DNA from: Pelomonas sp. Root1217
GTDB lineage: Bacteria; Pseudomonadota; Gammaproteobacteria; Burkholderiales; Burkholderiaceae_C
NCBI RefSeq assembly: GCF_001425705.1
Contig: NZ_LMDC01000023.1
Location: 411,079-475,078, forward strand
Length of the DNA: 64,000 nucleotides
Reading direction: 5' to 3'
The translations under genes and the position numbers were made by a program. A model generated the notes under the pieces. The model did no database searches. It was not told where the DNA came from and saw only the letters and a program-made list of their open reading frames with translations. Below are positions 1 to 64,000 of this stretch, one piece after another; positions within the stretch are counted from its first letter, which is position 1, and each line of letters begins with the position of its first letter.

Positions 1-71
1 GCAAGGGCGCCTTGGGCGCCCAACCGCCGCCGGCAAAGACCGGCGCGGGAGCCCACAAAAAGAAGAACAAT

Positions 72-287
72 ATGAACAATAACAATATCGAGGTGGGACG
101 CTTTATGGTTTCACCCATGACCCAGGCCCGCGCGGGCGGCGGTTTCGACGCATTGGTGTCGATCCGCTCCGGTCGCGGCATGGCCAGCGTGGATCGTGTC
201 ATGCGTTTCACGCCGCAGTTCATCAGCCCACAGGCAGCATTGCGCTACGCCCGGGCCGAAGGCCTTGCCTGGGCGCGCTGCCACTGA
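72..287 (+). CDS. small conserved hypothetical protein
   Basis: Encodes 71 residues beginning [11 protein letters not shown], with a central SIRSGRG[10 protein letters not shown] stretch and ending LAWARCH. From memory, short proteins of this shape occur near cold-shock and IF-1 genes in Burkholderiales; no function is established. No catalytic motif, signal peptide or membrane segment is visible. The ATG at 72 follows an A-rich stretch with only weak ribosome-binding character. The frame stays open leftwards to the window edge, so a longer protein entering from outside cannot be excluded. It precedes infA by 88 bases on the same strand. Confidence 0.6.
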
Positions 288-375
288 GGAGCGCCCCGCG
301 GTCACCGGCCGCATCAGACGCCGGCACGGCCACGTGCTCGGCCTCCCGTCTAACTTTCGCAACGGAGCCCCACAC

Positions 376-642
376 TTGGCCAAAGAAGAACTGATCGAAA
401 TGCAAGGCGTCGTGGATGAAATCCTGCCCGACTCGCGCTTCCGCGTGACGCTGTCGAATGGCCACAAGGTCATCGCCTACACGGGCGGCAAGATGCGCAA
501 GCATCACATCCGCATCCTGGCCGGCGACAACGTGTCGCTGGAGATGTCGCCCTATGACCTGAGCAAGGGCCGCATCACCTTCCGCCACCTGGAACGTCGC
601 GGCCCGCCGCCGTCCGGTGGTGGCAGCCAGCAGCGCCGTTGA
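376..642 (+). CDS. infA: translation initiation factor IF-1
   Basis: IF-1 binds the 30S ribosomal A site during initiation. The 88-residue product has the S1-type OB fold: [17 protein letters not shown], then [16 protein letters not shown] and the [13 protein letters not shown] block. It is longer than the usual 72 residues because of a Gly/Ser/Gln/Arg-rich tail, a form seen in a second infA copy of many Burkholderiales. The start is a TTG at 376, giving [11 protein letters not shown], supported by a GGAG ribosome-binding site at about 364-367. This is probably the accessory paralogue rather than the ribosomal-protein-operon copy; that is inference. Confidence 0.93.
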
Positions 643-776
643 GCCCTTGCGGCTCAAGCCCCGCTCAAACCCCGAATCGGCCGCCATGGCATGCCTGGCG
701 GCCGTTTCCATTGGTGCGTCCATTGGTGCGCTTGCAACATCCAAGCTCGCGCCCACCGCGTAGGCTTGGCGTGCTC

Positions 777-1649
777 ATGTTGAAAGCCACTCTCTTCCTC
801 CTCGGCGCCCTGCTGCTGGCGGGCGTGCTCGTGGTCTACGCGCCGGTGAAGGCGCTGAACGTGCTCGCGCCCGTCCACACGCACACGCGCACAGTCGGCC
901 TGGCCTACGGGCCGGGGCCGCGCCAGCAGCTGGACGTGTACCAGCCGGCCCGCGCGGCGCCGCGTGAGGGCTGGCCGGTGGTGGTGTTCTTCTACGGCGG
1001 CTCCTGGAACCGCGGCAAGCGCGGCGACTACGCCTTCGTCGGCGAGGCGCTGGCCTCGCGCGGCATCCTGACGCTGGTGGCCGACTACCGCCTCTACCCG
1101 GAGGTGCGCTACCCCGATTTCCTGCGTGACAGCGCTGCGGCGCTTGCATGGGGAATGGCCAATGCCGCCGGCCTGGGCGGCAACCCGCGGCGGGTCTTCG
1201 TCATGGGCCACAGCGCCGGCGCCTACAACGCCGCCATGCTGGCGCTGGACCCGCGCTGGTTGAAGCCCACCGGCCACACGCCGCGCGAGCTGGCCGGCTT
1301 CATCGGCCTGGCCGGGCCCTACGACTTCCTGCCCATCGAGAACCCCGACGCGAAGCCGGTGTTCTTCCACCCCGACTACCCGCCCGGCACCCAGCCGCTG
1401 GAACACGCCAGCAAGGCCGCGCCGCGCAGCTTCCTGGGCGCGGCAAAAGACGACTCACTGGTCAACCCGCAACGCAGCACTCAGGGCCTGGCGACGCGGC
1501 TGAAAACCTTCGGCGTGCCGGTGACGGTGAAGTTCTACGACCGCGTCGGCCACACGACGCTGATTGCCGCCTTCGGTGCGCCGCTGCGCTGGCTGGCACC
1601 GGTGCTGGAAGACGTGACGGCCTTCGTCAACGGCCCGCCTGAGCGCTGA
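777..1649 (+). CDS. alpha/beta hydrolase, esterase/lipase-like
   Basis: A 290-residue serine hydrolase with an N-terminal hydrophobic helix (about residues 5-22), probably a membrane anchor or uncleaved signal. The oxyanion segment is FFYGGSWNRG, similar to the HGGxW of the hormone-sensitive-lipase/BD-FAE group but with Tyr for His. The nucleophile elbow is GHSAG with Ser146. The acid is probably in AAKDDSLVNP and the histidine in VGHTTLIAAF. The start at ATG 777 is chosen because it places the hydrophobic helix at the N-terminus; an upstream extension is low-complexity. The substrate cannot be told from sequence. Confidence 0.85.
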   Translation: MLKATLFLLGALLLAGVLVVYAPVKALNVLAPVHTHTRTVGLAYGPGPRQQLDVYQPARAAPREGWPVVVFFYGGSWNRGKRGDYAFVGEALASRGILTLVADYRLYPEVRYPDFLRDSAAALAWGMANAAGLGGNPRRVFVMGHSAGAYNAAMLALDPRWLKPTGHTPRELAGFIGLAGPYDFLPIENPDAKPVFFHPDYPPGTQPLEHASKAAPRSFLGAAKDDSLVNPQRSTQGLATRLKTFGVPVTVKFYDRVGHTTLIAAFGAPLRWLAPVLEDVTAFVNGPPER

Positions 1650-2751
1650 GCACCGCTCGCCGCAGCGCGGCCAGGGCCTCATGGTCGGTCCAGCTGTCGG
1701 CGGCGTCGCCAATGACGACCTCCACCATCGCACCGCCCGCCAGCACATGCGAGGCCACCGTCCGTGCGCCCAGCCAGAAGCCGTCGCGCCGGGCCACCTC
1801 CAGCAGGCCTTCGCGCAACGCTTCGGGCTGCACCGGCAGATGCAGCTGGAAGGCATTGACCTGCGGCTTCTCGGGCGCCACGCGCCAGCCAGGTTCGGCC
1901 GCCAGCAAGGCGGCCAGCGCCTGCGCGCGCTCGCGGTAGGCGGGCATGCGCGGCAGCTGCGTGCGCAGGCCCTGCAGCGCGCTCAGCACGTACGGATGAA
2001 CGGTGAACAGGTTGCCCGCCAGGCGGGTCTGCCAGGGTGCGATCTGGGCGATGAAATCCTCACTGCCGGCCAGCACGCAGCCGGCCAGGCCGCCCAGGCC
2101 TTTGTAGAAGGACTCGTAGACCGAATCCGCCAGCGCGGCGATCTCGGCCAGCGGCCGGCCGTAGTGGGCCGAAGCCTCCCAGAGCCGCGCGCCGTCGAAA
2201 TGCAGCGGCACACCCGCCGCGCGGCACCAGGCGCTGATGGCCATGAGTTCGTCCCACTCGGGCAGGCGGTAGCCGGCCCGGCGCAGCGGCAGTTCGACCA
2301 CAACGACCGCCGGCTGGCCGGGCAGCGAAGCCAGTTGCGCGGTGCCGAAGGGCTCGTCCGTCATGCCGATGCGCAGGCCGCGCAGCCCCATCAGCTTCTC
2401 GAAGGCTTCAGCCTCGTCGATGGCGATATGGCTTTGCGGGTGCAGGGCCACCGGGCCGTCGCCCTCGCCGCAATGCACGCGCAGCGCCGCAAGCTGGGCG
2501 GCCACGCCCTTGTGCATGAAGCGCGCCGCCGGCTTGCCGAGCAGCGCGGCCACCTCGGCCTCCAGCGACTGGATGGCCTGTCCCTGGCCGTAGACGTCCA
2601 GCGGTAACTCGGCTTCAGGCAGCTCGGCCAGCGCGAGCAGCGACTCGCGCATGGACAGCGGCGGGCGGTGGCCATTGAGCCAGCGGGTGCAGCGCTTGCG
2701 CAGTTCGGTGTCGGTGTTGAGGGTGGTGTTGGAGTAACTGGCGGCAGGCAT
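1627..2751 (-). CDS. threonine-aldolase-family PLP-dependent lyase
   Basis: A 374-residue fold-type I PLP enzyme of the beta-eliminating lyase/low-specificity threonine aldolase family. Visible signatures are the LHFDGARLWEA aspartate region that contacts the PLP pyridine nitrogen and the SFYKGLGGLAG segment carrying the Schiff-base lysine. The family cleaves L-threonine or related beta-hydroxy amino acids to glycine plus an aldehyde. The start at ATG 2751 gives MPAASYSNTT. Its 3' end overlaps the 3' end of the convergent hydrolase by 23 bases. The exact substrate is uncertain. Confidence 0.85.
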   Translation of the reverse strand: MPAASYSNTTLNTDTELRKRCTRWLNGHRPPLSMRESLLALAELPEAELPLDVYGQGQAIQSLEAEVAALLGKPAARFMHKGVAAQLAALRVHCGEGDGPVALHPQSHIAIDEAEAFEKLMGLRGLRIGMTDEPFGTAQLASLPGQPAVVVVELPLRRAGYRLPEWDELMAISAWCRAAGVPLHFDGARLWEASAHYGRPLAEIAALADSVYESFYKGLGGLAGCVLAGSEDFIAQIAPWQTRLAGNLFTVHPYVLSALQGLRTQLPRMPAYRERAQALAALLAAEPGWRVAPEKPQVNAFQLHLPVQPEALREGLLEVARRDGFWLGARTVASHVLAGGAMVEVVIGDAADSWTDHEALAALRRAVLSAQAGR

Positions 2752-2848
2752 GGCCGGGAGTGTCGCCGGGGCGCAAATGCCCTTTTGATCGGGGTTCACT
2801 AAACTCTCGCCCTTTTTCCTCGCGCGCCCATACAGGCGCGCCAGCCCC

Positions 2849-3523
2849 ATGCAAGCCCTCCCACCGCAGCCCCTCGCACCCGAGCCCCTGGCCCGGCTGC
2901 TGCTGCAATGGGGCGTCGCACCGGTGGCTGCTGGGCCGGTGGCCGAGCGCCTGGGCGGCTGGCTGGGTTGGGCGGAGGCCATCGGCCTGTCCCAGTTGCT
3001 GGCCACGGCGCCTGCTGCCGGCGCCAACGCCGCCGCCCGCCGAGAGGCCATGGACTGGGCCGATGCCGCGCTGGCCCGACTGCAGGAAGAGCTGACCGCC
3101 GCCTTCGACGACGCCCTGCTCGCGCGCGAATCCGCCGAAGCCGCGCCAGACGGCGTGCCGCTGGCCGACCTGCTGGCGCCCTACCGCCTGCACCACGCCC
3201 AGCAGCAGCGCAACATGGCCGCGCGCGTGGCCACACTGCGCGAGCGCCTGCGCCCCCGGCTGGCCGAAGCCTCGGGTGCATTGGCCCGGCTGGCCCAGCT
3301 GGATGCGGTGTTCGAGCGTGCCATCGTCGTGCAGGAGCGCCCGCTGTTGGCCGGCCTGCCCGCGCTGCTGACGAAACGCGCGACAGATCATCACGCCGCC
3401 GACCCGCGCCGTTGGCGCACCCGCTTCTGGGCCGACCTGCAGCGCGCGCTGCGCGCCGAGCTGGACCTGAGATTGCAACCGGTGCAGGGGCTCATTGAAG
3501 CCCTGCATCAAGCTGAATCCTGA
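2849..3523 (+). CDS. DUF3348 family protein
   Basis: A 224-residue, Ala/Leu-rich, largely helical protein without signal peptide or membrane segment, assigned to DUF3348 from its content and from its place as first gene of the DUF3348-DUF802-OmpA-DUF2894 block known in Burkholderiales. No catalytic motif is visible. Its TGA overlaps the ATG of the DUF802 gene by one base (TGATG), so the two are translationally coupled. A role as a cytoplasmic accessory of the stator-like pair downstream is inference from synteny only. Confidence 0.75.
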   Translation: MQALPPQPLAPEPLARLLLQWGVAPVAAGPVAERLGGWLGWAEAIGLSQLLATAPAAGANAAARREAMDWADAALARLQEELTAAFDDALLARESAEAAPDGVPLADLLAPYRLHHAQQQRNMAARVATLRERLRPRLAEASGALARLAQLDAVFERAIVVQERPLLAGLPALLTKRATDHHAADPRRWRTRFWADLQRALRAELDLRLQPVQGLIEALHQAES

Positions 3524-6036
3524 TGAACCGCTTCCTGAACGTCCTCTATTCCCTCGCCCTGGCCGCCGGCCTCGCGGGCATTGCCGGCGCCGCGCTGGCC
3601 GCCGCCCGCCACCACCCGGTGGCGCTGGCAATGACGCTGCTGATCGCGGCCTTCTTTGCCATCGGCATCTGGGAGCTGACCGCCTTTCGCCGCAGCAGCC
3701 GCGAGCTGGATGCCGCGCTGGACGCCGAGCCGAAAGAGGGTTGGGTCGCGACATTGCCCGCCGCCCTGCGCGCCAGCGTGCAGCAGCGCCTGGAAGGCCT
3801 GCGCGTGGCCCTGCCCGGCCTGGCTCTCGCGCCGGCGCTGGCCGGCCTGCTGGTGCTGCTGGGCATGCTGGGCACCTTCATCGGCCTGGTCATCACATTG
3901 AGCAGCACGGCCAGTGCCCTGGGCCAGACGGCCGATCTCGCCGCACTGCGCACCGCACTGAGCGCGCCGGTGCAGGGCCTGGGCCTGGCCTTCAGCGCCA
4001 GCGTGGCCGGCGTGACGGGCTCGGCCATGCTGGGCCTGATGGTGGCGCTGGCACGGCGTGAACGCGCGGCCGTGTCGGGCCAGCTCGACACCGCCCTGCT
4101 CGGCAAGCTGCGCCCGCTGACCGCCGCGCACCGCCGCGCACTGGAGCAGCAGGCCACCGAAGCTGCCGCGGCTGAAGCGGCGCAGCAGCGCCAGCTTGAA
4201 CTCGTCGCCCAATTGCAGCTGCATGCGAAACAGATGGCCGACCTGCTCGCCGCGCAGAACGACCGCTTCCACGGCGAGACCCACCAGGCCTATGCCGCGC
4301 TGGCCGCCAGCGTGGACACCACCTTGCGCAGCAGCCTGGCCGAGAGCGCCCGCCTGGCCGGTGCCGCCATCCAGCCCGCCGCCGAAGCCGCAATGGCCGG
4401 CATTGCCCGCGAGGCCGCCGCCCTGCATGAGCGCGTGGGCACGCAGGTGGCCGGCCAGCTCGGTGCGCTGAGCAGTCGCTTCGAAGCCGGCGTGGCGCAA
4501 ATCGCCCAGCAGGGCGAGGCCGCTGCCGACGCACAAGCGGAGGGCCTGGCCCAGCAGCGCGAGGCCGCACTGAAACTGCTGGCCGACACGGGCGCCGCCA
4601 CGCAGCAGGCGGTGGATCGCCTGGGTGAACGCTGGGCCGCGCAGGCGCAAGACCTGTTGGCCGCACAGGCGCAAGCCGACACTGCCCGCGCCGCCGCGCT
4701 GGGCCGCCAGATTGACGCGCTGGCCGAGCAACGTGCCGCCACCCAGCAAGCCATCGCCGACACCGCCGAGCGCTTTGCCGCACAGACGCAGACGCTGCTG
4801 GACCGCGTGGCCGAGGCGCAAGCCCGGCAGCAGGTCCTGCAAGCCGAGCTTGACACCCAGCGCCGCGCCGAGTCCCAGGCCGACGCCGAGGCGCTCGCAC
4901 AGCAGCGCGCCGCCAACGAGCAGTTGCTGGCCGCCCAGCGCGAGGCCGCGCAACAGCTGCTGGCCGACAGCGGCGAGCGAGCCCAGAATGCGCTGACCGC
5001 GCTGACCACCGGCTTCTCCGCGCAGACCAGGGACCTGCTGGACCGCATCGCCGACACGCAGACCCGCCACGCGGCGCTGCAGGCCGAGCTGGACAGCCAA
5101 CGCCGCGCCGAGGCCCGCGCCGACGCCGAGGCCCTGGCCCGGCAACGCACCGCCAACGAACAGCTGCTGATCGCCCAGCGCGAAGCCGCGCAGCAACTGC
5201 TGGCCGCCAGCGGCGAACGTGCCCAGAGCGCCTTGACCGAGCTGACCGCCGGCTTTGCTGCGCAGACACAGGCCGCTGTCACCACGCTGGCCGAGGCACA
5301 CACGCAGCTGCAATCGGCCCATGCCGCGCACGATGCCGAGCGCCTGGCCGCATGGCGCACCGAACTGCAGTCGGCCGGCGCCACGCAGTTGGCCCAGCAG
5401 CAGCAACTGGCCGATGGCCTGCTGCGGCACACCCGCGAGCTGGTCGCGCAGACCGAGGCCCAGGCCAAGACCACGCTGAGCGAAGCCGGCGCGTTGCTGC
5501 AGGCCGCCGGCGAAGCCCCACGCGCAGCCGTCGAAGTGGTTGCCGCGTTGCGCGAGCAATTGGCACAGAGCCAGGCCCAGGACCGCGCGGCCCTGGCCGA
5601 GCGCGCCGAACTGATGCAGACGGTCTCGACGCTGCTGGCCTCGCTGCAGCAAGCCGCTGGTGAACAGCGCGCTGCCATCGATGCCTTGGTGGCCAGCTCC
5701 GCCACCCAGCTCGAAGCCCTGGGCCAGCACTTCACCGCGCAGGCCGACGCCACCGGCGAGAAGCTGGCCGAAGCCGCGACGACCCTGGCCGCCAGCGCCG
5801 CCGAGATGGGCAGCCTGGGCGAAGGCTTTGGTGCGGCGGTGGAGCAGTTCCAGGGCGCCAATGCCCAGTTGGTGCAGCACCTGGCCGCGCTGGAAGAGCG
5901 CCTGGCCGGCGCGATGACGCGCAGCGACGAACAGCTGAGCTATTACGTGGCCCAGGCGCGCGAGGTCATTGACCTGTGCCTCGGCTCGCAGAAGCAGGTG
6001 CTGGACGCGCTGCAGGGAGCTGCCGCGAATGGATGA
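3523..6036 (+). CDS. DUF802 protein: MotA/TolQ-like membrane protein with long coiled-coil tail
   Basis: An 837-residue protein. The N-terminal ~180 residues hold hydrophobic segments at about 7-25, 32-50, 100-127 and 148-175. The last two carry LGMLGTFIGLVITL and GLAFSASVAGVTGSAMLGL, the pattern of the pore helices of MotA/TolQ/ExbB ion channels. Residues ~210-830 are a Gln/Ala/Glu-rich coiled coil with near-identical repeats of about 80 residues (nucleotides 4858-5337). The tail should lie in the cytoplasm. The next gene encodes the MotB/OmpA-type partner, overlapping by 8 bases. The architecture resembles ZorA of Zorya; function in this family is unknown. Confidence 0.8.
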   Translation: MNRFLNVLYSLALAAGLAGIAGAALAAARHHPVALAMTLLIAAFFAIGIWELTAFRRSSRELDAALDAEPKEGWVATLPAALRASVQQRLEGLRVALPGLALAPALAGLLVLLGMLGTFIGLVITLSSTASALGQTADLAALRTALSAPVQGLGLAFSASVAGVTGSAMLGLMVALARRERAAVSGQLDTALLGKLRPLTAAHRRALEQQATEAAAAEAAQQRQLELVAQLQLHAKQMADLLAAQNDRFHGETHQAYAALAASVDTTLRSSLAESARLAGAAIQPAAEAAMAGIAREAAALHERVGTQVAGQLGALSSRFEAGVAQIAQQGEAAADAQAEGLAQQREAALKLLADTGAATQQAVDRLGERWAAQAQDLLAAQAQADTARAAALGRQIDALAEQRAATQQAIADTAERFAAQTQTLLDRVAEAQARQQVLQAELDTQRRAESQADAEALAQQRAANEQLLAAQREAAQQLLADSGERAQNALTALTTGFSAQTRDLLDRIADTQTRHAALQAELDSQRRAEARADAEALARQRTANEQLLIAQREAAQQLLAASGERAQSALTELTAGFAAQTQAAVTTLAEAHTQLQSAHAAHDAERLAAWRTELQSAGATQLAQQQQLADGLLRHTRELVAQTEAQAKTTLSEAGALLQAAGEAPRAAVEVVAALREQLAQSQAQDRAALAERAELMQTVSTLLASLQQAAGEQRAAIDALVASSATQLEALGQHFTAQADATGEKLAEAATTLAASAAEMGSLGEGFGAAVEQFQGANAQLVQHLAALEERLAGAMTRSDEQLSYYVAQAREVIDLCLGSQKQVLDALQGAAANG
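4858..5337 (+). repeat. tandem ~240-bp in-frame repeat in the DUF802 gene
   Basis: Two consecutive units, each about 80 codons, begin QRRAES (4858) and QRRAEA (5098), exactly 240 bases apart. They share the order DAEALA, ANEQLL, QREAAQQLL, SGERAQ and GF-AQT. Weaker copies extend upstream. The repeats lengthen the predicted coiled-coil tail in steps of a fixed heptad phase. Confidence 0.8.
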
Positions 6037-6682
6037 GCCGCTGGAGATCGAGCAGGAAGGTGTCGGCACGCCCGCCTGGGCCGCGTTCGGCGACCTGATG
6101 GCCGGTGTGCTGGGCGCCTTCGTGCTGGTGCTGGCGGCGGCGCTGGTGGGCCAGCTGGATCTCGCCAACCAGCTCAAGGCCGAGGTGGAGCAGCGCCAGG
6201 CCGAGCAGGCGCGCCGCGAAGCACTCGAGCGCGCGCTGGCCGGCCCGCTGGCCGACGGCCGCATCACGCTGGTCGAAGGCCGCATCGGCATCAGCGGCGC
6301 GGTGCTGTTCGCCATCGGCTCCGACCAGCTGCACGCCGACGGCCGCGCGCTGATCAAGAGCCTGGCCGTGCCGCTGCGCACCTATCTTGCCCAGCGCGAC
6401 GAGATCCTGATGGTCAGCGGCTTCACCGATGACCGCGGCATGCTGACCGGCAAGGGCGCGCCGAAGTTCAGCGACAACTGGGAGCTGTCGGCCCAGCGCG
6501 CATTGACGGTGACGCGCACGCTGATGGCCGAGGGGCTGCCGCCGGACGCGGTGTTTGCCGCCGCCTTCGGGCCGCAGCAGCCGGTGGCGTCCAACGACGA
6601 CGCGTCGGGCCGCGCGCTGAACCGCCGCGTCGAGATCGCACCCACGCCGCGGCCCAGGCGGGCGGCGGCATCGGCCCCGTGA
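6029..6682 (+). CDS. OmpA/MotB-like peptidoglycan-binding protein
   Basis: A 217-residue protein with one N-terminal membrane helix (about residues 19-44). The segment FGDLMAGVLGAFVLVL matches the MotB pattern with a membrane aspartate (Asp22), the residue that carries the ion in MotB-type stators. A short coiled coil (residues 48-70) leads to an OmpA-type domain with GFTDDRG, WELSAQRALTV and RALNRRVEI, the peptidoglycan-binding residues. It starts inside the DUF802 gene (8-base overlap) and is followed by DUF2894 through TGATG. Together with DUF802 it probably forms a membrane stator; this is inferred from fold similarity. Confidence 0.85.
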   Translation: MDEPLEIEQEGVGTPAWAAFGDLMAGVLGAFVLVLAAALVGQLDLANQLKAEVEQRQAEQARREALERALAGPLADGRITLVEGRIGISGAVLFAIGSDQLHADGRALIKSLAVPLRTYLAQRDEILMVSGFTDDRGMLTGKGAPKFSDNWELSAQRALTVTRTLMAEGLPPDAVFAAAFGPQQPVASNDDASGRALNRRVEIAPTPRPRRAAASAP

Positions 6683-7194
6683 TGGACGACCCCGTCGCCT
6701 GGGTGCAAGCCCGGGCCGAAGTCGATCCCGTGCGCCGGCGCGTGCTGGACGCGCTGGCGCGGCGGGCGTCTGCGCTGGCGCCGGGCGCGCTGCGCGAACG
6801 GCTGGTTGCGCGGCTGGTGCAGCGCGCCGAGGCTGAGCCGGTCGCGCTGCCGGTGCGTCGGACTGCAAACGCCACAAGCCCACTGACCGAACTTGTCGCC
6901 CAGTTGCAGGCCGGTCCCGAGCTACGCAATGTGCAGGCCCACCGCCGCACCTGGAGCGCGCTGCGCCTGACGCGCCGCATGGCCGAGGTCAGCGCACCGG
7001 TGCCCGAACACCTGGGGCCGCTGAACAGCCAGGTGCTGGTCTCCCGTGCGCTGCAGCAGTTGCAGGCCCTGTCGCCCGACTATCTGCAGCGCCTGCTGAC
7101 CCAGATCGATGCACTGGCCGCACTGGCACCGCTGCAGGTTGCCGCCGAAAGCGATGCCAGGCCGGCCCGCAAGCCCGCCGCTCGGCGGCGTTGA
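6682..7194 (+). CDS. DUF2894 family protein
   Basis: A 170-residue, Arg/Ala/Leu-rich helical protein with no signal peptide or membrane helix. It is the last gene of the DUF3348-DUF802-OmpA-DUF2894 block. Conserved-looking features are WSALRLTRRMAEV and LGPLNSQVLVSRAL, followed by a basic tail ending ARRR. The ATG at 6682 overlaps the OmpA stop; a GTG at 6679 would add one residue. No enzymatic motif is visible. Its strict coupling to the stator-like pair suggests it acts with them; the molecular role is unknown. Confidence 0.75.
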   Translation: MDDPVAWVQARAEVDPVRRRVLDALARRASALAPGALRERLVARLVQRAEAEPVALPVRRTANATSPLTELVAQLQAGPELRNVQAHRRTWSALRLTRRMAEVSAPVPEHLGPLNSQVLVSRALQQLQALSPDYLQRLLTQIDALAALAPLQVAAESDARPARKPAARRR

Positions 7195-7277
7195 CGCGCA
7201 CAGCAGCTCGCTGCTGACAGGATCTGACAGGGCTCGGGCGCGAAGATGACAACGCTGCCAACCCTCCAGCCTGCCGC

Positions 7278-7922
7278 ATGACGCCCATCCTCTACTTCTC
7301 CCGCAACCCCAACCCACGCCTGGCCGTCGCGGCGGCGAAGTATTTGGCCGCGCCGGTCACCTACGAGTTCGCCGCGCCGTTGGCCCCCGGCCAGGCAGAC
7401 AACTACCGCCATTTCAATCCCTCGCTGCGCCTGCCCATCCTTGTCGAGGCCGACGGCAGCTCACTGTTCGAGGCGGATGCCATCGCCTGCCGCCTGTCGC
7501 AGATGGTGGGCTCGGAGTTCTGGCGCACCGGCGCGGAGCTGCCGGACATGATCCGCTGGATCAGCTGGAGCCGCGACAACTTCATGCATGCCTGCGACAT
7601 GGTGCACTTCGAGCGCGGCACCAAGCAGCGCTACAAGCTGGGCGCGCTGGACGAAGACCTGGTGGCGCGCGGCACCGAGCGCTTCCACGCGACCGCATCC
7701 ATCCTCAACGCTCACCTGAGCAAGCAGGACTGGCTGCTGGCCAGTGGCCTGTCCTACGCCGACTTCCGCATGGGCGTCTTCCTGCCCTACAACGATGTGG
7801 CCCAACTCCCGCTGAGCGACTACCCGGCCGTGGCGGCATGGCATGCGCGGCTGATGACGCTGCCGGCCTGGGCCGATCCGTTTGAGGGGCTGAGCGCGCC
7901 GGAGTTGCCGCCTGTGGCTTAG
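7278..7922 (+). CDS. glutathione S-transferase-like protein
   Basis: A 214-residue cytosolic protein with an N-terminal thioredoxin-like domain (PILYFSRNPNPRLAV; cis-Pro in LRLPILVE; the S/EADAI glutathione-contact segment at about residue 65) and a C-terminal helical GST domain containing the LSYADFRMGV N-capping-box region. It probably conjugates or reduces with glutathione; the substrate is unknown. A small inverted repeat (CAGCAG/CTGCTG, 7201-7216) lies upstream but has no T-tract, so it is not called a terminator. Confidence 0.82.
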   Translation: MTPILYFSRNPNPRLAVAAAKYLAAPVTYEFAAPLAPGQADNYRHFNPSLRLPILVEADGSSLFEADAIACRLSQMVGSEFWRTGAELPDMIRWISWSRDNFMHACDMVHFERGTKQRYKLGALDEDLVARGTERFHATASILNAHLSKQDWLLASGLSYADFRMGVFLPYNDVAQLPLSDYPAVAAWHARLMTLPAWADPFEGLSAPELPPVA

Positions 7923-8079
7923 GCTCGATGCGGTTCAGCCAGGTAGTTGTCGACCGTGAGCCGACATCAAGGAGCCTGTGTTGGACGCCCCGGAGAGTCG
8001 TCCGCATGCTTCTTGGTTGATCATCTGCGATTGGCTTGCCGTGGAATGTGGGCATAAGCCCCAACGTCCACCCAGAAGG

Positions 8080-11000
8080 CTAGCCTCCGGCGAACATCAG
8101 CCGGGCGAAGGGGTCACCGAAGTAGGCGTACGACTGTGCCGTTGGATCGTCGGGCCGCTCGGCGCGCAGTTCCTGCAACGCCTCTCCAATCGTGCAGCCC
8201 GTCAGTAGCCTGGCGTAGAAGGCGACGCTGAAGGCTGCTGCGTCGGCATCGAACACTGGCCAGTACGGCGCGATTACACCGCTCCAGCCAGCTTCGATGC
8301 AGTTACCCGCGAAGCCGCCCGCCCTCGCCAACACGCGACCGGCCCGGCCCACGCTGCAGGCGTTGAGGTACAGCACCGGCTGCGCGCGGTCGCCTAGCCC
8401 GGTGGCGGCGAAGGCCATCGCGGGAATCGACTCGCCTCCCTCGATCTGCAGCGAACTCAGGTCAGCATTGGGCCCCGTATCACCGTGGCCAGAGAAGTGC
8501 ACCAGTTGCACGTCGTCCTGGCTCAGCAGGCGGTCGAGGTTGGCACGCGTGGCTGGCTGCCAGGACGCGGCCTGCGGCAGCAGCCCGCGCAGTTCCTCAA
8601 GTTCGGCCAGCGCCCAGGGCAGGCCGGCGGCTTGTGCATCGGGAATAACCAACGCCGCGTGCCGCACGAGCAGCGCCTGCGGCTGCGGCCGCGCGCCGAT
8701 GCCAGGGCGCCAGCGGCCCATTACGTGGGCCGTGCCCAACGGCGGAAGCCGCGTCCACTGGCCGTCGACGCGGCCGCTGGGCCGCACGATCTCCCACGGG
8801 AAGGACAGCTCGTCGGAGAACACGAACAGCGAGCGCGGCGGTACCGGCAGCGCCGCCAGGCGCATGTACTCGGTGCGGAAGGCCTGAGGCAGATGCAGCC
8901 AGAGCTGGTCGCCGAGGTCGCCCAGCGTGGTTATGAAGCGCCGGTTCCACGCGGCCAGCTCGCGCTCGAAGGCGGCGTCGTCGAGCGCTTCGCCGGGGAA
9001 GTCCGCGAAGCGCCTGTCCACCGCATCCGACAGGTATTGCGACAGCTCGCGTCCGTCGAGGTCGAAGCTGCCAAAGGGGCGCGACTCGTACTCGTCGCCT
9101 TCCACCACGGAGCGCACTTCGAGATCGAAGCGGCTGCGGCCGGCCTCGGGCTGGCGCACGCACAGCACAAGGTCGGCCTGTTCGCGCCGACGCGACGCCA
9201 ACAGCCGCAAGGGGTTGGAGCGCGTCGGCGGCGTGGCCCCGCCGCTCGCATGGCCGCGCGGCACCACCCGCGTGGACTGGCGCACGCCGCCGACGCACTC
9301 ATTGCCGCGCCAGAACGACACGTCCACCTGGCGCTCTACCGGCGCGGCGCCGGCGTCCAGTGCCGTCAGGGCAAAGGTGGTGAACTCCGTATTCGGGTCC
9401 CGCTCGCGTTTGACGATCAGGCGACGGCAGCGCTCGCCGTCGATGCGAAATCCGGGTGCGCTCACTTCCGCCGTCAGCTCGACCTCGGCGCTGCCGGGCT
9501 CGAAGCTAAGGCTGAGGCGGCCGGAGGACGCCTGGCGGGCTGGCGGATTGAGTGCGACGTACAGAGCTACGGTCCTGCCAGCCTCGACGCTTTGCGGGAA
9601 GCTGATCTCGGGATCACGCTCCACGTGGTTGGAATCGGAGGACGGGGCAGAGGCTGGAGTCTCCAGCCTCTCCTGGCCGGGCGCGCGTGGCCCGCGCAGG
9701 CCGCCTCTGCGTGGCTGAACGGAATCTCCCATCGCGACCGGCGCGGATTGGCACGGGAGCAGCCGCAACCGGTCGAAGAAGTCGTCGATGTGGTCCAGCG
9801 TGCGCGGCTGGGAGAAGAAGGCCGTGTGCCACACGCCGTCAGCGGCGCCGTACACCAGGGGGTCGGGAATCGGAAACGAAGGGTGCCCGTTGGCGGCGAA
9901 CACGCCCTGCTGGGGCACCACCAGGTCGTTGGCCACCGGCCGGCCGTTGCGTTCGAACACGCGGTCCATCACCCCGTTGCCCAACCGGTCGATCAACCAG
10001 CCGTTGTCGCGCCCAAGCTGGGGCTCGTAGTCAGCCGCGGCGGCGGCGTAGAACGCCGGGGCCTTGTCGGTGGCGCGGTTGAGTGTATCGACGATGTAGG
10101 ACTGGCGCGTGCCCAGACTCGCGATGCCTGGGAGACCCTTGGCAGCCGAGTGCCCGGCCAGCGCCACCAGTCCCAGCAGCACCTCGATGGAGTACGCCAC
10201 CGTGCCGTCGGGCAGGCTGGTCAGGCAGTTGGTGAACAGGTCCAGCATATCGATCATGTGATCGGCGTCGCCCAGCGGCGAGCCCGCGTTGGGTGTGCCG
10301 GCGAAGTACACGCCGCTGATGTGGCAGACGTCGTGGTCGATGAGAGCACCCGCGCGCTCGGTCAGCGAGCGCGCGACGATGCCGCCGCGGCTATGGCACA
10401 CGATGTGGAGCTCCAACGGCGCAACCGGCTTGGCATCAAACAGCATGCGCAGGAAATGCGCGGCGTTGTCCTGCGGTGAGACGCTCACCGTCGGGTGGTC
10501 GTAGGCGATCACGCGACCCTGGTAGCGCTCGTGCCAGCGCTGCATCGCCTCGCGCGGCAGGCCGTTGAGCATGCCCGAGACGGAGCTGAAGATGCCGTGG
10601 ATCAGCAGCAGCACCGGTCCGCCGCGCAATGCGTCCCAGTCGGCGAACGGCTCGGCAGACGAGTTGCGGTAGTTGTCGGGCGTCACGCGCCACACGCGTG
10701 CAGGCCGGGCGCGGTTCTCGATGTTTTCGGCCAACCAGCGCACGGGGTCCTGCAGCAGAGCCGAGGCGACCGGCAGCACCAGCACTTTGAACAGCTTGCG
10801 GCCCAGCTTGGTGATGGGACCGCGCAGGTTGCGCCGGGGCATGCCGGCGCCGAGGGCCTGGCGTGCCGCTGCGGTGCGCAGCGGCACGCGGATGCCGGGG
10901 GCCGCGGCGGCCCGTAGGCCGGGGCGTGGCGCCGTGGCGAAGTGCCAGCTCAGGCCGCCCGACTCGTCCTGATAGAGCACGACGCGAGGGGCGAGGTCGC

Positions 11001-11277
11001 CCGGTGCTCTCGCGGGCGCGATCTCGATCTCGTCGGCGGCGCCGGCCTGCAGGCGCGTCGCCTGCAATTGCAGCGTCTCCTGCACGGCGATGCCGGCCAG
11101 ACGCAGCGCGCGGTCGAACTCCGGGCTGGTGTCGATATCCGCCGGCAGGCTGCGCAGCCCCGGCGTGCTGCGTTGCTGGCGCAACTCACCGTGGCCGGCC
11201 AGCCCATGCACCGTGGTGCCGTTGGCGAAGTGCAGCGCCTGCGGCTGCGCCGGCAGGGCGATGGCTTCCTGCGCCAC
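8080..11277 (-). CDS. alpha/beta hydrolase - CHAT protease fusion
   Basis: A 1065-residue protein in three parts. Residues ~210-440 form an alpha/beta hydrolase: LLLIHGIFSS oxyanion strand, nucleophile elbow CHSRGG with Ser296, then GTPNAGSPLG. Residues ~580-720 look like a beta-sandwich. Residues ~830-1065 form a CHAT caspase-like domain with SFPWEIV, His931 in SGHGD and Cys974 in LNACSVG. Both catalytic centres appear intact. A GTG start at 11277 lies one base after the upstream GYD stop, with AGGGG about 10 bases before it; the longer reading overlaps the GYD gene and is rejected. No signal peptide or clear membrane helix. Last gene of the CHAT operon; possible effector. Confidence 0.85.
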   Translation of the reverse strand: MAQEAIALPAQPQALHFANGTTVHGLAGHGELRQQRSTPGLRSLPADIDTSPEFDRALRLAGIAVQETLQLQATRLQAGAADEIEIAPARAPGDLAPRVVLYQDESGGLSWHFATAPRPGLRAAAAPGIRVPLRTAAARQALGAGMPRRNLRGPITKLGRKLFKVLVLPVASALLQDPVRWLAENIENRARPARVWRVTPDNYRNSSAEPFADWDALRGGPVLLLIHGIFSSVSGMLNGLPREAMQRWHERYQGRVIAYDHPTVSVSPQDNAAHFLRMLFDAKPVAPLELHIVCHSRGGIVARSLTERAGALIDHDVCHISGVYFAGTPNAGSPLGDADHMIDMLDLFTNCLTSLPDGTVAYSIEVLLGLVALAGHSAAKGLPGIASLGTRQSYIVDTLNRATDKAPAFYAAAAADYEPQLGRDNGWLIDRLGNGVMDRVFERNGRPVANDLVVPQQGVFAANGHPSFPIPDPLVYGAADGVWHTAFFSQPRTLDHIDDFFDRLRLLPCQSAPVAMGDSVQPRRGGLRGPRAPGQERLETPASAPSSDSNHVERDPEISFPQSVEAGRTVALYVALNPPARQASSGRLSLSFEPGSAEVELTAEVSAPGFRIDGERCRRLIVKRERDPNTEFTTFALTALDAGAAPVERQVDVSFWRGNECVGGVRQSTRVVPRGHASGGATPPTRSNPLRLLASRRREQADLVLCVRQPEAGRSRFDLEVRSVVEGDEYESRPFGSFDLDGRELSQYLSDAVDRRFADFPGEALDDAAFERELAAWNRRFITTLGDLGDQLWLHLPQAFRTEYMRLAALPVPPRSLFVFSDELSFPWEIVRPSGRVDGQWTRLPPLGTAHVMGRWRPGIGARPQPQALLVRHAALVIPDAQAAGLPWALAELEELRGLLPQAASWQPATRANLDRLLSQDDVQLVHFSGHGDTGPNADLSSLQIEGGESIPAMAFAATGLGDRAQPVLYLNACSVGRAGRVLARAGGFAGNCIEAGWSGVIAPYWPVFDADAAAFSVAFYARLLTGCTIGEALQELRAERPDDPTAQSYAYFGDPFARLMFAGG

Positions 11278-11278
11278 T

Positions 11279-11605
11279 TCAGTCCTGCCCCTCGATGCCG
11301 AGCACTTCCCGGGCCATCTTCTTGGCCTGGGCAATGCCCTCAGGCGTGACCAACGATGTGCTGCGGATGCCGTGCACGCGGCCCAGCGTGTACTGCGCCA
11401 TCAGGCAGGCGAGCGCCGTGTCGTTGTCCGGGAACTCGGCGATGGCCATGCCGTCGTAGTCTCCCAGGCAGAAAAAGAAGTGGTGCAGCGTGCCCCCGAA
11501 GGCTTCGGTGGCATTGCGGACGTCGTCGGCGCGCTCGGTCTCTTCGGCCAGCATCCGCTTGACCTGATCGTCCTTGTAACGCCATTGGTGCAGGTACATC
11601 GGCAT
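11279..11605 (-). CDS. GYD domain protein
   Basis: A 108-residue protein with the GYD/ferredoxin-like pattern: MYLHQWRYKDDQVKRM first strand and helix, then FFFCLGDYDGMAIAEFPD containing the family's G-[DE]-YD signature. GYD proteins are small dimeric alpha+beta barrels whose roles are mostly unknown. It lies between a membrane protein (27 bases away) and the CHAT-hydrolase gene (stop and next start separated by one base), so it is co-translated with a CHAT protease. A sensor or adaptor role is speculation. Confidence 0.8.
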   Translation of the reverse strand: MPMYLHQWRYKDDQVKRMLAEETERADDVRNATEAFGGTLHHFFFCLGDYDGMAIAEFPDNDTALACLMAQYTLGRVHGIRSTSLVTPEGIAQAKKMAREVLGIEGQD

Positions 11606-11632
11606 GGCCAGCTCTCTGGTGGGGTGTTCGGT

Positions 11633-13207
11633 TCAGCCCTGCAGGACAGGGCGCAGGCGCGCCGATGTGGGCGCGGCCATCGTTTCGGGTGGGACCACGG
11701 GCTGCTCACCGCGAGCCAAGTGGGGCACGACCGCGCCAATGATGGCGCCGAAGCCAAGCGAGAACAGCACGTTGAAGAGCACGTCGATCAGGTCGGGAGT
11801 GCCCCGCTGGATGACGCCAGTGAAGATCAGCGCCTGCAGCAGGGCCGAGACGGCCATCCATGCGCAGCCCATGGCCAGTGCGTCGCACAGCCTGCGCCGC
11901 AGGGGCGAGAGGCGCCGCCAGCGGTGGTCCTGGATGAGCCAGGCCAGCATGGCCGCCGTCGTGAATGGGGACAGCGTGAAGAAGCGGGCTTCCTTCAGGC
12001 GCGCGACAACACCTTCCCAACCATTGGTCAGCGAGCCGGCGACAAGGTTGATCAGCAGCATCGCGACAACGGAGGCCAGCCCCGCCGCAACGACGAATGT
12101 CACCGGGGTGCGCCGCGTGAGGCCGGCATTGGCGAATCCGAAGTGCAGCTTGGGCATGATGGCGCTGGCCAGCGCGCCGACCTGGGTGGTCAAGATGACG
12201 ATGAACAGTTGGGGTTGGCTCAGCACGTTGCTGGGCAGGCGCGGCGCCAGCCAGAAGTACACCCCCAGCCCGAAGAACAGCACAAGGACGCCTTGCAGCA
12301 GCCCGCCGTAGACCCGGGGCGTGGGCTCAGGTGTCAACTCGAATCCCATGCACTGCAAGGCCTCGTCGCGTCGGCCCGCGCTGCGGTGGACGGTGAAGGC
12401 CGCGCGCGCGCACAGCAGGCTGGCATCGAGCAGGAAGGCGTTGGCGTCTTCGCAGAGGCCGGCCAGCGAGTCGTGCACCATCGCGCGCAGCAGTTTGTCG
12501 GTTTCCTCGTCCTGGGCCGCGCTGGGCGACGCCTCGCTGAACTGCAACCGCAGTTCGCCCACCCGCTCGATGGACTTCAGCGCCCGCGCCGAACGCAATG
12601 TCAGGCGGTGGAAGCACTGGCGCAGCTCGTCGAACTCGTTGCGGGCCTCCAGCAGGAAGGCGCCGTACCGGCTGTTCTCCTCCCATTCGCGGATCTGCAG
12701 GAACAGCTCCGTGGCGCGCATCAGCAGTCGGTATGCCGGCTGAGTGATGGGCAGCGGGTCAGACTGCGGATCAATGCCGCTGCGCAGCAGCATGACCAGC
12801 GCCCGCTCCGCCCGCTCGGGTGGACTGCGGAAGTTGGCATCCACCAGCCTCTGCGCTTGGCGGTGCGCCTCGGCGGGCACATTGGCGATGCGCAGCAGCA
12901 ACAGGTTGCGTATCGGCCGCGACAGCTGCGGGGCGAGGATGGTACAGACGGTCAGGCCCATGGCGCACCAGGTCGATGTGCCCCCGGGCGGTGCGGGCTT
13001 GAAAGCACTGAACAGGCGGTGCAGCACGGCGGCAAGCAGCAGGAACAAGAACAGGAAGCCCAGCACGTTCAGCGCCGCGGCCGAATCGCTGCGCCAGCGC
13101 GTGGTGTAGCTGCTCACCCAACTCGGCCGGTACCAGGCCGTCAACGCGATCACGACGACGAGCAGGGAACCCCCGATCGCCCGCCTCCATATGTAGAACT
13201 CTTCCAT
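11633..13207 (-). CDS. polytopic membrane protein of CHAT operon
   Basis: A 524-residue protein that I do not recognise. Hydrophobic segments lie at about residues 10-28, 46-66, 80-95, 300-320, 333-355, 372-395, 412-430, 443-470 and 478-500, with a helical, charged soluble region between ~105 and 295. This gives a membrane-soluble-membrane layout of eight or nine helices. No transporter, nuclease or gasdermin signature is visible. It sits 13 bases downstream of one CHAT gene and upstream of the GYD gene. It may be the membrane target or effector of the CHAT proteases; this is inference from position only. Confidence 0.75.
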   Translation of the reverse strand: MEEFYIWRRAIGGSLLVVVIALTAWYRPSWVSSYTTRWRSDSAAALNVLGFLFLFLLLAAVLHRLFSAFKPAPPGGTSTWCAMGLTVCTILAPQLSRPIRNLLLLRIANVPAEAHRQAQRLVDANFRSPPERAERALVMLLRSGIDPQSDPLPITQPAYRLLMRATELFLQIREWEENSRYGAFLLEARNEFDELRQCFHRLTLRSARALKSIERVGELRLQFSEASPSAAQDEETDKLLRAMVHDSLAGLCEDANAFLLDASLLCARAAFTVHRSAGRRDEALQCMGFELTPEPTPRVYGGLLQGVLVLFFGLGVYFWLAPRLPSNVLSQPQLFIVILTTQVGALASAIMPKLHFGFANAGLTRRTPVTFVVAAGLASVVAMLLINLVAGSLTNGWEGVVARLKEARFFTLSPFTTAAMLAWLIQDHRWRRLSPLRRRLCDALAMGCAWMAVSALLQALIFTGVIQRGTPDLIDVLFNVLFSLGFGAIIGAVVPHLARGEQPVVPPETMAAPTSARLRPVLQG

Positions 13208-13220
13208 GGCGTCCCACCTC

Positions 13221-14510
13221 TCAGGCGTTCGGAAGCAGCCGCCGCAACGCGGCCTGCGCGTTGCGGCGGCGCGCGTCGTGGTCTTCCTTGGGGGGAGCCG
13301 GCTGGGGCGTCACCGCCAGCAGCGGGACGGGCCGCGAAGGCGTGGGCTCCACCGGCACCGGGTGCGGCGGGCGCTTGACGTCGAAGAACAGATCGGCGCC
13401 CATGCGCGTGAACAGCACGGGAATGCCCCATTCGACAGGGTTCTCCACCTGCATCGCGACGCGGCCGATGGTGAGCGCCTTCTCCACCGTCTGGCCGGTC
13501 ACCAGCGCGTTGTAGAAGCGACTGGCGAAAGACACGGCCGCTTCGTTGGACACCGGGAACTGCATCGCCACCGAGGCGGCGATGCCCGAGCGCACCAGGG
13601 CTTCGCCGGGGCTTGCGCCACAGCCGCTGTCGCAGCAGTTGAGCACCGCCAGGCGCAGATGACCCGCAGTTCGCAGAATCCTCGCCAGTTGCGTGGGCGT
13701 GATCTTCTTCGCGCCGCCCTTGCCGTCGCCGAACACCAAATAGCCCTCGGTGTGACGCGTGCCATCGTCGTCAATGACCGGATCCGTGCCGCCGTGCCCG
13801 ATAAAGTGGAACACATGCCAGTCGCCTTGCGTCAGCATGTCGAGCAGGTCGTCAACCGTGTGGCCGTTGACCCAACGCAGGTTCACCATTTGTTTGCTGT
13901 TCTCGATCTTGTCGATGGCGGTCTCGATGCCGTGCTTCTCCTTGTCGAAGTCCAGCTTTTCCCACTCACCACCAGGGTCGGCGATCATGCCCAGCACGTT
14001 CAGCGGCGCCGTGATTGCCTGGAAAGCGCGCGCCGTCGCTTCATGGAAGCGCACCAGCGGCGAACGGCTGGACAGCGAGATATAAGTGCGGGCCGGGTCG
14101 CGGGAGGTCTCGTCAAAGACGTATTCCCACGGCAGTACCGCAAGTTCCGGAGGCTCCACCATCAGCTTCACCCGAAGGCCTTCGAACTGCCCCGGCTGGT
14201 TGTCGACGAACTCCAGGCTACCGTTGAAGCGGCGCGCTATGGGCTCGGCGTCCGTGAACACCGACTTGAACATGTCACCGCCGAAGTCGCGTAGCTTTTT
14301 CTCGTGCGGCGAGACTGCACCGCGTGAATTGCGCAGACGGCCCCGCAGGATCGCGTTCTCAAGCTCCAGTCGCAGCTCGCGATGGCTTTGTTCGAACGGC
14401 CACTTCCACACGGCAGGATCCGACGCGCCGATCGGTGAGCGCATCACCTGCGCCATGTACTGGTCGCCTTCGGCCCAGATGCGCAGGTCGAAGTCTTCAA
14501 ATGAGGCCAT
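13221..14510 (-). CDS. CHAT domain caspase-like protease
   Basis: A 429-residue protein and the first gene of the minus-strand CHAT operon. The N-terminal ~170 residues have the usual CHAT pre-domain with LAVLPWEYVFDE. The catalytic part shows His239 in FHFIGHGG and Cys293 in LNCCDSGCG, followed by AASVAMQFPVSNEAA and WGIPVLF, all typical of CHAT peptidases (clan CD, caspase relatives). The C-terminal ~50 residues are Pro-rich and basic. No signal peptide or membrane helix, so cytoplasmic. AGGGGG precedes the ATG at 14510. It may cleave its operon partners; substrate unknown. Confidence 0.87.
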   Translation of the reverse strand: MASFEDFDLRIWAEGDQYMAQVMRSPIGASDPAVWKWPFEQSHRELRLELENAILRGRLRNSRGAVSPHEKKLRDFGGDMFKSVFTDAEPIARRFNGSLEFVDNQPGQFEGLRVKLMVEPPELAVLPWEYVFDETSRDPARTYISLSSRSPLVRFHEATARAFQAITAPLNVLGMIADPGGEWEKLDFDKEKHGIETAIDKIENSKQMVNLRWVNGHTVDDLLDMLTQGDWHVFHFIGHGGTDPVIDDDGTRHTEGYLVFGDGKGGAKKITPTQLARILRTAGHLRLAVLNCCDSGCGASPGEALVRSGIAASVAMQFPVSNEAAVSFASRFYNALVTGQTVEKALTIGRVAMQVENPVEWGIPVLFTRMGADLFFDVKRPPHPVPVEPTPSRPVPLLAVTPQPAPPKEDHDARRRNAQAALRRLLPNA

Positions 14511-14719
14511 GTCGTCCCCCTGCGCGGCTCGAAGGCCACGTTTCGTCGTGTTACAGATGCATCACTCTGAGCGCATTGGCGACGGTGCGCATCCGCCTTT
14601 TTGGGGATGTCTCCATATAGAAAGTCCCAACGCTCGCTGCAGTGAACAAATGAACCTGAAGCAGCTGGTGGCAACTGACCGCTCCTGGCCGACAGCTGCT
14701 CTGACTGAACCAAAGTAAG

Positions 14720-15421
14720 CTAAGCCCAAGGGCCGTTGATCAGCGCTCGCGTCTCCTCGACAGCGATGCGCCACATCTGCAGCACCTCGGCGTCAGGTCG
14801 CTCATAGGCGCCGCCGAAGTTGCCATCGCCCGCCAGCTCGCGCGCCGCATCGGGCGGTAGCACGGCGTAGCGCTGGTAGTCCACCGGCGGCTTGCGTCCC
14901 TCGGGCTGAGTGACACCGGCCAAGCGCGTCCACGGCAGGTTCTCCATCCACGACGCGTGGGCGGACTGCGGGTCGATGCCTTTCACATAGGCCAGCGTCT
15001 CCGGTGAATTCCACCAGTTGTGGAAGCGCACCCGCGTGCGCGGGTGTGCGGCCATCCACTCAGCCACCGCGGCTGCCACGGGCTGGTTGCCCCCGTGGCC
15101 GTTGACGATGAGGATGCGCCGAAAGCCTTGGTGGTCGAGGCTGTCGAGCAGGTCGTGGACGACGCGCACCATCGTCTCGACCTTCAACGTGACGGTGCCG
15201 GGATAGCTCATGAAGCTCGGCGTGATGCCGAAGGGCAGCACCGGGAATACCGGCACGCCCAGCGGCTCGGCCGCTTCCACGGCGACACGCTCGGCCAGGA
15301 TGGCGTCGACCGCGAGGCTGAGATAGGCATGCTGCTCGGTGCAGCCGATGGGCAGCAGGCACCGGTCGTCGGCCTTGAGGTAGGCCTCGAGCTGCATCCA
15401 GTTCATGTCCGAAATTTTCAT
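14720..15421 (-). CDS. creatininase-family metal-dependent amidohydrolase
   Basis: A 233-residue protein of the creatininase/MftE family. The metal-binding pattern is visible: GCTEQHAYLSLAVDA near the N-terminus (Glu, His, Asp) and VNGHGGNQPV in the middle. Members hydrolyse cyclic amides or peptides (creatinine, formamidopyrimidine, mycofactocin precursor peptide). Its ATG overlaps the stop of the peptide-binding protein gene by four bases (ATGA), so it is coupled to peptide uptake. Hydrolysis of an imported peptide or lactam is likely but inferred. Confidence 0.87.
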   Translation of the reverse strand: MKISDMNWMQLEAYLKADDRCLLPIGCTEQHAYLSLAVDAILAERVAVEAAEPLGVPVFPVLPFGITPSFMSYPGTVTLKVETMVRVVHDLLDSLDHQGFRRILIVNGHGGNQPVAAAVAEWMAAHPRTRVRFHNWWNSPETLAYVKGIDPQSAHASWMENLPWTRLAGVTQPEGRKPPVDYQRYAVLPPDAARELAGDGNFGGAYERPDAEVLQMWRIAVEETRALINGPWA

Positions 15422-16995
15422 TTCACGTCCACAGCCGAATAATTGTTGAGGCCGAAGGGGCTGACCTTCATGCCGGTGACGCGCTGGCTCGTCGCAATGG
15501 CTGTCGTCGGGTAGGTCAGCGGCACCCAGGGCGCGTCATCGCGGTAGAGGGCTTGCGCGCGCCGGTAGAGCGCGTCGCGTTTGCCCTGATCGGCCGTCTC
15601 GCGCGCTTCGGCCAGCAGCGCGTCGAAGTCCTTGCGGCACCAGCGAGCGACATTGCTGCCGCCAGCCACGGCCGCGCAGGCGAAGTTGGGGGTCAGGAAG
15701 TTGTCGGGGTCGCCGTTGTCCGAGGCCCAGGCCAGCAGCGTCGCGTCATGTTCGCCAGCGCGGGTGCGTTTGAGCAGTTCGCCGAACTCCAGCGTGACGA
15801 TCTCCACCTTGACACCGATGCGCGCCCAGTCGGCCTGCAGCAGCTCGGCGGTCGCCTTGGGGTTGGGGTTGGTGGCCCCGGCGCCAGCGCGTATCCACAG
15901 TTTCAGCGCAAAGCCGTTGGCCAGGCCGGCGCGTTGAAGCAGTTCGCGGGCCTTGGCGAGGTCCTGGGGCGCCGGCCCGGCCTTGTCGTCATAGCTCCAC
16001 TGCGAGGGCGGATAGGGATTGCCGGCCGGGCTGGCCGCACCGCCATAGACGGCGCGGGCGATCGATGCGCGGTCGGTCGCCAGCCCCAGGGCCTGGCGCG
16101 CGCGGCGGTCGTCCAGTGGCTTGTGCTCCACATTCAGCCCGACAAAGGTCGTGACGAGGCCGGGGCCGGTCAGCAGCTGGAGCTTGCCGTCACTGCGGAT
16201 CTCGTCCCAGGTCTGCGGCATGGGGTAGAGGCCGATGTCGCATTCGCCGGCCTTCAGGCGCTGCAGCCGCGTCGCGGCGTCGGGCGAGATGGAGAAGATC
16301 AGCTTGTCCAACGCCACCTTGCCGCGGAAATAACCAGGGTGGGCGTCGTAGCGCACCACGGCGTCCTTCACATAGCTGCGAAAGACAAAGGGGCCGGTGC
16401 CGACCGGCCGCAAGTTCATATCTTCCATGCGGCCGGCGGCCTGCAGCGCTTGCGCGTACTCCGCTGACAGCACGCTGAGGAAGCCCATGGCCAGGTCGGC
16501 CAGGAAAGGCGCTTCGGGCCGCGCCAGCTCGATGCGCACGGTGCGTGCGTCCACCGCCGTGACGCTCTTGACCAACTGGCCGAATTGCATCGCCGCCGCG
16601 TAGTACCAGCCCTGGCGCGGCTGGCCATGCCAGCGGTGTTTGGGGTCGATCTGGCGCATGAAGCTGTAGACCACATCGTCGGCCGTCAGCGGCCGCGTCG
16701 GCCTGAACCAGGGCGTGGTGTGGAAGGCCACGCCGGCGCGCAGATGGAAGGTATAGGTCCGGCCGTCGGCACTGACATCCCAACGCTCGGCCAGGGCCGG
16801 CATCAGTTTCGTCGTGCCGGGCTCGAACTCGACGAGGCGGTTGTAGAGGGCCTCGGACGACGCATCGGCCGTGGAGTTGGCGTGGAAAAGCGAGTAGTCG
16901 AAGCCATCGGGGCTGGCTTCGGTGCAGACGGTGAGGGTCTTGGCAGAGGCCGCGACCGAGGCGGCCGTCAGCGCGAGCACGATCAGGCGTTTCAT
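15418..16995 (-). CDS. ABC transporter periplasmic peptide-binding protein (SBP family 5)
   Basis: A 525-residue exported binding protein. A signal peptide is clear (KRLIVLALTAASVAASA, cleavage near residue 20), followed by TLTVCTEASPDGFDYS. Family 5 hallmarks are GTGPFVF, the conserved lobe DDRRARQALGLATDR and the YPTTAIA C-terminal part. The family delivers oligopeptides, dipeptides or nickel to Dpp/Opp permeases. The matching DppBCDF-type genes lie 1.7 kb away on the other strand. A start at 17004 (MTDMKRL) would add three residues. The gene is translationally coupled to the creatininase-like enzyme. Confidence 0.92.
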   Translation of the reverse strand: MKRLIVLALTAASVAASAKTLTVCTEASPDGFDYSLFHANSTADASSEALYNRLVEFEPGTTKLMPALAERWDVSADGRTYTFHLRAGVAFHTTPWFRPTRPLTADDVVYSFMRQIDPKHRWHGQPRQGWYYAAAMQFGQLVKSVTAVDARTVRIELARPEAPFLADLAMGFLSVLSAEYAQALQAAGRMEDMNLRPVGTGPFVFRSYVKDAVVRYDAHPGYFRGKVALDKLIFSISPDAATRLQRLKAGECDIGLYPMPQTWDEIRSDGKLQLLTGPGLVTTFVGLNVEHKPLDDRRARQALGLATDRASIARAVYGGAASPAGNPYPPSQWSYDDKAGPAPQDLAKARELLQRAGLANGFALKLWIRAGAGATNPNPKATAELLQADWARIGVKVEIVTLEFGELLKRTRAGEHDATLLAWASDNGDPDNFLTPNFACAAVAGGSNVARWCRKDFDALLAEARETADQGKRDALYRRAQALYRDDAPWVPLTYPTTAIATSQRVTGMKVSPFGLNNYSAVDVK

Positions 16996-17049
16996 GTCAG
17001 TCATCCATTCACGAGCGAAGCGGAGTATTGCGGGCCGAGCGCTGGGCCT

Positions 17050-17194
17050 GCCATGGGCCAGAGGCCCATGGCGTTCCGTAGGCACAAGCAGTCCGCAGGG
17101 ACTGCTTGTGTCCGACTCCACCTCGCCGAGCCGGCCCGCTTGGGCGATGTGCTTGAGGCTCGATGCCGCAAGCATCGCCGTCCCCGAGGGGGAC
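17050..17194. repeat. group of four perfect hairpins
   Basis: Four inverted repeats occur within 145 bases between the binding-protein and GNAT genes. Their arms are 17050-17059/17063-17072 (GCCATGGGCC, 3-base loop), 17083-17094/17099-17110 (12 bp, CACAAGCAGTCC, 4-base loop), 17161-17166/17172-17177 (CGATGC) and 17180-17185/17189-17194 (GTCCCC). All pair perfectly. The arrangement resembles a REP/BIME-type intergenic element; none is followed by a T-tract as a terminator should be. Confidence 0.75.
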
Positions 17195-17213
17195 TGACCA
17201 GGCTCGCCCGCGT

Positions 17214-17645
17214 TCAGCGGGGCGAGATTGGGCGAGGGGCGTCACGCTTCCAGGCCATGCCCAGCGTGCGCGGCGCCGTGTGCACAAAGCCGAACTGGGC
17301 ATAAAGGGCGTCGGCCGGCACGTCGGCCAAGAGGCTGACATAGCCTGTCTCGGGCACGTGCTCGCGCAGCCAGGCGGCGATCTCGCCCATGATGCGCTTG
17401 CCCAGGCCCCGGCCCTGGTGCTCGGGCAGCACGGCAATGTCGACGACCTGGAAGGCCGTGCCGCCGTCGCCGATGACACGGCCCATGCCGACGGGCTCGC
17501 CCTCATGCAGGATCTGCACCGCGAACAGCGTACCGGGCAGGCCACGTGCGGCCGCCTCGGCCGACTTGGGGCTGAGGCCGCAGGCGACGCGCAGGTGGCG
17601 GTAGGTGTCGGCCGAGGGCGTGGCATGCAGCGTCGTGTAGCTCAT
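17214..17645 (-). CDS. GNAT family N-acetyltransferase
   Basis: A 143-residue acetyl-CoA-dependent acyltransferase. Motif A is visible as VVDIAVLPEHQGRGLGKRIM (Q/R-x-x-G-x-G/A), with the PVGMGRVIGDG strand before it and YAQFGFVHT (motif B) after it. The start at 17645 gives MSYTTLHA; an upstream ATG at 17654 would add three residues. It acts on a small molecule or peptide amine, identity unknown. It is divergently placed from the amidase and transporter genes, and its position in a peptide-uptake region makes a peptide or amino-sugar substrate plausible. Confidence 0.88.
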   Translation of the reverse strand: MSYTTLHATPSADTYRHLRVACGLSPKSAEAAARGLPGTLFAVQILHEGEPVGMGRVIGDGGTAFQVVDIAVLPEHQGRGLGKRIMGEIAAWLREHVPETGYVSLLADVPADALYAQFGFVHTAPRTLGMAWKRDAPRPISPR

Positions 17646-17773
17646 GGCAAGCATTCAACCATCACCTGCACTCATACCTGCAGCGCCCTCCGACATGGCC
17701 CCTGCGGGCTGGCCCCGGGGCCACCGGGTCGGGTGCGCTGCAACAATCCGGGTCTGGCCACGCCTTCCCTCGC

Positions 17774-18700
17774 ATGAAGTCCACCTCCCTCGTTGCCGCC
17801 ACCCTGGCCCTGCTGCTCAGCGCCTGCGCCGGCGTGCCGACGCCCCCCGCTACGCCTGCCACGCCCTCGGCGCCTGCTGCACCCTCCATGGCCGCGGGCC
17901 CTGCCGCCACCGTGCGTGCACCCAACATTGACCGCAGCTACACCTCGCAGAACCAGGACAGTCGCGCCCTCTACATCGTGCTGCACTACACCGTGCTGGA
18001 CTGGGAGAAGTCGCTGAAGGTGCTGACGACCGGCGGCCAGGTGTCGGCCCACTATCTGGTGCGCGACAACCCGGTGGCCAGCTATGCGCTGGTGGACGAG
18101 AACCGCCGTTCCTGGCATGCGGGCGCGAGCTTCTGGGCCGGCAACACCAACCTGAACTCGGCCTCCATCGGCATCGAGATCGTCAACGCCGGCCATGTGG
18201 ACGGCCCCGGTGGCCGCATCTACGCGCCCTTCCCGCAGGCCCAGGTGGACGAGGTCATCGCCCTGGTCCGCGACATCCAGAAGCGCCATAACGTCAAGCC
18301 CGAGCGCATCATCGGCCACGCCGACATCGCTCCGGGCCGCAAGCAGGACCCGGGCCCGCAGTTTCCCTGGAAGCAGTTGGCGGACGCGGGGCTGATCCCC
18401 TGGCCGGACGGGCCGCTGGTGACGGTGAAGATGCTGGAACACGAGGTGGCGCCGCGCGAGGTGGCCTGGCTGCAGGAGCGGCTGGCTCGCATCGGCTACA
18501 ACGTGTCGCGTTCCGGCCAGATGGACGTGCTGACCCGCGAGGTCATCGCCACCTTCCAGATGAAGTACCGTCCACGCGACATCTCGGGCACGCTGGATGC
18601 CGAGACGGCCGCGCTGATCGAAGTGGCATCCACGCCCACCGCGATGCGCGTGGCCGGCGCGGCGGACACGGAGACGCGGCCCTACACGTCGCGCTGGTGA
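17774..18700 (+). CDS. N-acetylmuramoyl-L-alanine amidase, AmiD-like lipoprotein
   Basis: A 308-residue lipoprotein: hydrophobic signal with lipobox LLSAC (Cys18), then an Ala/Pro linker. The Amidase_2 (type 2, zinc) domain spans ~60-210 with ligands in VLHYT (His71), GHADIAPGRKQDPG (His182, Asp192), and SIGIEIVNAG. Residues ~225-285 form a peptidoglycan-binding domain. It cleaves the MurNAc-L-Ala bond of muropeptides, probably from the outer membrane's inner face as AmiD does. It is the first gene of the transporter operon and overlaps the permease start, which suggests released murein peptides are imported. Confidence 0.9.
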   Translation: MKSTSLVAATLALLLSACAGVPTPPATPATPSAPAAPSMAAGPAATVRAPNIDRSYTSQNQDSRALYIVLHYTVLDWEKSLKVLTTGGQVSAHYLVRDNPVASYALVDENRRSWHAGASFWAGNTNLNSASIGIEIVNAGHVDGPGGRIYAPFPQAQVDEVIALVRDIQKRHNVKPERIIGHADIAPGRKQDPGPQFPWKQLADAGLIPWPDGPLVTVKMLEHEVAPREVAWLQERLARIGYNVSRSGQMDVLTREVIATFQMKYRPRDISGTLDAETAALIEVASTPTAMRVAGAADTETRPYTSRW

Positions 18701-19713
18701 TGCTCGCCTTCCTGCTCAAACGACTGGCCACGCTGGTGCCGACGCTGATCGGCATCACGATCGTCGCCTTCGGCCTGATCCGCCTGGTGCCCGGCGATCC
18801 CATCGAGGTCATGATGGGCGAGCGCCGCCTGGACCCCGAGACGCATGCAGCCCTGGTCAAGCGCATGGGGCTGGACCAGCCGCTGCCGGTGCAGTATCTG
18901 GACTACGTGGGCAAGCTCATGAGAGGCGACCTGGGCCAGAGCCTGGTCAGCCGCGAACCGGTCAGCAAGGAGTTCGCGGCGCTGTTCCCGGCCACCGTCG
19001 AGCTGGCCACGGCCGCCTTGATCTTTGCCGTCGGCTTCGGCCTGCTGCTGGGCGTCAGCGCCGGGCTCAAGCGGGGCTCGCTGCTGGACCAGGGCGTGAT
19101 GGGCACCGCCACCGTCGGCTATTCGATGCCGGTGTTCTGGTGGGGGCTGATCCTCATCATGTTCTTCTCGGTCAACCTCGGCTGGACGCCGGTGTCGGGC
19201 CGTATCGGCATCGAGTTCGACCCGGAGCGTGTGACCGGCTTCATGCTGATCGACTCGTGGCTGAGCAGCGAGGAAGGCGCCTTCAAATCCGCGCTGATGC
19301 ACCTCATCCTGCCGGCCCTGGTGCTGGGCACCAGCACGCTGGCGGTGGTGGCGCGCATGACGCGCTCCAGCATGCTTGAGGTGCTGCGCGAGGACTATGT
19401 GCGCACGGCGCGCGCCAAAGGCCTGTCACCGACTCGCGTGGTGGTGGTGCATGCCCTGCGCAATGCGTTGATCCCGGTGCTGACGGTCGTCGGCCTGCAG
19501 ACCGGTAGCCTGCTCGCCGGCGCGGTGCTGACGGAGACCATCTTCTCCTGGCCGGGCATCGGCAAATGGCTGATCGACTCCATCGGGCGGCGCGACTATC
19601 CGGTCGTGCAGGCTGGCATCCTGATCTCGGCGCTGACCTTCATCGGTGTGAACCTGATCGTGGATGTGCTGTATGGCGTGGTGAATCCGCGGATTCGGGG
19701 CGGGGGGCATTGA
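18700..19713 (+). CDS. dppB: peptide ABC transporter permease, DppB/OppB type
   Basis: A 337-residue inner-membrane protein with six predicted helices. The N-terminus LLKRLATLVPTLIGITIVAF and RLVPGDP are typical of DppB. The EAA loop is present as DYVRTARAKGLSPTRVVVVHALRNA, the contact site for the ATPase subunits, followed by ETIFSWPGIGKW. ATG at 18700 overlaps the amidase TGA. It forms the channel with the second permease; the specific peptide type (Dpp, Opp or murein peptide) cannot be fixed from sequence. Confidence 0.92.
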   Translation: MLAFLLKRLATLVPTLIGITIVAFGLIRLVPGDPIEVMMGERRLDPETHAALVKRMGLDQPLPVQYLDYVGKLMRGDLGQSLVSREPVSKEFAALFPATVELATAALIFAVGFGLLLGVSAGLKRGSLLDQGVMGTATVGYSMPVFWWGLILIMFFSVNLGWTPVSGRIGIEFDPERVTGFMLIDSWLSSEEGAFKSALMHLILPALVLGTSTLAVVARMTRSSMLEVLREDYVRTARAKGLSPTRVVVVHALRNALIPVLTVVGLQTGSLLAGAVLTETIFSWPGIGKWLIDSIGRRDYPVVQAGILISALTFIGVNLIVDVLYGVVNPRIRGGGH

Positions 19714-19720
19714 GGCAATC

Positions 19721-20188
19721 ATGACTAGGGCGCTGCGTTCCGTGTCTGAGGTATGGGCCACTCTTGGCTTTGGCTGTTTGCTCGCCGCCGCCATGGGAGG
19801 CGGGCTGCTGGCATGGCAGCTGGCGGCCTTGGATGGGCAACCTATCGAGCGCTCGAGTGGATTCGTTGCTGTCATGCAGCCTGAAAACAAGGGCTACGTT
19901 CTTCAAACCGCGGGCCGTAGTCGAATCAGCTGCACACGCGATTTCTGCGGATATCCCAGCTCAGCTCTCGACCTGGGTATCACTCGCACCTACTACATGG
20001 TCGGGGGCCGTCTGATTGGCGTGGAGCGGGACGGAGAACTCATTGATCTGCGCGACGAACTGCGCGCGAAGTGGCGCGCCAGCTTGTGGATACCAGGGGT
20101 TGCGGCAGCGTTGGCGATTCCGTGTTTCTGGGCAGCAATCAGATCGCGAAAAGCCAAGCCGCCTGAATCGTCAAGGACTCCCGCTTGA
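19721..20188 (+). CDS. hypothetical membrane protein inserted in transporter operon
   Basis: A 155-residue protein I do not recognise. Two hydrophobic segments lie near the ends (about residues 12-34 and 122-141), enclosing a polar domain with CTRDFCGYP, a possible disulphide pair, so this part probably faces the periplasm. Base composition is visibly lower in GC than the permeases on either side. Its stop overlaps the TTG start of the next permease. It separates two permease genes that are normally adjacent, which suggests a later insertion. Confidence 0.6.
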   Translation: MTRALRSVSEVWATLGFGCLLAAAMGGGLLAWQLAALDGQPIERSSGFVAVMQPENKGYVLQTAGRSRISCTRDFCGYPSSALDLGITRTYYMVGGRLIGVERDGELIDLRDELRAKWRASLWIPGVAAALAIPCFWAAIRSRKAKPPESSRTPA

Positions 20189-21081
20189 ATTCGACATCCG
20201 TCATTGCCATCGAGCCGCCCGGCCCCCTGCGCGAGTTCTGGCTGGGCTTTGCCTCCAATCGCGGCGCCCTGGTCGCGCTGATCGTCTTCGCACTGATCGC
20301 CATTGCCTCCCTGTTCGCACCACTGATCGCCCCGCACGACCCCATCGAGCAATACCGCGATTTCATGTTGACGCCGCCCATCTGGGCCGAAGGCGGCAAC
20401 ACGCGCTTCCTGCTGGGCACGGACGAACTGGGCCGCGACATGCTGAGCCGGCTGCTGCATGGCGGCCGCGTGTCGCTGGGCATTGGCCTCGCCGCGGTCC
20501 TGATGTCGCTGCTGCCCGGCGTGCTGCTGGGCCTGCTGGCGGCCTTCTTCCAGCGCTGGCTGTCGCCCGCCATCATGCGCGTGATGGACATCGTGCTGGC
20601 CCTGCCGGCCCTGCTGCTGGCCATCTGCGTCATCACCATCCTCGGCCCGGGCCTGGTCAACACCGTCATCGCCATTGCCATCGGCGCATTGCCCGGCTAT
20701 GTGCGGCTGACGCGCGCCGCGGCCCTGGGCGAGATCGGGCGCGACTATGTGACGGCCAGCCGCGTCGCTGGCGCCCATGTGTGGCGGCTGATGTTCATCA
20801 CCGTGCTGCCCAATTGCATGGCGCCGCTGATCGTCAATGCGACGCTGTCGTTTTCCTCTGCAATTCTGGAGACGGCAGGTCTGGGTTTTCTCGGCCTGGG
20901 CGTGCAGGCGCCCACGCCCGAGTGGGGCACCATGCTGTCGTCAGCACGGGACTACATCACGCGGGCACCGTGGGTTGTGACGCTGCCGGGCCTGACCATC
21001 CTGGTGACGGTGCTGGCCATCAACCTGATGGGCGACGGGCTGCGGGATGCGCTGGACCCGAAGTTGAAGAAAGTGGCTTGA
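20185..21081 (+). CDS. dppC: peptide ABC transporter permease, DppC/OppC type
   Basis: A 298-residue inner-membrane permease. It has the OppC N-terminal part ([47 protein letters not shown]) and an EAA loop, [24 protein letters not shown]. The C-terminus [16 protein letters not shown] is typical. The start is TTG 20185, overlapping the preceding stop (TTGA); it gives a family-like N-terminus and there is no better in-frame ATG. It pairs with DppB to form the channel. Confidence 0.92.
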
Positions 21082-21106
21082 TGGCGCTCAGGCAAAAACC
21101 AATGCG

Positions 21107-21182
21107 CCACAGAGACACAGAGGCACAGAGAAAACTCATGGAACTTCACTGGCTGTTCCTCTGTGTCTCTGTGCCTCTGTGG
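21107..21182. repeat. dispersed long inverted repeat, copy 1
   Basis: The arms 21107-21130 (CCACAGAGACACAGAGGCAC...) and 21159-21182 (...GTGCCTCTGTGG) are inverted copies with two mismatches, separated by about 28 bases. A second copy with the same right arm lies at 34177-34252. The element sits between the second permease and the first ATPase gene and could form a large hairpin in the operon transcript. Confidence 0.85.
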
Positions 21183-21205
21183 CTGTGTTCCTTGGGGGCA
21201 GCGCG

Positions 21206-22156
21206 ATGAGTTTGCTGCAGATCCGCAATCTGCGCGTCCAGTTCGGCAATTTCCCCGCCGTCGATGGCGTGGACCTGACGCTGGACGCGGGCGAACTGCT
21301 GGGCATCGTCGGCGAATCCGGCTCGGGCAAGTCGGTCACCATGCTGGCGCTGATGGGCCTCATCGATGCGCCGGGCAAGGTCACCGCCGACGCGCTGGAG
21401 TTCCAGGGCCGCGACCTGCTGAAGTTGAACGCCACCGAGCGCCGCGCGCTGATCGGCCGCGACGTGGCCATGGTGTTCCAGGACGCGCTGAGCAGCCTGA
21501 ATCCCAGCTACACCGTCGGCGCGCAGATCGCCGAGGTGCTGAAGGCGCATCTCGGCCTGCGCGGCGCAGCGGCAAAGAAACGCGTCGTCGAGTTGCTGGA
21601 GCAGGTCGAGATCCCCGACGCCGCCAGCCGCGCCAATGCCTACCCGCACCAGCTGTCGGGCGGCATGAACCAGCGCGTGATGATCGCGATGGCGATTGCC
21701 TGCGGACCCAAGCTGTTAATTGCCGACGAGCCGACCACCGCGCTGGACGTAACAATCCAGGCCCAGATCATGGCCCTGCTGCTGAAGCTGCAGAAGGAAC
21801 AAGGCATGGGCCTGATCATGATCACGCACGACTTGGCCATCGTGGCCGAAATGGCGCAGCGAATTGCCGTGATGTACGCCGGCCAAATCGTCGAGACCGG
21901 CCCCGTGCCCGCGCTATTCGACGCGCCGCGCCACCCGTACACGAACGCCCTGCTCGCCGCCATTCCCGAGCACAACAAGGGCGCGACCCGCCTGTCCGCC
22001 CTGCCCGGCATCGTGCCCGGTGCGCTGGACCGGCCGACGGGCTGCCTGCTGTCGCCGCGCTGCCCGCGCGTGCATGCCAGCTGCGTGGATACCCGGCCTG
22101 CGCTGGAGCACGGCGTGCGCTGCTTCTTCCCTGTGGAGAAGGCGGCCCATGTCTGA
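21206..22156 (+). CDS. dppD: peptide ABC transporter ATP-binding protein, DppD type
   Basis: A 316-residue ATPase of the Opp/Dpp type. Walker A is GESGSGKS, the signature is LSGGMNQRV, Walker B is [12 protein letters not shown] and the H-loop ITHDLA. The C-terminal extension has [15 protein letters not shown], whose cysteines in DppD/OppD relatives can bind an iron-sulphur cluster or zinc. The ATG at 21206 is chosen because a longer reading runs into the inverted repeat; a G-rich ribosome-binding site precedes it. It energises peptide import with its partner ATPase. Confidence 0.93.
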
Positions 22157-23108
22157 GCTCCTTCTCGAAGCCAACGACCTGGCCAAGCACTACACGGTCA
22201 GCCGCGGCCTCTTCAAGCCCAAGGCGACGGTGAAGGCGCTGAACGGCGTCAGCTTTACGCTGGCACCGAGGAAGACGCTGGCCGTCGTCGGCGAGTCGGG
22301 CTGCGGCAAGAGCACGCTGGCGCGTCAGCTCACGCTGATTGAGCCGCCGACGCGCGGCTCGCTGAAGATCCGCGGCGCGGATGCGGCTCACGCCGATGCG
22401 GTCACGCTCAAGGTCCTGCGCCGCGACGTGCAGATGGTGTTCCAGAACCCCTTCGCGTCGCTGAACCCGCGCAAGACCGTTGAGACCACGCTGGCCGAGC
22501 CGCTGCTGATCAACACGCCGATGACGGCACTGGAGCGGCGCGAACGCGTGGCGGCGCTGGCAGCCAAGGTGGGCCTGCGGCCCGAGCACCTGCGTCGCTA
22601 CCCGCACATGTTCTCGGGCGGCCAGCGCCAGCGCATCGCCATTGCGCGGGCCATGATCCTCAACCCGGGCATCGTCGTCGCCGACGAGCCGGTGAGCGCG
22701 CTGGACGTGTCCATCCAGGCGCAGATCCTGAACCTGTTCATGGACCTGCAGGACGAATTCGGCACGGGCTATGTCTTCATCTCGCACAACCTGTCGGTCG
22801 TCGAGCATGTGGCCGACGAGGTCCTGGTGATGTACCTTGGCACGGCGGTGGAAATCGGCGAGAAGAAGCGCCTGTTTGCGTCGCCGCTGCATCCCTACAC
22901 GCGGGCGCTGATGAGCGCAACGCCGGCGCTGCGCAAGGCTGACCGGCGCGAGCGCATCGTCATCCACGGCGAGCTGCCCAGCCCGCTGAACCCGCCCAGC
23001 GGCTGCGCCTTCCACAAGCGTTGCCCGCTGGCCGTGCCCCGCTGCAGCGAAGAGGTACCGCTGCTGCGCGAGGTGGACGGCCGGCGCGTGGCCTGCCACG
23101 TCGTTTGA
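22149..23108 (+). CDS. dppF: peptide ABC transporter ATP-binding protein, DppF type
   Basis: A 319-residue ATPase. Walker [24 protein letters not shown], signature FSGGQRQRI and Walker [11 protein letters not shown] are all present, with a C-terminal [15 protein letters not shown] cysteine motif. ATG 22149 overlaps the dppD stop by 8 bases. It completes a DppBCDF-type importer; the binding protein is encoded on the opposite strand at 15418-16995. Confidence 0.93.
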
Positions 23109-23231
23109 GATGACTCGGCAGGCATAACCGCCGCACATGCCCGGCGCTCATTCCGTGATGCGCGGAGTGTTGCTGCGGTGCCGATTTCGCGGGCTTGGCC
23201 CCTCATGTGGCGTGACCTGGGCGCCAAGAAT

Positions 23232-23254
23232 CTTTGCGTTGAGCAACGCAAGGA
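23232..23254 (+). promoter_or_regulatory. hairpin overlapping TonB-receptor ribosome-binding site
   Basis: The arms TTGCGTT (23234-23240) and AACGCAA (23245-23251) pair perfectly around a GAGC loop, with two further possible pairs outside. The right arm runs into the AAGGA ribosome-binding site (23250-23254) of the receptor starting at 23263. The hairpin could mask the site. This is seen in sequence only; regulation is inferred. Confidence 0.4.
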
Positions 23255-23262
23255 AAAACACC

Positions 23263-26259
23263 ATGAGATTCCAGCCCACTCCCATCGCCTGCGGCCTGGC
23301 CGGCCTGCTGATGAGCCTGCACGGCGCCGCGCTGGCCCAGCAGGCCCCAGCCCAGGACACCAAGGCCAAGGCCGACGCCCAGGCGCTGGAGAAGGTCGTC
23401 ATCACCGGCATCCGCGCCTCGCTGGAAAGCTCGCTGGACGCCAAACGCAACGCTTCGGCCAACGTGGACGTCATTACGGCCGTCGACGTGGGCAAGATGC
23501 CCGATAAGAACCTGGCCGACTCGCTGCAGCGTGTCGTTGGCGTGGCCGTGCGCACGGACTATGACGAGGCCGAGAAGGTGGCCATGCGCGGCACCAACCC
23601 CGACATGTCGCTGATCCTGTTCAACGGCCACACCGTCTCCGGCGGCGACTGGTACTTGGCCGACCAAGCCTCCAGCAGCCGCTCCACCAGCCTGTCGCTG
23701 ATGCCCTCCTCGGTGCTGAACTCGGCCACCGTCTACAAGACCTCGCAGGCCAACATCCTGGACGGCGGCCTGGCCGGCACGATCAATGTGACGACCCGCA
23801 AGCCGCTGGATTCTCCGAAGGGCTTCAGCGGCGTGGTCAGCGTCGGCGGCGTGTACGCCGACCTGCCGGGCAAGACCAGCCCGCAGCTCAATGCCAACCT
23901 GAACTGGAAGAACGAAGACAGCACGCTGGGGTTCATCGGCCAGGTTTTCGCCGAGAAGCGCTACATCCGCCGGGACAGCGCCTCTCGCCTAGCCTATGGC
24001 GCCAACTCCGGCTGGGACCAGATCAACACCGCCACCATGCTGGGCATCACCGATGCCTCGCTGGCCGGTACGCCCTACAAGGCCGCCGACCTGAACGGCG
24101 TGCGCCTTCCGGGTTCCATGGCCACCGAATTCGTGGAGGGCGTGCGTGACCGCAAGGGCGGGATGCTCTCCGGCCAGTTCAAGCCCACCAGCAACACCGA
24201 GGTCGGGCTGACCGGCTTCTATTCCAAGATGAACGCGGCCAACTTCGGCCGCGCGACCATGGGTGCCATCTACCAGATGCTGGCCGGCCAGTCAGGCCCG
24301 CTGGGCGGCACCACGCCCACCAACGTCAACGGCCAGCGCGTCTACGCCTCCATCAAGAACCCGGTGATTGCCGAGGAAACGACCATCTACGGCCACAAGC
24401 TGCGCGTGCTGAAGTCCGCGGAGATCTCCTACGCCAACGGCCTGCCGGCCCAGTACGTCGGTGACTCGGAGGGCTACTTCCGAAGCGGCGCCTATGCCAG
24501 CTCCGGTTTCCTGGACCTGGACGGCAAGTGGGTCGTCAGCGACAAGCTGACCCTCAAGGGCCTGTTCAGCACGACCAAGGGCGTCGGCCACACCGACATG
24601 GACCGCGGCCTGAACTACACACGCTATGGCCAGGGCATCAGGTACGACATCACTGACCTCGAGAAGGCGCCTGACTTCAGCTGGATCAACGCCGGCAGCG
24701 GCACCGTGCCCCTGGACAGCAGCGTGGCGGCCCCCGGTACGCCCGGCTACCGCCTGAGCGGTCGCAGTGGCATGAACCGCTATCACACCATCGACAGCGA
24801 GAAGAGCATCGCCATCGATGGCGAGTACACGCAGGACAGCGGCGTCTTCACGTCGATGAACTTCGGGTTCCGCAACGCCGACCACCGCCGCGCCTACAGC
24901 CTGTCAACCGTCGCCTCCAAAACCGCCACCATCACGGCGCCGGATCCGTCCGAGGCGGTCGCCTACCCCGGTGATTTCGGCCGGTACCTCGGCGGAAACT
25001 TCGACAACACGGGTTTCTATTTCTCGCGCGACTACCTGACCAACTACTTCAACGCCAACCTCGCCAAGGAAACCAACGCCCAGTGGGAACGTCGCATCGC
25101 CAACTCGATCGACCTGCGCGAAGTGCAGAGCGCGGCCTACCTGATGCAGAACCTGGAAGGCGAGAAGTGGTCCGGCAATGTCGGCCTGCGCCTGGTGCGC
25201 ACGACCGTCACCTCACGCACGCCTGTGCCGATTCCGGCTGGCGCCTGCCTGCGCATCGAGCCCGGCAAGCCGTATGTGCCCTGCGCCGCCTACCCGGACG
25301 CCATCATCGACGTCAGCGAAGGCCAGCCCTACTACGACAACGTACCCTTCAACGGCGCAACGGGCGTCATCTATCGGAAGGAGACCACCCGGCGCACCTT
25401 CGACGACATCCTGCCCAGCCTGAACCTGCGCTATGAGTTCACCACAGGCCTGGTCGGCCGCCTGGGCCTGTCCAAGACCATCGGCCGTCAGAACTACAAC
25501 CTCTACGGCGCCACCTACTCGGCCCAAGCCTGCACCTCGCAGGGCTGCACGGTGACCGGACCGAACCCGAACCTCACGCCGCTGAGCTCGCGCAACCTGG
25601 ACATCTCGGTGGCTTGGTATTACGACAAGCGCGCCATGCTGGCTCTGAGCGGCTTCAGCTCGCTGATCGACGGCTACGCAAAGACGGGGGGCACGTCGTC
25701 GGGCCAGACCGTCGAGCTGTACGACGGCACGACCAACCAGTACCGCACCTACCTGATCAACAGCTCCACGCAGCAGAAGGCCCGCATCCGTGGCCTCGAG
25801 CTGTCATGGGAACAGCCGATCGCCTGGGGCTTCGGCTTTCAGTCCAACGCCAGCTACACCGAGACGCGAGTCGAAGACGGCCGCCCGATGACCGGTGCGT
25901 CAAAGATCGCCGGCAACGTGGGCGCGTATTGGGAAAACGACGTATTCAGCGCCCGCCTGGTCTACAACTACCGCGGCAAGTACGTGTCGAGCACCACGGC
26001 GCCATCGCCAACGGCCAACAGCCAGGGCAACTCGACCATCGGTGGTGTGCTGATGCCTTCCGCGCCGACGATCGCGGCACCGGTATCCAACGTGGCCTTC
26101 TCGGCCAACTACAACGTCACACCGGAACTGCAGATCTCGTTCAGCGCCACCAACCTCACCAACCCGGTCCGCGCCACCTATCGCTACAGCGAGGCGGAGC
26201 AGCAAAAGGTCGATGCGTCAGGCCGCCAGTACTACCTGGAGGCGCGCTACAAGTTCTGA
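23263..26259 (+). CDS. TonB-dependent outer-membrane receptor
   Basis: A 998-residue outer-membrane beta-barrel. A signal peptide ends at ALAQQA; the plug domain starts with VVITGIRASLESSLDAKR and contains KMPDKNLADSLQRVVGV and LNSATVYKTSQANILDGGLAGTINV. The barrel ends with aromatic YYLEARYKF. The IRASL type is common among receptors for glycans and peptides in Proteobacteria with many such receptors. AAGGA at 23250 precedes the ATG. It follows the Dpp-type genes by 155 bases and may carry the same substrate across the outer membrane; this is inferred from position. A terminator-like hairpin follows. Confidence 0.92.
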   Translation: MRFQPTPIACGLAGLLMSLHGAALAQQAPAQDTKAKADAQALEKVVITGIRASLESSLDAKRNASANVDVITAVDVGKMPDKNLADSLQRVVGVAVRTDYDEAEKVAMRGTNPDMSLILFNGHTVSGGDWYLADQASSSRSTSLSLMPSSVLNSATVYKTSQANILDGGLAGTINVTTRKPLDSPKGFSGVVSVGGVYADLPGKTSPQLNANLNWKNEDSTLGFIGQVFAEKRYIRRDSASRLAYGANSGWDQINTATMLGITDASLAGTPYKAADLNGVRLPGSMATEFVEGVRDRKGGMLSGQFKPTSNTEVGLTGFYSKMNAANFGRATMGAIYQMLAGQSGPLGGTTPTNVNGQRVYASIKNPVIAEETTIYGHKLRVLKSAEISYANGLPAQYVGDSEGYFRSGAYASSGFLDLDGKWVVSDKLTLKGLFSTTKGVGHTDMDRGLNYTRYGQGIRYDITDLEKAPDFSWINAGSGTVPLDSSVAAPGTPGYRLSGRSGMNRYHTIDSEKSIAIDGEYTQDSGVFTSMNFGFRNADHRRAYSLSTVASKTATITAPDPSEAVAYPGDFGRYLGGNFDNTGFYFSRDYLTNYFNANLAKETNAQWERRIANSIDLREVQSAAYLMQNLEGEKWSGNVGLRLVRTTVTSRTPVPIPAGACLRIEPGKPYVPCAAYPDAIIDVSEGQPYYDNVPFNGATGVIYRKETTRRTFDDILPSLNLRYEFTTGLVGRLGLSKTIGRQNYNLYGATYSAQACTSQGCTVTGPNPNLTPLSSRNLDISVAWYYDKRAMLALSGFSSLIDGYAKTGGTSSGQTVELYDGTTNQYRTYLINSSTQQKARIRGLELSWEQPIAWGFGFQSNASYTETRVEDGRPMTGASKIAGNVGAYWENDVFSARLVYNYRGKYVSSTTAPSPTANSQGNSTIGGVLMPSAPTIAAPVSNVAFSANYNVTPELQISFSATNLTNPVRATYRYSEAEQQKVDASGRQYYLEARYKF

Positions 26260-26280
26260 GACTTGCTCGGCGCATCCAAA

Positions 26281-26303
26281 AAGGCCGGTCTCGCGCCGGC
26301 CTT
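26281..26303. terminator. bidirectional terminator between receptor and lipoprotein genes
   Basis: Perfect 8-bp stem AAGGCCGG/CCGGCCTT with a 7-base loop, A-tract before and T-rich after, in the 53 bases between two convergent genes. It can serve both strands. Confidence 0.8.
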
Positions 26304-26312
26304 CTTCATGCC

Positions 26313-26567
26313 TCAGCGGTTCCGCTTCTTCGACACTTCATTGCCGACGACGCCGCCGGCCGCCGCACCGATGGCAGCGCCGGTGGTCGTGCCGGTCACC
26401 GCGCCGCCGACGACAGCGCCGGCAGTGGCGCCAACGATGGTGCTGGTCTCACGGGACGACATGCCCGCGCAGGCCGTCAGGGCCAGCGTCGCGGCAGCGG
26501 CGAGGGACAGGACCGTCACGCGCCAATAGGCGCCATTCGGGCTGGAAGATGTTGCAAGGTTGCTCAT
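26313..26567 (-). CDS. glycine-zipper lipoprotein
   Basis: An 84-residue protein with a signal ending in the lipobox LTAC, followed by a glycine-zipper region (GATAGAVVGGAVTG; GAAIGAAAGGVVGN) as in OsmB/SlyB-type outer-membrane lipoproteins, and a basic C-terminus KKRNR. AAGGAG precedes the ATG at 26567. Such proteins are often induced by envelope stress. Regulation here is not visible. Confidence 0.8.
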   Translation of the reverse strand: MSNLATSSSPNGAYWRVTVLSLAAAATLALTACAGMSSRETSTIVGATAGAVVGGAVTGTTTGAAIGAAAGGVVGNEVSKKRNR

Positions 26568-26681
26568 GGTCTGCTCCTTGAGGGAGGTGATCAGGTGAGT
26601 CAACTTTCGTCGCCAGCTGCGAGCATCGGAACCGGCCCAGGGGCCGATGGGGTGTGGGACTTGTCCTAGCGCACAAAGCAA

Positions 26682-26703
26682 AGAGCCACCCGAAGGTGGC
26701 TCT
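26682..26703 (-). terminator. terminator downstream of psiF-like gene
   Basis: Perfect 9-bp stem AGAGCCACC/GGTGGCTCT with a CGAA loop, followed on the minus strand by TTTGCTTTG. It lies 25 bases beyond the stop of the PsiF gene. Confidence 0.8.
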
Positions 26704-26727
26704 CGTCCTACAGGGCTTGTCAGCCAG

Positions 26728-27030
26728 TCACTTGGGCGCCGAGGCGGCGTCGGCCATGCACTTCTTGATGTGGCTCTTGGCTGCGGCGCCATGCAGCTTC
26801 TTGTCCGCGGCAGACTTGTCGCAGGCGGCGCTGGAAGGAGCAGCAGCAGGCGCTGAGGCCGCAGCGGCGCCACCGGACAGGCATTCCTTCATGAAGGCCT
26901 TGCGCTCGTCGCCCGCCTTGCCGCTGGTCTTGGCTTCGGCATTGCAGGCCTTCATCTTGTCCTGCTGTGGCGTGGCCTGGGCCCCGAAAGCGACGGCGGC
27001 ACAGGCGAGCAGGATGGCAATTCGTTTCAT
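26728..27030 (-). CDS. psiF: PsiF family periplasmic protein
   Basis: A 100-residue exported protein: signal peptide (RIAILLACAAVAFGAQA), then two PsiF-type repeats, each with a Cys pair: KMKACNAEA...RKAFMKECLSG and AACDKSAADKK...KSHIKKCMADA, joined by an Ala/Pro/Ser linker. PsiF is a phosphate-starvation-inducible protein of unknown function in E. coli. No Pho box was recognised here. It is followed by its own terminator. Confidence 0.85.
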   Translation of the reverse strand: MKRIAILLACAAVAFGAQATPQQDKMKACNAEAKTSGKAGDERKAFMKECLSGGAAAASAPAAAPSSAACDKSAADKKLHGAAAKSHIKKCMADAASAPK

Positions 27031-27113
27031 TGGGAACTCCTTCTTCGGGAGGTGGATAGGCGAGTCAATTCAAGCATGCGCCCATGGCTGTGCCAAGCCG
27101 TGTTTCATCGGCG

Positions 27114-28451
27114 TCACAGAATTCTTCGTGGATGGTGCAGCGCCTCGTGGGCGGCGTGCAGGCGGCGCACCAGCACGCGGATGAAGCCGCGGTCGAAGCG
27201 GTGCTGGCATTCGGGGCTCAGCTGGCCGACGGACTCGGGCGTGAAGCAGATCGTCGTGCACTCCTGGCTGACACGGATGTCGGCACTGTGGCGGCGCAGA
27301 TCGGGGTTGGGCGCCAGATAGGCCATCTCGCCCACCGACGTGCCCTGGCCCAGCGAGGCCACCAGCCGGCCGTCGCGGAAGACCTGGACCTCGCCCTGGG
27401 CAATGATGTGGAAGCTGTTGCCCTCCTGGCCACGCCTGAACAAGGCGTGCCCGACCGGATAGCGCTTCCAGCGCGCGCGCCGCACCACTTCCCAAAGCTG
27501 CACGTCGCCAAAGTCGGCAAAGAACTCCAGCGAGCGCAACAGGTTGAAGCGCTCGGAGTCGCGCACCTCGCCGAGGCGGTTCAGCGGCACCTGCTGGCTG
27601 GCCACCAGGGCCGACAAGGCCTGGGCAAAACCCTCCCAGTCGGCAAAGCGCTCGTGCGGGTTCTTGGCCAGGGCGCGCAGCACGACGGCGTCCAGCCCTT
27701 CGGTGACGCCCTGGCGCTGGCCCATCAACGGCAACGGCGGCTGGTGGTAGATCTGGTGCATCAGCGCCATCTGGTGCGGCGCATCGAAGGGCGGCCGGCC
27801 GCTGATCAGGTGGTAGAGCACGGCGCCCAGGGCGTAGATGTCGGCACGGCAGTCCACATCGCCGCCCTCGATCTGCTCGGGCGGCATATAGGCGAGCGAG
27901 CCGACGCGGTGAATCTGGGTCGAATCAGCCAGCAGGTTGAGGGCCGAGCCGAAGTCGCTGACCTTGACGTCGACGACCTGGCCGCCGGCGTCCAGCACGG
28001 CCAGCAGATTGGCCGGCTTCACGTCGCGGTGGATGACGCCCTGGCGGTAGACATAGCTCAGCGCCATCGCGCACTTGAAGCCCAGTTCGACGATCTGGTC
28101 CAGCGGCAGCAGGCGGTCGCTGCGGCAGAAGTGCTTCAGCGTGACGCCGGGCACGTATTCCATGACGAGATAAGGCGCGGCCTCCTCGGACACGGCATCG
28201 ACGATGGCGACGACATTGGGATGGTGCAGCCGCCCGGCCAAGGCCGCCTCGGCGCTGAAGAAGCGGTTGCTGAAATCGCTGGCCGGTGCATCGGGCGGCG
28301 GCGCCCAGGCGCGCATGCGCTTGATGGCCACGTCCTTGTCCTGGAAGGGATCGCGGGCCAGGAAGACATCGCTCGTCGCCCCCTCGCCCAGGCGCTTGAG
28401 CACCTGGTAGCGGCCGATATGGGCGGGCAGATCGTCGGCAGAGGCGCTCAT
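27114..28451 (-). CDS. serine/threonine protein kinase with cyclic-nucleotide-binding domain
   Basis: A 445-residue cytoplasmic protein. Residues ~14-280 are a Hanks-type kinase: Gly loop RLGEGATSDVF, ATP lysine 44 in VAIKRM, catalytic HRDVKPANLL (Asp143), DFG at 166-168, and YMPPEQIEG. Residues ~320-420 form a cyclic-nucleotide-binding domain with PVGHALFRRGQEGNSFHI and GTSVGEMAYL. All catalytic residues are intact. The fusion suggests a kinase controlled by cAMP or c-di-GMP, although the usual phosphate-cassette arginine is not obvious. No membrane segment. Target proteins unknown. Confidence 0.9.
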   Translation of the reverse strand: MSASADDLPAHIGRYQVLKRLGEGATSDVFLARDPFQDKDVAIKRMRAWAPPPDAPASDFSNRFFSAEAALAGRLHHPNVVAIVDAVSEEAAPYLVMEYVPGVTLKHFCRSDRLLPLDQIVELGFKCAMALSYVYRQGVIHRDVKPANLLAVLDAGGQVVDVKVSDFGSALNLLADSTQIHRVGSLAYMPPEQIEGGDVDCRADIYALGAVLYHLISGRPPFDAPHQMALMHQIYHQPPLPLMGQRQGVTEGLDAVVLRALAKNPHERFADWEGFAQALSALVASQQVPLNRLGEVRDSERFNLLRSLEFFADFGDVQLWEVVRRARWKRYPVGHALFRRGQEGNSFHIIAQGEVQVFRDGRLVASLGQGTSVGEMAYLAPNPDLRRHSADIRVSQECTTICFTPESVGQLSPECQHRFDRGFIRVLVRRLHAAHEALHHPRRIL

Positions 28452-28491
28452 CGCGGGGCATGATACGGGCCGCTCCTGGAGGTGCAGGCCC

Positions 28492-28890
28492 TTGTTCTCC
28501 CACGTATTTCTCGGTACTCGTGACTTCGAGCGCGCCTTGGCGTTCTACCGCCCGTTGATGGCGCTGCTGGGCGTGGCCGAGCGCTTCTGCGAACCCGAAA
28601 AACCTTGGGCCGGATGGCAAAGCAGCCCCGGGCCACGGCCATTGTTTCTGCTCGGCAAACCTTTCAACGGCGAGGAGCACGTGCCCGGCAACGGCCAGAT
28701 GGTGGCGCTGCTGGCTGCCGATCATGCGCAGGTCGATCAGGCCCATGCGCTGGCCCTGGCGCATGGCGGCCGCTGCGAGGGCGCCCCGGGGCTGAGGCCG
28801 CAGTACCACGCGAACTACTACGGCGCCTATTTCCGCGACCCGGACGGCAACAAACTCTGCGTCGCCTGTCACGACTCGACGGCCGGCTGA
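28492..28890 (+). CDS. VOC family (glyoxalase-like) protein
   Basis: A 132-residue protein of the vicinal-oxygen-chelate fold: MFSHVFLGTRDFERALAFYRPLM starts the first beta-alpha-beta-beta-beta module and AYFRDPDGNKLCVACH ends the second. Metal ligand candidates are His4 and a Glu/His near the C-terminus. It starts with TTG at 28492 after a TGGAGG ribosome-binding site. The reaction is not identifiable; related proteins include lactoylglutathione lyases and antibiotic-resistance dioxygenases. Confidence 0.82.
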   Translation: MFSHVFLGTRDFERALAFYRPLMALLGVAERFCEPEKPWAGWQSSPGPRPLFLLGKPFNGEEHVPGNGQMVALLAADHAQVDQAHALALAHGGRCEGAPGLRPQYHANYYGAYFRDPDGNKLCVACHDSTAG

Positions 28891-28944
28891 GTCGGCGCCG
28901 CCGGCGGCTCATGCGTTCAGGGGCTGCCTCCTAGAATCCCGCCC

Positions 28945-30663
28945 ATGATCCAAGCCAAGCAGGCGCTGCTCGCCGCACTCGCCGACTCCCTCCAGGAAAT
29001 TGCCCCCGGATCGAATGCCGCCGTGGCCTTCGAATCCCCCAAGCAGGCCGCCCATGGCGACTTCGCCTGCACGGCCGCCATGCAGCTGGCCAAGCCGCTC
29101 AAGGCCAACCCGCGCGAGCTGGCCACGCGCCTGATCGCTGCTCTGGAGGCAAAGCCAGCTTTTCAGATCTGGGTCCAGGCGCTGGAGATCGCCGGGCCCG
29201 GCTTCATCAACATCCGCCTCAAGCCCGAGGCCAAGCAGGCTGTCGTCGGTGAGGTGCTGGCCGCCGGAGCGAAGTTCGGCCACCGCGCGCCCACGGGCAA
29301 GCACGTCATGATCGAGTTCGTGTCGGCCAACCCGACCGGCCCGCTGCACGTGGGCCATGCCCGTCAGGCGGCGCTGGGCGACTCGCTGTGCTCGGTGTTC
29401 CAGAGCCAGGGCCACGACGTGACCCGCGAGTTCTATTACAACGACGCCGGCGTGCAGATCGCCACGCTGGCCAACTCCACGCAGATGCGCCTGAAGGGCT
29501 TCAAGCCCGGTGACGCCGAATGGCCCGAGGCGGCCTACAACGGCGACTACATCCAGGACATCGCCGACGCATTCCTCGCCAAGGAAACGGTCAAGGCCGA
29601 CGACCGCGAGTTCACCGCCTCGGGCGACGTGAACGACCTGGACAGCATCCGCCAGTTCGCCGTCGCCTACCTGCGCCACGAGCAGGACCTGGACCTGCAG
29701 GCCTTCGGCCTGAAGTTCGACAGCTACTTCCTGGAAAGCAGCGTCTACGCCGGTGGCCAGTTGGAGAAGACGGTCGAGCGCATCGTCGCCAACGGCAAGA
29801 CCTACGAGGAAGGCGGTGCGCTATGGTTCCGCTCGACCGACTACGGCGACGACAAGGACCGCGTGATGCGCAAGTCCGAAGGCGGCTTCACCTATTTCGT
29901 GCCGGATATCGCGTACCACATCAACAAGTTCGAGCGCGGCTACACGCAGTGCATCAACATCCAGGGCACCGACCACCACGGCACCATCGCCCGGGTGCGC
30001 GGCGGCCTGCAGGCGGTCAACATGGGCATCCCGCAGGGCTTCCCCGACTACGTGCTGCACAAGATGGTCACGGTGATGAAAGGCGGCGAGGAGGTCAAGA
30101 TCTCCAAGCGCGCCGGCTCCTACGTGACGCTGCGCGACCTGATCGACTGGACCAGCCGCGACGCTGTGCGCTTCTTCCTGATCAGCCGCAAGGCCGACAC
30201 CGAGTTCGTCTTCGACATCGACCTGGCACTGAAGGCCAACGACGAGAACCCGGTCTTCTACGTGCAGTACGCGCATGCCCGCATCTGCTCGGTGATCCGC
30301 AAATGGGGTGGCGATGTGTCGACGATCGCCGACGCCGACATGAGCCTGCTGACCGCGCCGACCGAGGAGGCCCTGATGCTCAAGCTCGCCACCTACCCGG
30401 ACATGCTGGCGGGTGCTGCCGCCGGCATCGCGCCGCATGACGTGGCCTTCTATGCGCGCGATCTGGCCGGCGCCTATCACTCCTACTACGGCGCCGAGCG
30501 CGTGCTCGACCAGACACCCGAGCTCAGCCGCGCCCGCGTCGCGCTGCTGGCCGCGACGCGCCAGGTGCTGGCCAACGCGCTGGGCATGCTGGGCGTCAGC
30601 GCGCCCGAGCAGATGAACCGCGATATTCCTGAATCTGCCGAATCCCTCACGGAGAACGAATGA
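28945..30663 (+). CDS. argS: arginyl-tRNA synthetase
   Basis: A 572-residue class I synthetase that charges tRNA-Arg. It has the ArgRS N-terminal domain (residues 1-100), the HIGH-equivalent [17 protein letters not shown], the KMSKS-equivalent [10 protein letters not shown] at about residue 386, and an alpha-helical anticodon-binding C-terminus. Length is normal. The start at 28945 follows closely after the VOC gene, and the stop overlaps the ATG of the SPOR gene (ATGA), so both are co-transcribed. Confidence 0.97.
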
Positions 30664-31325
30664 CTGCTGTCTCGAAACCTGCCGGCCACAAGAACCAGAA
30701 AGGCGGCTTCGTCCTTGGGCTGATCGTCGGCCTGCTGGTCGGCCTGGCCGTTGCGCTGGGCGTGGCCCTGTACATCACCAAAGTGCCCATCCCCTTCGTG
30801 AACAAGGTGCCCCAGCGCACGGCGGAGCAGGACGCCGCCGAAACCGAGCGCAACCGCAACTGGGATCCGAACGCGCCGCTGGCCGGCAAGGCCGCCCGCA
30901 GCGCCAGCGGTGTCGTCAACGCGCCGGTGGCGACTGCGCCGCCGCCGCCGCCCAGCACGAACGCCAGTGCGGCCGCCGCGACGGCCAGTGCCGCCGCCAC
31001 GGCAGCCCTGCCCCCGCCTGCCAAGCCAGCCGCCAAGGCCGAAGCGCCCGCCTCCGCGCCCACCGCGACAGCGGCGGCCGGTGCCGATGCCTATGTCTAC
31101 TTCGTGCAGGCCGGCGCTTTCACCCGCCCCGAAGAGGCTGAGTCCCAGAAGGCCAAGCTGGCCATCCAGGGCTTCACCGCCAAAGTCATGGAGCGCGAGC
31201 AGAACGGCCGCACCGTCTTTCGCGTGCGCCTTGGGCCTTCGGACACCCGCGAGGCTGCCGAAGACCTGCAGCGCAAGATTGAAGGGGCTGGCTTCGAGGC
31301 CAATCTCGTTCGTGTACAACGCTGA
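30660..31325 (+). CDS. SPOR domain cell-division-type protein
   Basis: A 221-residue bitopic inner-membrane protein. One membrane helix (about residues 17-40, [21 protein letters not shown]), a long Ala/Pro-rich periplasmic linker, and a C-terminal SPOR domain (~145-221; [37 protein letters not shown]). SPOR domains bind denuded glycan at the septum, as in FtsN. The ATG overlaps the argS stop by four bases. argS-SPOR order is common in Betaproteobacteria. Confidence 0.9.
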
Positions 31326-31356
31326 CCGCATTACCGCCTGAAGGATGACTGCTGCC

Positions 31357-32025
31357 ATGAAGCGCCGTGATTTCTCCGCCCTGCTCGCCTCTGTCCCCCT
31401 TGCCGGTGCCACGGGCAACGCGCTCGCCCAGGGCGGCCCCATCGAAGGCCGCCAGTACACGGTGCTGAATCCACCGCTGCCCACCACGCCGGGCAAGATC
31501 GAGGTGGTCGAGTTCTTCTGGTACGGCTGCCCGCATTGCTTCGCCTTCGAGCCAGCCATCGAGGCCTGGGCCAAGCAGCTGCCGGCCGACGTGAGCTTCC
31601 GCAAGGTCCATGTGGCCTTCCGCGCCAACGTCAAGATCCACCAGCGCATGTTCTATGCGCTGGAATCCATGGGCAAGGAAGCGGCCGCGCGCCCGGCCAT
31701 CTTCAATGCCATGCACCAGCAGAACCTGGCCCTGGACGACGCCAAGAGCCAGGCCAAGTTCCTGTCGCCGCTGGGCATCGACCCAACCAAATACCAGGAG
31801 GCCTACAACTCCTTCGGCGTCGTCACCAAGTGCTCCCAGGCCGAGAAGCTGTCCGAGGCCTACCGCATCGAAGGCGTGCCCAGCATCGGCGTGGCTGGCC
31901 GCTTCCTGACCTCGCCCAGCGACGCAGGCAAGGGCCTTCCCCAGCGCCTGACCGAGCAGGAGCTCGGCCAGAAAGCGTTGCAGGTCACCGAGTTCCTGAT
32001 TCAACGCGCCAGGAATAAAGCATGA
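31357..32025 (+). CDS. dsbA: thiol:disulfide interchange protein DsbA
   Basis: A 222-residue periplasmic oxidoreductase. Signal peptide with twin-arginine-like start (MKRRDFSALLAS) ending at ALAQ. The thioredoxin-fold active site is WYGCPHC (Cys58, Cys61) and the cis-proline is in EGVPSIGV. It introduces disulphides into exported proteins. The ATG at 31357 follows AAGGA by about 12 bases; an upstream ATG at 31345 has poor spacing. It overlaps a second DsbA-like gene. Confidence 0.92.
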   Translation: MKRRDFSALLASVPLAGATGNALAQGGPIEGRQYTVLNPPLPTTPGKIEVVEFFWYGCPHCFAFEPAIEAWAKQLPADVSFRKVHVAFRANVKIHQRMFYALESMGKEAAARPAIFNAMHQQNLALDDAKSQAKFLSPLGIDPTKYQEAYNSFGVVTKCSQAEKLSEAYRIEGVPSIGVAGRFLTSPSDAGKGLPQRLTEQELGQKALQVTEFLIQRARNKA

Positions 32026-32681
32026 AGCGGCGTAGCGCCACGGCAGCCCTGATCACGGCCGGCTTCGCACCTGCCGTGTTCGCCCAGGGTGGCCCGGTCG
32101 AGGGCAAGCACTACGCGCGCCTGGGCCAGACCTTGCCAGGCACGCCCGGCAAGGTCGACGTCATCGAGTTCTTCTTCTACAAGTGCCCCCACTGCAACGC
32201 CTTTGATCCGCTGCTGGAGGCCTGGGTGCACCAACTGCCGGCCGACGTGAGCTTCCGCCGCGTGCCTGTGGGCGCGCAGCTCGTGCTCAAGCTGCACCAG
32301 CGCATGTATTACGCGCTCGAAGCGATGGGCGCACTGACGCCAGCGGTGCACAGCGGTATCTTCAACGCCTTCCATCGCGGTGGCGTCGAGGCCAATGACG
32401 AGGCAGCCGTTGCAGCCCTGGCTGGCCGGCTGGGCGTGGACACGGCCAAGTTCAAGCAGGCCTTCAACTCCTTCGGCGTGCAGGCCAAGGTCCAGCAAGG
32501 CATGAAGCTGGCCGAGCTGAGCGGCGCAGACAACGTGCCAGCACTCGTCATCGCCGGGCGTTGGCGCACCGGCCCCGGCATGGCCGGCACGCCAGGCCAG
32601 AGCGAGGCCGCCCAGGGCCAGCAGGCGCTGGCGGTGGCGGACTTCCTCATCAAGATGGCACGCGCTGGCAAGGTTTCCTGA
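32022..32681 (+). CDS. second DsbA-like thiol oxidoreductase
   Basis: A 219-residue paralogue of the preceding protein: exported (signal ending AVFAQ), active site FYKCPHC (Cys55, Cys58), cis-proline in DNVPALVI, and the same shared blocks PADVSFR, LHQRMYYALEAMG and FNSFGV. It starts in the ATGA overlap of the first copy, so the pair is a tandem duplication that has diverged. A Lys precedes the active-site Cys in place of Gly, which would change its redox properties. Substrates unknown. Confidence 0.9.
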   Translation: MKRRSATAALITAGFAPAVFAQGGPVEGKHYARLGQTLPGTPGKVDVIEFFFYKCPHCNAFDPLLEAWVHQLPADVSFRRVPVGAQLVLKLHQRMYYALEAMGALTPAVHSGIFNAFHRGGVEANDEAAVAALAGRLGVDTAKFKQAFNSFGVQAKVQQGMKLAELSGADNVPALVIAGRWRTGPGMAGTPGQSEAAQGQQALAVADFLIKMARAGKVS

Positions 32682-32751
32682 CGACTTGCCGGGTGGGAAA
32701 GGCTGGCGAAGGCAGGCGGCCCCTAGAATGGCCTGCAACTTCCGTGCCGCC

Positions 32752-33369
32752 ATGCCACGTCACCTGATTCCGCTCGCCGCTGCGCTCACTCTGGCGCTCG
32801 CCTTCTCCGCCGCCCAGGCGGAGAAGGCCGATCGGCTCAAGCCCATGGTTTTCACGGCCGACAAGGAAGGCCGGATCGACAGCGTCAACCAGCGCACCGA
32901 GCTGTTCGGCAACGTCATCATCACCAAGGGCACGCTGATGCTGCGCGCCGAGAAGGTGGACGTGCGCGAGACCCGCGACGGCTACCACCAGGCCTATGCC
33001 AGCGGCGCAACCGGCCAGCCGGTCAGCTTTCGCCAGGCGCGCGACACGCCCGGCGAAGCCATCGAAGGCCATGCCGATCAGCTCGAGTACGACACCAAGT
33101 CCGAGACCGTGCGCTTCATCGGCAATGCCAATGTGCGCCGCATGAGCGGCGCGACGGTGGCCCAGGAGGTCACGGGCGCCGTCATCATCTACGACAGCCG
33201 CACCGAAGTCTTCGCGCTGGAAGGAGGCAGCGCCTCGCCCAACCCGAACGGCCGCGTGCGCATGGTGCTGATGCCCCGCGCCCAGCCCGACGCTCCAGCC
33301 TCGGCGCCGCCGACGGGGCTTCCGCTGCAGCCCTCCACGACGATCACACCGCCGAAGAAAACGCCATGA
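32752..33369 (+). CDS. lptA: LPS transport periplasmic protein LptA
   Basis: A 205-residue exported protein with signal ending SAAQA, followed by the OstA/LptA beta-jellyroll ([57 protein letters not shown]) and a Pro-rich tail. LptA bridges LptC to LptD in lipopolysaccharide transport. The ATG at 32752 is chosen to place the signal peptide at the N-terminus. It overlaps lptB by four bases. The usual lptC upstream is absent here; a DsbA gene precedes it instead. Confidence 0.93.
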
Positions 33370-34151
33370 CCACGGCCGAGCCCGTCACCAGCCGCCCCGC
33401 GGCGGCATGCGGCAGCCGCCTCGAAGCCGAGGCGCTGGCCAAGACCTATGGCGTGCGCAAGGTCGTCAAGGATGTCCACGTGCGCGTGGACTGCGGCGAG
33501 GTCGTCGGCCTGCTCGGCCCCAATGGCGCGGGCAAGACGACCAGCTTCTACATGATCGTCGGGCTGGTGCGCTCGGATGCCGGCGTCATCCGCATCGATG
33601 GCGCCGAGGTGCAGCGCCTGCCCATCCATGCCCGCGCCCGCCTGGGTCTGTCCTACCTGCCGCAGGAAGCGTCGATCTTCCGCAAGCTGACCGTCGAGCA
33701 GAACATCCGCGCCGTGCTGGAACTGCAGCAGGACGAGCGTGGCAGGGCCCTGTCCAAGGCGCGCATCGATGAACTGCTGAACGGCCTGCTGCACGACCTC
33801 TCCATCGAAGGCCTGCGCGACAGCCCGGCGCCGGCGCTGTCGGGAGGCGAGCGCCGTCGCGTCGAGATCGCCCGGGCGCTGGCCACCCAGCCGCGCTTCA
33901 TCCTGCTGGACGAGCCTTTCGCCGGTGTCGACCCCATCGCGGTGCTGGAGATCCAGCGCATCATCGGCTTCCTGAAGGCGCGTGGCATCGGCGTGCTGAT
34001 CACGGACCACAACGTCCGCGAGACGCTGGGCATCTGCGACCGCGCCTACATCATCAGCGAGGGCGCCGTGCTCGCCGAAGGCACACCCGACGAGATCGTG
34101 GCCAATGCCGACGTGCGCAAGGTGTACCTGGGTGAGAACTTTCGCATGTGA
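33366..34151 (+). CDS. lptB: LPS export ABC transporter ATPase LptB
   Basis: A 261-residue cytoplasmic ATPase powering LPS extraction by LptFG. Walker [12 protein letters not shown]-loop [14 protein letters not shown], signature [12 protein letters not shown], Walker [13 protein letters not shown] and switch [10 protein letters not shown] are all typical of LptB. An extra ~20 N-terminal residues precede the ABC domain. It is coupled to lptA by ATGA and followed by rpoN, the common proteobacterial order. Confidence 0.96.
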
Positions 34152-34176
34152 TGGCGGCACTGACGTGAGAACAGAA

Positions 34177-34252
34177 TGCATCCACAGAGGCACAAAGACA
34201 CGGAGGAAAGCCAGCAGGCGCTTCTCTGTGTCTCTGTGCCTCTGTGGTTGCA
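34177..34252. repeat. dispersed long inverted repeat, copy 2
   Basis: The arms 34177-34205 and 34224-34252 are inverted copies (29 bases, three mismatches), built on CCACAGAGGCAC and GTGCCTCTGTGG. The right arm matches that of the copy at 21107-21182. It lies in the lptB-rpoN gap, just before the rpoN start. Confidence 0.85.
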
Positions 34253-34279
34253 TTTGCCGTGCAGCCTTGGCGCGCTGAC

Positions 34280-35791
34280 ATGAAGCAGACGCTCCAGGTC
34301 CGCCTCAGTCAGCACCTCGCGCTGACGCCCCAGCTGCAGCAATCCATCCGGCTGCTGCAGCTGTCCACGTTGGAGCTGCACCAGGAAGTCGAGCAGATGC
34401 TGGCCAGCAACCCGCTGCTGGAGACCGAAGAGGAATTCACCGTCAGCACGCCCGAGCTGGCCAGCAATGCGCCGGCCGAAACGTCCGCCGCGGAAACCAG
34501 CAGTGACACCGGCGCCGAAGCGGAGACCGCCGAGGCGCCCGAGCTGAGCGGCGAGGACTTCGGCGGCACCGAGCGCGAGGACTGGGAGAACGGCACCGAG
34601 AAGGACGACTTCGACGGCATCCGCGAGCTGCCCTCCAGCAGCGGCAGCGGCAGTGGCAGCGGCGAGGACGACGGCGAGCGCGAGAGCCAGGAATTCGCCG
34701 AACTGACGCTGGCCGAGCATCTTGCCGAGCAGCTCGCCGGCCACCACTTGTCGCCGGAAGACCGCGCTGCCCTGCAGGTGCTGATCGAATCGCTGAACGA
34801 GGACGGCTACCTCGAAGACCCGCTCGAGGAGATCGCCGCGGCCCTCATCGAAGACGAAGAGGCCCGCGAGGACCTGCTGGACCGCCTGCGCATCGCGCTG
34901 CGGCTGCTGCAGAGCCTGGAGCCCGCGGGCATTGCCGCGCGCGACCTGTCCGAATGCCTGGTGCTGCAGCTGCGCGCCTGCCCGAAGTGCCCTGCCCAGG
35001 TCATCGCCATCCTGATCTGCAAGAGTCATCTGGAATTGCTGGCCCGGCGCGACATGCGCCGCCTGATGGCCGAGACTGGTGCCGACGAAACCATGCTGCG
35101 CGAAGCCCAGGGGCTGATCACCCAGCTTGAGCCCAAGCCGGGCCGGCGCTTCACCCAGGGCGCGGCGGCGGCCATCGTGCCGGACGTCATCGTGCGCAAG
35201 AGTGGCCGCGAATTCCGCGTCATGCTCAACCCCGAGGTCGCGCCCAAGCTGCGCATCAACGACCTCTATGCCAATGCATTGCGCGCCACGCGCGGCGGCA
35301 TCAGCAACTCGCCGCTCGGTGGGCAGCTGCAGGAGGCGCGCTGGTTCATCAAGAACATCCAGCAGCGCTTTGAAACCATCCTGCGCGTGAGCCAGGCCAT
35401 CGTCGAGCGCCAGCGCGGCTTCTTCACGCATGGTGCGCTGGCCATGAAACCGCTGGTGCTGCGCGAGATCGCCGACGAGCTCGGCCTGCACGAGTCCACC
35501 ATCTCGCGCGTGACGACGGCCAAGTACATGGCCACCAGCTGGGGCACCTTCGAGCTGAAGTATTTCTTCGGCTCGGGGCTCAGCACCGAGGCCGGCGGCG
35601 AGGCGTCCAGCACCGCGGTGCGCGCGCTGATCAAGCAATTCGTCGCGGCCGAGGACATCAAGAAGCCGCTGTCCGACAGCGCGCTGGCGGCCATGCTCGA
35701 GGAGCAGGGCATCCAGTGCGCGCGGCGCACGGTGGCCAAGTACCGCGAGGCGATGAAGATCGCGCCGGCGAATTTGCGCAAGGCGCTGTAG
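34280..35791 (+). CDS. rpoN: RNA polymerase sigma-54 factor
   Basis: A 503-residue sigma-54. Region I is Gln/Leu-rich (LSQHLALTPQLQQSIRLLQLS); region II (residues ~50-140) is strongly acidic; the core-binding and HTH domains follow, with the RpoN box ARRTVAKYRE near the C-terminus. It directs polymerase to -24/-12 promoters under control of enhancer-binding proteins. The ATG at 34280 gives the family N-terminus; a longer reading begins inside the inverted repeat. Confidence 0.97.
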   Translation: MKQTLQVRLSQHLALTPQLQQSIRLLQLSTLELHQEVEQMLASNPLLETEEEFTVSTPELASNAPAETSAAETSSDTGAEAETAEAPELSGEDFGGTEREDWENGTEKDDFDGIRELPSSSGSGSGSGEDDGERESQEFAELTLAEHLAEQLAGHHLSPEDRAALQVLIESLNEDGYLEDPLEEIAAALIEDEEAREDLLDRLRIALRLLQSLEPAGIAARDLSECLVLQLRACPKCPAQVIAILICKSHLELLARRDMRRLMAETGADETMLREAQGLITQLEPKPGRRFTQGAAAAIVPDVIVRKSGREFRVMLNPEVAPKLRINDLYANALRATRGGISNSPLGGQLQEARWFIKNIQQRFETILRVSQAIVERQRGFFTHGALAMKPLVLREIADELGLHESTISRVTTAKYMATSWGTFELKYFFGSGLSTEAGGEASSTAVRALIKQFVAAEDIKKPLSDSALAAMLEEQGIQCARRTVAKYREAMKIAPANLRKAL

Positions 35792-35801
35792 AGGAGTAGC
35801 T

Positions 35802-36281
35802 ATGCCGAGAGTTCTGCCCCTGGCCATCACTCTGGCTGCGCTGCTGAGCGGCCCTGCCGCGCAGGCACAGAGCCTCGCGGGCGACGTCAAGGCCTGCCGC
35901 CAGCTGACCGACTCGGCACGCCGCCTGGCCTGCTACGACGCGCTGCCGCTGCCGGCGGAACAACCGGCCAAGGCTGTAGCGCCCGCGCCGGTAGCGCCCG
36001 CCGACCCCGTGACCAAGTTCGGCCAGGAGTCGGTGAAGCTGCCCGATGCGCCGCCCGAGCTGAAGCAGATCGAAAGCCGCATCCGCGGCAGGTTCGCAGG
36101 CTGGGGCGCCAACACGCGCATCGAGCTGGAGAATGGACAGTCCTGGCGCGTCGCCGACGGCAGCAGCGCCATCTACGACCTGGACAATCCGAAAGCCATC
36201 GTGCACCGCGGCATGATGGGCGCCTTCTTCCTGGAAATCGAGGGCATCGGTTTCCAGATCAAGGTGACGCGAGTGCGCTGA
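35802..36281 (+). CDS. conserved exported hypothetical protein
   Basis: A 159-residue protein with a signal peptide ending at AQAQS. The mature N-terminus has ACRQLTDSARRLACYDALP, a cysteine-containing motif found in many small exported Proteobacterial proteins. The C-terminal half (FAGWGANTRIELENGQSWRV) is probably a small beta-barrel. GAGGAG precedes the ATG. Function is unknown; it follows rpoN by 10 bases and may be co-transcribed. Confidence 0.75.
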   Translation: MPRVLPLAITLAALLSGPAAQAQSLAGDVKACRQLTDSARRLACYDALPLPAEQPAKAVAPAPVAPADPVTKFGQESVKLPDAPPELKQIESRIRGRFAGWGANTRIELENGQSWRVADGSSAIYDLDNPKAIVHRGMMGAFFLEIEGIGFQIKVTRVR

Positions 36282-36288
36282 CCGCTGC

Positions 36289-37149
36289 TCAGTCGTTCGA
36301 CGGCCCGGTCTTCGGCGCCAGCGGCAACGCCCCCTTGCGCCACTCCCGTGGCGACTGGCCTGTGTGCGCCCTGAAGGCGCGTGACAACGCCGCCTCACCG
36401 CCGTAGCCCACGTCCATCGCGATGTGCTTCAGGGCCTTGCCTTCGCGCAAGCCCTTCTGCGCCAGGCCGATGCGCCAACGCTGCAGGTAGACGCCCGGCG
36501 TGCAGCCGACGACGTCGCGGAAGGTGTTGGCGAACACGGTGCGTGACATGCCGGCCTGCGCCGCGAGCTCCTCCAGCGGCCACTCGCGCTGAGGTGCCTC
36601 GTGCAGGGCCACGAGAGTCCCGCGCAACTTGGGGTGTGACAGGCCGGCCAGCATGCCCGACTCCACCTGGCCCTGCGACATCAACTCGCGCAGCACCCAG
36701 ATCATCAGCACCTCGAACAGCCGGTTGAGCATCAGCTGGCGACCGCAATGGCTGGCCTCGGCCTCGGCGAACAGCTGGCCCAGCACCGGCGCGCAGCTCG
36801 GCACCGCCGCCAGCGGCAGGCAGACCCAGGGCGGCAGCGCCGCGGCGATGGGGTGGCTGGCACCGCCCTCGAAGGCCATGTGGGCACAGACGAACTGGGC
36901 GCCGCAGCTCGGGTCCGTGACGAAGCGATGCGCCAGCGGGCGCGGGTAGAGCAGCAGGCTGGGCTCCGCAATGCGCAGCGGCTCCGGTGTGCCGTCGTTG
37001 TGCACCGCCACGCCGCCCTCGCGGATCAGGTGCAGCTGGCCACGGCCCGCCTGCGGTTCCAGGCTGTTGACACCACACAGCGGACCGGTCTGGAAGGTCT
37101 CGGCCCGCACGGCGAAGTGAGCGAAGAGGGCGGCAAGTCGGTCGGCCAT
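36289..37149 (-). CDS. AraC family transcriptional regulator
   Basis: A 286-residue regulator. The N-terminal ~170 residues form a cupin-like sensing domain (GRGQLHLIREGGVAV; LLLYPRPLAHRF). The C-terminal ~100 residues have two HTH motifs: WPLEELAAQAGMSRTVFANTF and ALKHIAMDVGYGGEAALSRAF, ending in the AraC signature GQSPREWR. Start at 37149 (MADRLAALFAHF). It is divergent from the DUF4148/hydrolase genes, which it probably controls; a palindrome lies in between. Confidence 0.9.
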   Translation of the reverse strand: MADRLAALFAHFAVRAETFQTGPLCGVNSLEPQAGRGQLHLIREGGVAVHNDGTPEPLRIAEPSLLLYPRPLAHRFVTDPSCGAQFVCAHMAFEGGASHPIAAALPPWVCLPLAAVPSCAPVLGQLFAEAEASHCGRQLMLNRLFEVLMIWVLRELMSQGQVESGMLAGLSHPKLRGTLVALHEAPQREWPLEELAAQAGMSRTVFANTFRDVVGCTPGVYLQRWRIGLAQKGLREGKALKHIAMDVGYGGEAALSRAFRAHTGQSPREWRKGALPLAPKTGPSND

Positions 37150-37153
37150 GGTC

Positions 37154-37200
37154 AGTACGAATTGCAAACAAAGACGTACCAAATGGTATTTCAAGTACGA
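37154..37200. promoter_or_regulatory. candidate operator in divergent intergenic region
   Basis: Direct repeats AGTACGA at 37154-37160 and 37194-37200 are spaced by 40 bases, and flank a palindrome TACCAAATGGTA (37177-37188, 5-bp arms). The position, just upstream of the AraC-type regulator and the DUF4148 gene, fits an operator. No binding data; confidence is limited. Confidence 0.4.
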
Positions 37201-37274
37201 GCTTCATCGGCAAAGTTCGTTCTGTCGCAAGACGAACCACCCCACCCCAAGACACCGACTTCCAGGAGCCCGCC

Positions 37275-37622
37275 ATGACCCGCCAACCCAGCTTCAACCG
37301 CGCCGTCTTCCAGCTGCTGTTTGCCAGCGCCGCCCTCGTCGGCGCTTCGGCCAACGCCCAGTCCTATGTGACGGACCCCGAGTCCGGCGCCAGCGTCAGC
37401 GTGGCGTCCACCGCCTCACGGGCCGAGGTGCTGGCCGACTTGAAGGTCTACCAGGAGTCGGGCCTCGCCGCCGCCGAGCGCGTCGCCGCCGAGACCGGTC
37501 AGGACACGCCCGCCCTGCTCGCCGCACGTCAACGCTACGCCGCCCTGCGCCAGGGCGACCGCTATGCCGCCCTGGTGGCCGAGTACGCCACGCGCCGCAG
37601 CGAAGCCCGCCGTCCCGCCTGA
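37275..37622 (+). CDS. DUF4148-type small exported protein
   Basis: A 115-residue protein with a signal peptide ending at ANAQS. The mature part contains [19 protein letters not shown], typical of DUF4148 proteins that are abundant in Burkholderiales. AGGAG precedes the ATG. Function unknown. It lies 40 bases before the hydrolase gene on the same strand, opposite the AraC-type regulator, and is likely co-regulated with it. Confidence 0.78.
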
Positions 37623-37662
37623 TCGCCGCGCCCCCAACCCCATCACTTTCGAAAGACTCGCC

Positions 37663-38595
37663 ATGAACGCCTTCACCCGCATCGCCCTCGCCGCCACCCT
37701 CGCCATCGGTGGTTTTGCTGCCCAGACTCAGGCCACGGCCGCTCCGGCACAGGCGGCCATCGCCAGCCCTTACGTGGCGGCCAACGACGGCACGCCGCTC
37801 TACGTCAAGGACTGGGGCCCGAAGAACGGCCCGGTCGTCGTCTTCAGCCATGGCTGGCCGCTGAATGCCGACAGCTGGGAGTCGCAGATGCAGTTCCTGG
37901 CCGAGCGCGGCTACCGCGTCATCGCCCATGACCGGCGCGGCCACGGCCGTTCGGGCCAGCCCTGGGCGGGCAACAACATGGACCAGTACGCCGACGACCT
38001 CGACGCCGTGCTGCGCACGCTGGACGTGAAGCGCGCCACGCTGGTGGGCTTCTCCACCGGCGGCGGTGAGGTGGCCCGCTACATCGGTCGCCATGGCACG
38101 GCGCGCGTCGCCAAGGCCGTGCTGGTGAGCGCCGTCACGCCCATCATGGGCCAGTCGCCCAGCCACCCCGAAGGCGTGCCCACCGCTGTGTTCGACAGCC
38201 TGCGCAAGGCCTCGCTCGACAACCGGGCCCAGCTCTACAAGGACATCGCCGGCGGCCCCTTCTTCGGCTTCAACCGCCCCGGTGCCAAGCCTTCAACCGG
38301 CCTGGTCGACAGCTTCTACGTGCAGGGCATGCAGGCCGGCGCCAAGGCCACCTACGACAGCATCGAGGCCTTCTTCCATTCCGATTTCCGTGCGGACCTG
38401 AAGAAGTTCGACATCCCGACGCTTGTCATCCACGGCGCCGACGACCAGATCGTGCCCATCGAGACCACCGGCCGCGCCACGGCCAAGCTGGTCAAGGGTG
38501 CCCGCCTGATCGAGTACGCCGATGGCCCGCACGGCATCACCGACACGCACAAGGACCGCCTCAACCATGACCTTCTGGACTTCATCCGCCAGTAA
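37663..38595 (+). CDS. exported alpha/beta hydrolase, haloperoxidase-like
   Basis: A 310-residue protein with an N-terminal signal ([19 protein letters not shown]) and an alpha/beta hydrolase fold close to cofactor-free chloroperoxidases/arylesterases. [10 protein letters not shown] is the oxyanion region, [13 protein letters not shown] carries the nucleophile Ser, and [10 protein letters not shown] and GPHGITDTH the acid and histidine. It probably acts as an esterase or perhydrolase in the periplasm. Downstream of the DUF4148 gene; probably under the AraC regulator. Confidence 0.88.
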
Positions 38596-38634
38596 GCCTC
38601 AGCGAGACGGGCAGTGTCCGGCTCGCCCTGGTTG

Positions 38635-39498
38635 CTAGTCTTTGGACGGCCCGGTCTCCGGCGCCAGCGGCTCGAAAACGAAGCGCATGCCACGCGTGTA
38701 GCTCTCCGCCTTGGTGCCGGCATGGCGCTCGCCGTCGATGATGCGGTTCTGGAACACCAGGCCCGGGTGCTTCAGCTCCGGCAGCAGCGCCTGGTAGCGC
38801 TTGATGCCGGCCAGGAACCCCGGCCACTCGTACTCCGCACCGGTCACGTAGAGCCGCGCCTTGATGGGCTTGCCCGTCGCGGCATAGGCCTTGGCTTGGC
38901 CGATGATCCAGTCGTTGCCCATGACGACGGCCGGGCTGGCGGCGATATAGCCCTTGAAGAGATCGGGCTTGGCGTACATCGCATGCAGCGTGAACAGGCC
39001 ACCGAGCGAGCTGCCCGCCAGGTAGCGCTGAGCCGGGTCGGCGCGGTAGTCGCGCTCCATCAGCGGGAAGATGTCCTTTTCCAGTGCCGCGATGAACTTG
39101 TCGGCATTGCCGGTGCTGGAAGACAGCGGGTTCATGCGCACGGGCGACAGCTCCCAGCCGCGCAGCTCGCCGTAGTCGAGGTTGTCGCCGGCATAGCCCA
39201 GGCCCACCGTGATGAACTCCGGCACGACCTTGTCGTAGTTCAGGTTGTTGTACGAGGCGACGACGGTAGCGAAGTCCCAATAGCCGTCGGTCACGTACAG
39301 CACCGGGTAGCGGCGCTTGGGTTCCTTGGCGAAGGAGCTCGGCAGGTGGATATGCAACTGGTAGCTGCGGCCATCCGCGTTCTTGGGCAGGGCGCGCAGT
39401 TGCGTGTTGCCGACGGTGTGCGGCGGATAGGCAGGCGCCTGGGCGCTTGCCTGAAACGCGGCGAACAGGAAGGCGAGGGTCAGGACGATTCGCTTCAT
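38635..39498 (-). CDS. exported esterase, EsD/Fes-type alpha/beta hydrolase
   Basis: A 287-residue protein with signal peptide (RIVLTLAFLFAAFQASA) and the putative esterase fold of the EsD/IroE group: RRYPVLYVTDGYWDF, GSSLGGLFTLHAMYA with the nucleophile Ser, and a C-terminal His in ERHAGTKAES. Relatives cleave siderophore esters or other acyl esters. No siderophore genes are nearby, so the substrate is open. The start at 39498 gives the signal peptide. It is divergent from the methyltransferase gene. Confidence 0.87.
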   Translation of the reverse strand: MKRIVLTLAFLFAAFQASAQAPAYPPHTVGNTQLRALPKNADGRSYQLHIHLPSSFAKEPKRRYPVLYVTDGYWDFATVVASYNNLNYDKVVPEFITVGLGYAGDNLDYGELRGWELSPVRMNPLSSSTGNADKFIAALEKDIFPLMERDYRADPAQRYLAGSSLGGLFTLHAMYAKPDLFKGYIAASPAVVMGNDWIIGQAKAYAATGKPIKARLYVTGAEYEWPGFLAGIKRYQALLPELKHPGLVFQNRIIDGERHAGTKAESYTRGMRFVFEPLAPETGPSKD

Positions 39499-39551
39499 GG
39501 CAGGGGTGCGCACGGATGATGGCAACGTTGTCAGTTTAGAGGGCGGCGACA

Positions 39552-40829
39552 ATGCGGCCCGTGAGCCTGCCCAACAAACTTTCCCTGTTCGTCTCCTGTG
39601 CCGGTGGCGTCGAGCCGCTGCTGGAGGAAGAGCTGAAACGCTTCCTGCCGCCCGGCGTGCGCAGCAAGGTGGAGCCCCTGCGCGGCGGCTGCGGCCTGGT
39701 CGGTGGCCTGGAAGACGCGATGCGCATCAACCTCGAAAGCCGGCTCGCGCAGCGCGTGCTGATCGAGCTGATCGAGGGGCCTTACCGCCACGAGGAAGAC
39801 CTCTATGCGCTGGCTCGCCACGTCGACTGGCGCGACTGGATCACGCCGCGCGAGACCATCCGCGTTGACACCATCGCGCAGCGCTCGCCGCTGAAGAGCT
39901 TGAACTTCACGACGCTGCGCATCAAGGACGCGATCTGCGACCAGCTGCGCGAGCACACCGGCGAGCGACCCAGCGTGGACACGCACTCGCCCGACCTGCC
40001 GGTGCTGCTGCACGTCGGCCCCGAACGCGCGGCGATCTATGTCGACACCTCGGGCGAGCCGCTGTTCAAGCGCGGCTGGCGGGTCGACAAGGGCGATGCA
40101 CCGCTGAAGGAGACCCTCGCCGCCGCCATGCTGGCCGCCGCCGGCTGGCGCGGAGAGAGCGCCCTGCACGACCCCTGCTGCGGCTCCGGCACCATCCCCA
40201 TCGAGGCCGCGCTGATCGCCTGTGATTCAGCTCCCGGCCTGCTGCGTCGCTTTGCTTTCGAACGCCAGATCCCGTTCTCCACGCCCGCGCTGAAGGCCGC
40301 CTGGGGCGAGATGGCCCAGGCAGCCCGTGCCCGGGTCCATGCCCCGGCCGTGCCCATCTACGCCAGCGACGTGGCCTTCCGCATGGTCGACTTCGCGCGC
40401 CGCAATGCCGAGCGCGCTGGTGTGGCCCAGTACATCCAGTTCAACGGCGGAGACGCACTCGAGCGGCCCGCGCCCCAACTGCCCGAGGGCATGGCCGGCA
40501 GCATCATGATGAACCCGCCCTACGGCGAGCGCATCGAGGTGCGCGGCAAGGCGGCGATGACGCGTGACGCCGGCGGCAGCGAGGAGCGCGATGCCGGCGA
40601 CGATTTCTTCCCGCGCCTGGCTGCGCACTGGAAGCGCCAATACACCGAGAACCCCGCCGGCTGGACGGCCTGGATGCTCAGCCCCGACATGAAGCTGCCG
40701 AGCAAGATGCGGCTCAAGGAGTCACGCCGCGTGCCGATGTGGAACGGCCCCATCGAATGCCGCCTGTTCCGCTTCGACCTCGTCAAGGGCTCGGCGCGCA
40801 AGGTCACCGAAGGCGATGCGCCCACGTGA
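39552..40829 (+). CDS. rlmL: 23S rRNA (guanine-N2)-methyltransferase, RlmL type
   Basis: A 425-residue THUMP plus Rossmann-fold methyltransferase. The ferredoxin-like and THUMP domains occupy about 1-160 (FVSCAGGVEPLLEEELKR); motif I is HDPCCGSGTIPIEAAL and motif IV is IMMNPPYGER. It corresponds to the N-terminal half of E. coli RlmKL, which makes m2G2445, and is stand-alone here as in most Betaproteobacteria. The C-terminus overlaps the next gene by 14 bases. Confidence 0.85.
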   Translation: MRPVSLPNKLSLFVSCAGGVEPLLEEELKRFLPPGVRSKVEPLRGGCGLVGGLEDAMRINLESRLAQRVLIELIEGPYRHEEDLYALARHVDWRDWITPRETIRVDTIAQRSPLKSLNFTTLRIKDAICDQLREHTGERPSVDTHSPDLPVLLHVGPERAAIYVDTSGEPLFKRGWRVDKGDAPLKETLAAAMLAAAGWRGESALHDPCCGSGTIPIEAALIACDSAPGLLRRFAFERQIPFSTPALKAAWGEMAQAARARVHAPAVPIYASDVAFRMVDFARRNAERAGVAQYIQFNGGDALERPAPQLPEGMAGSIMMNPPYGERIEVRGKAAMTRDAGGSEERDAGDDFFPRLAAHWKRQYTENPAGWTAWMLSPDMKLPSKMRLKESRRVPMWNGPIECRLFRFDLVKGSARKVTEGDAPT

Positions 40830-41328
40830 GCTGATCGCTGCTGTCGCGCTGGGGCTGGCTGCGGCCGCCGCCCAGGCCGAGCCCTGCACCGTGGTCTTCG
40901 GCCAGGGCCGCAACCCGCCGTTGAAGGACGGGCCGGACTGGGATGATCTGAACCAGCGCTTCAACGCCGCCGTCACCAATACGCTGGACGCCGAGGGCCG
41001 GCGCGTCATCCCGATGACGGCGTCCGCCGTGCAGGCCGATCCGACAGCCGCCGGTGTCGCGCTGCTCGAACAGGCCGACAACCTTCACTGCAACACGCTG
41101 ATCGAAACCGCCCTCTTTGTGGATCAGAACGACACGCTGGTGCTGCGCCTGCGCGTCTACCCGCTGCTGCCCACGCTGGGCGACGGCGGCGTCATCAACG
41201 GCCTGCGCATTGGCGCGCCGCTGTTCGTGACGCAGCGCGACCTGGCGTTGATTGCGCTCACCCGACTCAGGCCTGATCTGGTCGGCCAGCAGATGGCCGC
41301 CGAATACCTTCAGCACGACCGGCGCTGA
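40816..41328 (+). CDS. exported hypothetical protein
   Basis: A 170-residue protein with signal peptide (LIAAVALGLAAAAAQA) and two Cys in the mature part (AEPCTVVFG; NLHCNTLIE). I recognise no family. It starts within the end of the methyltransferase gene, so is translationally coupled. The remainder is alpha/beta with LRLRVYPLLP strands. Its 3' end borders the accessory peroxidase cluster. Confidence 0.65.
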   Translation: MRPRELIAAVALGLAAAAAQAEPCTVVFGQGRNPPLKDGPDWDDLNQRFNAAVTNTLDAEGRRVIPMTASAVQADPTAAGVALLEQADNLHCNTLIETALFVDQNDTLVLRLRVYPLLPTLGDGGVINGLRIGAPLFVTQRDLALIALTRLRPDLVGQQMAAEYLQHDRR

Positions 41329-41415
41329 TCCAGGGCGAGGCCCGCTATGCGGCCCTTGGCACCGACTTGCCGATTGCGCGCCAGACGTGATGCGAACCGA
41401 GAGCAGCATGGTTGA

Positions 41416-42006
41416 TCATGAACCCCGTGCGAGCCGCTTCTTCGAATCATTCAGGTCCTGCATCCAACGCCCGCAATCAAGAGCGCGCCCCGCAGCGAAT
41501 CCCGTGGACGTTCGGATGATCGGCACGAACAGATCCTGCTTGCGATTGCCGTCAATCTCTCTCAGCCAAATTGCGGAGGCTTGGAGGGCCGGCAATCTGA
41601 TTGACGCCAGTACGAATTGCCCTTTACGGGCATACCTGCTTCGCTCGGCGAGTCCGATAGCCGCGACCACGGCCACCGCCATTCGCTGCCCACCGATATA
41701 GGGATGACGCGGCAACTCGTCTCGAGAGCTTGCAGCAAAGCCAACGGATGCGACGACGTTCGATCCAGTAAGCACCACGTAGCGCCAAGCGGTCATCTGG
41801 CAGGCCTCGACGTCTCCATCCGGAGCCACGCAGGTCGCATCCAGATTGAAGACAGGGTGCGGTGCCGCCAACCGAAGGTGTGGTGATGGCAAGGCCATCA
41901 ACGATCGGGCCAGCGCCGGCCTGTCGTCAACTGGCATGGCTGAAGCAAGGAAGCGCTTCATATAAGAAACGGATTCTGAAGATGGGTTGACTGTCGTGAT
42001 TCCCAT
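41416..42006 (-). CDS. hypothetical protein, last gene of peroxidase cluster
   Basis: A 196-residue protein that I do not recognise. No signal peptide or clear membrane helix; a moderately hydrophobic stretch occurs at MAVAVVAAIGLAE. Two Cys in TCVAPDGDVEACQ may pair. The GC content is below that of core genes nearby. It follows the papain-like protease gene by 18 bases on the same strand and is the distal gene of the cluster, so it may be a substrate, inhibitor or partner; this is speculation. Confidence 0.6.
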   Translation of the reverse strand: MGITTVNPSSESVSYMKRFLASAMPVDDRPALARSLMALPSPHLRLAAPHPVFNLDATCVAPDGDVEACQMTAWRYVVLTGSNVVASVGFAASSRDELPRHPYIGGQRMAVAVVAAIGLAERSRYARKGQFVLASIRLPALQASAIWLREIDGNRKQDLFVPIIRTSTGFAAGRALDCGRWMQDLNDSKKRLARGS

Positions 42007-42024
42007 GATGAACCGCCATGTGGC

Positions 42025-42585
42025 TTAGCGCACTCGATAACTTTGCTTCCACACCCCAGTACCCTGGTATGCGTCGATGACGTCCGCGTAGGGGGACGTG
42101 GATTCGTCGAAGGCTGGATCGTCGATTATCAGAAGCCGCCCATCTCGCCGGTAGCCACGGATGACTGTGAAATGAGGAATGCCGGTATCCATGAACCTGA
42201 CCCTGATGCAAACGGGCAGCCCGTCATCGATCTGCTCGGCTATCTTCTCGAAAGACATCGGGATGGGCTCTACCCCACCGAGTCGATTGAAGTGAGCCAG
42301 CGTGTCCTCCAACGGCATCATCTTGTTCACCGCTTCGGACGTTGGATCGGCGCAAGCGTCCAAGCTGAGGACTGCTGCTGCCACCTCACATTGACTCATC
42401 TTGAACGAAGCACTTCGGAATGCACAGATGCCTGCAGCGACAGCACACCAGCACCACTGATCCTGTTCCTGGTGAGGTATTTGCAGCGCATCAAGGACCT
42501 TTTCGCCATCGCTCACGGTGCCACCATGAGCGCCTGAGTCAGCCGAAATGGACGTCGCTTGCAGCAATTTGGGGAGTGCCATCAC
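42025..42585 (-). CDS. papain-like cysteine protease (AvrRpt2/C70-like)
   Basis: A 186-residue protein with a papain-like catalytic pattern: Gln before QWCWCAVAAG with Cys45, His138 in GIPHFTVIRGY, and Asp155 in LLIIDDPAFD. The QxxWCW arrangement is that of the AvrRpt2 (C70)/C39-like group, which self-process or cleave short motifs. All three residues appear intact. No signal peptide, so probably cytoplasmic unless exported by another route. It is 5 bases from the secreted coiled-coil protein gene and 18 from the next. Target unknown. Confidence 0.8.
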   Translation of the reverse strand: MMALPKLLQATSISADSGAHGGTVSDGEKVLDALQIPHQEQDQWCWCAVAAGICAFRSASFKMSQCEVAAAVLSLDACADPTSEAVNKMMPLEDTLAHFNRLGGVEPIPMSFEKIAEQIDDGLPVCIRVRFMDTGIPHFTVIRGYRRDGRLLIIDDPAFDESTSPYADVIDAYQGTGVWKQSYRVR

Positions 42586-42590
42586 GACTC

Positions 42591-43847
42591 CTAAGGCCTG
42601 GCATTGACCAATGCTCGATGCGCTTGCATTTCCTGCCTCAAATCGCCAAGCTTCACTTGGCCGCCATGTTCGCCGACCACGCCACTTGAGACGACGGCCC
42701 CTGCCGTATCTGTGAGCATGTAGGCCACAACAGCGCTGCCACTGACGAAAAAATTGGTCCAGAACAGATTGGTTTTTGTGAGCGTCGTTCCGCCTGCCCC
42801 GACTGGCTTCAGCTGCAGAACATGTGCCCCGGCTCTACCCTTTGAAAGCTCCTCCATCTGCGCCAGTACCTGAAGGCGAATCGCACCTGTCGCCTCGTCG
42901 ATTGCAGCGGCAGACGCAATGATGGCGTTCGCCCTTGTCTTGAGGGCCGTACCGCGGGCCTCACCGTTGTCAAACAAGATCTTGGCTTCAGCGAATGCGG
43001 CTTGGCAGGCGGGCGTCGCAGGCTTGGTCTTGTCATCTGCCCGTTGCTGGACTTTCTCTCTGCGCTTTGCGATCTCAGTCAACCGCAAGTCCACCTGGGC
43101 CAGATCGGTGTTCAAGGCGGCCAGCCCTTTGGCAATCTCGGAGTTGGCCAAGGGGTCCTTGTTGGGATCTGAGAAGGCGCCAGCAAAGTACTGTGAAGGA
43201 TAGACAACATTGTTGACACCGGCGAGTCTGAGCTGGCGCAACACCGCTGAAGCCAACGCGAAATCGTCTACCGTGACATCGGCGCCTTCCACGTTCTTGC
43301 TGACCTTGAACAGCGATTGCACGATGCTCAATGCGTCCAACACTGGGACCGTCGCACCACCCTCGCCGGGCTCCTTGCAATCATCGACTTCGGCAGCAAG
43401 TTTCGACACTCGAAACGAGCCCATCGCTTTGTGGAGGTCCTGCACGCTTCGCAGGACGGCGCGTGCCTGCACAACGGCGTTCAGCTCCTTTGCGCTGTAG
43501 ATCACTACCGGCAAATCGTTGACCGTTCGTTTGACCTCAGCCGCAATGATGCGGGCGACATCATCGACGGCGGCGTACGCCAACAATTTCCCCTCCGCCG
43601 AGAGGCCGGTTGCCGCACCCGTCGGCGCAGTCGCAGTAAGCGAACCGAGGCGAGCCTTGGCTTCCGCCGCCTCGGCTTCCGCAGCGGCCTTGCGAGCTTC
43701 GGCTATCTCCTTTCTGAGAGCCTCTATCTCTTTCAGCTGAGTCAGATCATCCTTCTCGGCGGCGCTACCCATGACTGGTGCCATCGTCAGGCTTGCCAGG
43801 ACGAGGAGTGTCCGCAGGTTTTGAAACGGTCGGAATCGCTGGGTCAT
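42591..43847 (-). CDS. exported coiled-coil protein of unknown function
   Basis: A 418-residue protein. A signal peptide is clear (LRTLLVLASLTMAPVMGSAA), followed by a charged coiled coil (about residues 33-68, KEIEALRKEIAEARKAAAEAEAAEAKAR) and a larger mostly helical part. A hydrophobic stretch near 365-380 (FFVSGSAVVAYML) is too weak to call a membrane helix. I recognise no domain. Gene composition is lower in GC than its surroundings. It sits between a membrane protein and a papain-like protease and could be the protease's substrate. Confidence 0.68.
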   Translation of the reverse strand: MTQRFRPFQNLRTLLVLASLTMAPVMGSAAEKDDLTQLKEIEALRKEIAEARKAAAEAEAAEAKARLGSLTATAPTGAATGLSAEGKLLAYAAVDDVARIIAAEVKRTVNDLPVVIYSAKELNAVVQARAVLRSVQDLHKAMGSFRVSKLAAEVDDCKEPGEGGATVPVLDALSIVQSLFKVSKNVEGADVTVDDFALASAVLRQLRLAGVNNVVYPSQYFAGAFSDPNKDPLANSEIAKGLAALNTDLAQVDLRLTEIAKRREKVQQRADDKTKPATPACQAAFAEAKILFDNGEARGTALKTRANAIIASAAAIDEATGAIRLQVLAQMEELSKGRAGAHVLQLKPVGAGGTTLTKTNLFWTNFFVSGSAVVAYMLTDTAGAVVSSGVVGEHGGQVKLGDLRQEMQAHRALVNARP

Positions 43848-43909
43848 TGCAGCTCCCTAGTTGGTGGTAGCGCTGTGGATGAGCGTCGATGGCCGCGGCC
43901 AGTTCGCTC

Positions 43910-44418
43910 CTACGGTTTCTTCACTGCTTCGTCAGAATTCGCCTTGAAGGCCAATGCGCCGGCAACAGCCGTCAACATCAGTCCCAGGAGCGTGCCCAGA
44001 ACCCCGCGATAGGCCCCCCCATTGCGGCCGGCGCCACCGCATCGAAGGCGGTAACCCGCTGCAGCAACGTCCACACGACGAAGGACAGCTGAGGGATGCA
44101 CATGCGCACATAGTCGAGCCTCACCCAGGGCGCTTGACTGTTGGCGTTCCGCGCCAACACGTAGAGCGCCATGCTGAGCACGATCAGGGCAAAGAACGCC
44201 AGCTTCAGCGCGCCTGCATCGGTAATGGAGGTCTGCCCGCCCTCGACCTTTGTGGCGAAGCCAATGATGAGGGCGTGTGCCGAAAGGATCTCGGCCGGAA
44301 CAAGCGCCGCCAAGGAATCGAGCATGGCGCTGACGCCCGGCGGCTCCTTCGTGGTGCTCAAGCTCGCCGGGGCAGCCACCCGCAAGGCGGTCAAGCGCGC
44401 GTAGAGGATGGTGCTCAT
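43910..44418 (-). pseudogene. small membrane protein, frame broken at a G7 run
   Basis: From ATG 44418 the frame reads MSTILYARL and has helices at about residues 45-60, 72-90 and 108-125, then leaves coding at the stop near 43978. If one base is added to the seven-G run (minus strand, 44014-44020) the frame continues as AYRGVLGTLLGLMLTAVAGALAFKANS to a stop at 43910, giving a good fourth helix. This is therefore either a sequencing error in a homopolymer or a real frameshift. The ATG overlaps the peroxidase stop by one base, and the next gene is 62 bases away. Unknown function. Confidence 0.65.
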
Positions 44419-45938
44419 CAGCCCTCCAGTGCAGCGAGCTGCAACAGTTCCGGCAATGTGGTCCTGAACTCTTCGCGCCGATTGCCTTCCAGGACCGACA
44501 CGTTCGACCACCGCACCAGGTTCCACAACGTGTCCATCACGATGCGGCTGCCGACTCGCCCGAGCCGCCGGCCTTGGTGGTGCGCCACAGCCTCGACCAG
44601 CACATAGAACCAGAGTGGCGTCTTGTCGACGAACGGCAAAGCCTTGTCACGCATGGCGCCATCAGGCAACGCCGCGAGCAGGGCATCGCCCCGAAGCGGC
44701 ACCTCGCCCAGCCGCCTTGCCAGCGCCTGGCCGGTGGGCAGACCGACGCGGTAGCCGCGCTTGAGATTGCGAGCCGCGAGCTTGGGCGCCAGGTTGCCCG
44801 TCAGCACGGTGCCGTCCTCCCGCTTAAGTTGAAACAGGAAGCTGGTCAGCCGCGGGTCGATGGGGTGCGCATGCTGCGGCTCAACACCCGAACTCATGGG
44901 AGCAATGCGCTCCCATTCCACAATCCAGTTTTCGGGCAGCGTGTCGAACTCGCCCAACTGGCCGCTCAACGCAGTGAAGGTGAACAGCAGATTGAGGCTC
45001 GCCGGAATACCGCCCGGCTGCGTATTGAAGTTGAGGTTGAAGTCGTAGTTCGTGCGGACCATGGAGTGCCCGAAGCGATAGGCCGCGAACGCGAACTCGG
45101 CCGGCATGAACAACTGCGTGGCGTCGGCCACCTGCCACCTCGACCCATTCGTCATGACATCTTGGTGGACGCCAGGATCGCAGATGCGCTTAGCGAAGTC
45201 GTCCAGCACGATGGACTGGTAGCGCAGGATCATTTCATCGCGCGCGTCGTCGAACGTTCCACCTTTGGCCACCAGCGCGTTGTGCGCCTTGAGGAAGGCC
45301 GTGTGCAGTTGCGCAATGATGGTGTTTTCATCATTGCGCGGATCGCCAATGATGGCCGCCCTGTCCTCTTTGACATTGTTCGGGTCGTCGTCTCGCTTCT
45401 GCCGGGGCAGATCGTTCAAATCGCCTTTGCCCTCAGGCCGCAAGAAGGGTTTTCCGTTTTGGCCGGTGGGCGACACCAAACCCACGCGCATGCGGTTCTT
45501 GTTGTCCTGATCGCGGGGCACCCCGAGGAAATAGACGCTGTCCAGCTCGGCCGCGGCTGTGCGGCTGTTGGGCAGCGAAGCGGCGTCGATGACGGGGAAG
45601 TCATCCCGCTCCAGCACTGCGACGGCGCCGGAACCCTCGTCCAAGGTGATGTCGTGGTCGAGGAACTGGCCGAAGTAGGTGTAGACGGCCGGGATGCCAC
45701 TGTCACCGGCGGCGTCGCTTTGCATCGTCTCGGCCAGCTCACCCAGCTGCCTGATGGTGTCAGGTCCGACCGGCAGCAGTTCGTCGGCTTCGTAAGCGAA
45801 CAGATAGCCGAAGCGATCGCTCGTCGCGTCGGCCTTGGCAGCGTCCTTGTCGCGCTTGATGGCCTCGGCCATGCCTGTGCGCAGGCGAGCCGCCTTGGTC
45901 GTGCCTACGTTACCGTGCGCACGTCGTTCCATCGTCAT
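44418..45938 (-). CDS. animal-type haem peroxidase
   Basis: A 506-residue protein of the peroxidase-cyclooxygenase superfamily. The distal motif FGQFLDHDITL gives Gln91, haem-linked Asp94, distal His95 and calcium Asp96. GDPRNDENTIIAQLHTAFL has the catalytic Arg201 and Glu; the proximal His291 is in YRFGHSMVR. All key residues are present, so it should form hypohalous acids or oxidise phenols. No signal peptide is visible. GGAGGTG precedes the ATG at 45938. It is first in a minus-strand cluster with a membrane protein and a protease. Confidence 0.88.
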   Translation of the reverse strand: MTMERRAHGNVGTTKAARLRTGMAEAIKRDKDAAKADATSDRFGYLFAYEADELLPVGPDTIRQLGELAETMQSDAAGDSGIPAVYTYFGQFLDHDITLDEGSGAVAVLERDDFPVIDAASLPNSRTAAAELDSVYFLGVPRDQDNKNRMRVGLVSPTGQNGKPFLRPEGKGDLNDLPRQKRDDDPNNVKEDRAAIIGDPRNDENTIIAQLHTAFLKAHNALVAKGGTFDDARDEMILRYQSIVLDDFAKRICDPGVHQDVMTNGSRWQVADATQLFMPAEFAFAAYRFGHSMVRTNYDFNLNFNTQPGGIPASLNLLFTFTALSGQLGEFDTLPENWIVEWERIAPMSSGVEPQHAHPIDPRLTSFLFQLKREDGTVLTGNLAPKLAARNLKRGYRVGLPTGQALARRLGEVPLRGDALLAALPDGAMRDKALPFVDKTPLWFYVLVEAVAHHQGRRLGRVGSRIVMDTLWNLVRWSNVSVLEGNRREEFRTTLPELLQLAALEG

Positions 45939-46062
45939 GACTCACCTCCGTGGAATGGATGCACCACGGTAAGCCCGCGTCGCGAATGACGCGCCATCAA
46001 ATTTGCTGAGATCTCCGCAGTCTCAGGAATCCCCTGCGCGCATTGCCGGGCGCCAGTGCTGT

Positions 46063-47247
46063 TCAGTCGCCGGCGCGTTTGGCACCCTGGTTGTACAGGA
46101 CCACCAGGGCCGCGGCGCACATCGCAATGGGAACAAGGCTCGCCCAGTTCATCCACTGCCAGCCGCCCGTCGTGACCAGTGCGCCAGAAGAGAACGAGGT
46201 CAGCGTCATCGTGGCGTAGACGCCGGTATCCAGCAAACCCTGTGCACGGGTCTTCTCCTCGGGACGGTAGGCCTGCGTAAACAGCGTCGTGCCGCCGATG
46301 TAGAGGAAGTTCCAGCCAATGCCCAGCAGCAGCAGCGCGCCAAGGAAGTGGTCCAGGTCCTGGCCCGACAGCGCGAAGGCGACGCAGCCGAGGTTGAGCA
46401 GCACACCCACCGTCATGACCGGCAGCACGCCGACACGCTTGATCAAAGGTCCGGTGAAGAAGCTCGGCACGAACATGCCCAGCACATGCCATTGCAGCAC
46501 CTTGCCGGCATCGGAGAACGGCAGGCCGCACTGCCCCATGGCGATGGGCGTGGCGGCCATCAGCAGGTTCATGACGCCGTAACCGAGCGCACTCGCAGCC
46601 AGCGCCACCATGAAGACCGGCTGGCGCAACAACTCGGCGCTGCTGCGGCCGCCGGCGCCGGGCGCGGGCCGGGTCAGCGCCGGAAAGTCGATCAGCGAGA
46701 TCAGTACCAGGCCGGCCATGGCCACGCCGATCAACAGCAGATAGGCGCCGGCAAAAGGCGCCACCAGCAGGTTCTTGCTGGCGCCCGCCAGCCAGGGGCC
46801 GAGCACCGCGCCCAGGCAACCGCCCGCCAGCACCCAGGAGATGGCGGACTCGCGCTTCTCCGGCGCGACGATCTCGGTGGCCGCGAAGCGGTACAGGGCT
46901 GCGCCGGCGTTGTAGTAGCCCGCCACCAGCGTCGCGATGACGACGCCCCAGAACTGCTGGTTCAGCACGCTCCACAGTGACATCGCACAGCTGACGATGG
47001 CCACCAGCAGGCCGATCTGGAAGCCCCGGCGGCGGCCAAAGCGCAGCTGGTGGCGGCCCACCATGCGGGCCATCAGCGCGCCGCCGGCAACATAGGCACA
47101 GATGGGCAGCGTCGCCATCCATGGCCGCGGCGCCAGCGCCAGCCCGACCAGGCCGTTGATGGCCATGAAGCAGATGTTGTTGGTGAGGAAGAGGCCCTGG
47201 GCGAGGACCAGCAGCGCCAGCTTCTTGTTCACGTCAAGGAGAGCCAC
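46063..47247 (-). CDS. MFS transporter
   Basis: A 394-residue inner-membrane protein with about 12 hydrophobic helices and a cytoplasmic loop of the MFS motif A type (ARMVGRHQLRFGRRRGF). It probably exports or imports a small molecule with protons; the substrate is not determinable. The ATG lies inside the rsmE end (19-base overlap), so both are co-transcribed. A weak hairpin, CTGAGA/TCTCAG at 46006-46026, follows but lacks a clear T-tract. Confidence 0.88.
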   Translation of the reverse strand: MALLDVNKKLALLVLAQGLFLTNNICFMAINGLVGLALAPRPWMATLPICAYVAGGALMARMVGRHQLRFGRRRGFQIGLLVAIVSCAMSLWSVLNQQFWGVVIATLVAGYYNAGAALYRFAATEIVAPEKRESAISWVLAGGCLGAVLGPWLAGASKNLLVAPFAGAYLLLIGVAMAGLVLISLIDFPALTRPAPGAGGRSSAELLRQPVFMVALAASALGYGVMNLLMAATPIAMGQCGLPFSDAGKVLQWHVLGMFVPSFFTGPLIKRVGVLPVMTVGVLLNLGCVAFALSGQDLDHFLGALLLLGIGWNFLYIGGTTLFTQAYRPEEKTRAQGLLDTGVYATMTLTSFSSGALVTTGGWQWMNWASLVPIAMCAAALVVLYNQGAKRAGD

Positions 47248-47942
47248 GACAGCACCGCCAGCGGCGCGGTGTCGGCGCGCAGCACGCGCGGGCCGAGCGT
47301 GACGGGCACAAAGCCACGGGTGCGGGCGGCATCCTCTTCGGCGTCATTGAGACCGCCCTCCGGCCCGCTGAGGAAGAGGGCTCGCTGCTGCGGGAAGGCC
47401 GCCACCGGCCCGGTTGCGCGCGGGCTCAGCAAACCCCGCCATTCGTCATCGCGATCGGGAAGCGCTGCGAGCCAGGCGGCCAGCGTCTGCACGGGCTCGA
47501 TGCGAGTCGGCACCGTGCGCCCGCTCTGTTCGGCGGCGGCGACGGCCACGCCCTGCCAGTGGGCGCGCTTCTTGTCGGCCCGCTCGCCATTCAGGCGCAG
47601 CACTGAACGCTCGCTCATCAGCGGCTGGATGGCCGCGGCGCCGAGCTCGGTGGCCTTCTCGACCAGAAAGTCCATGCGGTCATTGGCCGGCATGACGACG
47701 GCCAGCGTCACGGCGCGGGCCAGCTCGCGCTGCGGCCGCTCGGCCGTGAGAAGACGAACCCGCACCTCGCTGCGGCCCATGGCAGTCACTTCGGCCTGCC
47801 ATTCAGGGCCGCTGCCGTCGAAGAGGGTCAGCGCATCGCCGGGCTGCAGGCGCAGCACCTGCACATGGCGGGCGGCACCAGGAGGCAGGGCGATGTCGCC
47901 GTCGGTCACGGCAAGCGGGGTATCGACGAAGAAGCGGGGCAA
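47229..47942 (-). CDS. rsmE: 16S rRNA (uracil-N3)-methyltransferase RsmE
   Basis: A 237-residue SPOUT-fold enzyme that methylates U1498 of 16S rRNA. MPRFFVDTPL and the PUA-like N-terminus (HVQVLRLQPGDALTLFDG) precede the knot domain, with KATELGAAAIQPL, SGPEGGLND and LGPRVLRADTAPL motifs, the SAM site. Normal length. It precedes the MFS gene. Confidence 0.93.
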   Translation of the reverse strand: MPRFFVDTPLAVTDGDIALPPGAARHVQVLRLQPGDALTLFDGSGPEWQAEVTAMGRSEVRVRLLTAERPQRELARAVTLAVVMPANDRMDFLVEKATELGAAAIQPLMSERSVLRLNGERADKKRAHWQGVAVAAAEQSGRTVPTRIEPVQTLAAWLAALPDRDDEWRGLLSPRATGPVAAFPQQRALFLSGPEGGLNDAEEDAARTRGFVPVTLGPRVLRADTAPLAVLSWLSLT

Positions 47943-47974
47943 GGCGGAGGGCGGGCGTGACGAGCCCGCCAGTA

Positions 47975-48499
47975 TCAGCGCAAGCCGAGGGCGTCGCGCA
48001 CGGCGGCCGCGGCGGCCTCGCCCTTGGCCTTCTGCACGCGCTCGACGAGCTGCAAGGCGAGGGCCTGGAGCGCCGACAGGCTGTCGGCACGCTCGACCTC
48101 GAGCGCGAAGGCATAGCCCTTGAACGGGCCGAGCAGCTTGGTCGCCTCACCGCTCAGATAGGTGTACAGGGCCGCGCGGTCGAGCAGCGGCGAGCCGCCA
48201 GCAGCCGCCGGCGCGGTGGCAGATGCCGCGGGTGCGGGGCTGGCCGCCACTGGCGCCACTGGCGCTGGTGCGGCAGCGCGCGGCTGGCCGCCTGCGCTCT
48301 GGGGTGCAATCAGCCCGTGCTGATGCAGCATCTCGAAGTCGGCCTCGCTCGCGCCGGCGACGAGACGCAGCCAATCACTGGCCGCCTTGCTTGCGTCCAG
48401 CACAAGCAACAGGTTGCGCGCGGTGCGAGACAGCGGCAGGGTCCGCGCACGGATCTCGGCGCGGCCAGCATCGGTTTTGGAATACAACAGGTCGAGCAC
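47975..48499 (-). CDS. hypothetical protein with Ala/Pro linker
   Basis: A 174-residue protein. The N-terminal ~70 residues (YSKTDAGRAEIRARTLPLSRTARNLLLVLD) look like a winged-helix type domain; an Ala/Pro-rich linker (~73-100) joins a C-terminal helical domain (LSGEATKLLGPFKGYAFALEVE). No signal or membrane segment. Function unknown. It lies between rsmE and the acyl-CoA ligase on the same strand. Confidence 0.65.
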   Translation of the reverse strand: MLDLLYSKTDAGRAEIRARTLPLSRTARNLLLVLDASKAASDWLRLVAGASEADFEMLHQHGLIAPQSAGGQPRAAAPAPVAPVAASPAPAASATAPAAAGGSPLLDRAALYTYLSGEATKLLGPFKGYAFALEVERADSLSALQALALQLVERVQKAKGEAAAAAVRDALGLR

Positions 48500-48553
48500 G
48501 TTATCGGGCCTCGCCCACGAACGGCGTCACCGCTCGCAGGCCATGGGAAAGCA

Positions 48554-50227
48554 TCAGCTCTTGTCCCGCAATTCCCTGCGCAGGATCTTGCCCACGGGCG
48601 TCTTGGGCAGCTCGGTGCGGAACTCAACAATCTTCGGGCGTTTGTAGCCGGTCAGGTTGGCTTCGCAATACGCACGAACGTCAGCTTCGGTGACATTCGG
48701 GTCTTTCTTCACGATGACGACCTTCACGGCCTCGCCCGCCTTCGCGTCCGGCACGCCGACAGCGGCGCACTCGAGCACGCCGGGCATCTGCGTGATGACG
48801 TCCTCGACCTCGTTCGGATACACATTGAAACCGCTGACCAGGATCATGTCCTTCTTGCGGTCCACGATCTTGAAATAACCCCGTTCATCGACGGTGCCGA
48901 TGTCGCCGGTGCGGAAATAACCGTCGGCCGTCATGACCTTGGCGGTTTCATCCGGGCGCTGCCAGTAGCCGGCCATGACCTGCGGGCCGCGGATAGCGAT
49001 CTCGCCGGGCTGGCCCATCGGCACCTCGTTGCCGTCGTCGTCCAGCAGCTGCAGCTCGGTCAGCGGCATTGGCAGGCCGATGGTGCCGCTGTAGGCCGTG
49101 CTGTCGGTCGGGTTGCAGGTCGCCGACGGGGAGGTTTCGGACAAGCCATAGCCCTCGACGATGGGGCAGCCGGTCTTCTCCAGCCACAGCTTGGCGGTGG
49201 CCTGCTGCACGGCCATGCCGCCGCCGACCGAGATGACGAGCTTGCTCCAGTCCACCGTGCTGAATTCAGGATGGTTGGCCATCGCCATGAACAGCGTGTT
49301 GACGGCCGGGAAACTGTGAAAGCTATGTGCGCTCAGCTCCTTGAACATACCCGGCAAGTCACGCGGATTCGGAATCAGCACATTGGCGCCGCCCATGTGC
49401 ATGGACAGCATCATGTTCGTGTTGAAACCGAAGATGTGATACAGCGGCAGCGCGCAGATGGTGACGACCTGCTCGCCGGCCGGGATCTTCTTCAAGGCCG
49501 GCTGGTACCAGGCCTCGCTTTGCAGAATGTTGGCAACCAGGTTGCGGTGCAGCAGCACGGCGCCCTTGGACACGCCGGTCGTGCCACCGGTGTACTGCAG
49601 CACGGCGATGTCGTCCGGGCCGAGCTTGGGCGCCTTGTAGGTCAAGCCGCGGCCCTTGGCGACGGCGTCGTTGAAGCGCACGGCACCGGGCAGGTCGAAG
49701 GCCGGCACCATCTTCTTCACCTTGCGCACGACGTAGTTGACGATCATGCCTTTGGCAAAGCCCAACATGTCGCCCATGGCCGCCAGGATGACGTGCTTGG
49801 TCGGCACGTTCTTGATGACCTGCTGCAGCACCGAGGCGAAGTTCTCGATGATGACGATGGCCTTGGCGCCCGAGTCCTTGAGCTGGTGCTCCAGCTCGCG
49901 CGGCGTGTATAGCGGGTTGACGTTGACGACGACATAGCCTGCCCTGAGCACGGCGGCTACGGCCACCGGGTACTGGAACAGGTTGGGCATCATCAGCGCG
50001 ACGCGGTCACCCTTCTCCAGCCCCAGGCTCTGCAGATAGGCGGCCAGCGCGCGCGAGGCCTCGTCCACCTGCCCGAAGCTCAGGCTCTTGCCCATCATCA
50101 GATAGGCGGGCTTGGCGGCGTTCTTCTTGAACGAGGTGTCCAGCAGGTCGACCAGGCTGGGATAGAGCGACACATTGACGTCGCGCGGCACGGCGGCCGG
50201 GTATTGCTTCAGCCAGATCGGCTCCAT
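48554..50227 (-). CDS. fadD: long-chain fatty acid-CoA ligase
   Basis: A 557-residue AMP-forming ligase that activates fatty acids with ATP and CoA. P-loop-like YTGGTTGVSKGA, EGYGLSETSPSATCN (A5), YFRTGDIGTVDERGYFKIVDRKKDMI (A7-A8) and the C-terminal lysine motif PKTPVGKILRREL are all present. The N-terminus EPIWLKQYPAAVP is typical of proteobacterial FadD. Cytoplasmic or membrane-associated. It is separated by 100 bases from pntB. Confidence 0.94.
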   Translation of the reverse strand: MEPIWLKQYPAAVPRDVNVSLYPSLVDLLDTSFKKNAAKPAYLMMGKSLSFGQVDEASRALAAYLQSLGLEKGDRVALMMPNLFQYPVAVAAVLRAGYVVVNVNPLYTPRELEHQLKDSGAKAIVIIENFASVLQQVIKNVPTKHVILAAMGDMLGFAKGMIVNYVVRKVKKMVPAFDLPGAVRFNDAVAKGRGLTYKAPKLGPDDIAVLQYTGGTTGVSKGAVLLHRNLVANILQSEAWYQPALKKIPAGEQVVTICALPLYHIFGFNTNMMLSMHMGGANVLIPNPRDLPGMFKELSAHSFHSFPAVNTLFMAMANHPEFSTVDWSKLVISVGGGMAVQQATAKLWLEKTGCPIVEGYGLSETSPSATCNPTDSTAYSGTIGLPMPLTELQLLDDDGNEVPMGQPGEIAIRGPQVMAGYWQRPDETAKVMTADGYFRTGDIGTVDERGYFKIVDRKKDMILVSGFNVYPNEVEDVITQMPGVLECAAVGVPDAKAGEAVKVVIVKKDPNVTEADVRAYCEANLTGYKRPKIVEFRTELPKTPVGKILRRELRDKS

Positions 50228-50298
50228 GCCTTTGTCTCCTCTTTTGTTGCGGCGATTCTGACCGAAGGCTGACAGCCAGCGGGTCAGGGGATTCGATA

Positions 50299-50316
50299 GC
50301 GACCTCCAGGGGTCGC
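50299..50316 (-). terminator. possible weak terminator downstream of pntB
   Basis: Perfect 6-bp stem GCGACC/GGTCGC with a 6-base loop, 12 bases beyond the pntB stop. No T-tract follows on the minus strand, so termination is uncertain. Confidence 0.3.
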
Positions 50317-50327
50317 CCTCCGCGTTG

Positions 50328-51803
50328 TTATTCGACCGCCTTGAGCATGTCCTCGACCACCTTCTTCGCGTCGCCGAAGACCATCATGGTCTTGTCCATG
50401 TAGAAGAGCTCGTTGTCCAGGCCCGCATAGCCGGCTGCCATCGAGCGCTTGTTGACGATGATGGTCTTGGCCTTGTAGGCCTCCAGGATGGGCATGCCGT
50501 AGATGGCGCTGCCCTTCACATGAGCGGCCGGGTTCACGACGTCATTGGCGCCCAGGATGATGGCCACATCGACCTGGCCGAACTCGCCGTTGATGTCTTC
50601 CATCTCGAAGACCTGGTCGTAGGGCACTTCGGCCTCGGCCAGCAGCACGTTCATGTGGCCGGGCATGCGGCCGGCCACCGGGTGGATGGCGTACTTGACG
50701 GTGATGCCCTTCTCGGTGAGCTTGGCGGCCAGTTCCTTCACGGCGTGCTGGGCGCGCGCCACCGCCAGGCCGTAGCCCGGCACTATGACGACGCTCTCGG
50801 CGTTGCCCAGCACGAAGGCCGCGTCGTCGGCGCTGCCGCTCTTGACCGGGCGGGCCTTGCCGTCACCCGCCGCGGCCGTGCCGACCTCGCCGCCGAAGCC
50901 GCCCAGGATGACGTTGAAGAAGGAGCGGTTCATCGCCTTGCACATGATGTAGCTCAGGATCGCGCCCGAACTGCCCACCAGCGAGCCGGCAATGATCAGC
51001 ATCGCGTTATTCAGCGAGAAGCCGATGCCCGCCGCTGCCCAGCCGGAATAGCTGTTCAGCATGGACACGACGACCGGCATGTCGGCGCCGCCGATCGGGA
51101 TGATCAGCAGCACGCCCAGCAGGAAGCCGAGCAGCACGATGAGGCCGAAGTCGATGGGCGACTGCGAGTGCCAGAAGCCGAACACGAAGAAGGCTGATGC
51201 CAGGCCCAGCACGGCGTTCAACGCATGCTGGCCCTTGAACGTGACCGGCGCGCCCTGGAAGAGGCGGAACTTGCTGCCGCCCGACAGCTTGCCCCAGGCG
51301 ATGACCGAGCCCGTGAAGGTGATGGCACCGATGAAGGCGCCCAGCGCCAGCTCGATGCGGTTGCCGCCGGGAATGGGTGCCAGCGCGCGCGGGGCCACGC
51401 CGTCTTCCGGCGGGATGGCAGCCAAGGCCGCGTCCATCGCCGGCGTGATGCCGAAGGCCGCCGGCTCCGCGACCGCCGCCACCGCGATGGCCACCGCCGC
51501 CAGGCCGATCATGCTGTGGAAGAAGGCGACCAGCTCGGGCATCTTGGTCATCTCGACCGTCTTGGCCCGCCAGGCACCGTAGCCACCGCCGACGACCAGG
51601 CCGAGCAGCACCCAGGCCAGGCCCAGACCCGAGCCGGCCAGCTTGACGATGAGGGCGCCCGTCGTCAGCACGGCGATGGTCATGCCGACCATGCCGAAGA
51701 GATTGCCGCGGATGGACGTCGTCGGGTGCGACAGGCCCTTGAGCGCCTGGATGAAGCAGACGCTGGCGATCAGGTAGAGCAGCGTGACGAGATTGAGGCT
51801 CAT
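50328..51803 (-). CDS. pntB: NAD(P) transhydrogenase subunit beta
   Basis: A 491-residue inner-membrane protein. The N-terminal ~290 residues have about nine helices for proton transfer; the C-terminal ~180 residues form the NADP(H)-binding domain III (VIVPGYGLAVARAQHA, HPVAGRMPGHMNVLLAEA, GANDVVNPAA). It couples hydride transfer from NADH to NADP+ to proton entry. The ATG overlaps the pntAB stop. Confidence 0.96.
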   Translation of the reverse strand: MSLNLVTLLYLIASVCFIQALKGLSHPTTSIRGNLFGMVGMTIAVLTTGALIVKLAGSGLGLAWVLLGLVVGGGYGAWRAKTVEMTKMPELVAFFHSMIGLAAVAIAVAAVAEPAAFGITPAMDAALAAIPPEDGVAPRALAPIPGGNRIELALGAFIGAITFTGSVIAWGKLSGGSKFRLFQGAPVTFKGQHALNAVLGLASAFFVFGFWHSQSPIDFGLIVLLGFLLGVLLIIPIGGADMPVVVSMLNSYSGWAAAGIGFSLNNAMLIIAGSLVGSSGAILSYIMCKAMNRSFFNVILGGFGGEVGTAAAGDGKARPVKSGSADDAAFVLGNAESVVIVPGYGLAVARAQHAVKELAAKLTEKGITVKYAIHPVAGRMPGHMNVLLAEAEVPYDQVFEMEDINGEFGQVDVAIILGANDVVNPAAHVKGSAIYGMPILEAYKAKTIIVNKRSMAAGYAGLDNELFYMDKTMMVFGDAKKVVEDMLKAVE

Positions 51804-52117
51804 TGCTTGGCCTCCACGTTGGTCTTCTTTTCCTTCTTTTTGAACATCTCCAGCATCCGCCGCGTGACCAGGAAGCCGCCGAAGATGTTGACCGCGGCCA
51901 GGGCCACGGCCAGCACGCCCATGCCCTTGGCAAACGGCGTCTCGGTCAGCGCCGCGGCCATCATGGCGCCGACGATGACGATGGCCGAGATCGCGTTGGT
52001 GACGGCCATCAGCGGCGTATGCAGCGCGGGGGTCACCGTCCAGACGACGTGGTAGCCCACGTAGATGGCCAGCACGAAGATGATCAGGTTGATGATGGTG
52101 TGGTCGACGACTTCCAT
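51800..52117 (-). CDS. pntAB: NAD(P) transhydrogenase subunit alpha, membrane part
   Basis: A 105-residue protein with three hydrophobic segments (about 8-28, 37-57, 62-84): TIINLIIFVLAIYVGYHVVW and TPLMAVTNAISAIVIVGAM are typical of the alpha-2 subunit. In E. coli this is fused to domain I; here it is separate, as in Rhodospirillum rubrum. It overlaps pntB by four bases and follows the large alpha subunit by two bases. Confidence 0.95.
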   Translation of the reverse strand: MEVVDHTIINLIIFVLAIYVGYHVVWTVTPALHTPLMAVTNAISAIVIVGAMMAAALTETPFAKGMGVLAVALAAVNIFGGFLVTRRMLEMFKKKEKKTNVEAKQ

Positions 52118-52119
52118 GC

Positions 52120-53235
52120 TCAGCTCCGGGTCACTTGACCGTCTTGGGTGACGCGGCAGGCCGCGACGATGTCGTCATCCAGCGGCACGTTGAACGTGCC
52201 CTCCTTGGTGATGACGAGCTTCAGGAAGTCCAGCACGTTGCGCGCGTACAGCGCCGACGCATCGGCCGCCACCAGCGCCGGCAGGTTGGTCTCGCCGACG
52301 ATGACGACCCCATGCTTGGTGACGGTCTTGCCGGCCTCTGTCAACGGGCAATTGCCGCCCGCGGGGGCCGCGATGTCGACGAGCACCGAGCCCGGCTTCA
52401 TCGCCTTGACCATCTCCTCTGTGACCAGCACCGGCGCCGCGCGGCCCGGGATCAGCGCCGTCGTGATGACGATGTCCGCCGCTGCCACGCGCTTGGCGAC
52501 CTCGGCCTTCTGCCGGTCCAGCCAGCTCTGCGGCATGGGCCGGGCATAGCCGCCCACGCCCTCGGCCGCTTCCTTCTCCTCGGCCGTCTCGTAGGGCACG
52601 TCGATGAACTTGCCGCCCAGCGACTCGACCTGCTCCTTCACCGAAGGCCGCACGTCGCTGGCCTCGATGACGGCGCCCAGGCGCTTGGCCGTCGCGATCG
52701 CCTGCAGGCCGGCGACGCCGACACCGAGGATGACGACGCGCGCCGCCTTCACGGTGCCGGCCGCCGTCATCAGCATCGGGAAGAAGCGCTGGTAGCGGTC
52801 CGCCGCGATCATGACGGCCTTGTAGCCGGCGATGTTGGCCTGGCTGGACAACACGTCCATGCTCTGCGCCCGCGTCGTGCGCGGTGCGGCTTCCAGCGCA
52901 AAGCTGGTCAGGCCGGCCGCGGCAAGCGCGGACAGGCCGTCGCGGTCGAAGGGGTTGAGCATGCCGACCAGGGCCGTGCCGGCCTTCATCAGCGTGAGTT
53001 CGTCGGCACCCGGTGCGCGCACCTTCAGCACCAACTCGCTGCCAAGCGCCGTGGCCTGGTCGACGATCTCGCAGCCCACGGCCTCGTAGGCCGCGTCCGT
53101 GACGCTGGCCGCGATGCCGGCACCAGCCTCAATGCGCAGCACATGGCCGGCGGCCTTCAGCTTCTTGGCCGTCTCGGGTGTGACGGCTACGCGGGTCTCT
53201 CCGGCCGCGCGTTCGCGCGGTACGCCGATCTGCAT
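52120..53235 (-). CDS. pntAA: NAD(P) transhydrogenase subunit alpha, NAD-binding part
   Basis: A 371-residue soluble NAD(H)-binding domain I related to alanine dehydrogenase. MQIGVPRERAAGETRVAVTPET, SSQANIAGYKAV, ILGVGVAGLQAIATAKRLGA and the mobile-loop region DIVITTALIPGRAAP are visible. It is first in the three-gene minus-strand pnt operon. Start at 53235 preceded by AGGAG; a longer upstream reading would overlap the divergent Nudix gene promoter and is unlikely. Confidence 0.95.
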   Translation of the reverse strand: MQIGVPRERAAGETRVAVTPETAKKLKAAGHVLRIEAGAGIAASVTDAAYEAVGCEIVDQATALGSELVLKVRAPGADELTLMKAGTALVGMLNPFDRDGLSALAAAGLTSFALEAAPRTTRAQSMDVLSSQANIAGYKAVMIAADRYQRFFPMLMTAAGTVKAARVVILGVGVAGLQAIATAKRLGAVIEASDVRPSVKEQVESLGGKFIDVPYETAEEKEAAEGVGGYARPMPQSWLDRQKAEVAKRVAAADIVITTALIPGRAAPVLVTEEMVKAMKPGSVLVDIAAPAGGNCPLTEAGKTVTKHGVVIVGETNLPALVAADASALYARNVLDFLKLVITKEGTFNVPLDDDIVAACRVTQDGQVTRS

Positions 53236-53319
53236 GGAAGCTCCTGTCGGGGGCAAGGGGTCGCGGCAGCTTACACAATGCCTGCGTCCGTCTACTGCGG
53301 GAATGCGCGAGGAGGTTTC

Positions 53320-53817
53320 ATGACTGCCACAGACCGGTTTCGCCCCAGCGTCACTGTCGCCGCGGTGATTGCACGCGAGGGCCGCTACCTTTTGGTGGAG
53401 GAAGAAACGCCCGAGGGCTTGCGGCTGAACAACCCGGCGGGCCATCTGGAGATGGGAGAAAGCCCGGTCGAGGCCGTTGTGCGCGAGGCGCTCGAGGAGA
53501 CGATGCGCGCCTTCGTGCCCGAGGCGTTTCTCGGTGTCTACCTCGCCCGCTTCGTGCGGCCGGTGCGATTAGAGGATGTCACCTATGTACGGCTGGCCTT
53601 CAGCGGCTCGGTCGGCGAAGAGATTGCCGGCCGCACGCTGGACGAGGGCATACGCCGCACGCTGTGGTTGAGCCTTGACGAGATCCGGGCCAGCCAGGAC
53701 CGCCACCGCAGCCCGCTGGTGCTGGCCTGCATCGAGGACCATGCCGCCGGCCGCCGGCTGCCACTGGACAGCGTGAGTTCCGACCCCTCGCTGGCCGACC
53801 CGCGCCGGCTGGGTTGA
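53320..53817 (+). CDS. nudJ: Nudix hydrolase, NudJ-like
   Basis: A 165-residue Nudix pyrophosphatase. The Nudix box reads G-x5-E-x7-REALEE (GHLEMGESPVEAVVREALEE), slightly divergent at the final Gly. N-terminus PSVTVAAVIAREGRYLLVEE is typical of NudJ, which in E. coli hydrolyses thiamine pyrophosphate and nucleoside tri- and diphosphates and lies beside mnmA. Here mnmA is 1.5 kb downstream with two genes between. GGAGG precedes the ATG. An apparent upstream extension antisense to pntAA is rejected. Confidence 0.82.
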   Translation: MTATDRFRPSVTVAAVIAREGRYLLVEEETPEGLRLNNPAGHLEMGESPVEAVVREALEETMRAFVPEAFLGVYLARFVRPVRLEDVTYVRLAFSGSVGEEIAGRTLDEGIRRTLWLSLDEIRASQDRHRSPLVLACIEDHAAGRRLPLDSVSSDPSLADPRRLG

Positions 53818-53840
53818 AGGTTGGCCGCAGAATCCTTTAG

Positions 53841-54596
53841 ATGCCACATACGCCCTCCCGCTTCCATCGTCAGCGCGTGGCCGCCTGCCTTGCGTTGCTG
53901 GGCTGGGCCGCGGGAGCGATGGCCCAGCCGCTGCCGCTGCAGATCGCCAGCTGGGATCGCACGACCAACCCGCTGATCGGCGTCAGCGAAGCGGTGCTGG
54001 TCCGCATGTATGCCGACGTCGGCCAGCCCATGCAGTTCATCGACCTGCCGGCGCGGCGGGCCGGCCTGCAGTTGGCCAGTGGCGAGGTGGACGCCAACAC
54101 GCACCGGGCACGCGACTATCTGGACGCCAACCCGGGCGTCGTCGCCGTGGCCACGCCCCTTGGGCAGGTCCAGCTGCGCGCCTACACGCGCGACCCCACC
54201 TTGAGATTGGCGGGCTGGGCGGACCTGCCGCGCTGGCGCGTCGCGCATCTGCGCGGCGTCGTGCGCGTGGAGCAATTGATGCCCGCCGGCATGCACCGCA
54301 TCGAGGCCGGCAGCCTGCGCGAGCTGTGGCGCCTGCTGGCCAGCGAGGCGGCCGACGTGGCCATCGTCAGCGAACTGGCCGGCAGCCCGGCGCAGAGGCC
54401 GGCCGGCGTCTCGGGGCTGCAGCGCCTGGACATCATTCTGGACGAGCACACCGTCCACCATGTCCTGGGCGGCCGCCACGCCGCTCTCGCCCAGAAGCTC
54501 AACGCCGCGCTGCTGCGCCTGCAGGCCAGCGGCGAGCTCGAGGCGCTGCGTCAGTCAACGCTGCAGGCCTTGCTCAAGCGCCAGGGCGGCGGCTGA
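53841..54596 (+). CDS. periplasmic solute-binding-like protein
   Basis: A 251-residue exported protein with signal ending AGAMAQ, followed by a bilobal, SBP family 3-like arrangement (GVSEAVLVRMYADVGQPMQFIDLPARRAGLQLASGEVDA). No transporter genes are beside it, so it may sense ligands or be an orphan binding protein. It is 23 bases after the Nudix gene and 12 before the oxygenase. Ligand unknown. Confidence 0.75.
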   Translation: MPHTPSRFHRQRVAACLALLGWAAGAMAQPLPLQIASWDRTTNPLIGVSEAVLVRMYADVGQPMQFIDLPARRAGLQLASGEVDANTHRARDYLDANPGVVAVATPLGQVQLRAYTRDPTLRLAGWADLPRWRVAHLRGVVRVEQLMPAGMHRIEAGSLRELWRLLASEAADVAIVSELAGSPAQRPAGVSGLQRLDIILDEHTVHHVLGGRHAALAQKLNAALLRLQASGELEALRQSTLQALLKRQGGG

Positions 54597-54608
54597 AAAT
54601 CGTCGCCA

Positions 54609-55310
54609 ATGACAGCCCCTGATTTCATCGAGGTCTATGACCAGGCCCTGAGCGCCGAGGCCTGCCGCACGCTGATCGAGCGCTTTCAGGCCAGCAACCG
54701 CCTGCAGCGCGGCGAGACCGGCAGCGGTGTCGATGTCAGCTTGAAGGACAGCTGGGACATCGCCATCAGCCGTCACCCCGAGTGGGCCGACGCCTGCGAG
54801 CAGCTCAACAACGCCGTCATCGCCGGCTTCAAGCACTATCTGCGCCGCTATGCCCATCTGGCGCTGGCGCCGCTGAAGCTGCAGATGAATCGGCCCGACG
54901 GCAGCCAGGCCCTGCTGGACGCCGACGGCGTCGCTGCACTGAACGACGAGCTGCTGATGGGCTTGATCGCCAAGGTCTTCCGCCCCGGCGCCATCAACCT
55001 GCAGCGCTACCAGGCCGACCAGGGCGGCTACCCCTACTGGCATTGCGAGCAATATCCAAGGCTCGACCAGGGCGAGGCCCTGCACCGCGCCGTGCTGTGG
55101 ACCATCTACCTGAACGACGAATTCGCCGAGGGTGAGACGGAATTCCTCTACCAGGGCCGCAAGATCGTGCCGCGCACCGGCAGCCTGCTGATCGCACCGG
55201 GCGGCTTCACGCACACCCATCGTGGCAACCGACCCAGGGGCGGCGACAAGTTCATCGCAACCTCCTGGGTGCTCTACCAGCGCGCCGAAAGCCTGTTCGC
55301 GGCCGGTTGA
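54609..55310 (+). CDS. 2OG-Fe(II) oxygenase family protein
   Basis: A 233-residue protein of the double-stranded beta-helix fold. Iron ligands appear as His and Glu in PYWHCEQYP (HxE instead of the common HxD) and the distal His in [10 protein letters not shown]; the 2-oxoglutarate Arg is probably in NRPRGG. It may hydroxylate a protein or peptide. It lies directly upstream of mnmA, 25 bases away, and is probably co-transcribed. Substrate unknown. Confidence 0.78.
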
Positions 55311-55335
55311 AAGCCCGTTTGGGACAATCGCGCCC

Positions 55336-56454
55336 ATGAGTTCCAACAAGAAACACCGAGTCGTCGTCGGCCTGTCCGGCGGCGTGGACTCGGCCGTGAC
55401 GGCCTACCTGCTGAAACAGCAGGGGCATGAGGTCATCGGCATCTTCATGAAGAACTGGGAAGACGATGACGACGACGAGTACTGCTCGACGCGCCAGGAC
55501 TTCCTGGACGCCGCCTCCGTCGCCGACGTGCTGGGCATCGAGATAGAGCACGTCAACTTCGCCGCCGAATACAAGGACCGTGTCTTCGAGAGCTTTCTGC
55601 GCGAATACCAGGCCGGCCGCACGCCCAACCCCGACGTGCTGTGCAATGCCGAGATCAAGTTCAAGGCCTTCCTGGACCATGCGATGCGTCTGGGCGCGGA
55701 GAAGATCGCCACGGGTCACTACGCCCGGGTGCGGGAACTGAACGGTGAATTTCAGCTGCTCAAGGGGCTGGACCCGCTGAAGGACCAGAGCTATTTCCTG
55801 CACCGGCTTTCGCAGGCCCAGCTCAGCAAGACGATGTTCCCGGTCGGCGACCTGCCCAAGACCGAGGTGCGGCGCATTGCCGCCGAGATCGCCTTGCCCA
55901 ATGCGAAGAAGAAGGACTCGACCGGCATCTGCTTCATCGGCGAGCGGCCCTTCCGCGAGTTCCTGAACAAATACCTGTCGCACCAGCCCGGGCCGATCAA
56001 GGACGAACGCGGCCGCAAACTCGGCGAGCATGTCGGCCTGAGCTTCTACACGCTGGGCCAGCGCCAGGGCCTGGGCATCGGCGGCGTGAAAGAGAAAGGC
56101 TCTCCGCGCGGCGGTGGCGAGCACGAGCCCTGGTTCGTCGCCGCCAAGGACATTCCGAGCAACACGCTCATCGTCGTGCAGGGCCACGACCATCCGCTGT
56201 TGCAGAGCCTGGCCCTGATCGCTGATGACCTGAGCTGGGTCGCCGGCCGCGCGCCGGCCACTGGCGAAGCGGCGGCCAAGACGCGTTATCGCCAGGCCGA
56301 TGCACCCTGCGGCATGGGCTTCGACGCAAGCGGCCATCTGACCCTGCGCTTTCCTGATCCGCAATGGGCGGTGACACCGGGCCAGAGCGCGGTGGTCTAT
56401 GACGGCGACGTCTGCCTGGGCGGCGGCGTGATTGCCGCAGCCATCGCTGAATGA
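55336..56454 (+). CDS. mnmA: tRNA-specific 2-thiouridylase MnmA
   Basis: A 372-residue enzyme that thiolates U34 of tRNA-Lys, -Glu and -Gln. The PP-loop SGGVDS is at residues 14-19; the catalytic Cys103 is in [11 protein letters not shown] and the second Cys in [13 protein letters not shown]. The C-terminal beta-barrel is complete. Start at 55336 gives [12 protein letters not shown]; a longer frame begins in the oxygenase gene. It overlaps the histidine kinase by four bases (ATGA). Confidence 0.96.
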
Positions 56455-57680
56455 CCAAGTTCGACCGCCTGCTCGCGCGGCTGGCCGAGCCGGGCGTGGT
56501 GCTGCGCCTGGCGGCGCTGGTGGTCTGCGCGATGGAGCTGGTCAGCGCCGGCTCGGCGCTGCTGGGTGCGCGCACCGAACCCTATGACGGCCTGGTCGCC
56601 TGGCTCTGGCGCCAGCTCGGCGGTGATGTCAACGACCGCAGCCTCGTCGTCATCTGCGTGCTGCTGCTGGTGGCCTTCGTCGCCCTGATCTTGCGGCTCG
56701 CACGCCAGGGCCAGACGGCGCTGCCGGTGAACCAGCGCCTGGCCTGGCTGTTGCTGGTCGACCTGCTGGCCTTCGGCGTGACGCCGGGCCTGCCCTTCCT
56801 GGTCACGGCGCTGGGCGCGGTCGTGCTGCCAGCGCGGCTGGCCCTGGGTTTTGCGACCGCCCAGGTGGTGCTGAATACGGGCATCTATGTCTATGCGTCG
56901 ACAACGGCCTGGCTGGACCAGTTCGGCATGCTGTTCGCCATGCTGGCCCTGCACGGCCTGGCCTTTGGTCTCGGGCGCATGGCCGCGGCTGAAGGCGAGA
57001 AGCGCCGCTGGCTGCAGGCCGTGCTGGCCGAGCAGATGTCGGGTGAGCACCTGCTGGCCGAGCAGATGCGCTACAACGAGCGCATGCAGATCGCCCGCGA
57101 GCTGCACGACCTGATGGGCCACCACCTGACGGCACTGAACCTGCAACTGCAGCTCGGTGGCGCCTTGCTGGCGCGCGAAGACACCTCGGGCGCGGGCCAG
57201 GCGATGGGGCGCGCCGAGGGCGTCGCGGCCCAGTTGCTGGCGGACGTGCGAGAGGCCGTGTCGCAGCAGCGCAGCTCGCAGCGCATTGACCTGTCCGCCG
57301 CGCTGCAGGCCCTGGCCGAGGGCATTGCCAGCATGCGCATCGAGCTGACGCTGGACGACGCCGCCCGCGACCTGGGGCCACGCGCGGCCCACGCGCTGCT
57401 GCGCTGCGTGCAGGAAGGCGTGACCAACAGCGTGCGCCACGCCGGCGCGCGTCGCGTGCAGGTGGAACTGCGCGGGCTAGGGGAAGGACGGGATGAAGTC
57501 ACCGTCAGCATCGACGATGATGGGCGAGGCGCGCCGGGCTGGCGCGAGGGCCGCGCCGAGGGCTTTGGCAATGGCCTCTCGGGCATGGCCGAGCGCATGA
57601 CCGAGCTGGGTGGGCAGATGTGCGTGACGCGCACCAGCCCGGGATTTCGAATCGAGTTGAGATGTCCACGATGGGTGTGA
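56451..57680 (+). CDS. sensor histidine kinase (NarX/DesK-type)
   Basis: A 409-residue kinase. About five membrane helices in residues 15-175, then a HisKA_3 dimerisation segment with the phospho-acceptor His219 in [13 protein letters not shown], and a HATPase domain with [12 protein letters not shown] (N box), DDDGRGAP (G1) and [11 protein letters not shown] (G2). No large periplasmic domain, so an intramembrane or membrane-state sensor is likely. Coupled to its response regulator downstream and to mnmA upstream. Confidence 0.9.
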
Positions 57681-58324
57681 TCAAGATCTTGCTGGTCGAG
57701 GACCAGCAACTGGTGCGTGAAGGCCTCAAGGGGCTGCTCGCGCTGCACGACGAACTCAAGGTCGTCGGCGAGGCCAGCGACGGCGCCGAAGCGCTGGAGT
57801 GGCTGTCCGCCGCTCCCGCAGATGACATGCCCGATGTCATCCTGTCCGACATGCGCATGCCGCGCCTGGACGGCATCGGCCTGATCCGCGCGCTGGCCGC
57901 GCGGGCCCTGCGCCTGCCGACCGTCCTGCTGACCACCTTCGACGACACGGCCGCTTTCGACGAAGCCGTGCGCGCCGGTGCTCGCGGTTTCCTGCTCAAG
58001 GCCATCAGCCCCGAGACGCTCGCCCAGGCCCTGCGCGACGTGCACGCCGGCGGCACCGCGCTGCGGCCGTCTCTCACCACGCGCATGGAGGCCAAGGGCG
58101 GCGAGCGCGCCTTCACGGCGGCCGACCATCCCGATCCGCTGTCACCGAAGGAGCTGCAGGTGCTGCGCCTGGTGGCCAGCGGCCGCAGCAACACCGAGAT
58201 CGCCGGCCTGCTGGGCAACAGCGAAGGCGTCATCAAGAACCACTGCTCGGCCATCTTTTCCAAGATGGGCGTGCGCGACCGCACGCAGGCGGTGCTGCGC
58301 GCTATCGATCTGGGCTGGATTTAG
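57662..58324 (+). CDS. LuxR/NarL-type response regulator
   Basis: A 220-residue regulator. Receiver domain 1-125 with phosphorylatable Asp63 in VILSDMRMP and switch Thr/Lys residues in VLLTTFDD and FLLKAISPE. The C-terminal ~65 residues have a LuxR HTH (LSPKELQVLRLVASGRSNTEIAGLLGNSEGVIKNH). Start is ATG 57662 or 57671 (three residues less). It overlaps the kinase end. Its target genes are not evident here. The gene end overlaps the convergent CAP-domain gene. Confidence 0.92.
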   Translation: MSTMGVIKILLVEDQQLVREGLKGLLALHDELKVVGEASDGAEALEWLSAAPADDMPDVILSDMRMPRLDGIGLIRALAARALRLPTVLLTTFDDTAAFDEAVRAGARGFLLKAISPETLAQALRDVHAGGTALRPSLTTRMEAKGGERAFTAADHPDPLSPKELQVLRLVASGRSNTEIAGLLGNSEGVIKNHCSAIFSKMGVRDRTQAVLRAIDLGWI

Positions 58325-58814
58325 GTCGCGCGGCGGGCGCTGCGAGATGCAGCACCCAATACCGCTGCAGCCGACCGGGCCCCGCCACGCAAGCCAGGCC
58401 GAACTCCTGGAAGTCAGCGGCCATCAGGTTCTCGCAATGCGCCGGGCTGGCCAGCCACTGCGCCATGGCCTCGTCCAAGGTCTCAGGGCCACCAGCCAGG
58501 TTCTCACCGGCTGAGCGCATCAGATAGCCCGCCTCGCGCAGCCGCGTGCGCAGCGAGGTGCCGGCGGCGCCAACATGGTCGATGCGGTCGCGGGCGGCCA
58601 GTTCCAGGGCGTAGCGGCGGGCTGAGTCCGCCAGCACGGGGCTGGCGCGCAAGGCTGCCGCGGCGGGCCAGAGGCGCTCGCCGCAGGCCTGGGGCTGGGC
58701 GCGCAAGGCGTTCAGGCTGGCCAACACCGCGTCACCCGCCGGCTGGCAGCCGTCCTGGGCCGCGGCGGGCGCCAAGCTGGCCAGACCGAGCAACAGAGGC
58801 AACAAGGCTCGCAT
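58302..58814 (-). CDS. CAP domain exported protein
   Basis: A 170-residue protein with signal ending APAAAQ. The CAP/SCP-PR1 domain has ALNALRAQPQACG, RYALELAARDRIDHVG, AGENLAGGPETLDEAMAQWLASPAHCENLM and FQEFGLACV, the usual conserved order, with the His and Glu cleft residues. Bacterial CAP proteins are exported and of unclear role (lipid or peptide binding). It is convergent with the response regulator. Confidence 0.88.
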   Translation of the reverse strand: MRALLPLLLGLASLAPAAAQDGCQPAGDAVLASLNALRAQPQACGERLWPAAAALRASPVLADSARRYALELAARDRIDHVGAAGTSLRTRLREAGYLMRSAGENLAGGPETLDEAMAQWLASPAHCENLMAADFQEFGLACVAGPGRLQRYWVLHLAAPAARPKSSPDR

Positions 58815-58865
58815 CGCCGAATCCTAGTTGTTGCCAAGCGCCGAGGCGAAGCCCACCATCGCGGC

Positions 58866-59285
58866 ATGAAACCACACCGACTGCTTGCCCTCCTGCTCGC
58901 CTGGGCCGCCCTCACCAGCTGCGCCCAGACGCCGCCCCCAGTCCCGCCCACGCCGGCCGCTTCAGCCGCGGCCGAAACCGAGTCCGTCCGGCTCGGTCGC
59001 GAGCTGCGCACGTTGATCGGCCCCGCGAACTGCAAGGCGGACTCGCAATGCCGCACCGTGGCCGTCGGTGCCAAGGCCTGCGGAGGGCCGGCCGGCTATC
59101 TGGCCTGGTCCAGCGAAAGCACGGACGCTCAACGTCTCGCCGAACTCGCCGCTCGTCAGGCCCAGGCCCACAAGCGCGAGATCGAGGCCAGCGGCATGCT
59201 CTCCAACTGCGCGATGGTGGCCGACCCCGGTGCGGCTTGCGTGGCCGGGCGCTGCCAGCTCGCCACGCCCACCAGTGCGCGCTGA
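58866..59285 (+). CDS. lipoprotein of unknown function
   Basis: A 139-residue protein with signal and lipobox LTSC (Cys19), followed by a Pro/Ala-rich spacer and a Cys-rich mature part (ANCKADSQCRTVAVGAKACGG, LSNCAMVADPGAACVAGRCQ). The pattern suggests several disulphides. I recognise no named family. A terminator hairpin follows. Confidence 0.7.
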   Translation: MKPHRLLALLLAWAALTSCAQTPPPVPPTPAASAAAETESVRLGRELRTLIGPANCKADSQCRTVAVGAKACGGPAGYLAWSSESTDAQRLAELAARQAQAHKREIEASGMLSNCAMVADPGAACVAGRCQLATPTSAR

Positions 59286-59306
59286 AATTGGCGTCCGCAT
59301 AGAAAA

Positions 59307-59334
59307 AAGCCGCGGGCCTTGCGGCCTGCGGCTT
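59307..59334 (-). terminator. strong terminator of subtilase gene
   Basis: 12-bp stem AAGCCGCGGGCC/GGCCTGCGGCTT with one G-T wobble and a 4-base loop, followed on the minus strand by a T6 run. It lies 24 bases beyond the peptidase stop. Confidence 0.9.
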
Positions 59335-59357
59335 CGGGGTGGCTGTAAAGCTGCTGC

Positions 59358-62300
59358 TTATTGAGCGACGCCGTCCGCCAGCTTGGCGGCCACGGTGTTG
59401 GGCTCATTGAGCACCGGCACAACGCCGTCGGTCGACACACGCACCACGGTCGTCGTCTGGGCCACACCACCTGCATCGAGCAGCTGGAAGGCGCCGACAT
59501 AGCGCTTGCCCGTGGCCAGGCCCGACCAGGTCAGGCCGACGGTGGCCGTGCTGCCGGCATAGACCTGCGAAGGCATGGCCATCCTCAGGCCAGCACCATC
59601 ACCGGCCTTGACGATCCAGCTCGACAGCGTATGGGTCATGGCAGCACTGCCGCCGTAAGCCACTACGCAGACCTTGTAGGTGCCCGCGGCAGGTGCGAGC
59701 ACCTGCACGGTCTCGTTGGAGCCGTCATTGCCCGAGTACACCGAGGTGGTGTTGTTCGGGTAGAGCAGCATCAGGTCATTGTCATCGCCAGCGGCGCCGA
59801 CATCAACATCACGCAGACCAAAGCGCGCCACCAATGTATTGGCCGGAACGCTGAAGCTGTAGACCTTGACGTTGGCGGTGTCGGCACCGGCCTGGCAGAT
59901 GGCCTTGAGCTGGGCGCTGCTGGTGGGCTTTTGGGCCAACGTAGCCGGCGAGGACAGCGTCACTTCCTTCATGCCACCCGACGACACGCCCATGCGGCCG
60001 GCAAAACCGGTGCGGACCGTGAACAGCTTGGTGCCGGAGACGGTGGTGCCGGTGAACTCGGCCGGAGCCGAGATCGCCTTGCCCACCTTGGCCTGGATGG
60101 GCGAACGCACGATGTGCGTGCCGTCGTTCCACACCAGCTGGCCGTAGTTCCACACACCTTCGGTGGCGGTCGTCGCGGTCAGCTTCACCGTGAAGGCCGC
60201 CGATGCGCCCGGGGCCAGGGTCAGCGAAGCGGGCGTCACGACAGTCGTGAAGCCCGGCACGCTGGCGGTGGCGTTGTAGGTTGCGCTGCTGCTGCCCACG
60301 TTGGTGACCGTGCGCGGGAAGGTGACGGAGCCGATGACGGTGCCGGCCGTCATCGTCGGCAGGTTCAGGTCGGTGGTCTCGTTCAGCGTGCCGATGTTCG
60401 TGCAGTCGCTGGCCGGCACCACCGCCGCCTTGTTCACCTTGCACTGGTACTTGACCCAGTCGTTCTTGCCAGCGTTGTAGACCAGGCCGGGGTCGGCGGC
60501 CTTGTTCGGGTCGATGTGGCCCGAGCCTTGCGACCAGGGCAAGAGGCCGTTGGACAGGCCGGTCAGGCCATCGTTGAGCGTCGAGTAGGCGGTGGTCATC
60601 AGCGCCGACTTGATGGCGCCAGGGCCCCAGGTCGGGTGAGCCTGCTTAAGCAGCAACGCAACACCTGCCACGTGCGGGCTGGCCATGGACGTGCCCTGGT
60701 AGGACGCCCATGCCGGTCCGGGCACCAACGTGCCGGCGGCGACGGCATCGCGGTCACCCTGGCTCAGCGCTGGGGTCACCTGGGCGATGACATCCACGCC
60801 CGGTGCGGCCACATCGGGCTTGAGGATGTTGCTGTCACCGGCGTTCGGGCCACGCGACGAGAAGTTGGCCATGATCGGCGCCGGGGCGGTGCCGATGTAG
60901 AACTTGCTGATGCTGGCGGTTGCGCCGGCCGTCTGGGCATAGGTCTTGATCGCAGCGCCGTCGGCGGTCGTGACGTGCACGGTCGGCACCGAGTGAGCTT
61001 CGGCCACCAGGCCAGCGCCGTTGTCCTGCATGATCATGCCGATGCCACCGGCGTTGAACACGGCCAAACTCTTGTCGACGCGGGCGTTGTTGCCGCGCGT
61101 GCAGACCACGATCTTGCCGGCCACCTTGGCGGGATCCAGTTCGAGCGGGTTGCTGAAACACAGGTTCAGGTTGGCGCTGGCACCGGCAATGCCGGCATCC
61201 TCGGCGCGGATGATGGGCTTGTTGTTCACTTCTGCCAGGCTGTTCAGCGAGGCGCCGGTGTACTTGGCGGCGTTGCCCAGCGTGGCGTCGCCGTTGAAGG
61301 CGCGGTCATGCGTGGAGGCGGCCACCGTCGTCAGCCAGGGGCTGATGTGGGCCACAGCCTGGCCGGGGCCGCTGTTGCCGGCCGAACTGGCGACGAAGAC
61401 GCCGGCGATCGAGGCACGGTAGAAGGCTTGCTCGACGGGATCGTTGACCGAGGTCTGCGAGCCGCTGATCGAGAAGTTGATGACGTTGACACCGTCGGCC
61501 ACGGCCTTGTCGATGGCGGCCACCGAGTCGGTGGTGAAGCAGCTGTTGGTGCTGCCGGTGCCGTCGGTGGCGGCTACGTCCACATAGGTGTAGCAGACCT
61601 TGTAGGACGCCACGCGAGCGCGCGGCGCCATGCCGGAGGCCTGGCCCAGGGCGATGCCGTTGACGATGGCCGTGACGTTGGAGTTGCCCGCCGCCGTGGA
61701 GGCGGTGTGGTCACCGTGGCCACCGTGGCCGGTCGCGCCGCCCAGGTCGTCACGGCCGGAGGCGAACGACGTCCAGTGCGGGGTCCGGCCGGAGGCGATG
61801 AAGCCCGCGTTGAAATGCTGGATGCTGATCAGCTTGTTGTTGCAATGTTTGGCGGGGTCGATGCCCTCGCCGGCCATGCAGCTGCCGGTATAGGTGGCAG
61901 GCTTGGGGCCATAGACCAGGGTGTCGGCCGGGTTGTTGCTCGGCACGCCGTTGGCATCGACACGGTCGAAGAACGCGGGGTTCTCGGGCCAGATGCCCAG
62001 GTCGACGACGCCGATCACCAGGTTCTCGCCCTTGATGGCGGAACCACCGGCGGACTGCGACCACAGGCCGCCCGGGGCGGTCAGGCCCAGGAACTTGCTG
62101 GTGGAGATGGTGTCGAGCTTGCGGGCTTCGTCCTGCCACAGGCCGACGACCTGGCTGTTGGTGCTCAGCGAGCGGGCTTCGTCATCCGTCAGGCTAGCGG
62201 CAAAGCCGTTGAACACGGTCTTGTAGGTCGCCAGGACCGGCGCATTGCCGACCAAGGCGATCACATTGCTTTGCTGCTGGCTCAGGTAGCTGATGTAGGC

Positions 62301-62507
62301 CTGCACGGCAGCGCTGCCGTATTTGAAGGTTTCACCGGCTGCCGGTTGGGTGGCGGCCAGGCCTGACACCGTGCCCTGGTAGGAAGCAGCGGGTTCGTCC
62401 TTGAGCTGGACGATGTAGGTCTTGCGATCCTGCGCAAAGGAGCTTGTGGCCAAACCTGAGAGCAGAACCAGCGTCGCCAGTGCGGCGGGCTTGAGTTTCA
62501 TCTTCAT
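59358..62507 (-). CDS. S8 family serine peptidase with PA domain (subtilisin-like, secreted)
   Basis: A 1049-residue exported protease. Signal peptide ends at SSFAQ; an I9-type inhibitor propeptide spans ~28-130; the S8 domain has Asp169 (VVDLGIWPE), His264 (GHGDHTAS) and Ser607 (YQGTSMASPHVAG). A protease-associated domain is inserted at ~430-560 (GKIVVCTRGN), an arrangement like plant cucumisin/SBT. After ~700 there are fibronectin-type and bacterial pre-peptidase-like beta domains. Start at 62507 with AAAGGA. It follows the PEP-CTERM gene by 29 bases. It degrades extracellular protein; substrate unknown. Confidence 0.93.
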   Translation of the reverse strand: MKMKLKPAALATLVLLSGLATSSFAQDRKTYIVQLKDEPAASYQGTVSGLAATQPAAGETFKYGSAAVQAYISYLSQQQSNVIALVGNAPVLATYKTVFNGFAASLTDDEARSLSTNSQVVGLWQDEARKLDTISTSKFLGLTAPGGLWSQSAGGSAIKGENLVIGVVDLGIWPENPAFFDRVDANGVPSNNPADTLVYGPKPATYTGSCMAGEGIDPAKHCNNKLISIQHFNAGFIASGRTPHWTSFASGRDDLGGATGHGGHGDHTASTAAGNSNVTAIVNGIALGQASGMAPRARVASYKVCYTYVDVAATDGTGSTNSCFTTDSVAAIDKAVADGVNVINFSISGSQTSVNDPVEQAFYRASIAGVFVASSAGNSGPGQAVAHISPWLTTVAASTHDRAFNGDATLGNAAKYTGASLNSLAEVNNKPIIRAEDAGIAGASANLNLCFSNPLELDPAKVAGKIVVCTRGNNARVDKSLAVFNAGGIGMIMQDNGAGLVAEAHSVPTVHVTTADGAAIKTYAQTAGATASISKFYIGTAPAPIMANFSSRGPNAGDSNILKPDVAAPGVDVIAQVTPALSQGDRDAVAAGTLVPGPAWASYQGTSMASPHVAGVALLLKQAHPTWGPGAIKSALMTTAYSTLNDGLTGLSNGLLPWSQGSGHIDPNKAADPGLVYNAGKNDWVKYQCKVNKAAVVPASDCTNIGTLNETTDLNLPTMTAGTVIGSVTFPRTVTNVGSSSATYNATASVPGFTTVVTPASLTLAPGASAAFTVKLTATTATEGVWNYGQLVWNDGTHIVRSPIQAKVGKAISAPAEFTGTTVSGTKLFTVRTGFAGRMGVSSGGMKEVTLSSPATLAQKPTSSAQLKAICQAGADTANVKVYSFSVPANTLVARFGLRDVDVGAAGDDNDLMLLYPNNTTSVYSGNDGSNETVQVLAPAAGTYKVCVVAYGGSAAMTHTLSSWIVKAGDGAGLRMAMPSQVYAGSTATVGLTWSGLATGKRYVGAFQLLDAGGVAQTTTVVRVSTDGVVPVLNEPNTVAAKLADGVAQ

Positions 62508-62536
62508 CAAAGAGTCCTTTCGATGCAAACGGCGGA

Positions 62537-63295
62537 TCAGACAGCGCGGCGGCGGCTGGCCCGGAAGGCGGCGAGGCCGGCGACGCTCAGCAGAGCGAGG
62601 CTGGCGGGCTCGGGTACATGCTCGATGACGACATCGTCCAGCGCGAACTGGGCGCGGTCAGTGCCAAAGGCCGTGCAGCTGCCGGTGGTGCCCGGCGTGG
62701 GGCAGGCGAAGCCGTAGGCGTAGACATAGTCCCACTCGGTGTTGCCGAAGGCGCCGGTGCCGTAGGTTCCGAAGTTCAGGTTGCCCGATGCGTCCAGGCC
62801 GGTCAGCGCGAAGGTGGCCGTGGTCGCCACGCCATTGCGCATGCCCTGCAGGCGCACGAAGCCCGGGGTCGCGGCGATGGGGTCGCCATTGCCGATGAAG
62901 CTGGCCTTGAAGCTCTTGATCGAGAAGCGGAAGCCGTCGTTGGCGCCGAACAGCAGCACGGAGTCATCCAGCAGGCCGATGTAGGTGCTGGCGTTGTTCA
63001 CCGGGCACTGCGCACCAAAGCAATCTGCGCCCGTGCCCATGACGCCCGTGAGGTCGCCCGGCTGTGCCAGCCCGCTGTTCGAAAACGGATCGAAGAACAT
63101 CGTGTGGCCGGCGATACCCGGCTGGTAGAACTCGTCACCATTGCCCAGCAGCGGCGAACCCGGGTACGACAGGAAAGGCGAGCCGTCGATCGGCGTCTCG
63201 AAATCAATGGTCGAGCGCAGCACGCCCGCCTGTGCGCTCATCGACGCCGAGAATGCGGCCGCGGCCAGCGCGACCAAGGTCAATACCTTCTTCAT
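62537..63295 (-). CDS. PEP-CTERM sorting domain protein
   Basis: A 252-residue protein with signal ending SAQAG and a C-terminal PEP-CTERM tag: VPEPASLALLS, hydrophobic helix, RASRRRAV. PEP-CTERM proteins are processed by exosortase and anchored in, or released to, the matrix in exopolysaccharide-producing bacteria. The body is a beta-rich lectin-like region. It is co-oriented with the subtilase. The exosortase is not in this window. Confidence 0.9.
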   Translation of the reverse strand: MKKVLTLVALAAAAFSASMSAQAGVLRSTIDFETPIDGSPFLSYPGSPLLGNGDEFYQPGIAGHTMFFDPFSNSGLAQPGDLTGVMGTGADCFGAQCPVNNASTYIGLLDDSVLLFGANDGFRFSIKSFKASFIGNGDPIAATPGFVRLQGMRNGVATTATFALTGLDASGNLNFGTYGTGAFGNTEWDYVYAYGFACPTPGTTGSCTAFGTDRAQFALDDVVIEHVPEPASLALLSVAGLAAFRASRRRAV

Positions 63296-63546
63296 TTAAC
63301 TACCCACTTTCTTTGATCAATTGAATGCCAAGCAGGCGGGGCAGCGCCGAAGGCACCGCGGCATCGTCGACGGCGTGGGCCGTGTTGATGTCCTGCCAAT
63401 GGACAAAGCGTCCATTTAGGCGGCCGATTCTGGGTGCGCAGGAATCCACGAACATCCCCAGTTGCCCGGCCTTCAGGCGAGGGGGGAACGGGTTTTCACC
63501 GAGCTCATGGACTTGACTAACCCGTACGAATTCCGCCAGCGACCCA

Positions 63547-64000
63547 TCACCTTGATGCGCCGCTGGCCGCTGAGGCAGCGGAAGCGGGGTCGGCGGGCAG
63601 CTGCAGGTTGGCCACGGTGCGTGGCGAGAAGAGCAGATCGCGCGCAATCCGGGCCGGCAGGCCGTCCGGGCCAACCTCGCGCAGCAATGCATGCTCGGAG
63701 CGGCTGCGCACGGCGCTGAAGGCACCGGGCTGGCCGGGTTCGGGCACAAGCTCCCAGTCCGCCTTGCCGGTGAAGGGGTCCTCATAGGCGCGGCGCAGGT
63801 GGTGCCGCGGCTTCGGTGCGCGGTTGTCGACGAGCAGGTCGTCCAGGCTGTGCGGGTATTGCTGCGGTGGATTGGGCGTGGCCGCCGCATAGGCCACGAT
63901 GGCGCGCGCGATCTCGCCGCCACGGAACAGCAGCTCGCGCTCGCGCTCGCGCTGGGCCGCCATGCTCCAGGCCTGGCCGATGGCCGCGAGGCCGGCGGCG
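63547..64000 (-). CDS. type II secretion pseudopilin-like protein, 5' end cut by window
   Basis: The gene continues beyond the right edge. The visible part starts in a hydrophobic N-terminal helix (AAGLAAIGQAWSMAAQ) followed by RERERELLFRGGEIARAI, the amphipathic start of a pseudopilin, then DPFTGKADWELV, a pattern of GspG-like type II secretion/transformation pseudopilins. The C-terminus is Ala/Ser-rich. The true start and prepilin cleavage site are outside. Nothing recognised lies between it and the PEP-CTERM gene. Confidence 0.7.
   Translation of the reverse strand, partial: AAGLAAIGQAWSMAAQRERERELLFRGGEIARAIVAYAAATPNPPQQYPHSLDDLLVDNRAPKPRHHLRRAYEDPFTGKADWELVPEPGQPGAFSAVRSRSEHALLREVGPDGLPARIARDLLFSPRTVANLQLPADPASAASAASGASR

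Follow-up and report, generated by a model that had tools for sequence, protein, structure and literature searches.

A conserved operon of two CHAT proteases, a polytopic membrane protein, and a hydrolase-like domain in Pelomonas: a possible protease-controlled conflict system

The window, which is the whole 64,000-nucleotide stretch of Pelomonas sp. Root1217 DNA analysed here, contains an operon of four minus-strand genes that we refer to as CHAT1, MEM, GYD, and gene 4 (Table 1). A sequence-only reading of this DNA had called these four open reading frames, with intergenic gaps of 13, 27, and 1 bases, and both the coordinates and the gaps are confirmed. A longer open reading frame from a TTG codon at 11334 provides an alternative start for gene 4, giving a 1084-residue form. 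The operon is real and conserved, and the proposal that the genes form one unit is borne out by the conserved order in relatives; the four-gene description, however, fits just one layout out of three, and both GYD and gene 4 are optional.

Table 1. Features of the operon and its surroundings, in window positions
Feature	Position	Strand	Description
CHAT1	13221..14510	-	Stand-alone caspase-like CHAT protease, 429 aa, His239/Cys293
MEM	11633..13207	-	Unnamed polytopic membrane protein family, 524 aa
GYD-domain protein	11279..11605	-	Accessory, 108 aa; Pfam GYD
Gene 4 (DUF7379 hydrolase-like domain plus C-terminal CHAT2)	8080..11277	-	1065 aa, GTG start
TGA-A-GTG junction	11275..11281	-	GYD stop, then gene 4 start one base later
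Transferred cassette	7914..14679	no strand	Base comparison with Pelomonas sp. Root1237
Type III Zorya system (ZorG, ZorA, ZorB, ZorF)	2849..7194	+	PADLOC; context only

The layout in the window (CHAT1-MEM-GYD-hydrolase/CHAT2) is shared with Pelomonas sp. Root1237 and Luteibacter sp. OK325. In Luteibacter, gene 4 is split and reordered, with CHAT2 first and the hydrolase second, and the products of CHAT1, MEM, GYD, CHAT2, and hydrolase, in that order, are 40, 33, 47, 32, and 35% identical to their window counterparts. The second layout is CHAT1-MEM-hydrolase-CHAT2, and the third is a two-gene form in which CHAT1 carries TPRs and is followed by MEM without any further partner. CHAT1 and MEM occur without gene 4 at 22 of the 33 intact loci in the catalytic-residue comparison, as well as in G1314. 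The gene order is common to three lineages at 19-47% identity, and judging from these homologues the unit is conserved across classes of proteobacteria.

CHAT1 matches the Pfam CHAT family (PF12770) with an E value of 2.2e-19 and a score of 70.4 bits (curated cut-off 24), and CHAT and Peptidase_C25 are the only Pfam domains found in it. Its His239/Cys293 dyad was thought to be intact, and is indeed kept in all 39 aligned relatives. When compared with PDB sequences, CHAT1 has a sole match, 8tl0 (E 2.5e-8), in which the His and Cys are aligned; this structure is named SAVED-CHAT in PMC11417357. The PADLOC SAVED_CHAT model matches CHAT1 at 38.8 bits over residues 210-410 only, and the PADLOC BovA models match it more weakly than SAVED_CHAT. 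The expectation that TPRs are absent does not hold for the two-gene form, where they are present on all five of the CHAT1 proteins scanned and CHAT1 is 603-650 residues long. CHAT1 and CHAT2 form separate clades in a tree with support of 100/99, in which some branches are long.

The MEM family has on average about three transmembrane helices, a helical soluble stretch of about 190 residues, and about six further transmembrane helices, as judged by hydropathy; the window protein alone has 7 peaks, and 7-10 hydrophobic peaks are given for MEM. It has no match at an E value of 0.1 in Pfam, PADLOC, or NCBIfam, and a Pfam scan of 22 members gave no family under E 0.019. An AlphaFold2 model (pLDDT 74.7, pTM 0.55) is nearly all helical, and a structural search gave no match below E 0.67. 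On these comparisons, MEM is a new membrane-protein family not represented in Pfam. The core of the operon is CHAT1 plus MEM: of the 38 strong loci whose MEM gene is intact, all 38 have CHAT1 immediately upstream of it.

The small GYD protein matches Pfam PF08734 (E 3.5e-17) and occurs in the window and Luteibacter forms of the unit; the junction at the same GYD/gene 4 position in Luteibacter is TGA-C-GTG. No GYD match is present among the open reading frames called in 39 alphaproteobacterial loci.

Gene 4 contains a DUF7379 domain (PF24096, E 1.8e-38, residues 242-419 of the 1084-residue form) and a C-terminal CHAT2 domain (PF12770, E 7.4e-15, 55.6 bits, curated cut-off 24). The CHAT2 dyad, His931/Cys974, was correctly read as intact, and both residues are invariant in 14 of 14 relatives. 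In the hydrolase, Ser296, Asp451, and His484, together with His227-Gly228, are likewise invariant (14/14). PGAP1 matches the window hydrolase, and Abhydrolase_6 the Luteibacter hydrolase, each below the curated cut-off. The assignment as an alpha/beta hydrolase therefore stands on the invariant Ser/Asp/His and these sub-cut-off matches, with the domain refined to DUF7379, and the gene 4 hydrolase is probably a lipase. That the hydrolase and CHAT2 are both kept in Luteibacter despite fission and reordering suggests that they work jointly. The Luteibacter CHAT2 also carries a TCAD7 domain ('ternary complex associated domain 7', E 3.6e-19); a Pfam scan of window gene 4 revealed no TCAD domain.

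Gene-4 relatives occur beside Septu/SIR2 or TIR genes in some instances and not in others. On a Ruegeria pomeroyi megaplasmid, a gene whose product joins a DUF7379-like hydrolase and a CHAT (tblastn) is located 36 bases ahead of a SIR2-PtuA gene, which is followed by PtuB. TIR genes are located near two long DUF7379-LCAT-CHAT-TPR-S genes in the bacterial order of the window, and the annotation of two kinds of Paracoccus hydrolase-CHAT loci (three records) shows no immune neighbour.

The cassette differs from that of Pelomonas sp. Root1237 at just 7 positions in 6,766 bases, whereas six neighbouring genes differ by 3.1-5.3%, which shows recent transfer between the two Pelomonas genomes. Within the window, a type III Zorya system is nearby, with PADLOC matches to ZorG, ZorA, ZorB, and ZorF at E values of 8e-49, 1.9e-181, 1.1e-95, and 9e-32; in PMC8565338, E. 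coli was protected by a Stenotrophomonas Zorya system of type III. PADLOC analysis of nine flanking proteins identified only Zorya. The operon itself was supposed to be uncatalogued among known defence systems, and in PADLOC-DB 2023 it indeed gives only weak CHAT-domain matches, with none for MEM or GYD. No defence gene was recognised by eye in the Luteibacter flanks, and a search of plasmids and viral contigs gave no MEM match.

The unit is rare, with the cassette in 2 of 299 genomes of the window's family and the unit in 1 of 197 genomes of the family of Luteibacter. In one alphaproteobacterial genus, 36 of 223 genomes have a strong MEM match. The TPR-containing two-gene form lies there beside genes for a CtrA-like regulator and a FliI-like ATPase (24/24 loci), and CHAT1-MEM-hydrolase-CHAT2 lies beside a two-component pair (13/13 loci). 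In this genus, each layout thus occupies one fixed chromosomal housekeeping site and not a defence island. The sequence-only reading had named a housekeeping context of the homologues beforehand as a sign against it, and in this genus that sign is present.

It is about an even call, from the sequences, whether the operon is a protease-controlled, membrane-directed conflict, defence, or programmed death system, with phages as a possible target. In favour of such a role are the conserved unit, the retention of hydrolase and CHAT2 despite fission, the invariant active sites, the separate CHAT1 and CHAT2 clades, the recent transfer, the rarity, the nearby type III Zorya, the immune neighbours of some gene-4 relatives, TCAD7 on the Luteibacter CHAT2, and the SAVED-CHAT match of CHAT1; it is weakened by the fixed housekeeping sites, the lack of MEM in the plasmids and viral contigs searched, the Luteibacter flanks, and the Paracoccus loci. 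MEM would reside in the inner membrane as a sensor, anchor, or substrate, and would hold CHAT1 inactive. Activation of CHAT1 would follow infection or damage to the envelope, with either MEM or the additional protease domains of some members (TPRs on CHAT1, TCAD7 on CHAT2) as the sensor, and CHAT1 may then cleave MEM, gene 4, or both. CHAT2 could be a second-step protease that frees or activates the fused or adjacent alpha/beta hydrolase, and the activated hydrolase would attack membrane lipids such that the cell stops or dies. GYD, presumably translation-coupled with gene 4, may be a small adaptor or inhibitor of it. The two-gene form has no such partner beside CHAT1 and MEM, so there the executioner role at the membrane may fall to MEM. 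The most specific version, an initiator-executioner caspase-type cascade in which CHAT1, held by MEM as a polytopic membrane receptor or executioner of a new class, fires the separately evolved CHAT2 to unleash its own lipase and destroy the membrane in a programmed way, with no gasdermin, CRISPR, or nucleotide signal, is rather doubtful.

The fixed sites in the alphaproteobacterial genus speak for a non-immune module for envelope-stress or cell-cycle signalling, in which regulated proteolysis of a membrane protein by CHAT1, and lipid remodelling by the hydrolase, would be part of normal physiology. CHAT1 also matches the HetF cell-division protein model, albeit weakly and far under its cut-off (29.7 bits against 1200). 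We nonetheless consider this explanation unlikely, though well short of negligible, given the patchy presence both in that genus and in the window's family, the fact that the cassette near Zorya was recently transferred in its entirety, and the gene-4 relatives with immune neighbours. At the opposite extreme, the operon could be a loose collection in which CHAT genes merely adjoin those for a GYD protein and some ordinary polytopic protein, with no joint function. Many relatives do lack GYD and gene 4, but an order shared by three diverged lineages, with invariable CHAT1-MEM adjacency, largely refutes it, and co-transfer as a block and the conserved TGA-N-GTG junction also stand against it; we regard it as very improbable.

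A further possibility is a functional counterpart of bacterial gasdermin operons, in which CHAT1 cuts MEM, cut MEM is a pore or disruptor, and hydrolase-CHAT2 is a second, optional effector. The many loci with CHAT1 and MEM but no gene 4 indicate that the pair may suffice, and MEM is the constant partner; MEM is, however, polytopic and helical, unlike gasdermin, and its structural search was negative. We consider this rather unlikely. It is a form of the best explanation, and the probabilities of the two overlap.

The MEM family thus immediately follows a caspase-like protease at all strong loci where it is intact, and the module connects two distinct CHAT proteases with one hydrolase. If the conflict or death reading is correct, the operon would show how bacterial cell death combines caspase-type cascades and lipases.

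Several known systems have related components. As claimed, no gasdermin or CRISPR was found nearby. Bacterial gasdermin systems also combine a CHAT-type protease with a membrane-acting partner (PMC10197012), but neither the operon nor the 22 MEM members give a gasdermin match, and the MEM model is helical. Craspase (TPR-CHAT) shares a CHAT protease and, with the two-gene form, TPRs, and SAVED-CHAT of type III CRISPR (8tl0) is the one solved CHAT sequence matched by CHAT1; Pfam finds no SAVED domain, window positions 1-20000 contain no CRISPR repeats and no direct-repeat family (at least 22 bases, spacing up to 100), and the nine flanking proteins match no CRISPR model. System 4 (EACC1 plus caspase) likewise has a membrane protein and a caspase-superfamily protease, but EACC1 has a single transmembrane helix and is encoded 5' of the caspase; MEM, being polytopic and 3' of CHAT1, is therefore not of the EACC1 type. 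At the Ruegeria Septu locus, a single protein likewise combines CHAT with a DUF7379-like hydrolase, and its partners are SIR2-PtuA and PtuB where the window operon has MEM. The pairing of a caspase with a hydrolase is already described by Kaur et al. (2020, PMC7159879), the nearest precedent in the literature, where a caspase-superfamily peptidase is paired with an alpha/beta-hydrolase in MoxR-vWA (VMAP) ternary and GAP1-N1 conflict systems. Of the ternary-complex-associated domains, TCAD7 occurs on the Luteibacter CHAT2 and none in window gene 4. A Pfam scan of eight window neighbours (reaching about 6.5 kb to one side and 3 kb to the other) gave no MoxR or vWA, and the window has instead polytopic MEM and a second CHAT. 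Gene 4, with DUF7379 and CHAT2 fused, or adjacent in relatives, has the same pairing, and what was a loose association of caspase and hydrolase becomes a compact set of two to five genes.

The sequence-only reading had described a minus-strand operon of four open reading frames, and its gene order, spacing and catalytic residues were all borne out when the ORFs of the window were re-read. Pfam identifies a CHAT domain in genes 1 (CHAT1) and 4, a GYD domain in gene 3, and DUF7379, a hydrolase-like domain (HYD), in the N-terminal part of gene 4 (HYD-CHAT2). CHAT1 residues His239 and Cys293 are invariant in 39 of 39 aligned relatives, as are His227-Gly228, Ser296, Asp451 and His484 of HYD (14/14), and His931 and Cys974 of CHAT2 (14/14). 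In a tree, CHAT1 and CHAT2 separate into two groups (support 100/99), and CHAT2 is thus not a recent copy of CHAT1; several branches are long, including those of the CHAT2 proteins of the window and of Luteibacter. The membrane protein encoded by gene 2 (MEM) has no matches to Pfam, PADLOC or NCBIfam models at E 0.1. Its averaged hydropathy has peaks at approximately 1-25, 44-62 and 77-95, followed by a soluble, helical region at about 100-295 and six further peaks up to 495; single members have 7-10 peaks, and the window MEM has 7. An AlphaFold2 model of MEM is nearly all helix (pLDDT 74.7, pTM 0.55) and has no fold matches in the PDB, which is no proof of a new fold.

The 6.6 Mb host genome has a close relative within the genus, Pelomonas sp. 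Root1237 (L050), which is 97.4% identical to the window over 2764-16952, with the differences unevenly spread. The ZorG, ZorA, ZorB, ZorF, GST and creatininase-like genes diverge by 3.1-5.3%, whereas HYD-CHAT2 and GYD have no differences, and MEM and CHAT1 three each. The nearly identical tract corresponds to the operon and its intergenic edges, and we read this pattern as a recent transfer of the cassette into, or between, the two Pelomonas species. Among the matches listed when DNA 6600-18700 was compared with 20 genus genomes, a search in which weak operon matches may be hidden, the operon part is found only in the window genome and Root1237. A ZorF gene is present at the corresponding region in 10 of 10 other genus members examined, and genome G698 has a different 255-aa ORF between the GST and creatininase-like genes. 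The dispersed repeat at 17017-17261 has many copies across genomes of the genus and folds as RNA far better than shuffled sequences (z -6.3), with no Rfam match. Separately, GC content is 57-65% over 41000-46000, compared with ~67% outside the operon.

Features of the window and of related loci (L-numbers denote loci of relatives)
Feature	Coordinates	Detail
Tract nearly identical to Root1237	7914-14679	7 differences in 6,766 bases
Gene 4 start	11277	GTG, minus strand, one base past GYD stop
Type III Zorya, complete	2849-7194	PADLOC; near operon
Dispersed repeat	17017-17261	~215 bases; one copy in window
ORF without Pfam match	42591-43847	Inside lower-GC stretch
Animal-type haem peroxidase gene	44418-45938	Inside lower-GC stretch
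Ruegeria pomeroyi megaplasmid, possible operon	L075 6662-13466	Hydrolase-CHAT fusion, SIR2-PtuA ATPase, PtuB
Long gene-4 relative, window's order	L042 5293-10863	
Long gene-4 relative, window's order	L043 5578-11217	
Long gene-4 relative, window's order	L049 5759-11377	

A MEM query matched only the window genome and Root1237 among 299 genomes of the family, and only the window genome across 321 genomes of the class. Scanning of genome contigs located a MEM with 33% identity in Luteibacter sp. OK325, the single instance in 197 genomes of that family. Its gene order is CHAT1, MEM, GYD, CHAT2, hydrolase, such that gene 4 is split in two with the halves swapped. Pfam confirms CHAT, GYD, CHAT and DUF7379, with no match for this MEM either; the hydrolase and CHAT proteins have the same active-site motifs as in the window, and the junction between GYD and the next gene is TGA-C-GTG, compared with TGA-A-GTG in the window. 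The N-terminus of Luteibacter CHAT2 matches TCAD7 (Pfam, E 3.6e-19), a ternary complex-associated domain linked with vWA-MoxR-VMAP in a figure legend of PMC10910872.

A CHAT1 profile run over 299 genomes of the phylum identified two further genomes (E up to 1e-20). Both belong to the same genus, which is not in the class of the window; a CtrA-like regulator suggests that it is alphaproteobacterial. In one of the two, a fused hydrolase-CHAT2 gene accompanies CHAT1 and MEM; the other has only MEM and a CHAT1 with C-terminal TPRs. A four-row MEM profile had hits in 5 of the family's 228 genomes (one weak) and in 46 of the genus's 223 (36 strong, 10 weak only), and we examined all strong loci (35 plus two) and four weak ones. 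MEM is intact in 33 of the 35, with CHAT1 directly upstream in 33/33; in the remaining two MEM is in two pieces, with CHAT1 still upstream. With G1360, the two-gene locus G1314, the window, Root1237 and Luteibacter included, CHAT1 directly precedes intact MEM in 38 of 38 strong loci. GYD has no match among ORFs called in 39 alphaproteobacterial loci (35 strong, 4 weak), and hydrolase-CHAT2 lies downstream in 11 of the 33 intact loci and not in 22. Pfam detects TPRs in all five CHAT1 proteins scanned from the two-gene form, and the others are of the same length (603-650 aa). Since this form exists, CHAT1 and MEM are the constant core and hydrolase-CHAT2 is an add-on; the 22% mean identity of the genus's two MEM types indicates that the pairing is old.

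A link to immunity finds support in the type III Zorya system near the operon, a subtype of which one member protected E. coli according to PMC8565338. (PADLOC names ZorG as DUF3348 and ZorF as DUF2894, the opposite way round from that paper.) Among relatives, the Ruegeria pomeroyi locus is a possible three-gene defence operon, in which 36 bases separate the hydrolase-CHAT gene from the downstream SIR2-PtuA, which with PtuB resembles a Septu pair. The long gene-4 relatives from the window's taxonomic order (~1,860-1,880 aa; DUF7379, LCAT, CHAT, TPR-S) have a TIR gene adjoining or within 4 kb at L043 and L049, one of these with a C14 caspase gene also near, and the third has a peptidase gene as neighbour. 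An Azotobacter CHAT gene is close to restriction-modification genes, and an Arthrobacter CHAT1 relative (32%) is followed by Trypco1, a domain named in ternary conflict systems (PMC7159879). A further phospholipase-CHAT cluster, on a Bradyrhizobium quebecense plasmid (L079 668-8740), comprises patatin, DUF2252 and PLD-like genes, one of unknown type, and two CHAT genes in a row.

The alphaproteobacterial genus speaks against such a link. At 24/24 loci the two-gene form is accompanied by one and the same set of neighbours, genes for a CtrA-like response regulator and a FliI-like ATPase, and at 13/13 the three-gene form is accompanied by a constant two-component pair (families assigned by Pfam). 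These sites are fixed and of housekeeping type, which we count against immunity, and patchy presence at them could be due to loss and not just to gain. No Zorya-like or other immune neighbour was recognised at the Luteibacter locus, nor does the annotation show any immune neighbour at the hydrolase-CHAT loci of Paracoccus sp. TOH and two P. yeei records; an Ensifer record carries no annotation. The main rival to defence is a role in envelope or cell-cycle signalling. A defence role is a plausible hypothesis. In the likeliest scheme, each functional step of which we infer, sensing would occur at the membrane by or with MEM, CHAT1 would then be activated and cleave MEM and/or gene 4, and a lipase-like hydrolase would be released, with membrane damage as the end point.

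The operon is real, conserved and recently transferred in Pelomonas, and no description of it was found in the literature surveyed. It is a system of the caspase-hydrolase type built on a new membrane-protein family. It carries the same caspase-hydrolase theme as the systems described in Kaur et al. 2020 (PMC7159879), but unlike those it has no adjacent MoxR/vWA, and it is extended by MEM and a second CHAT.
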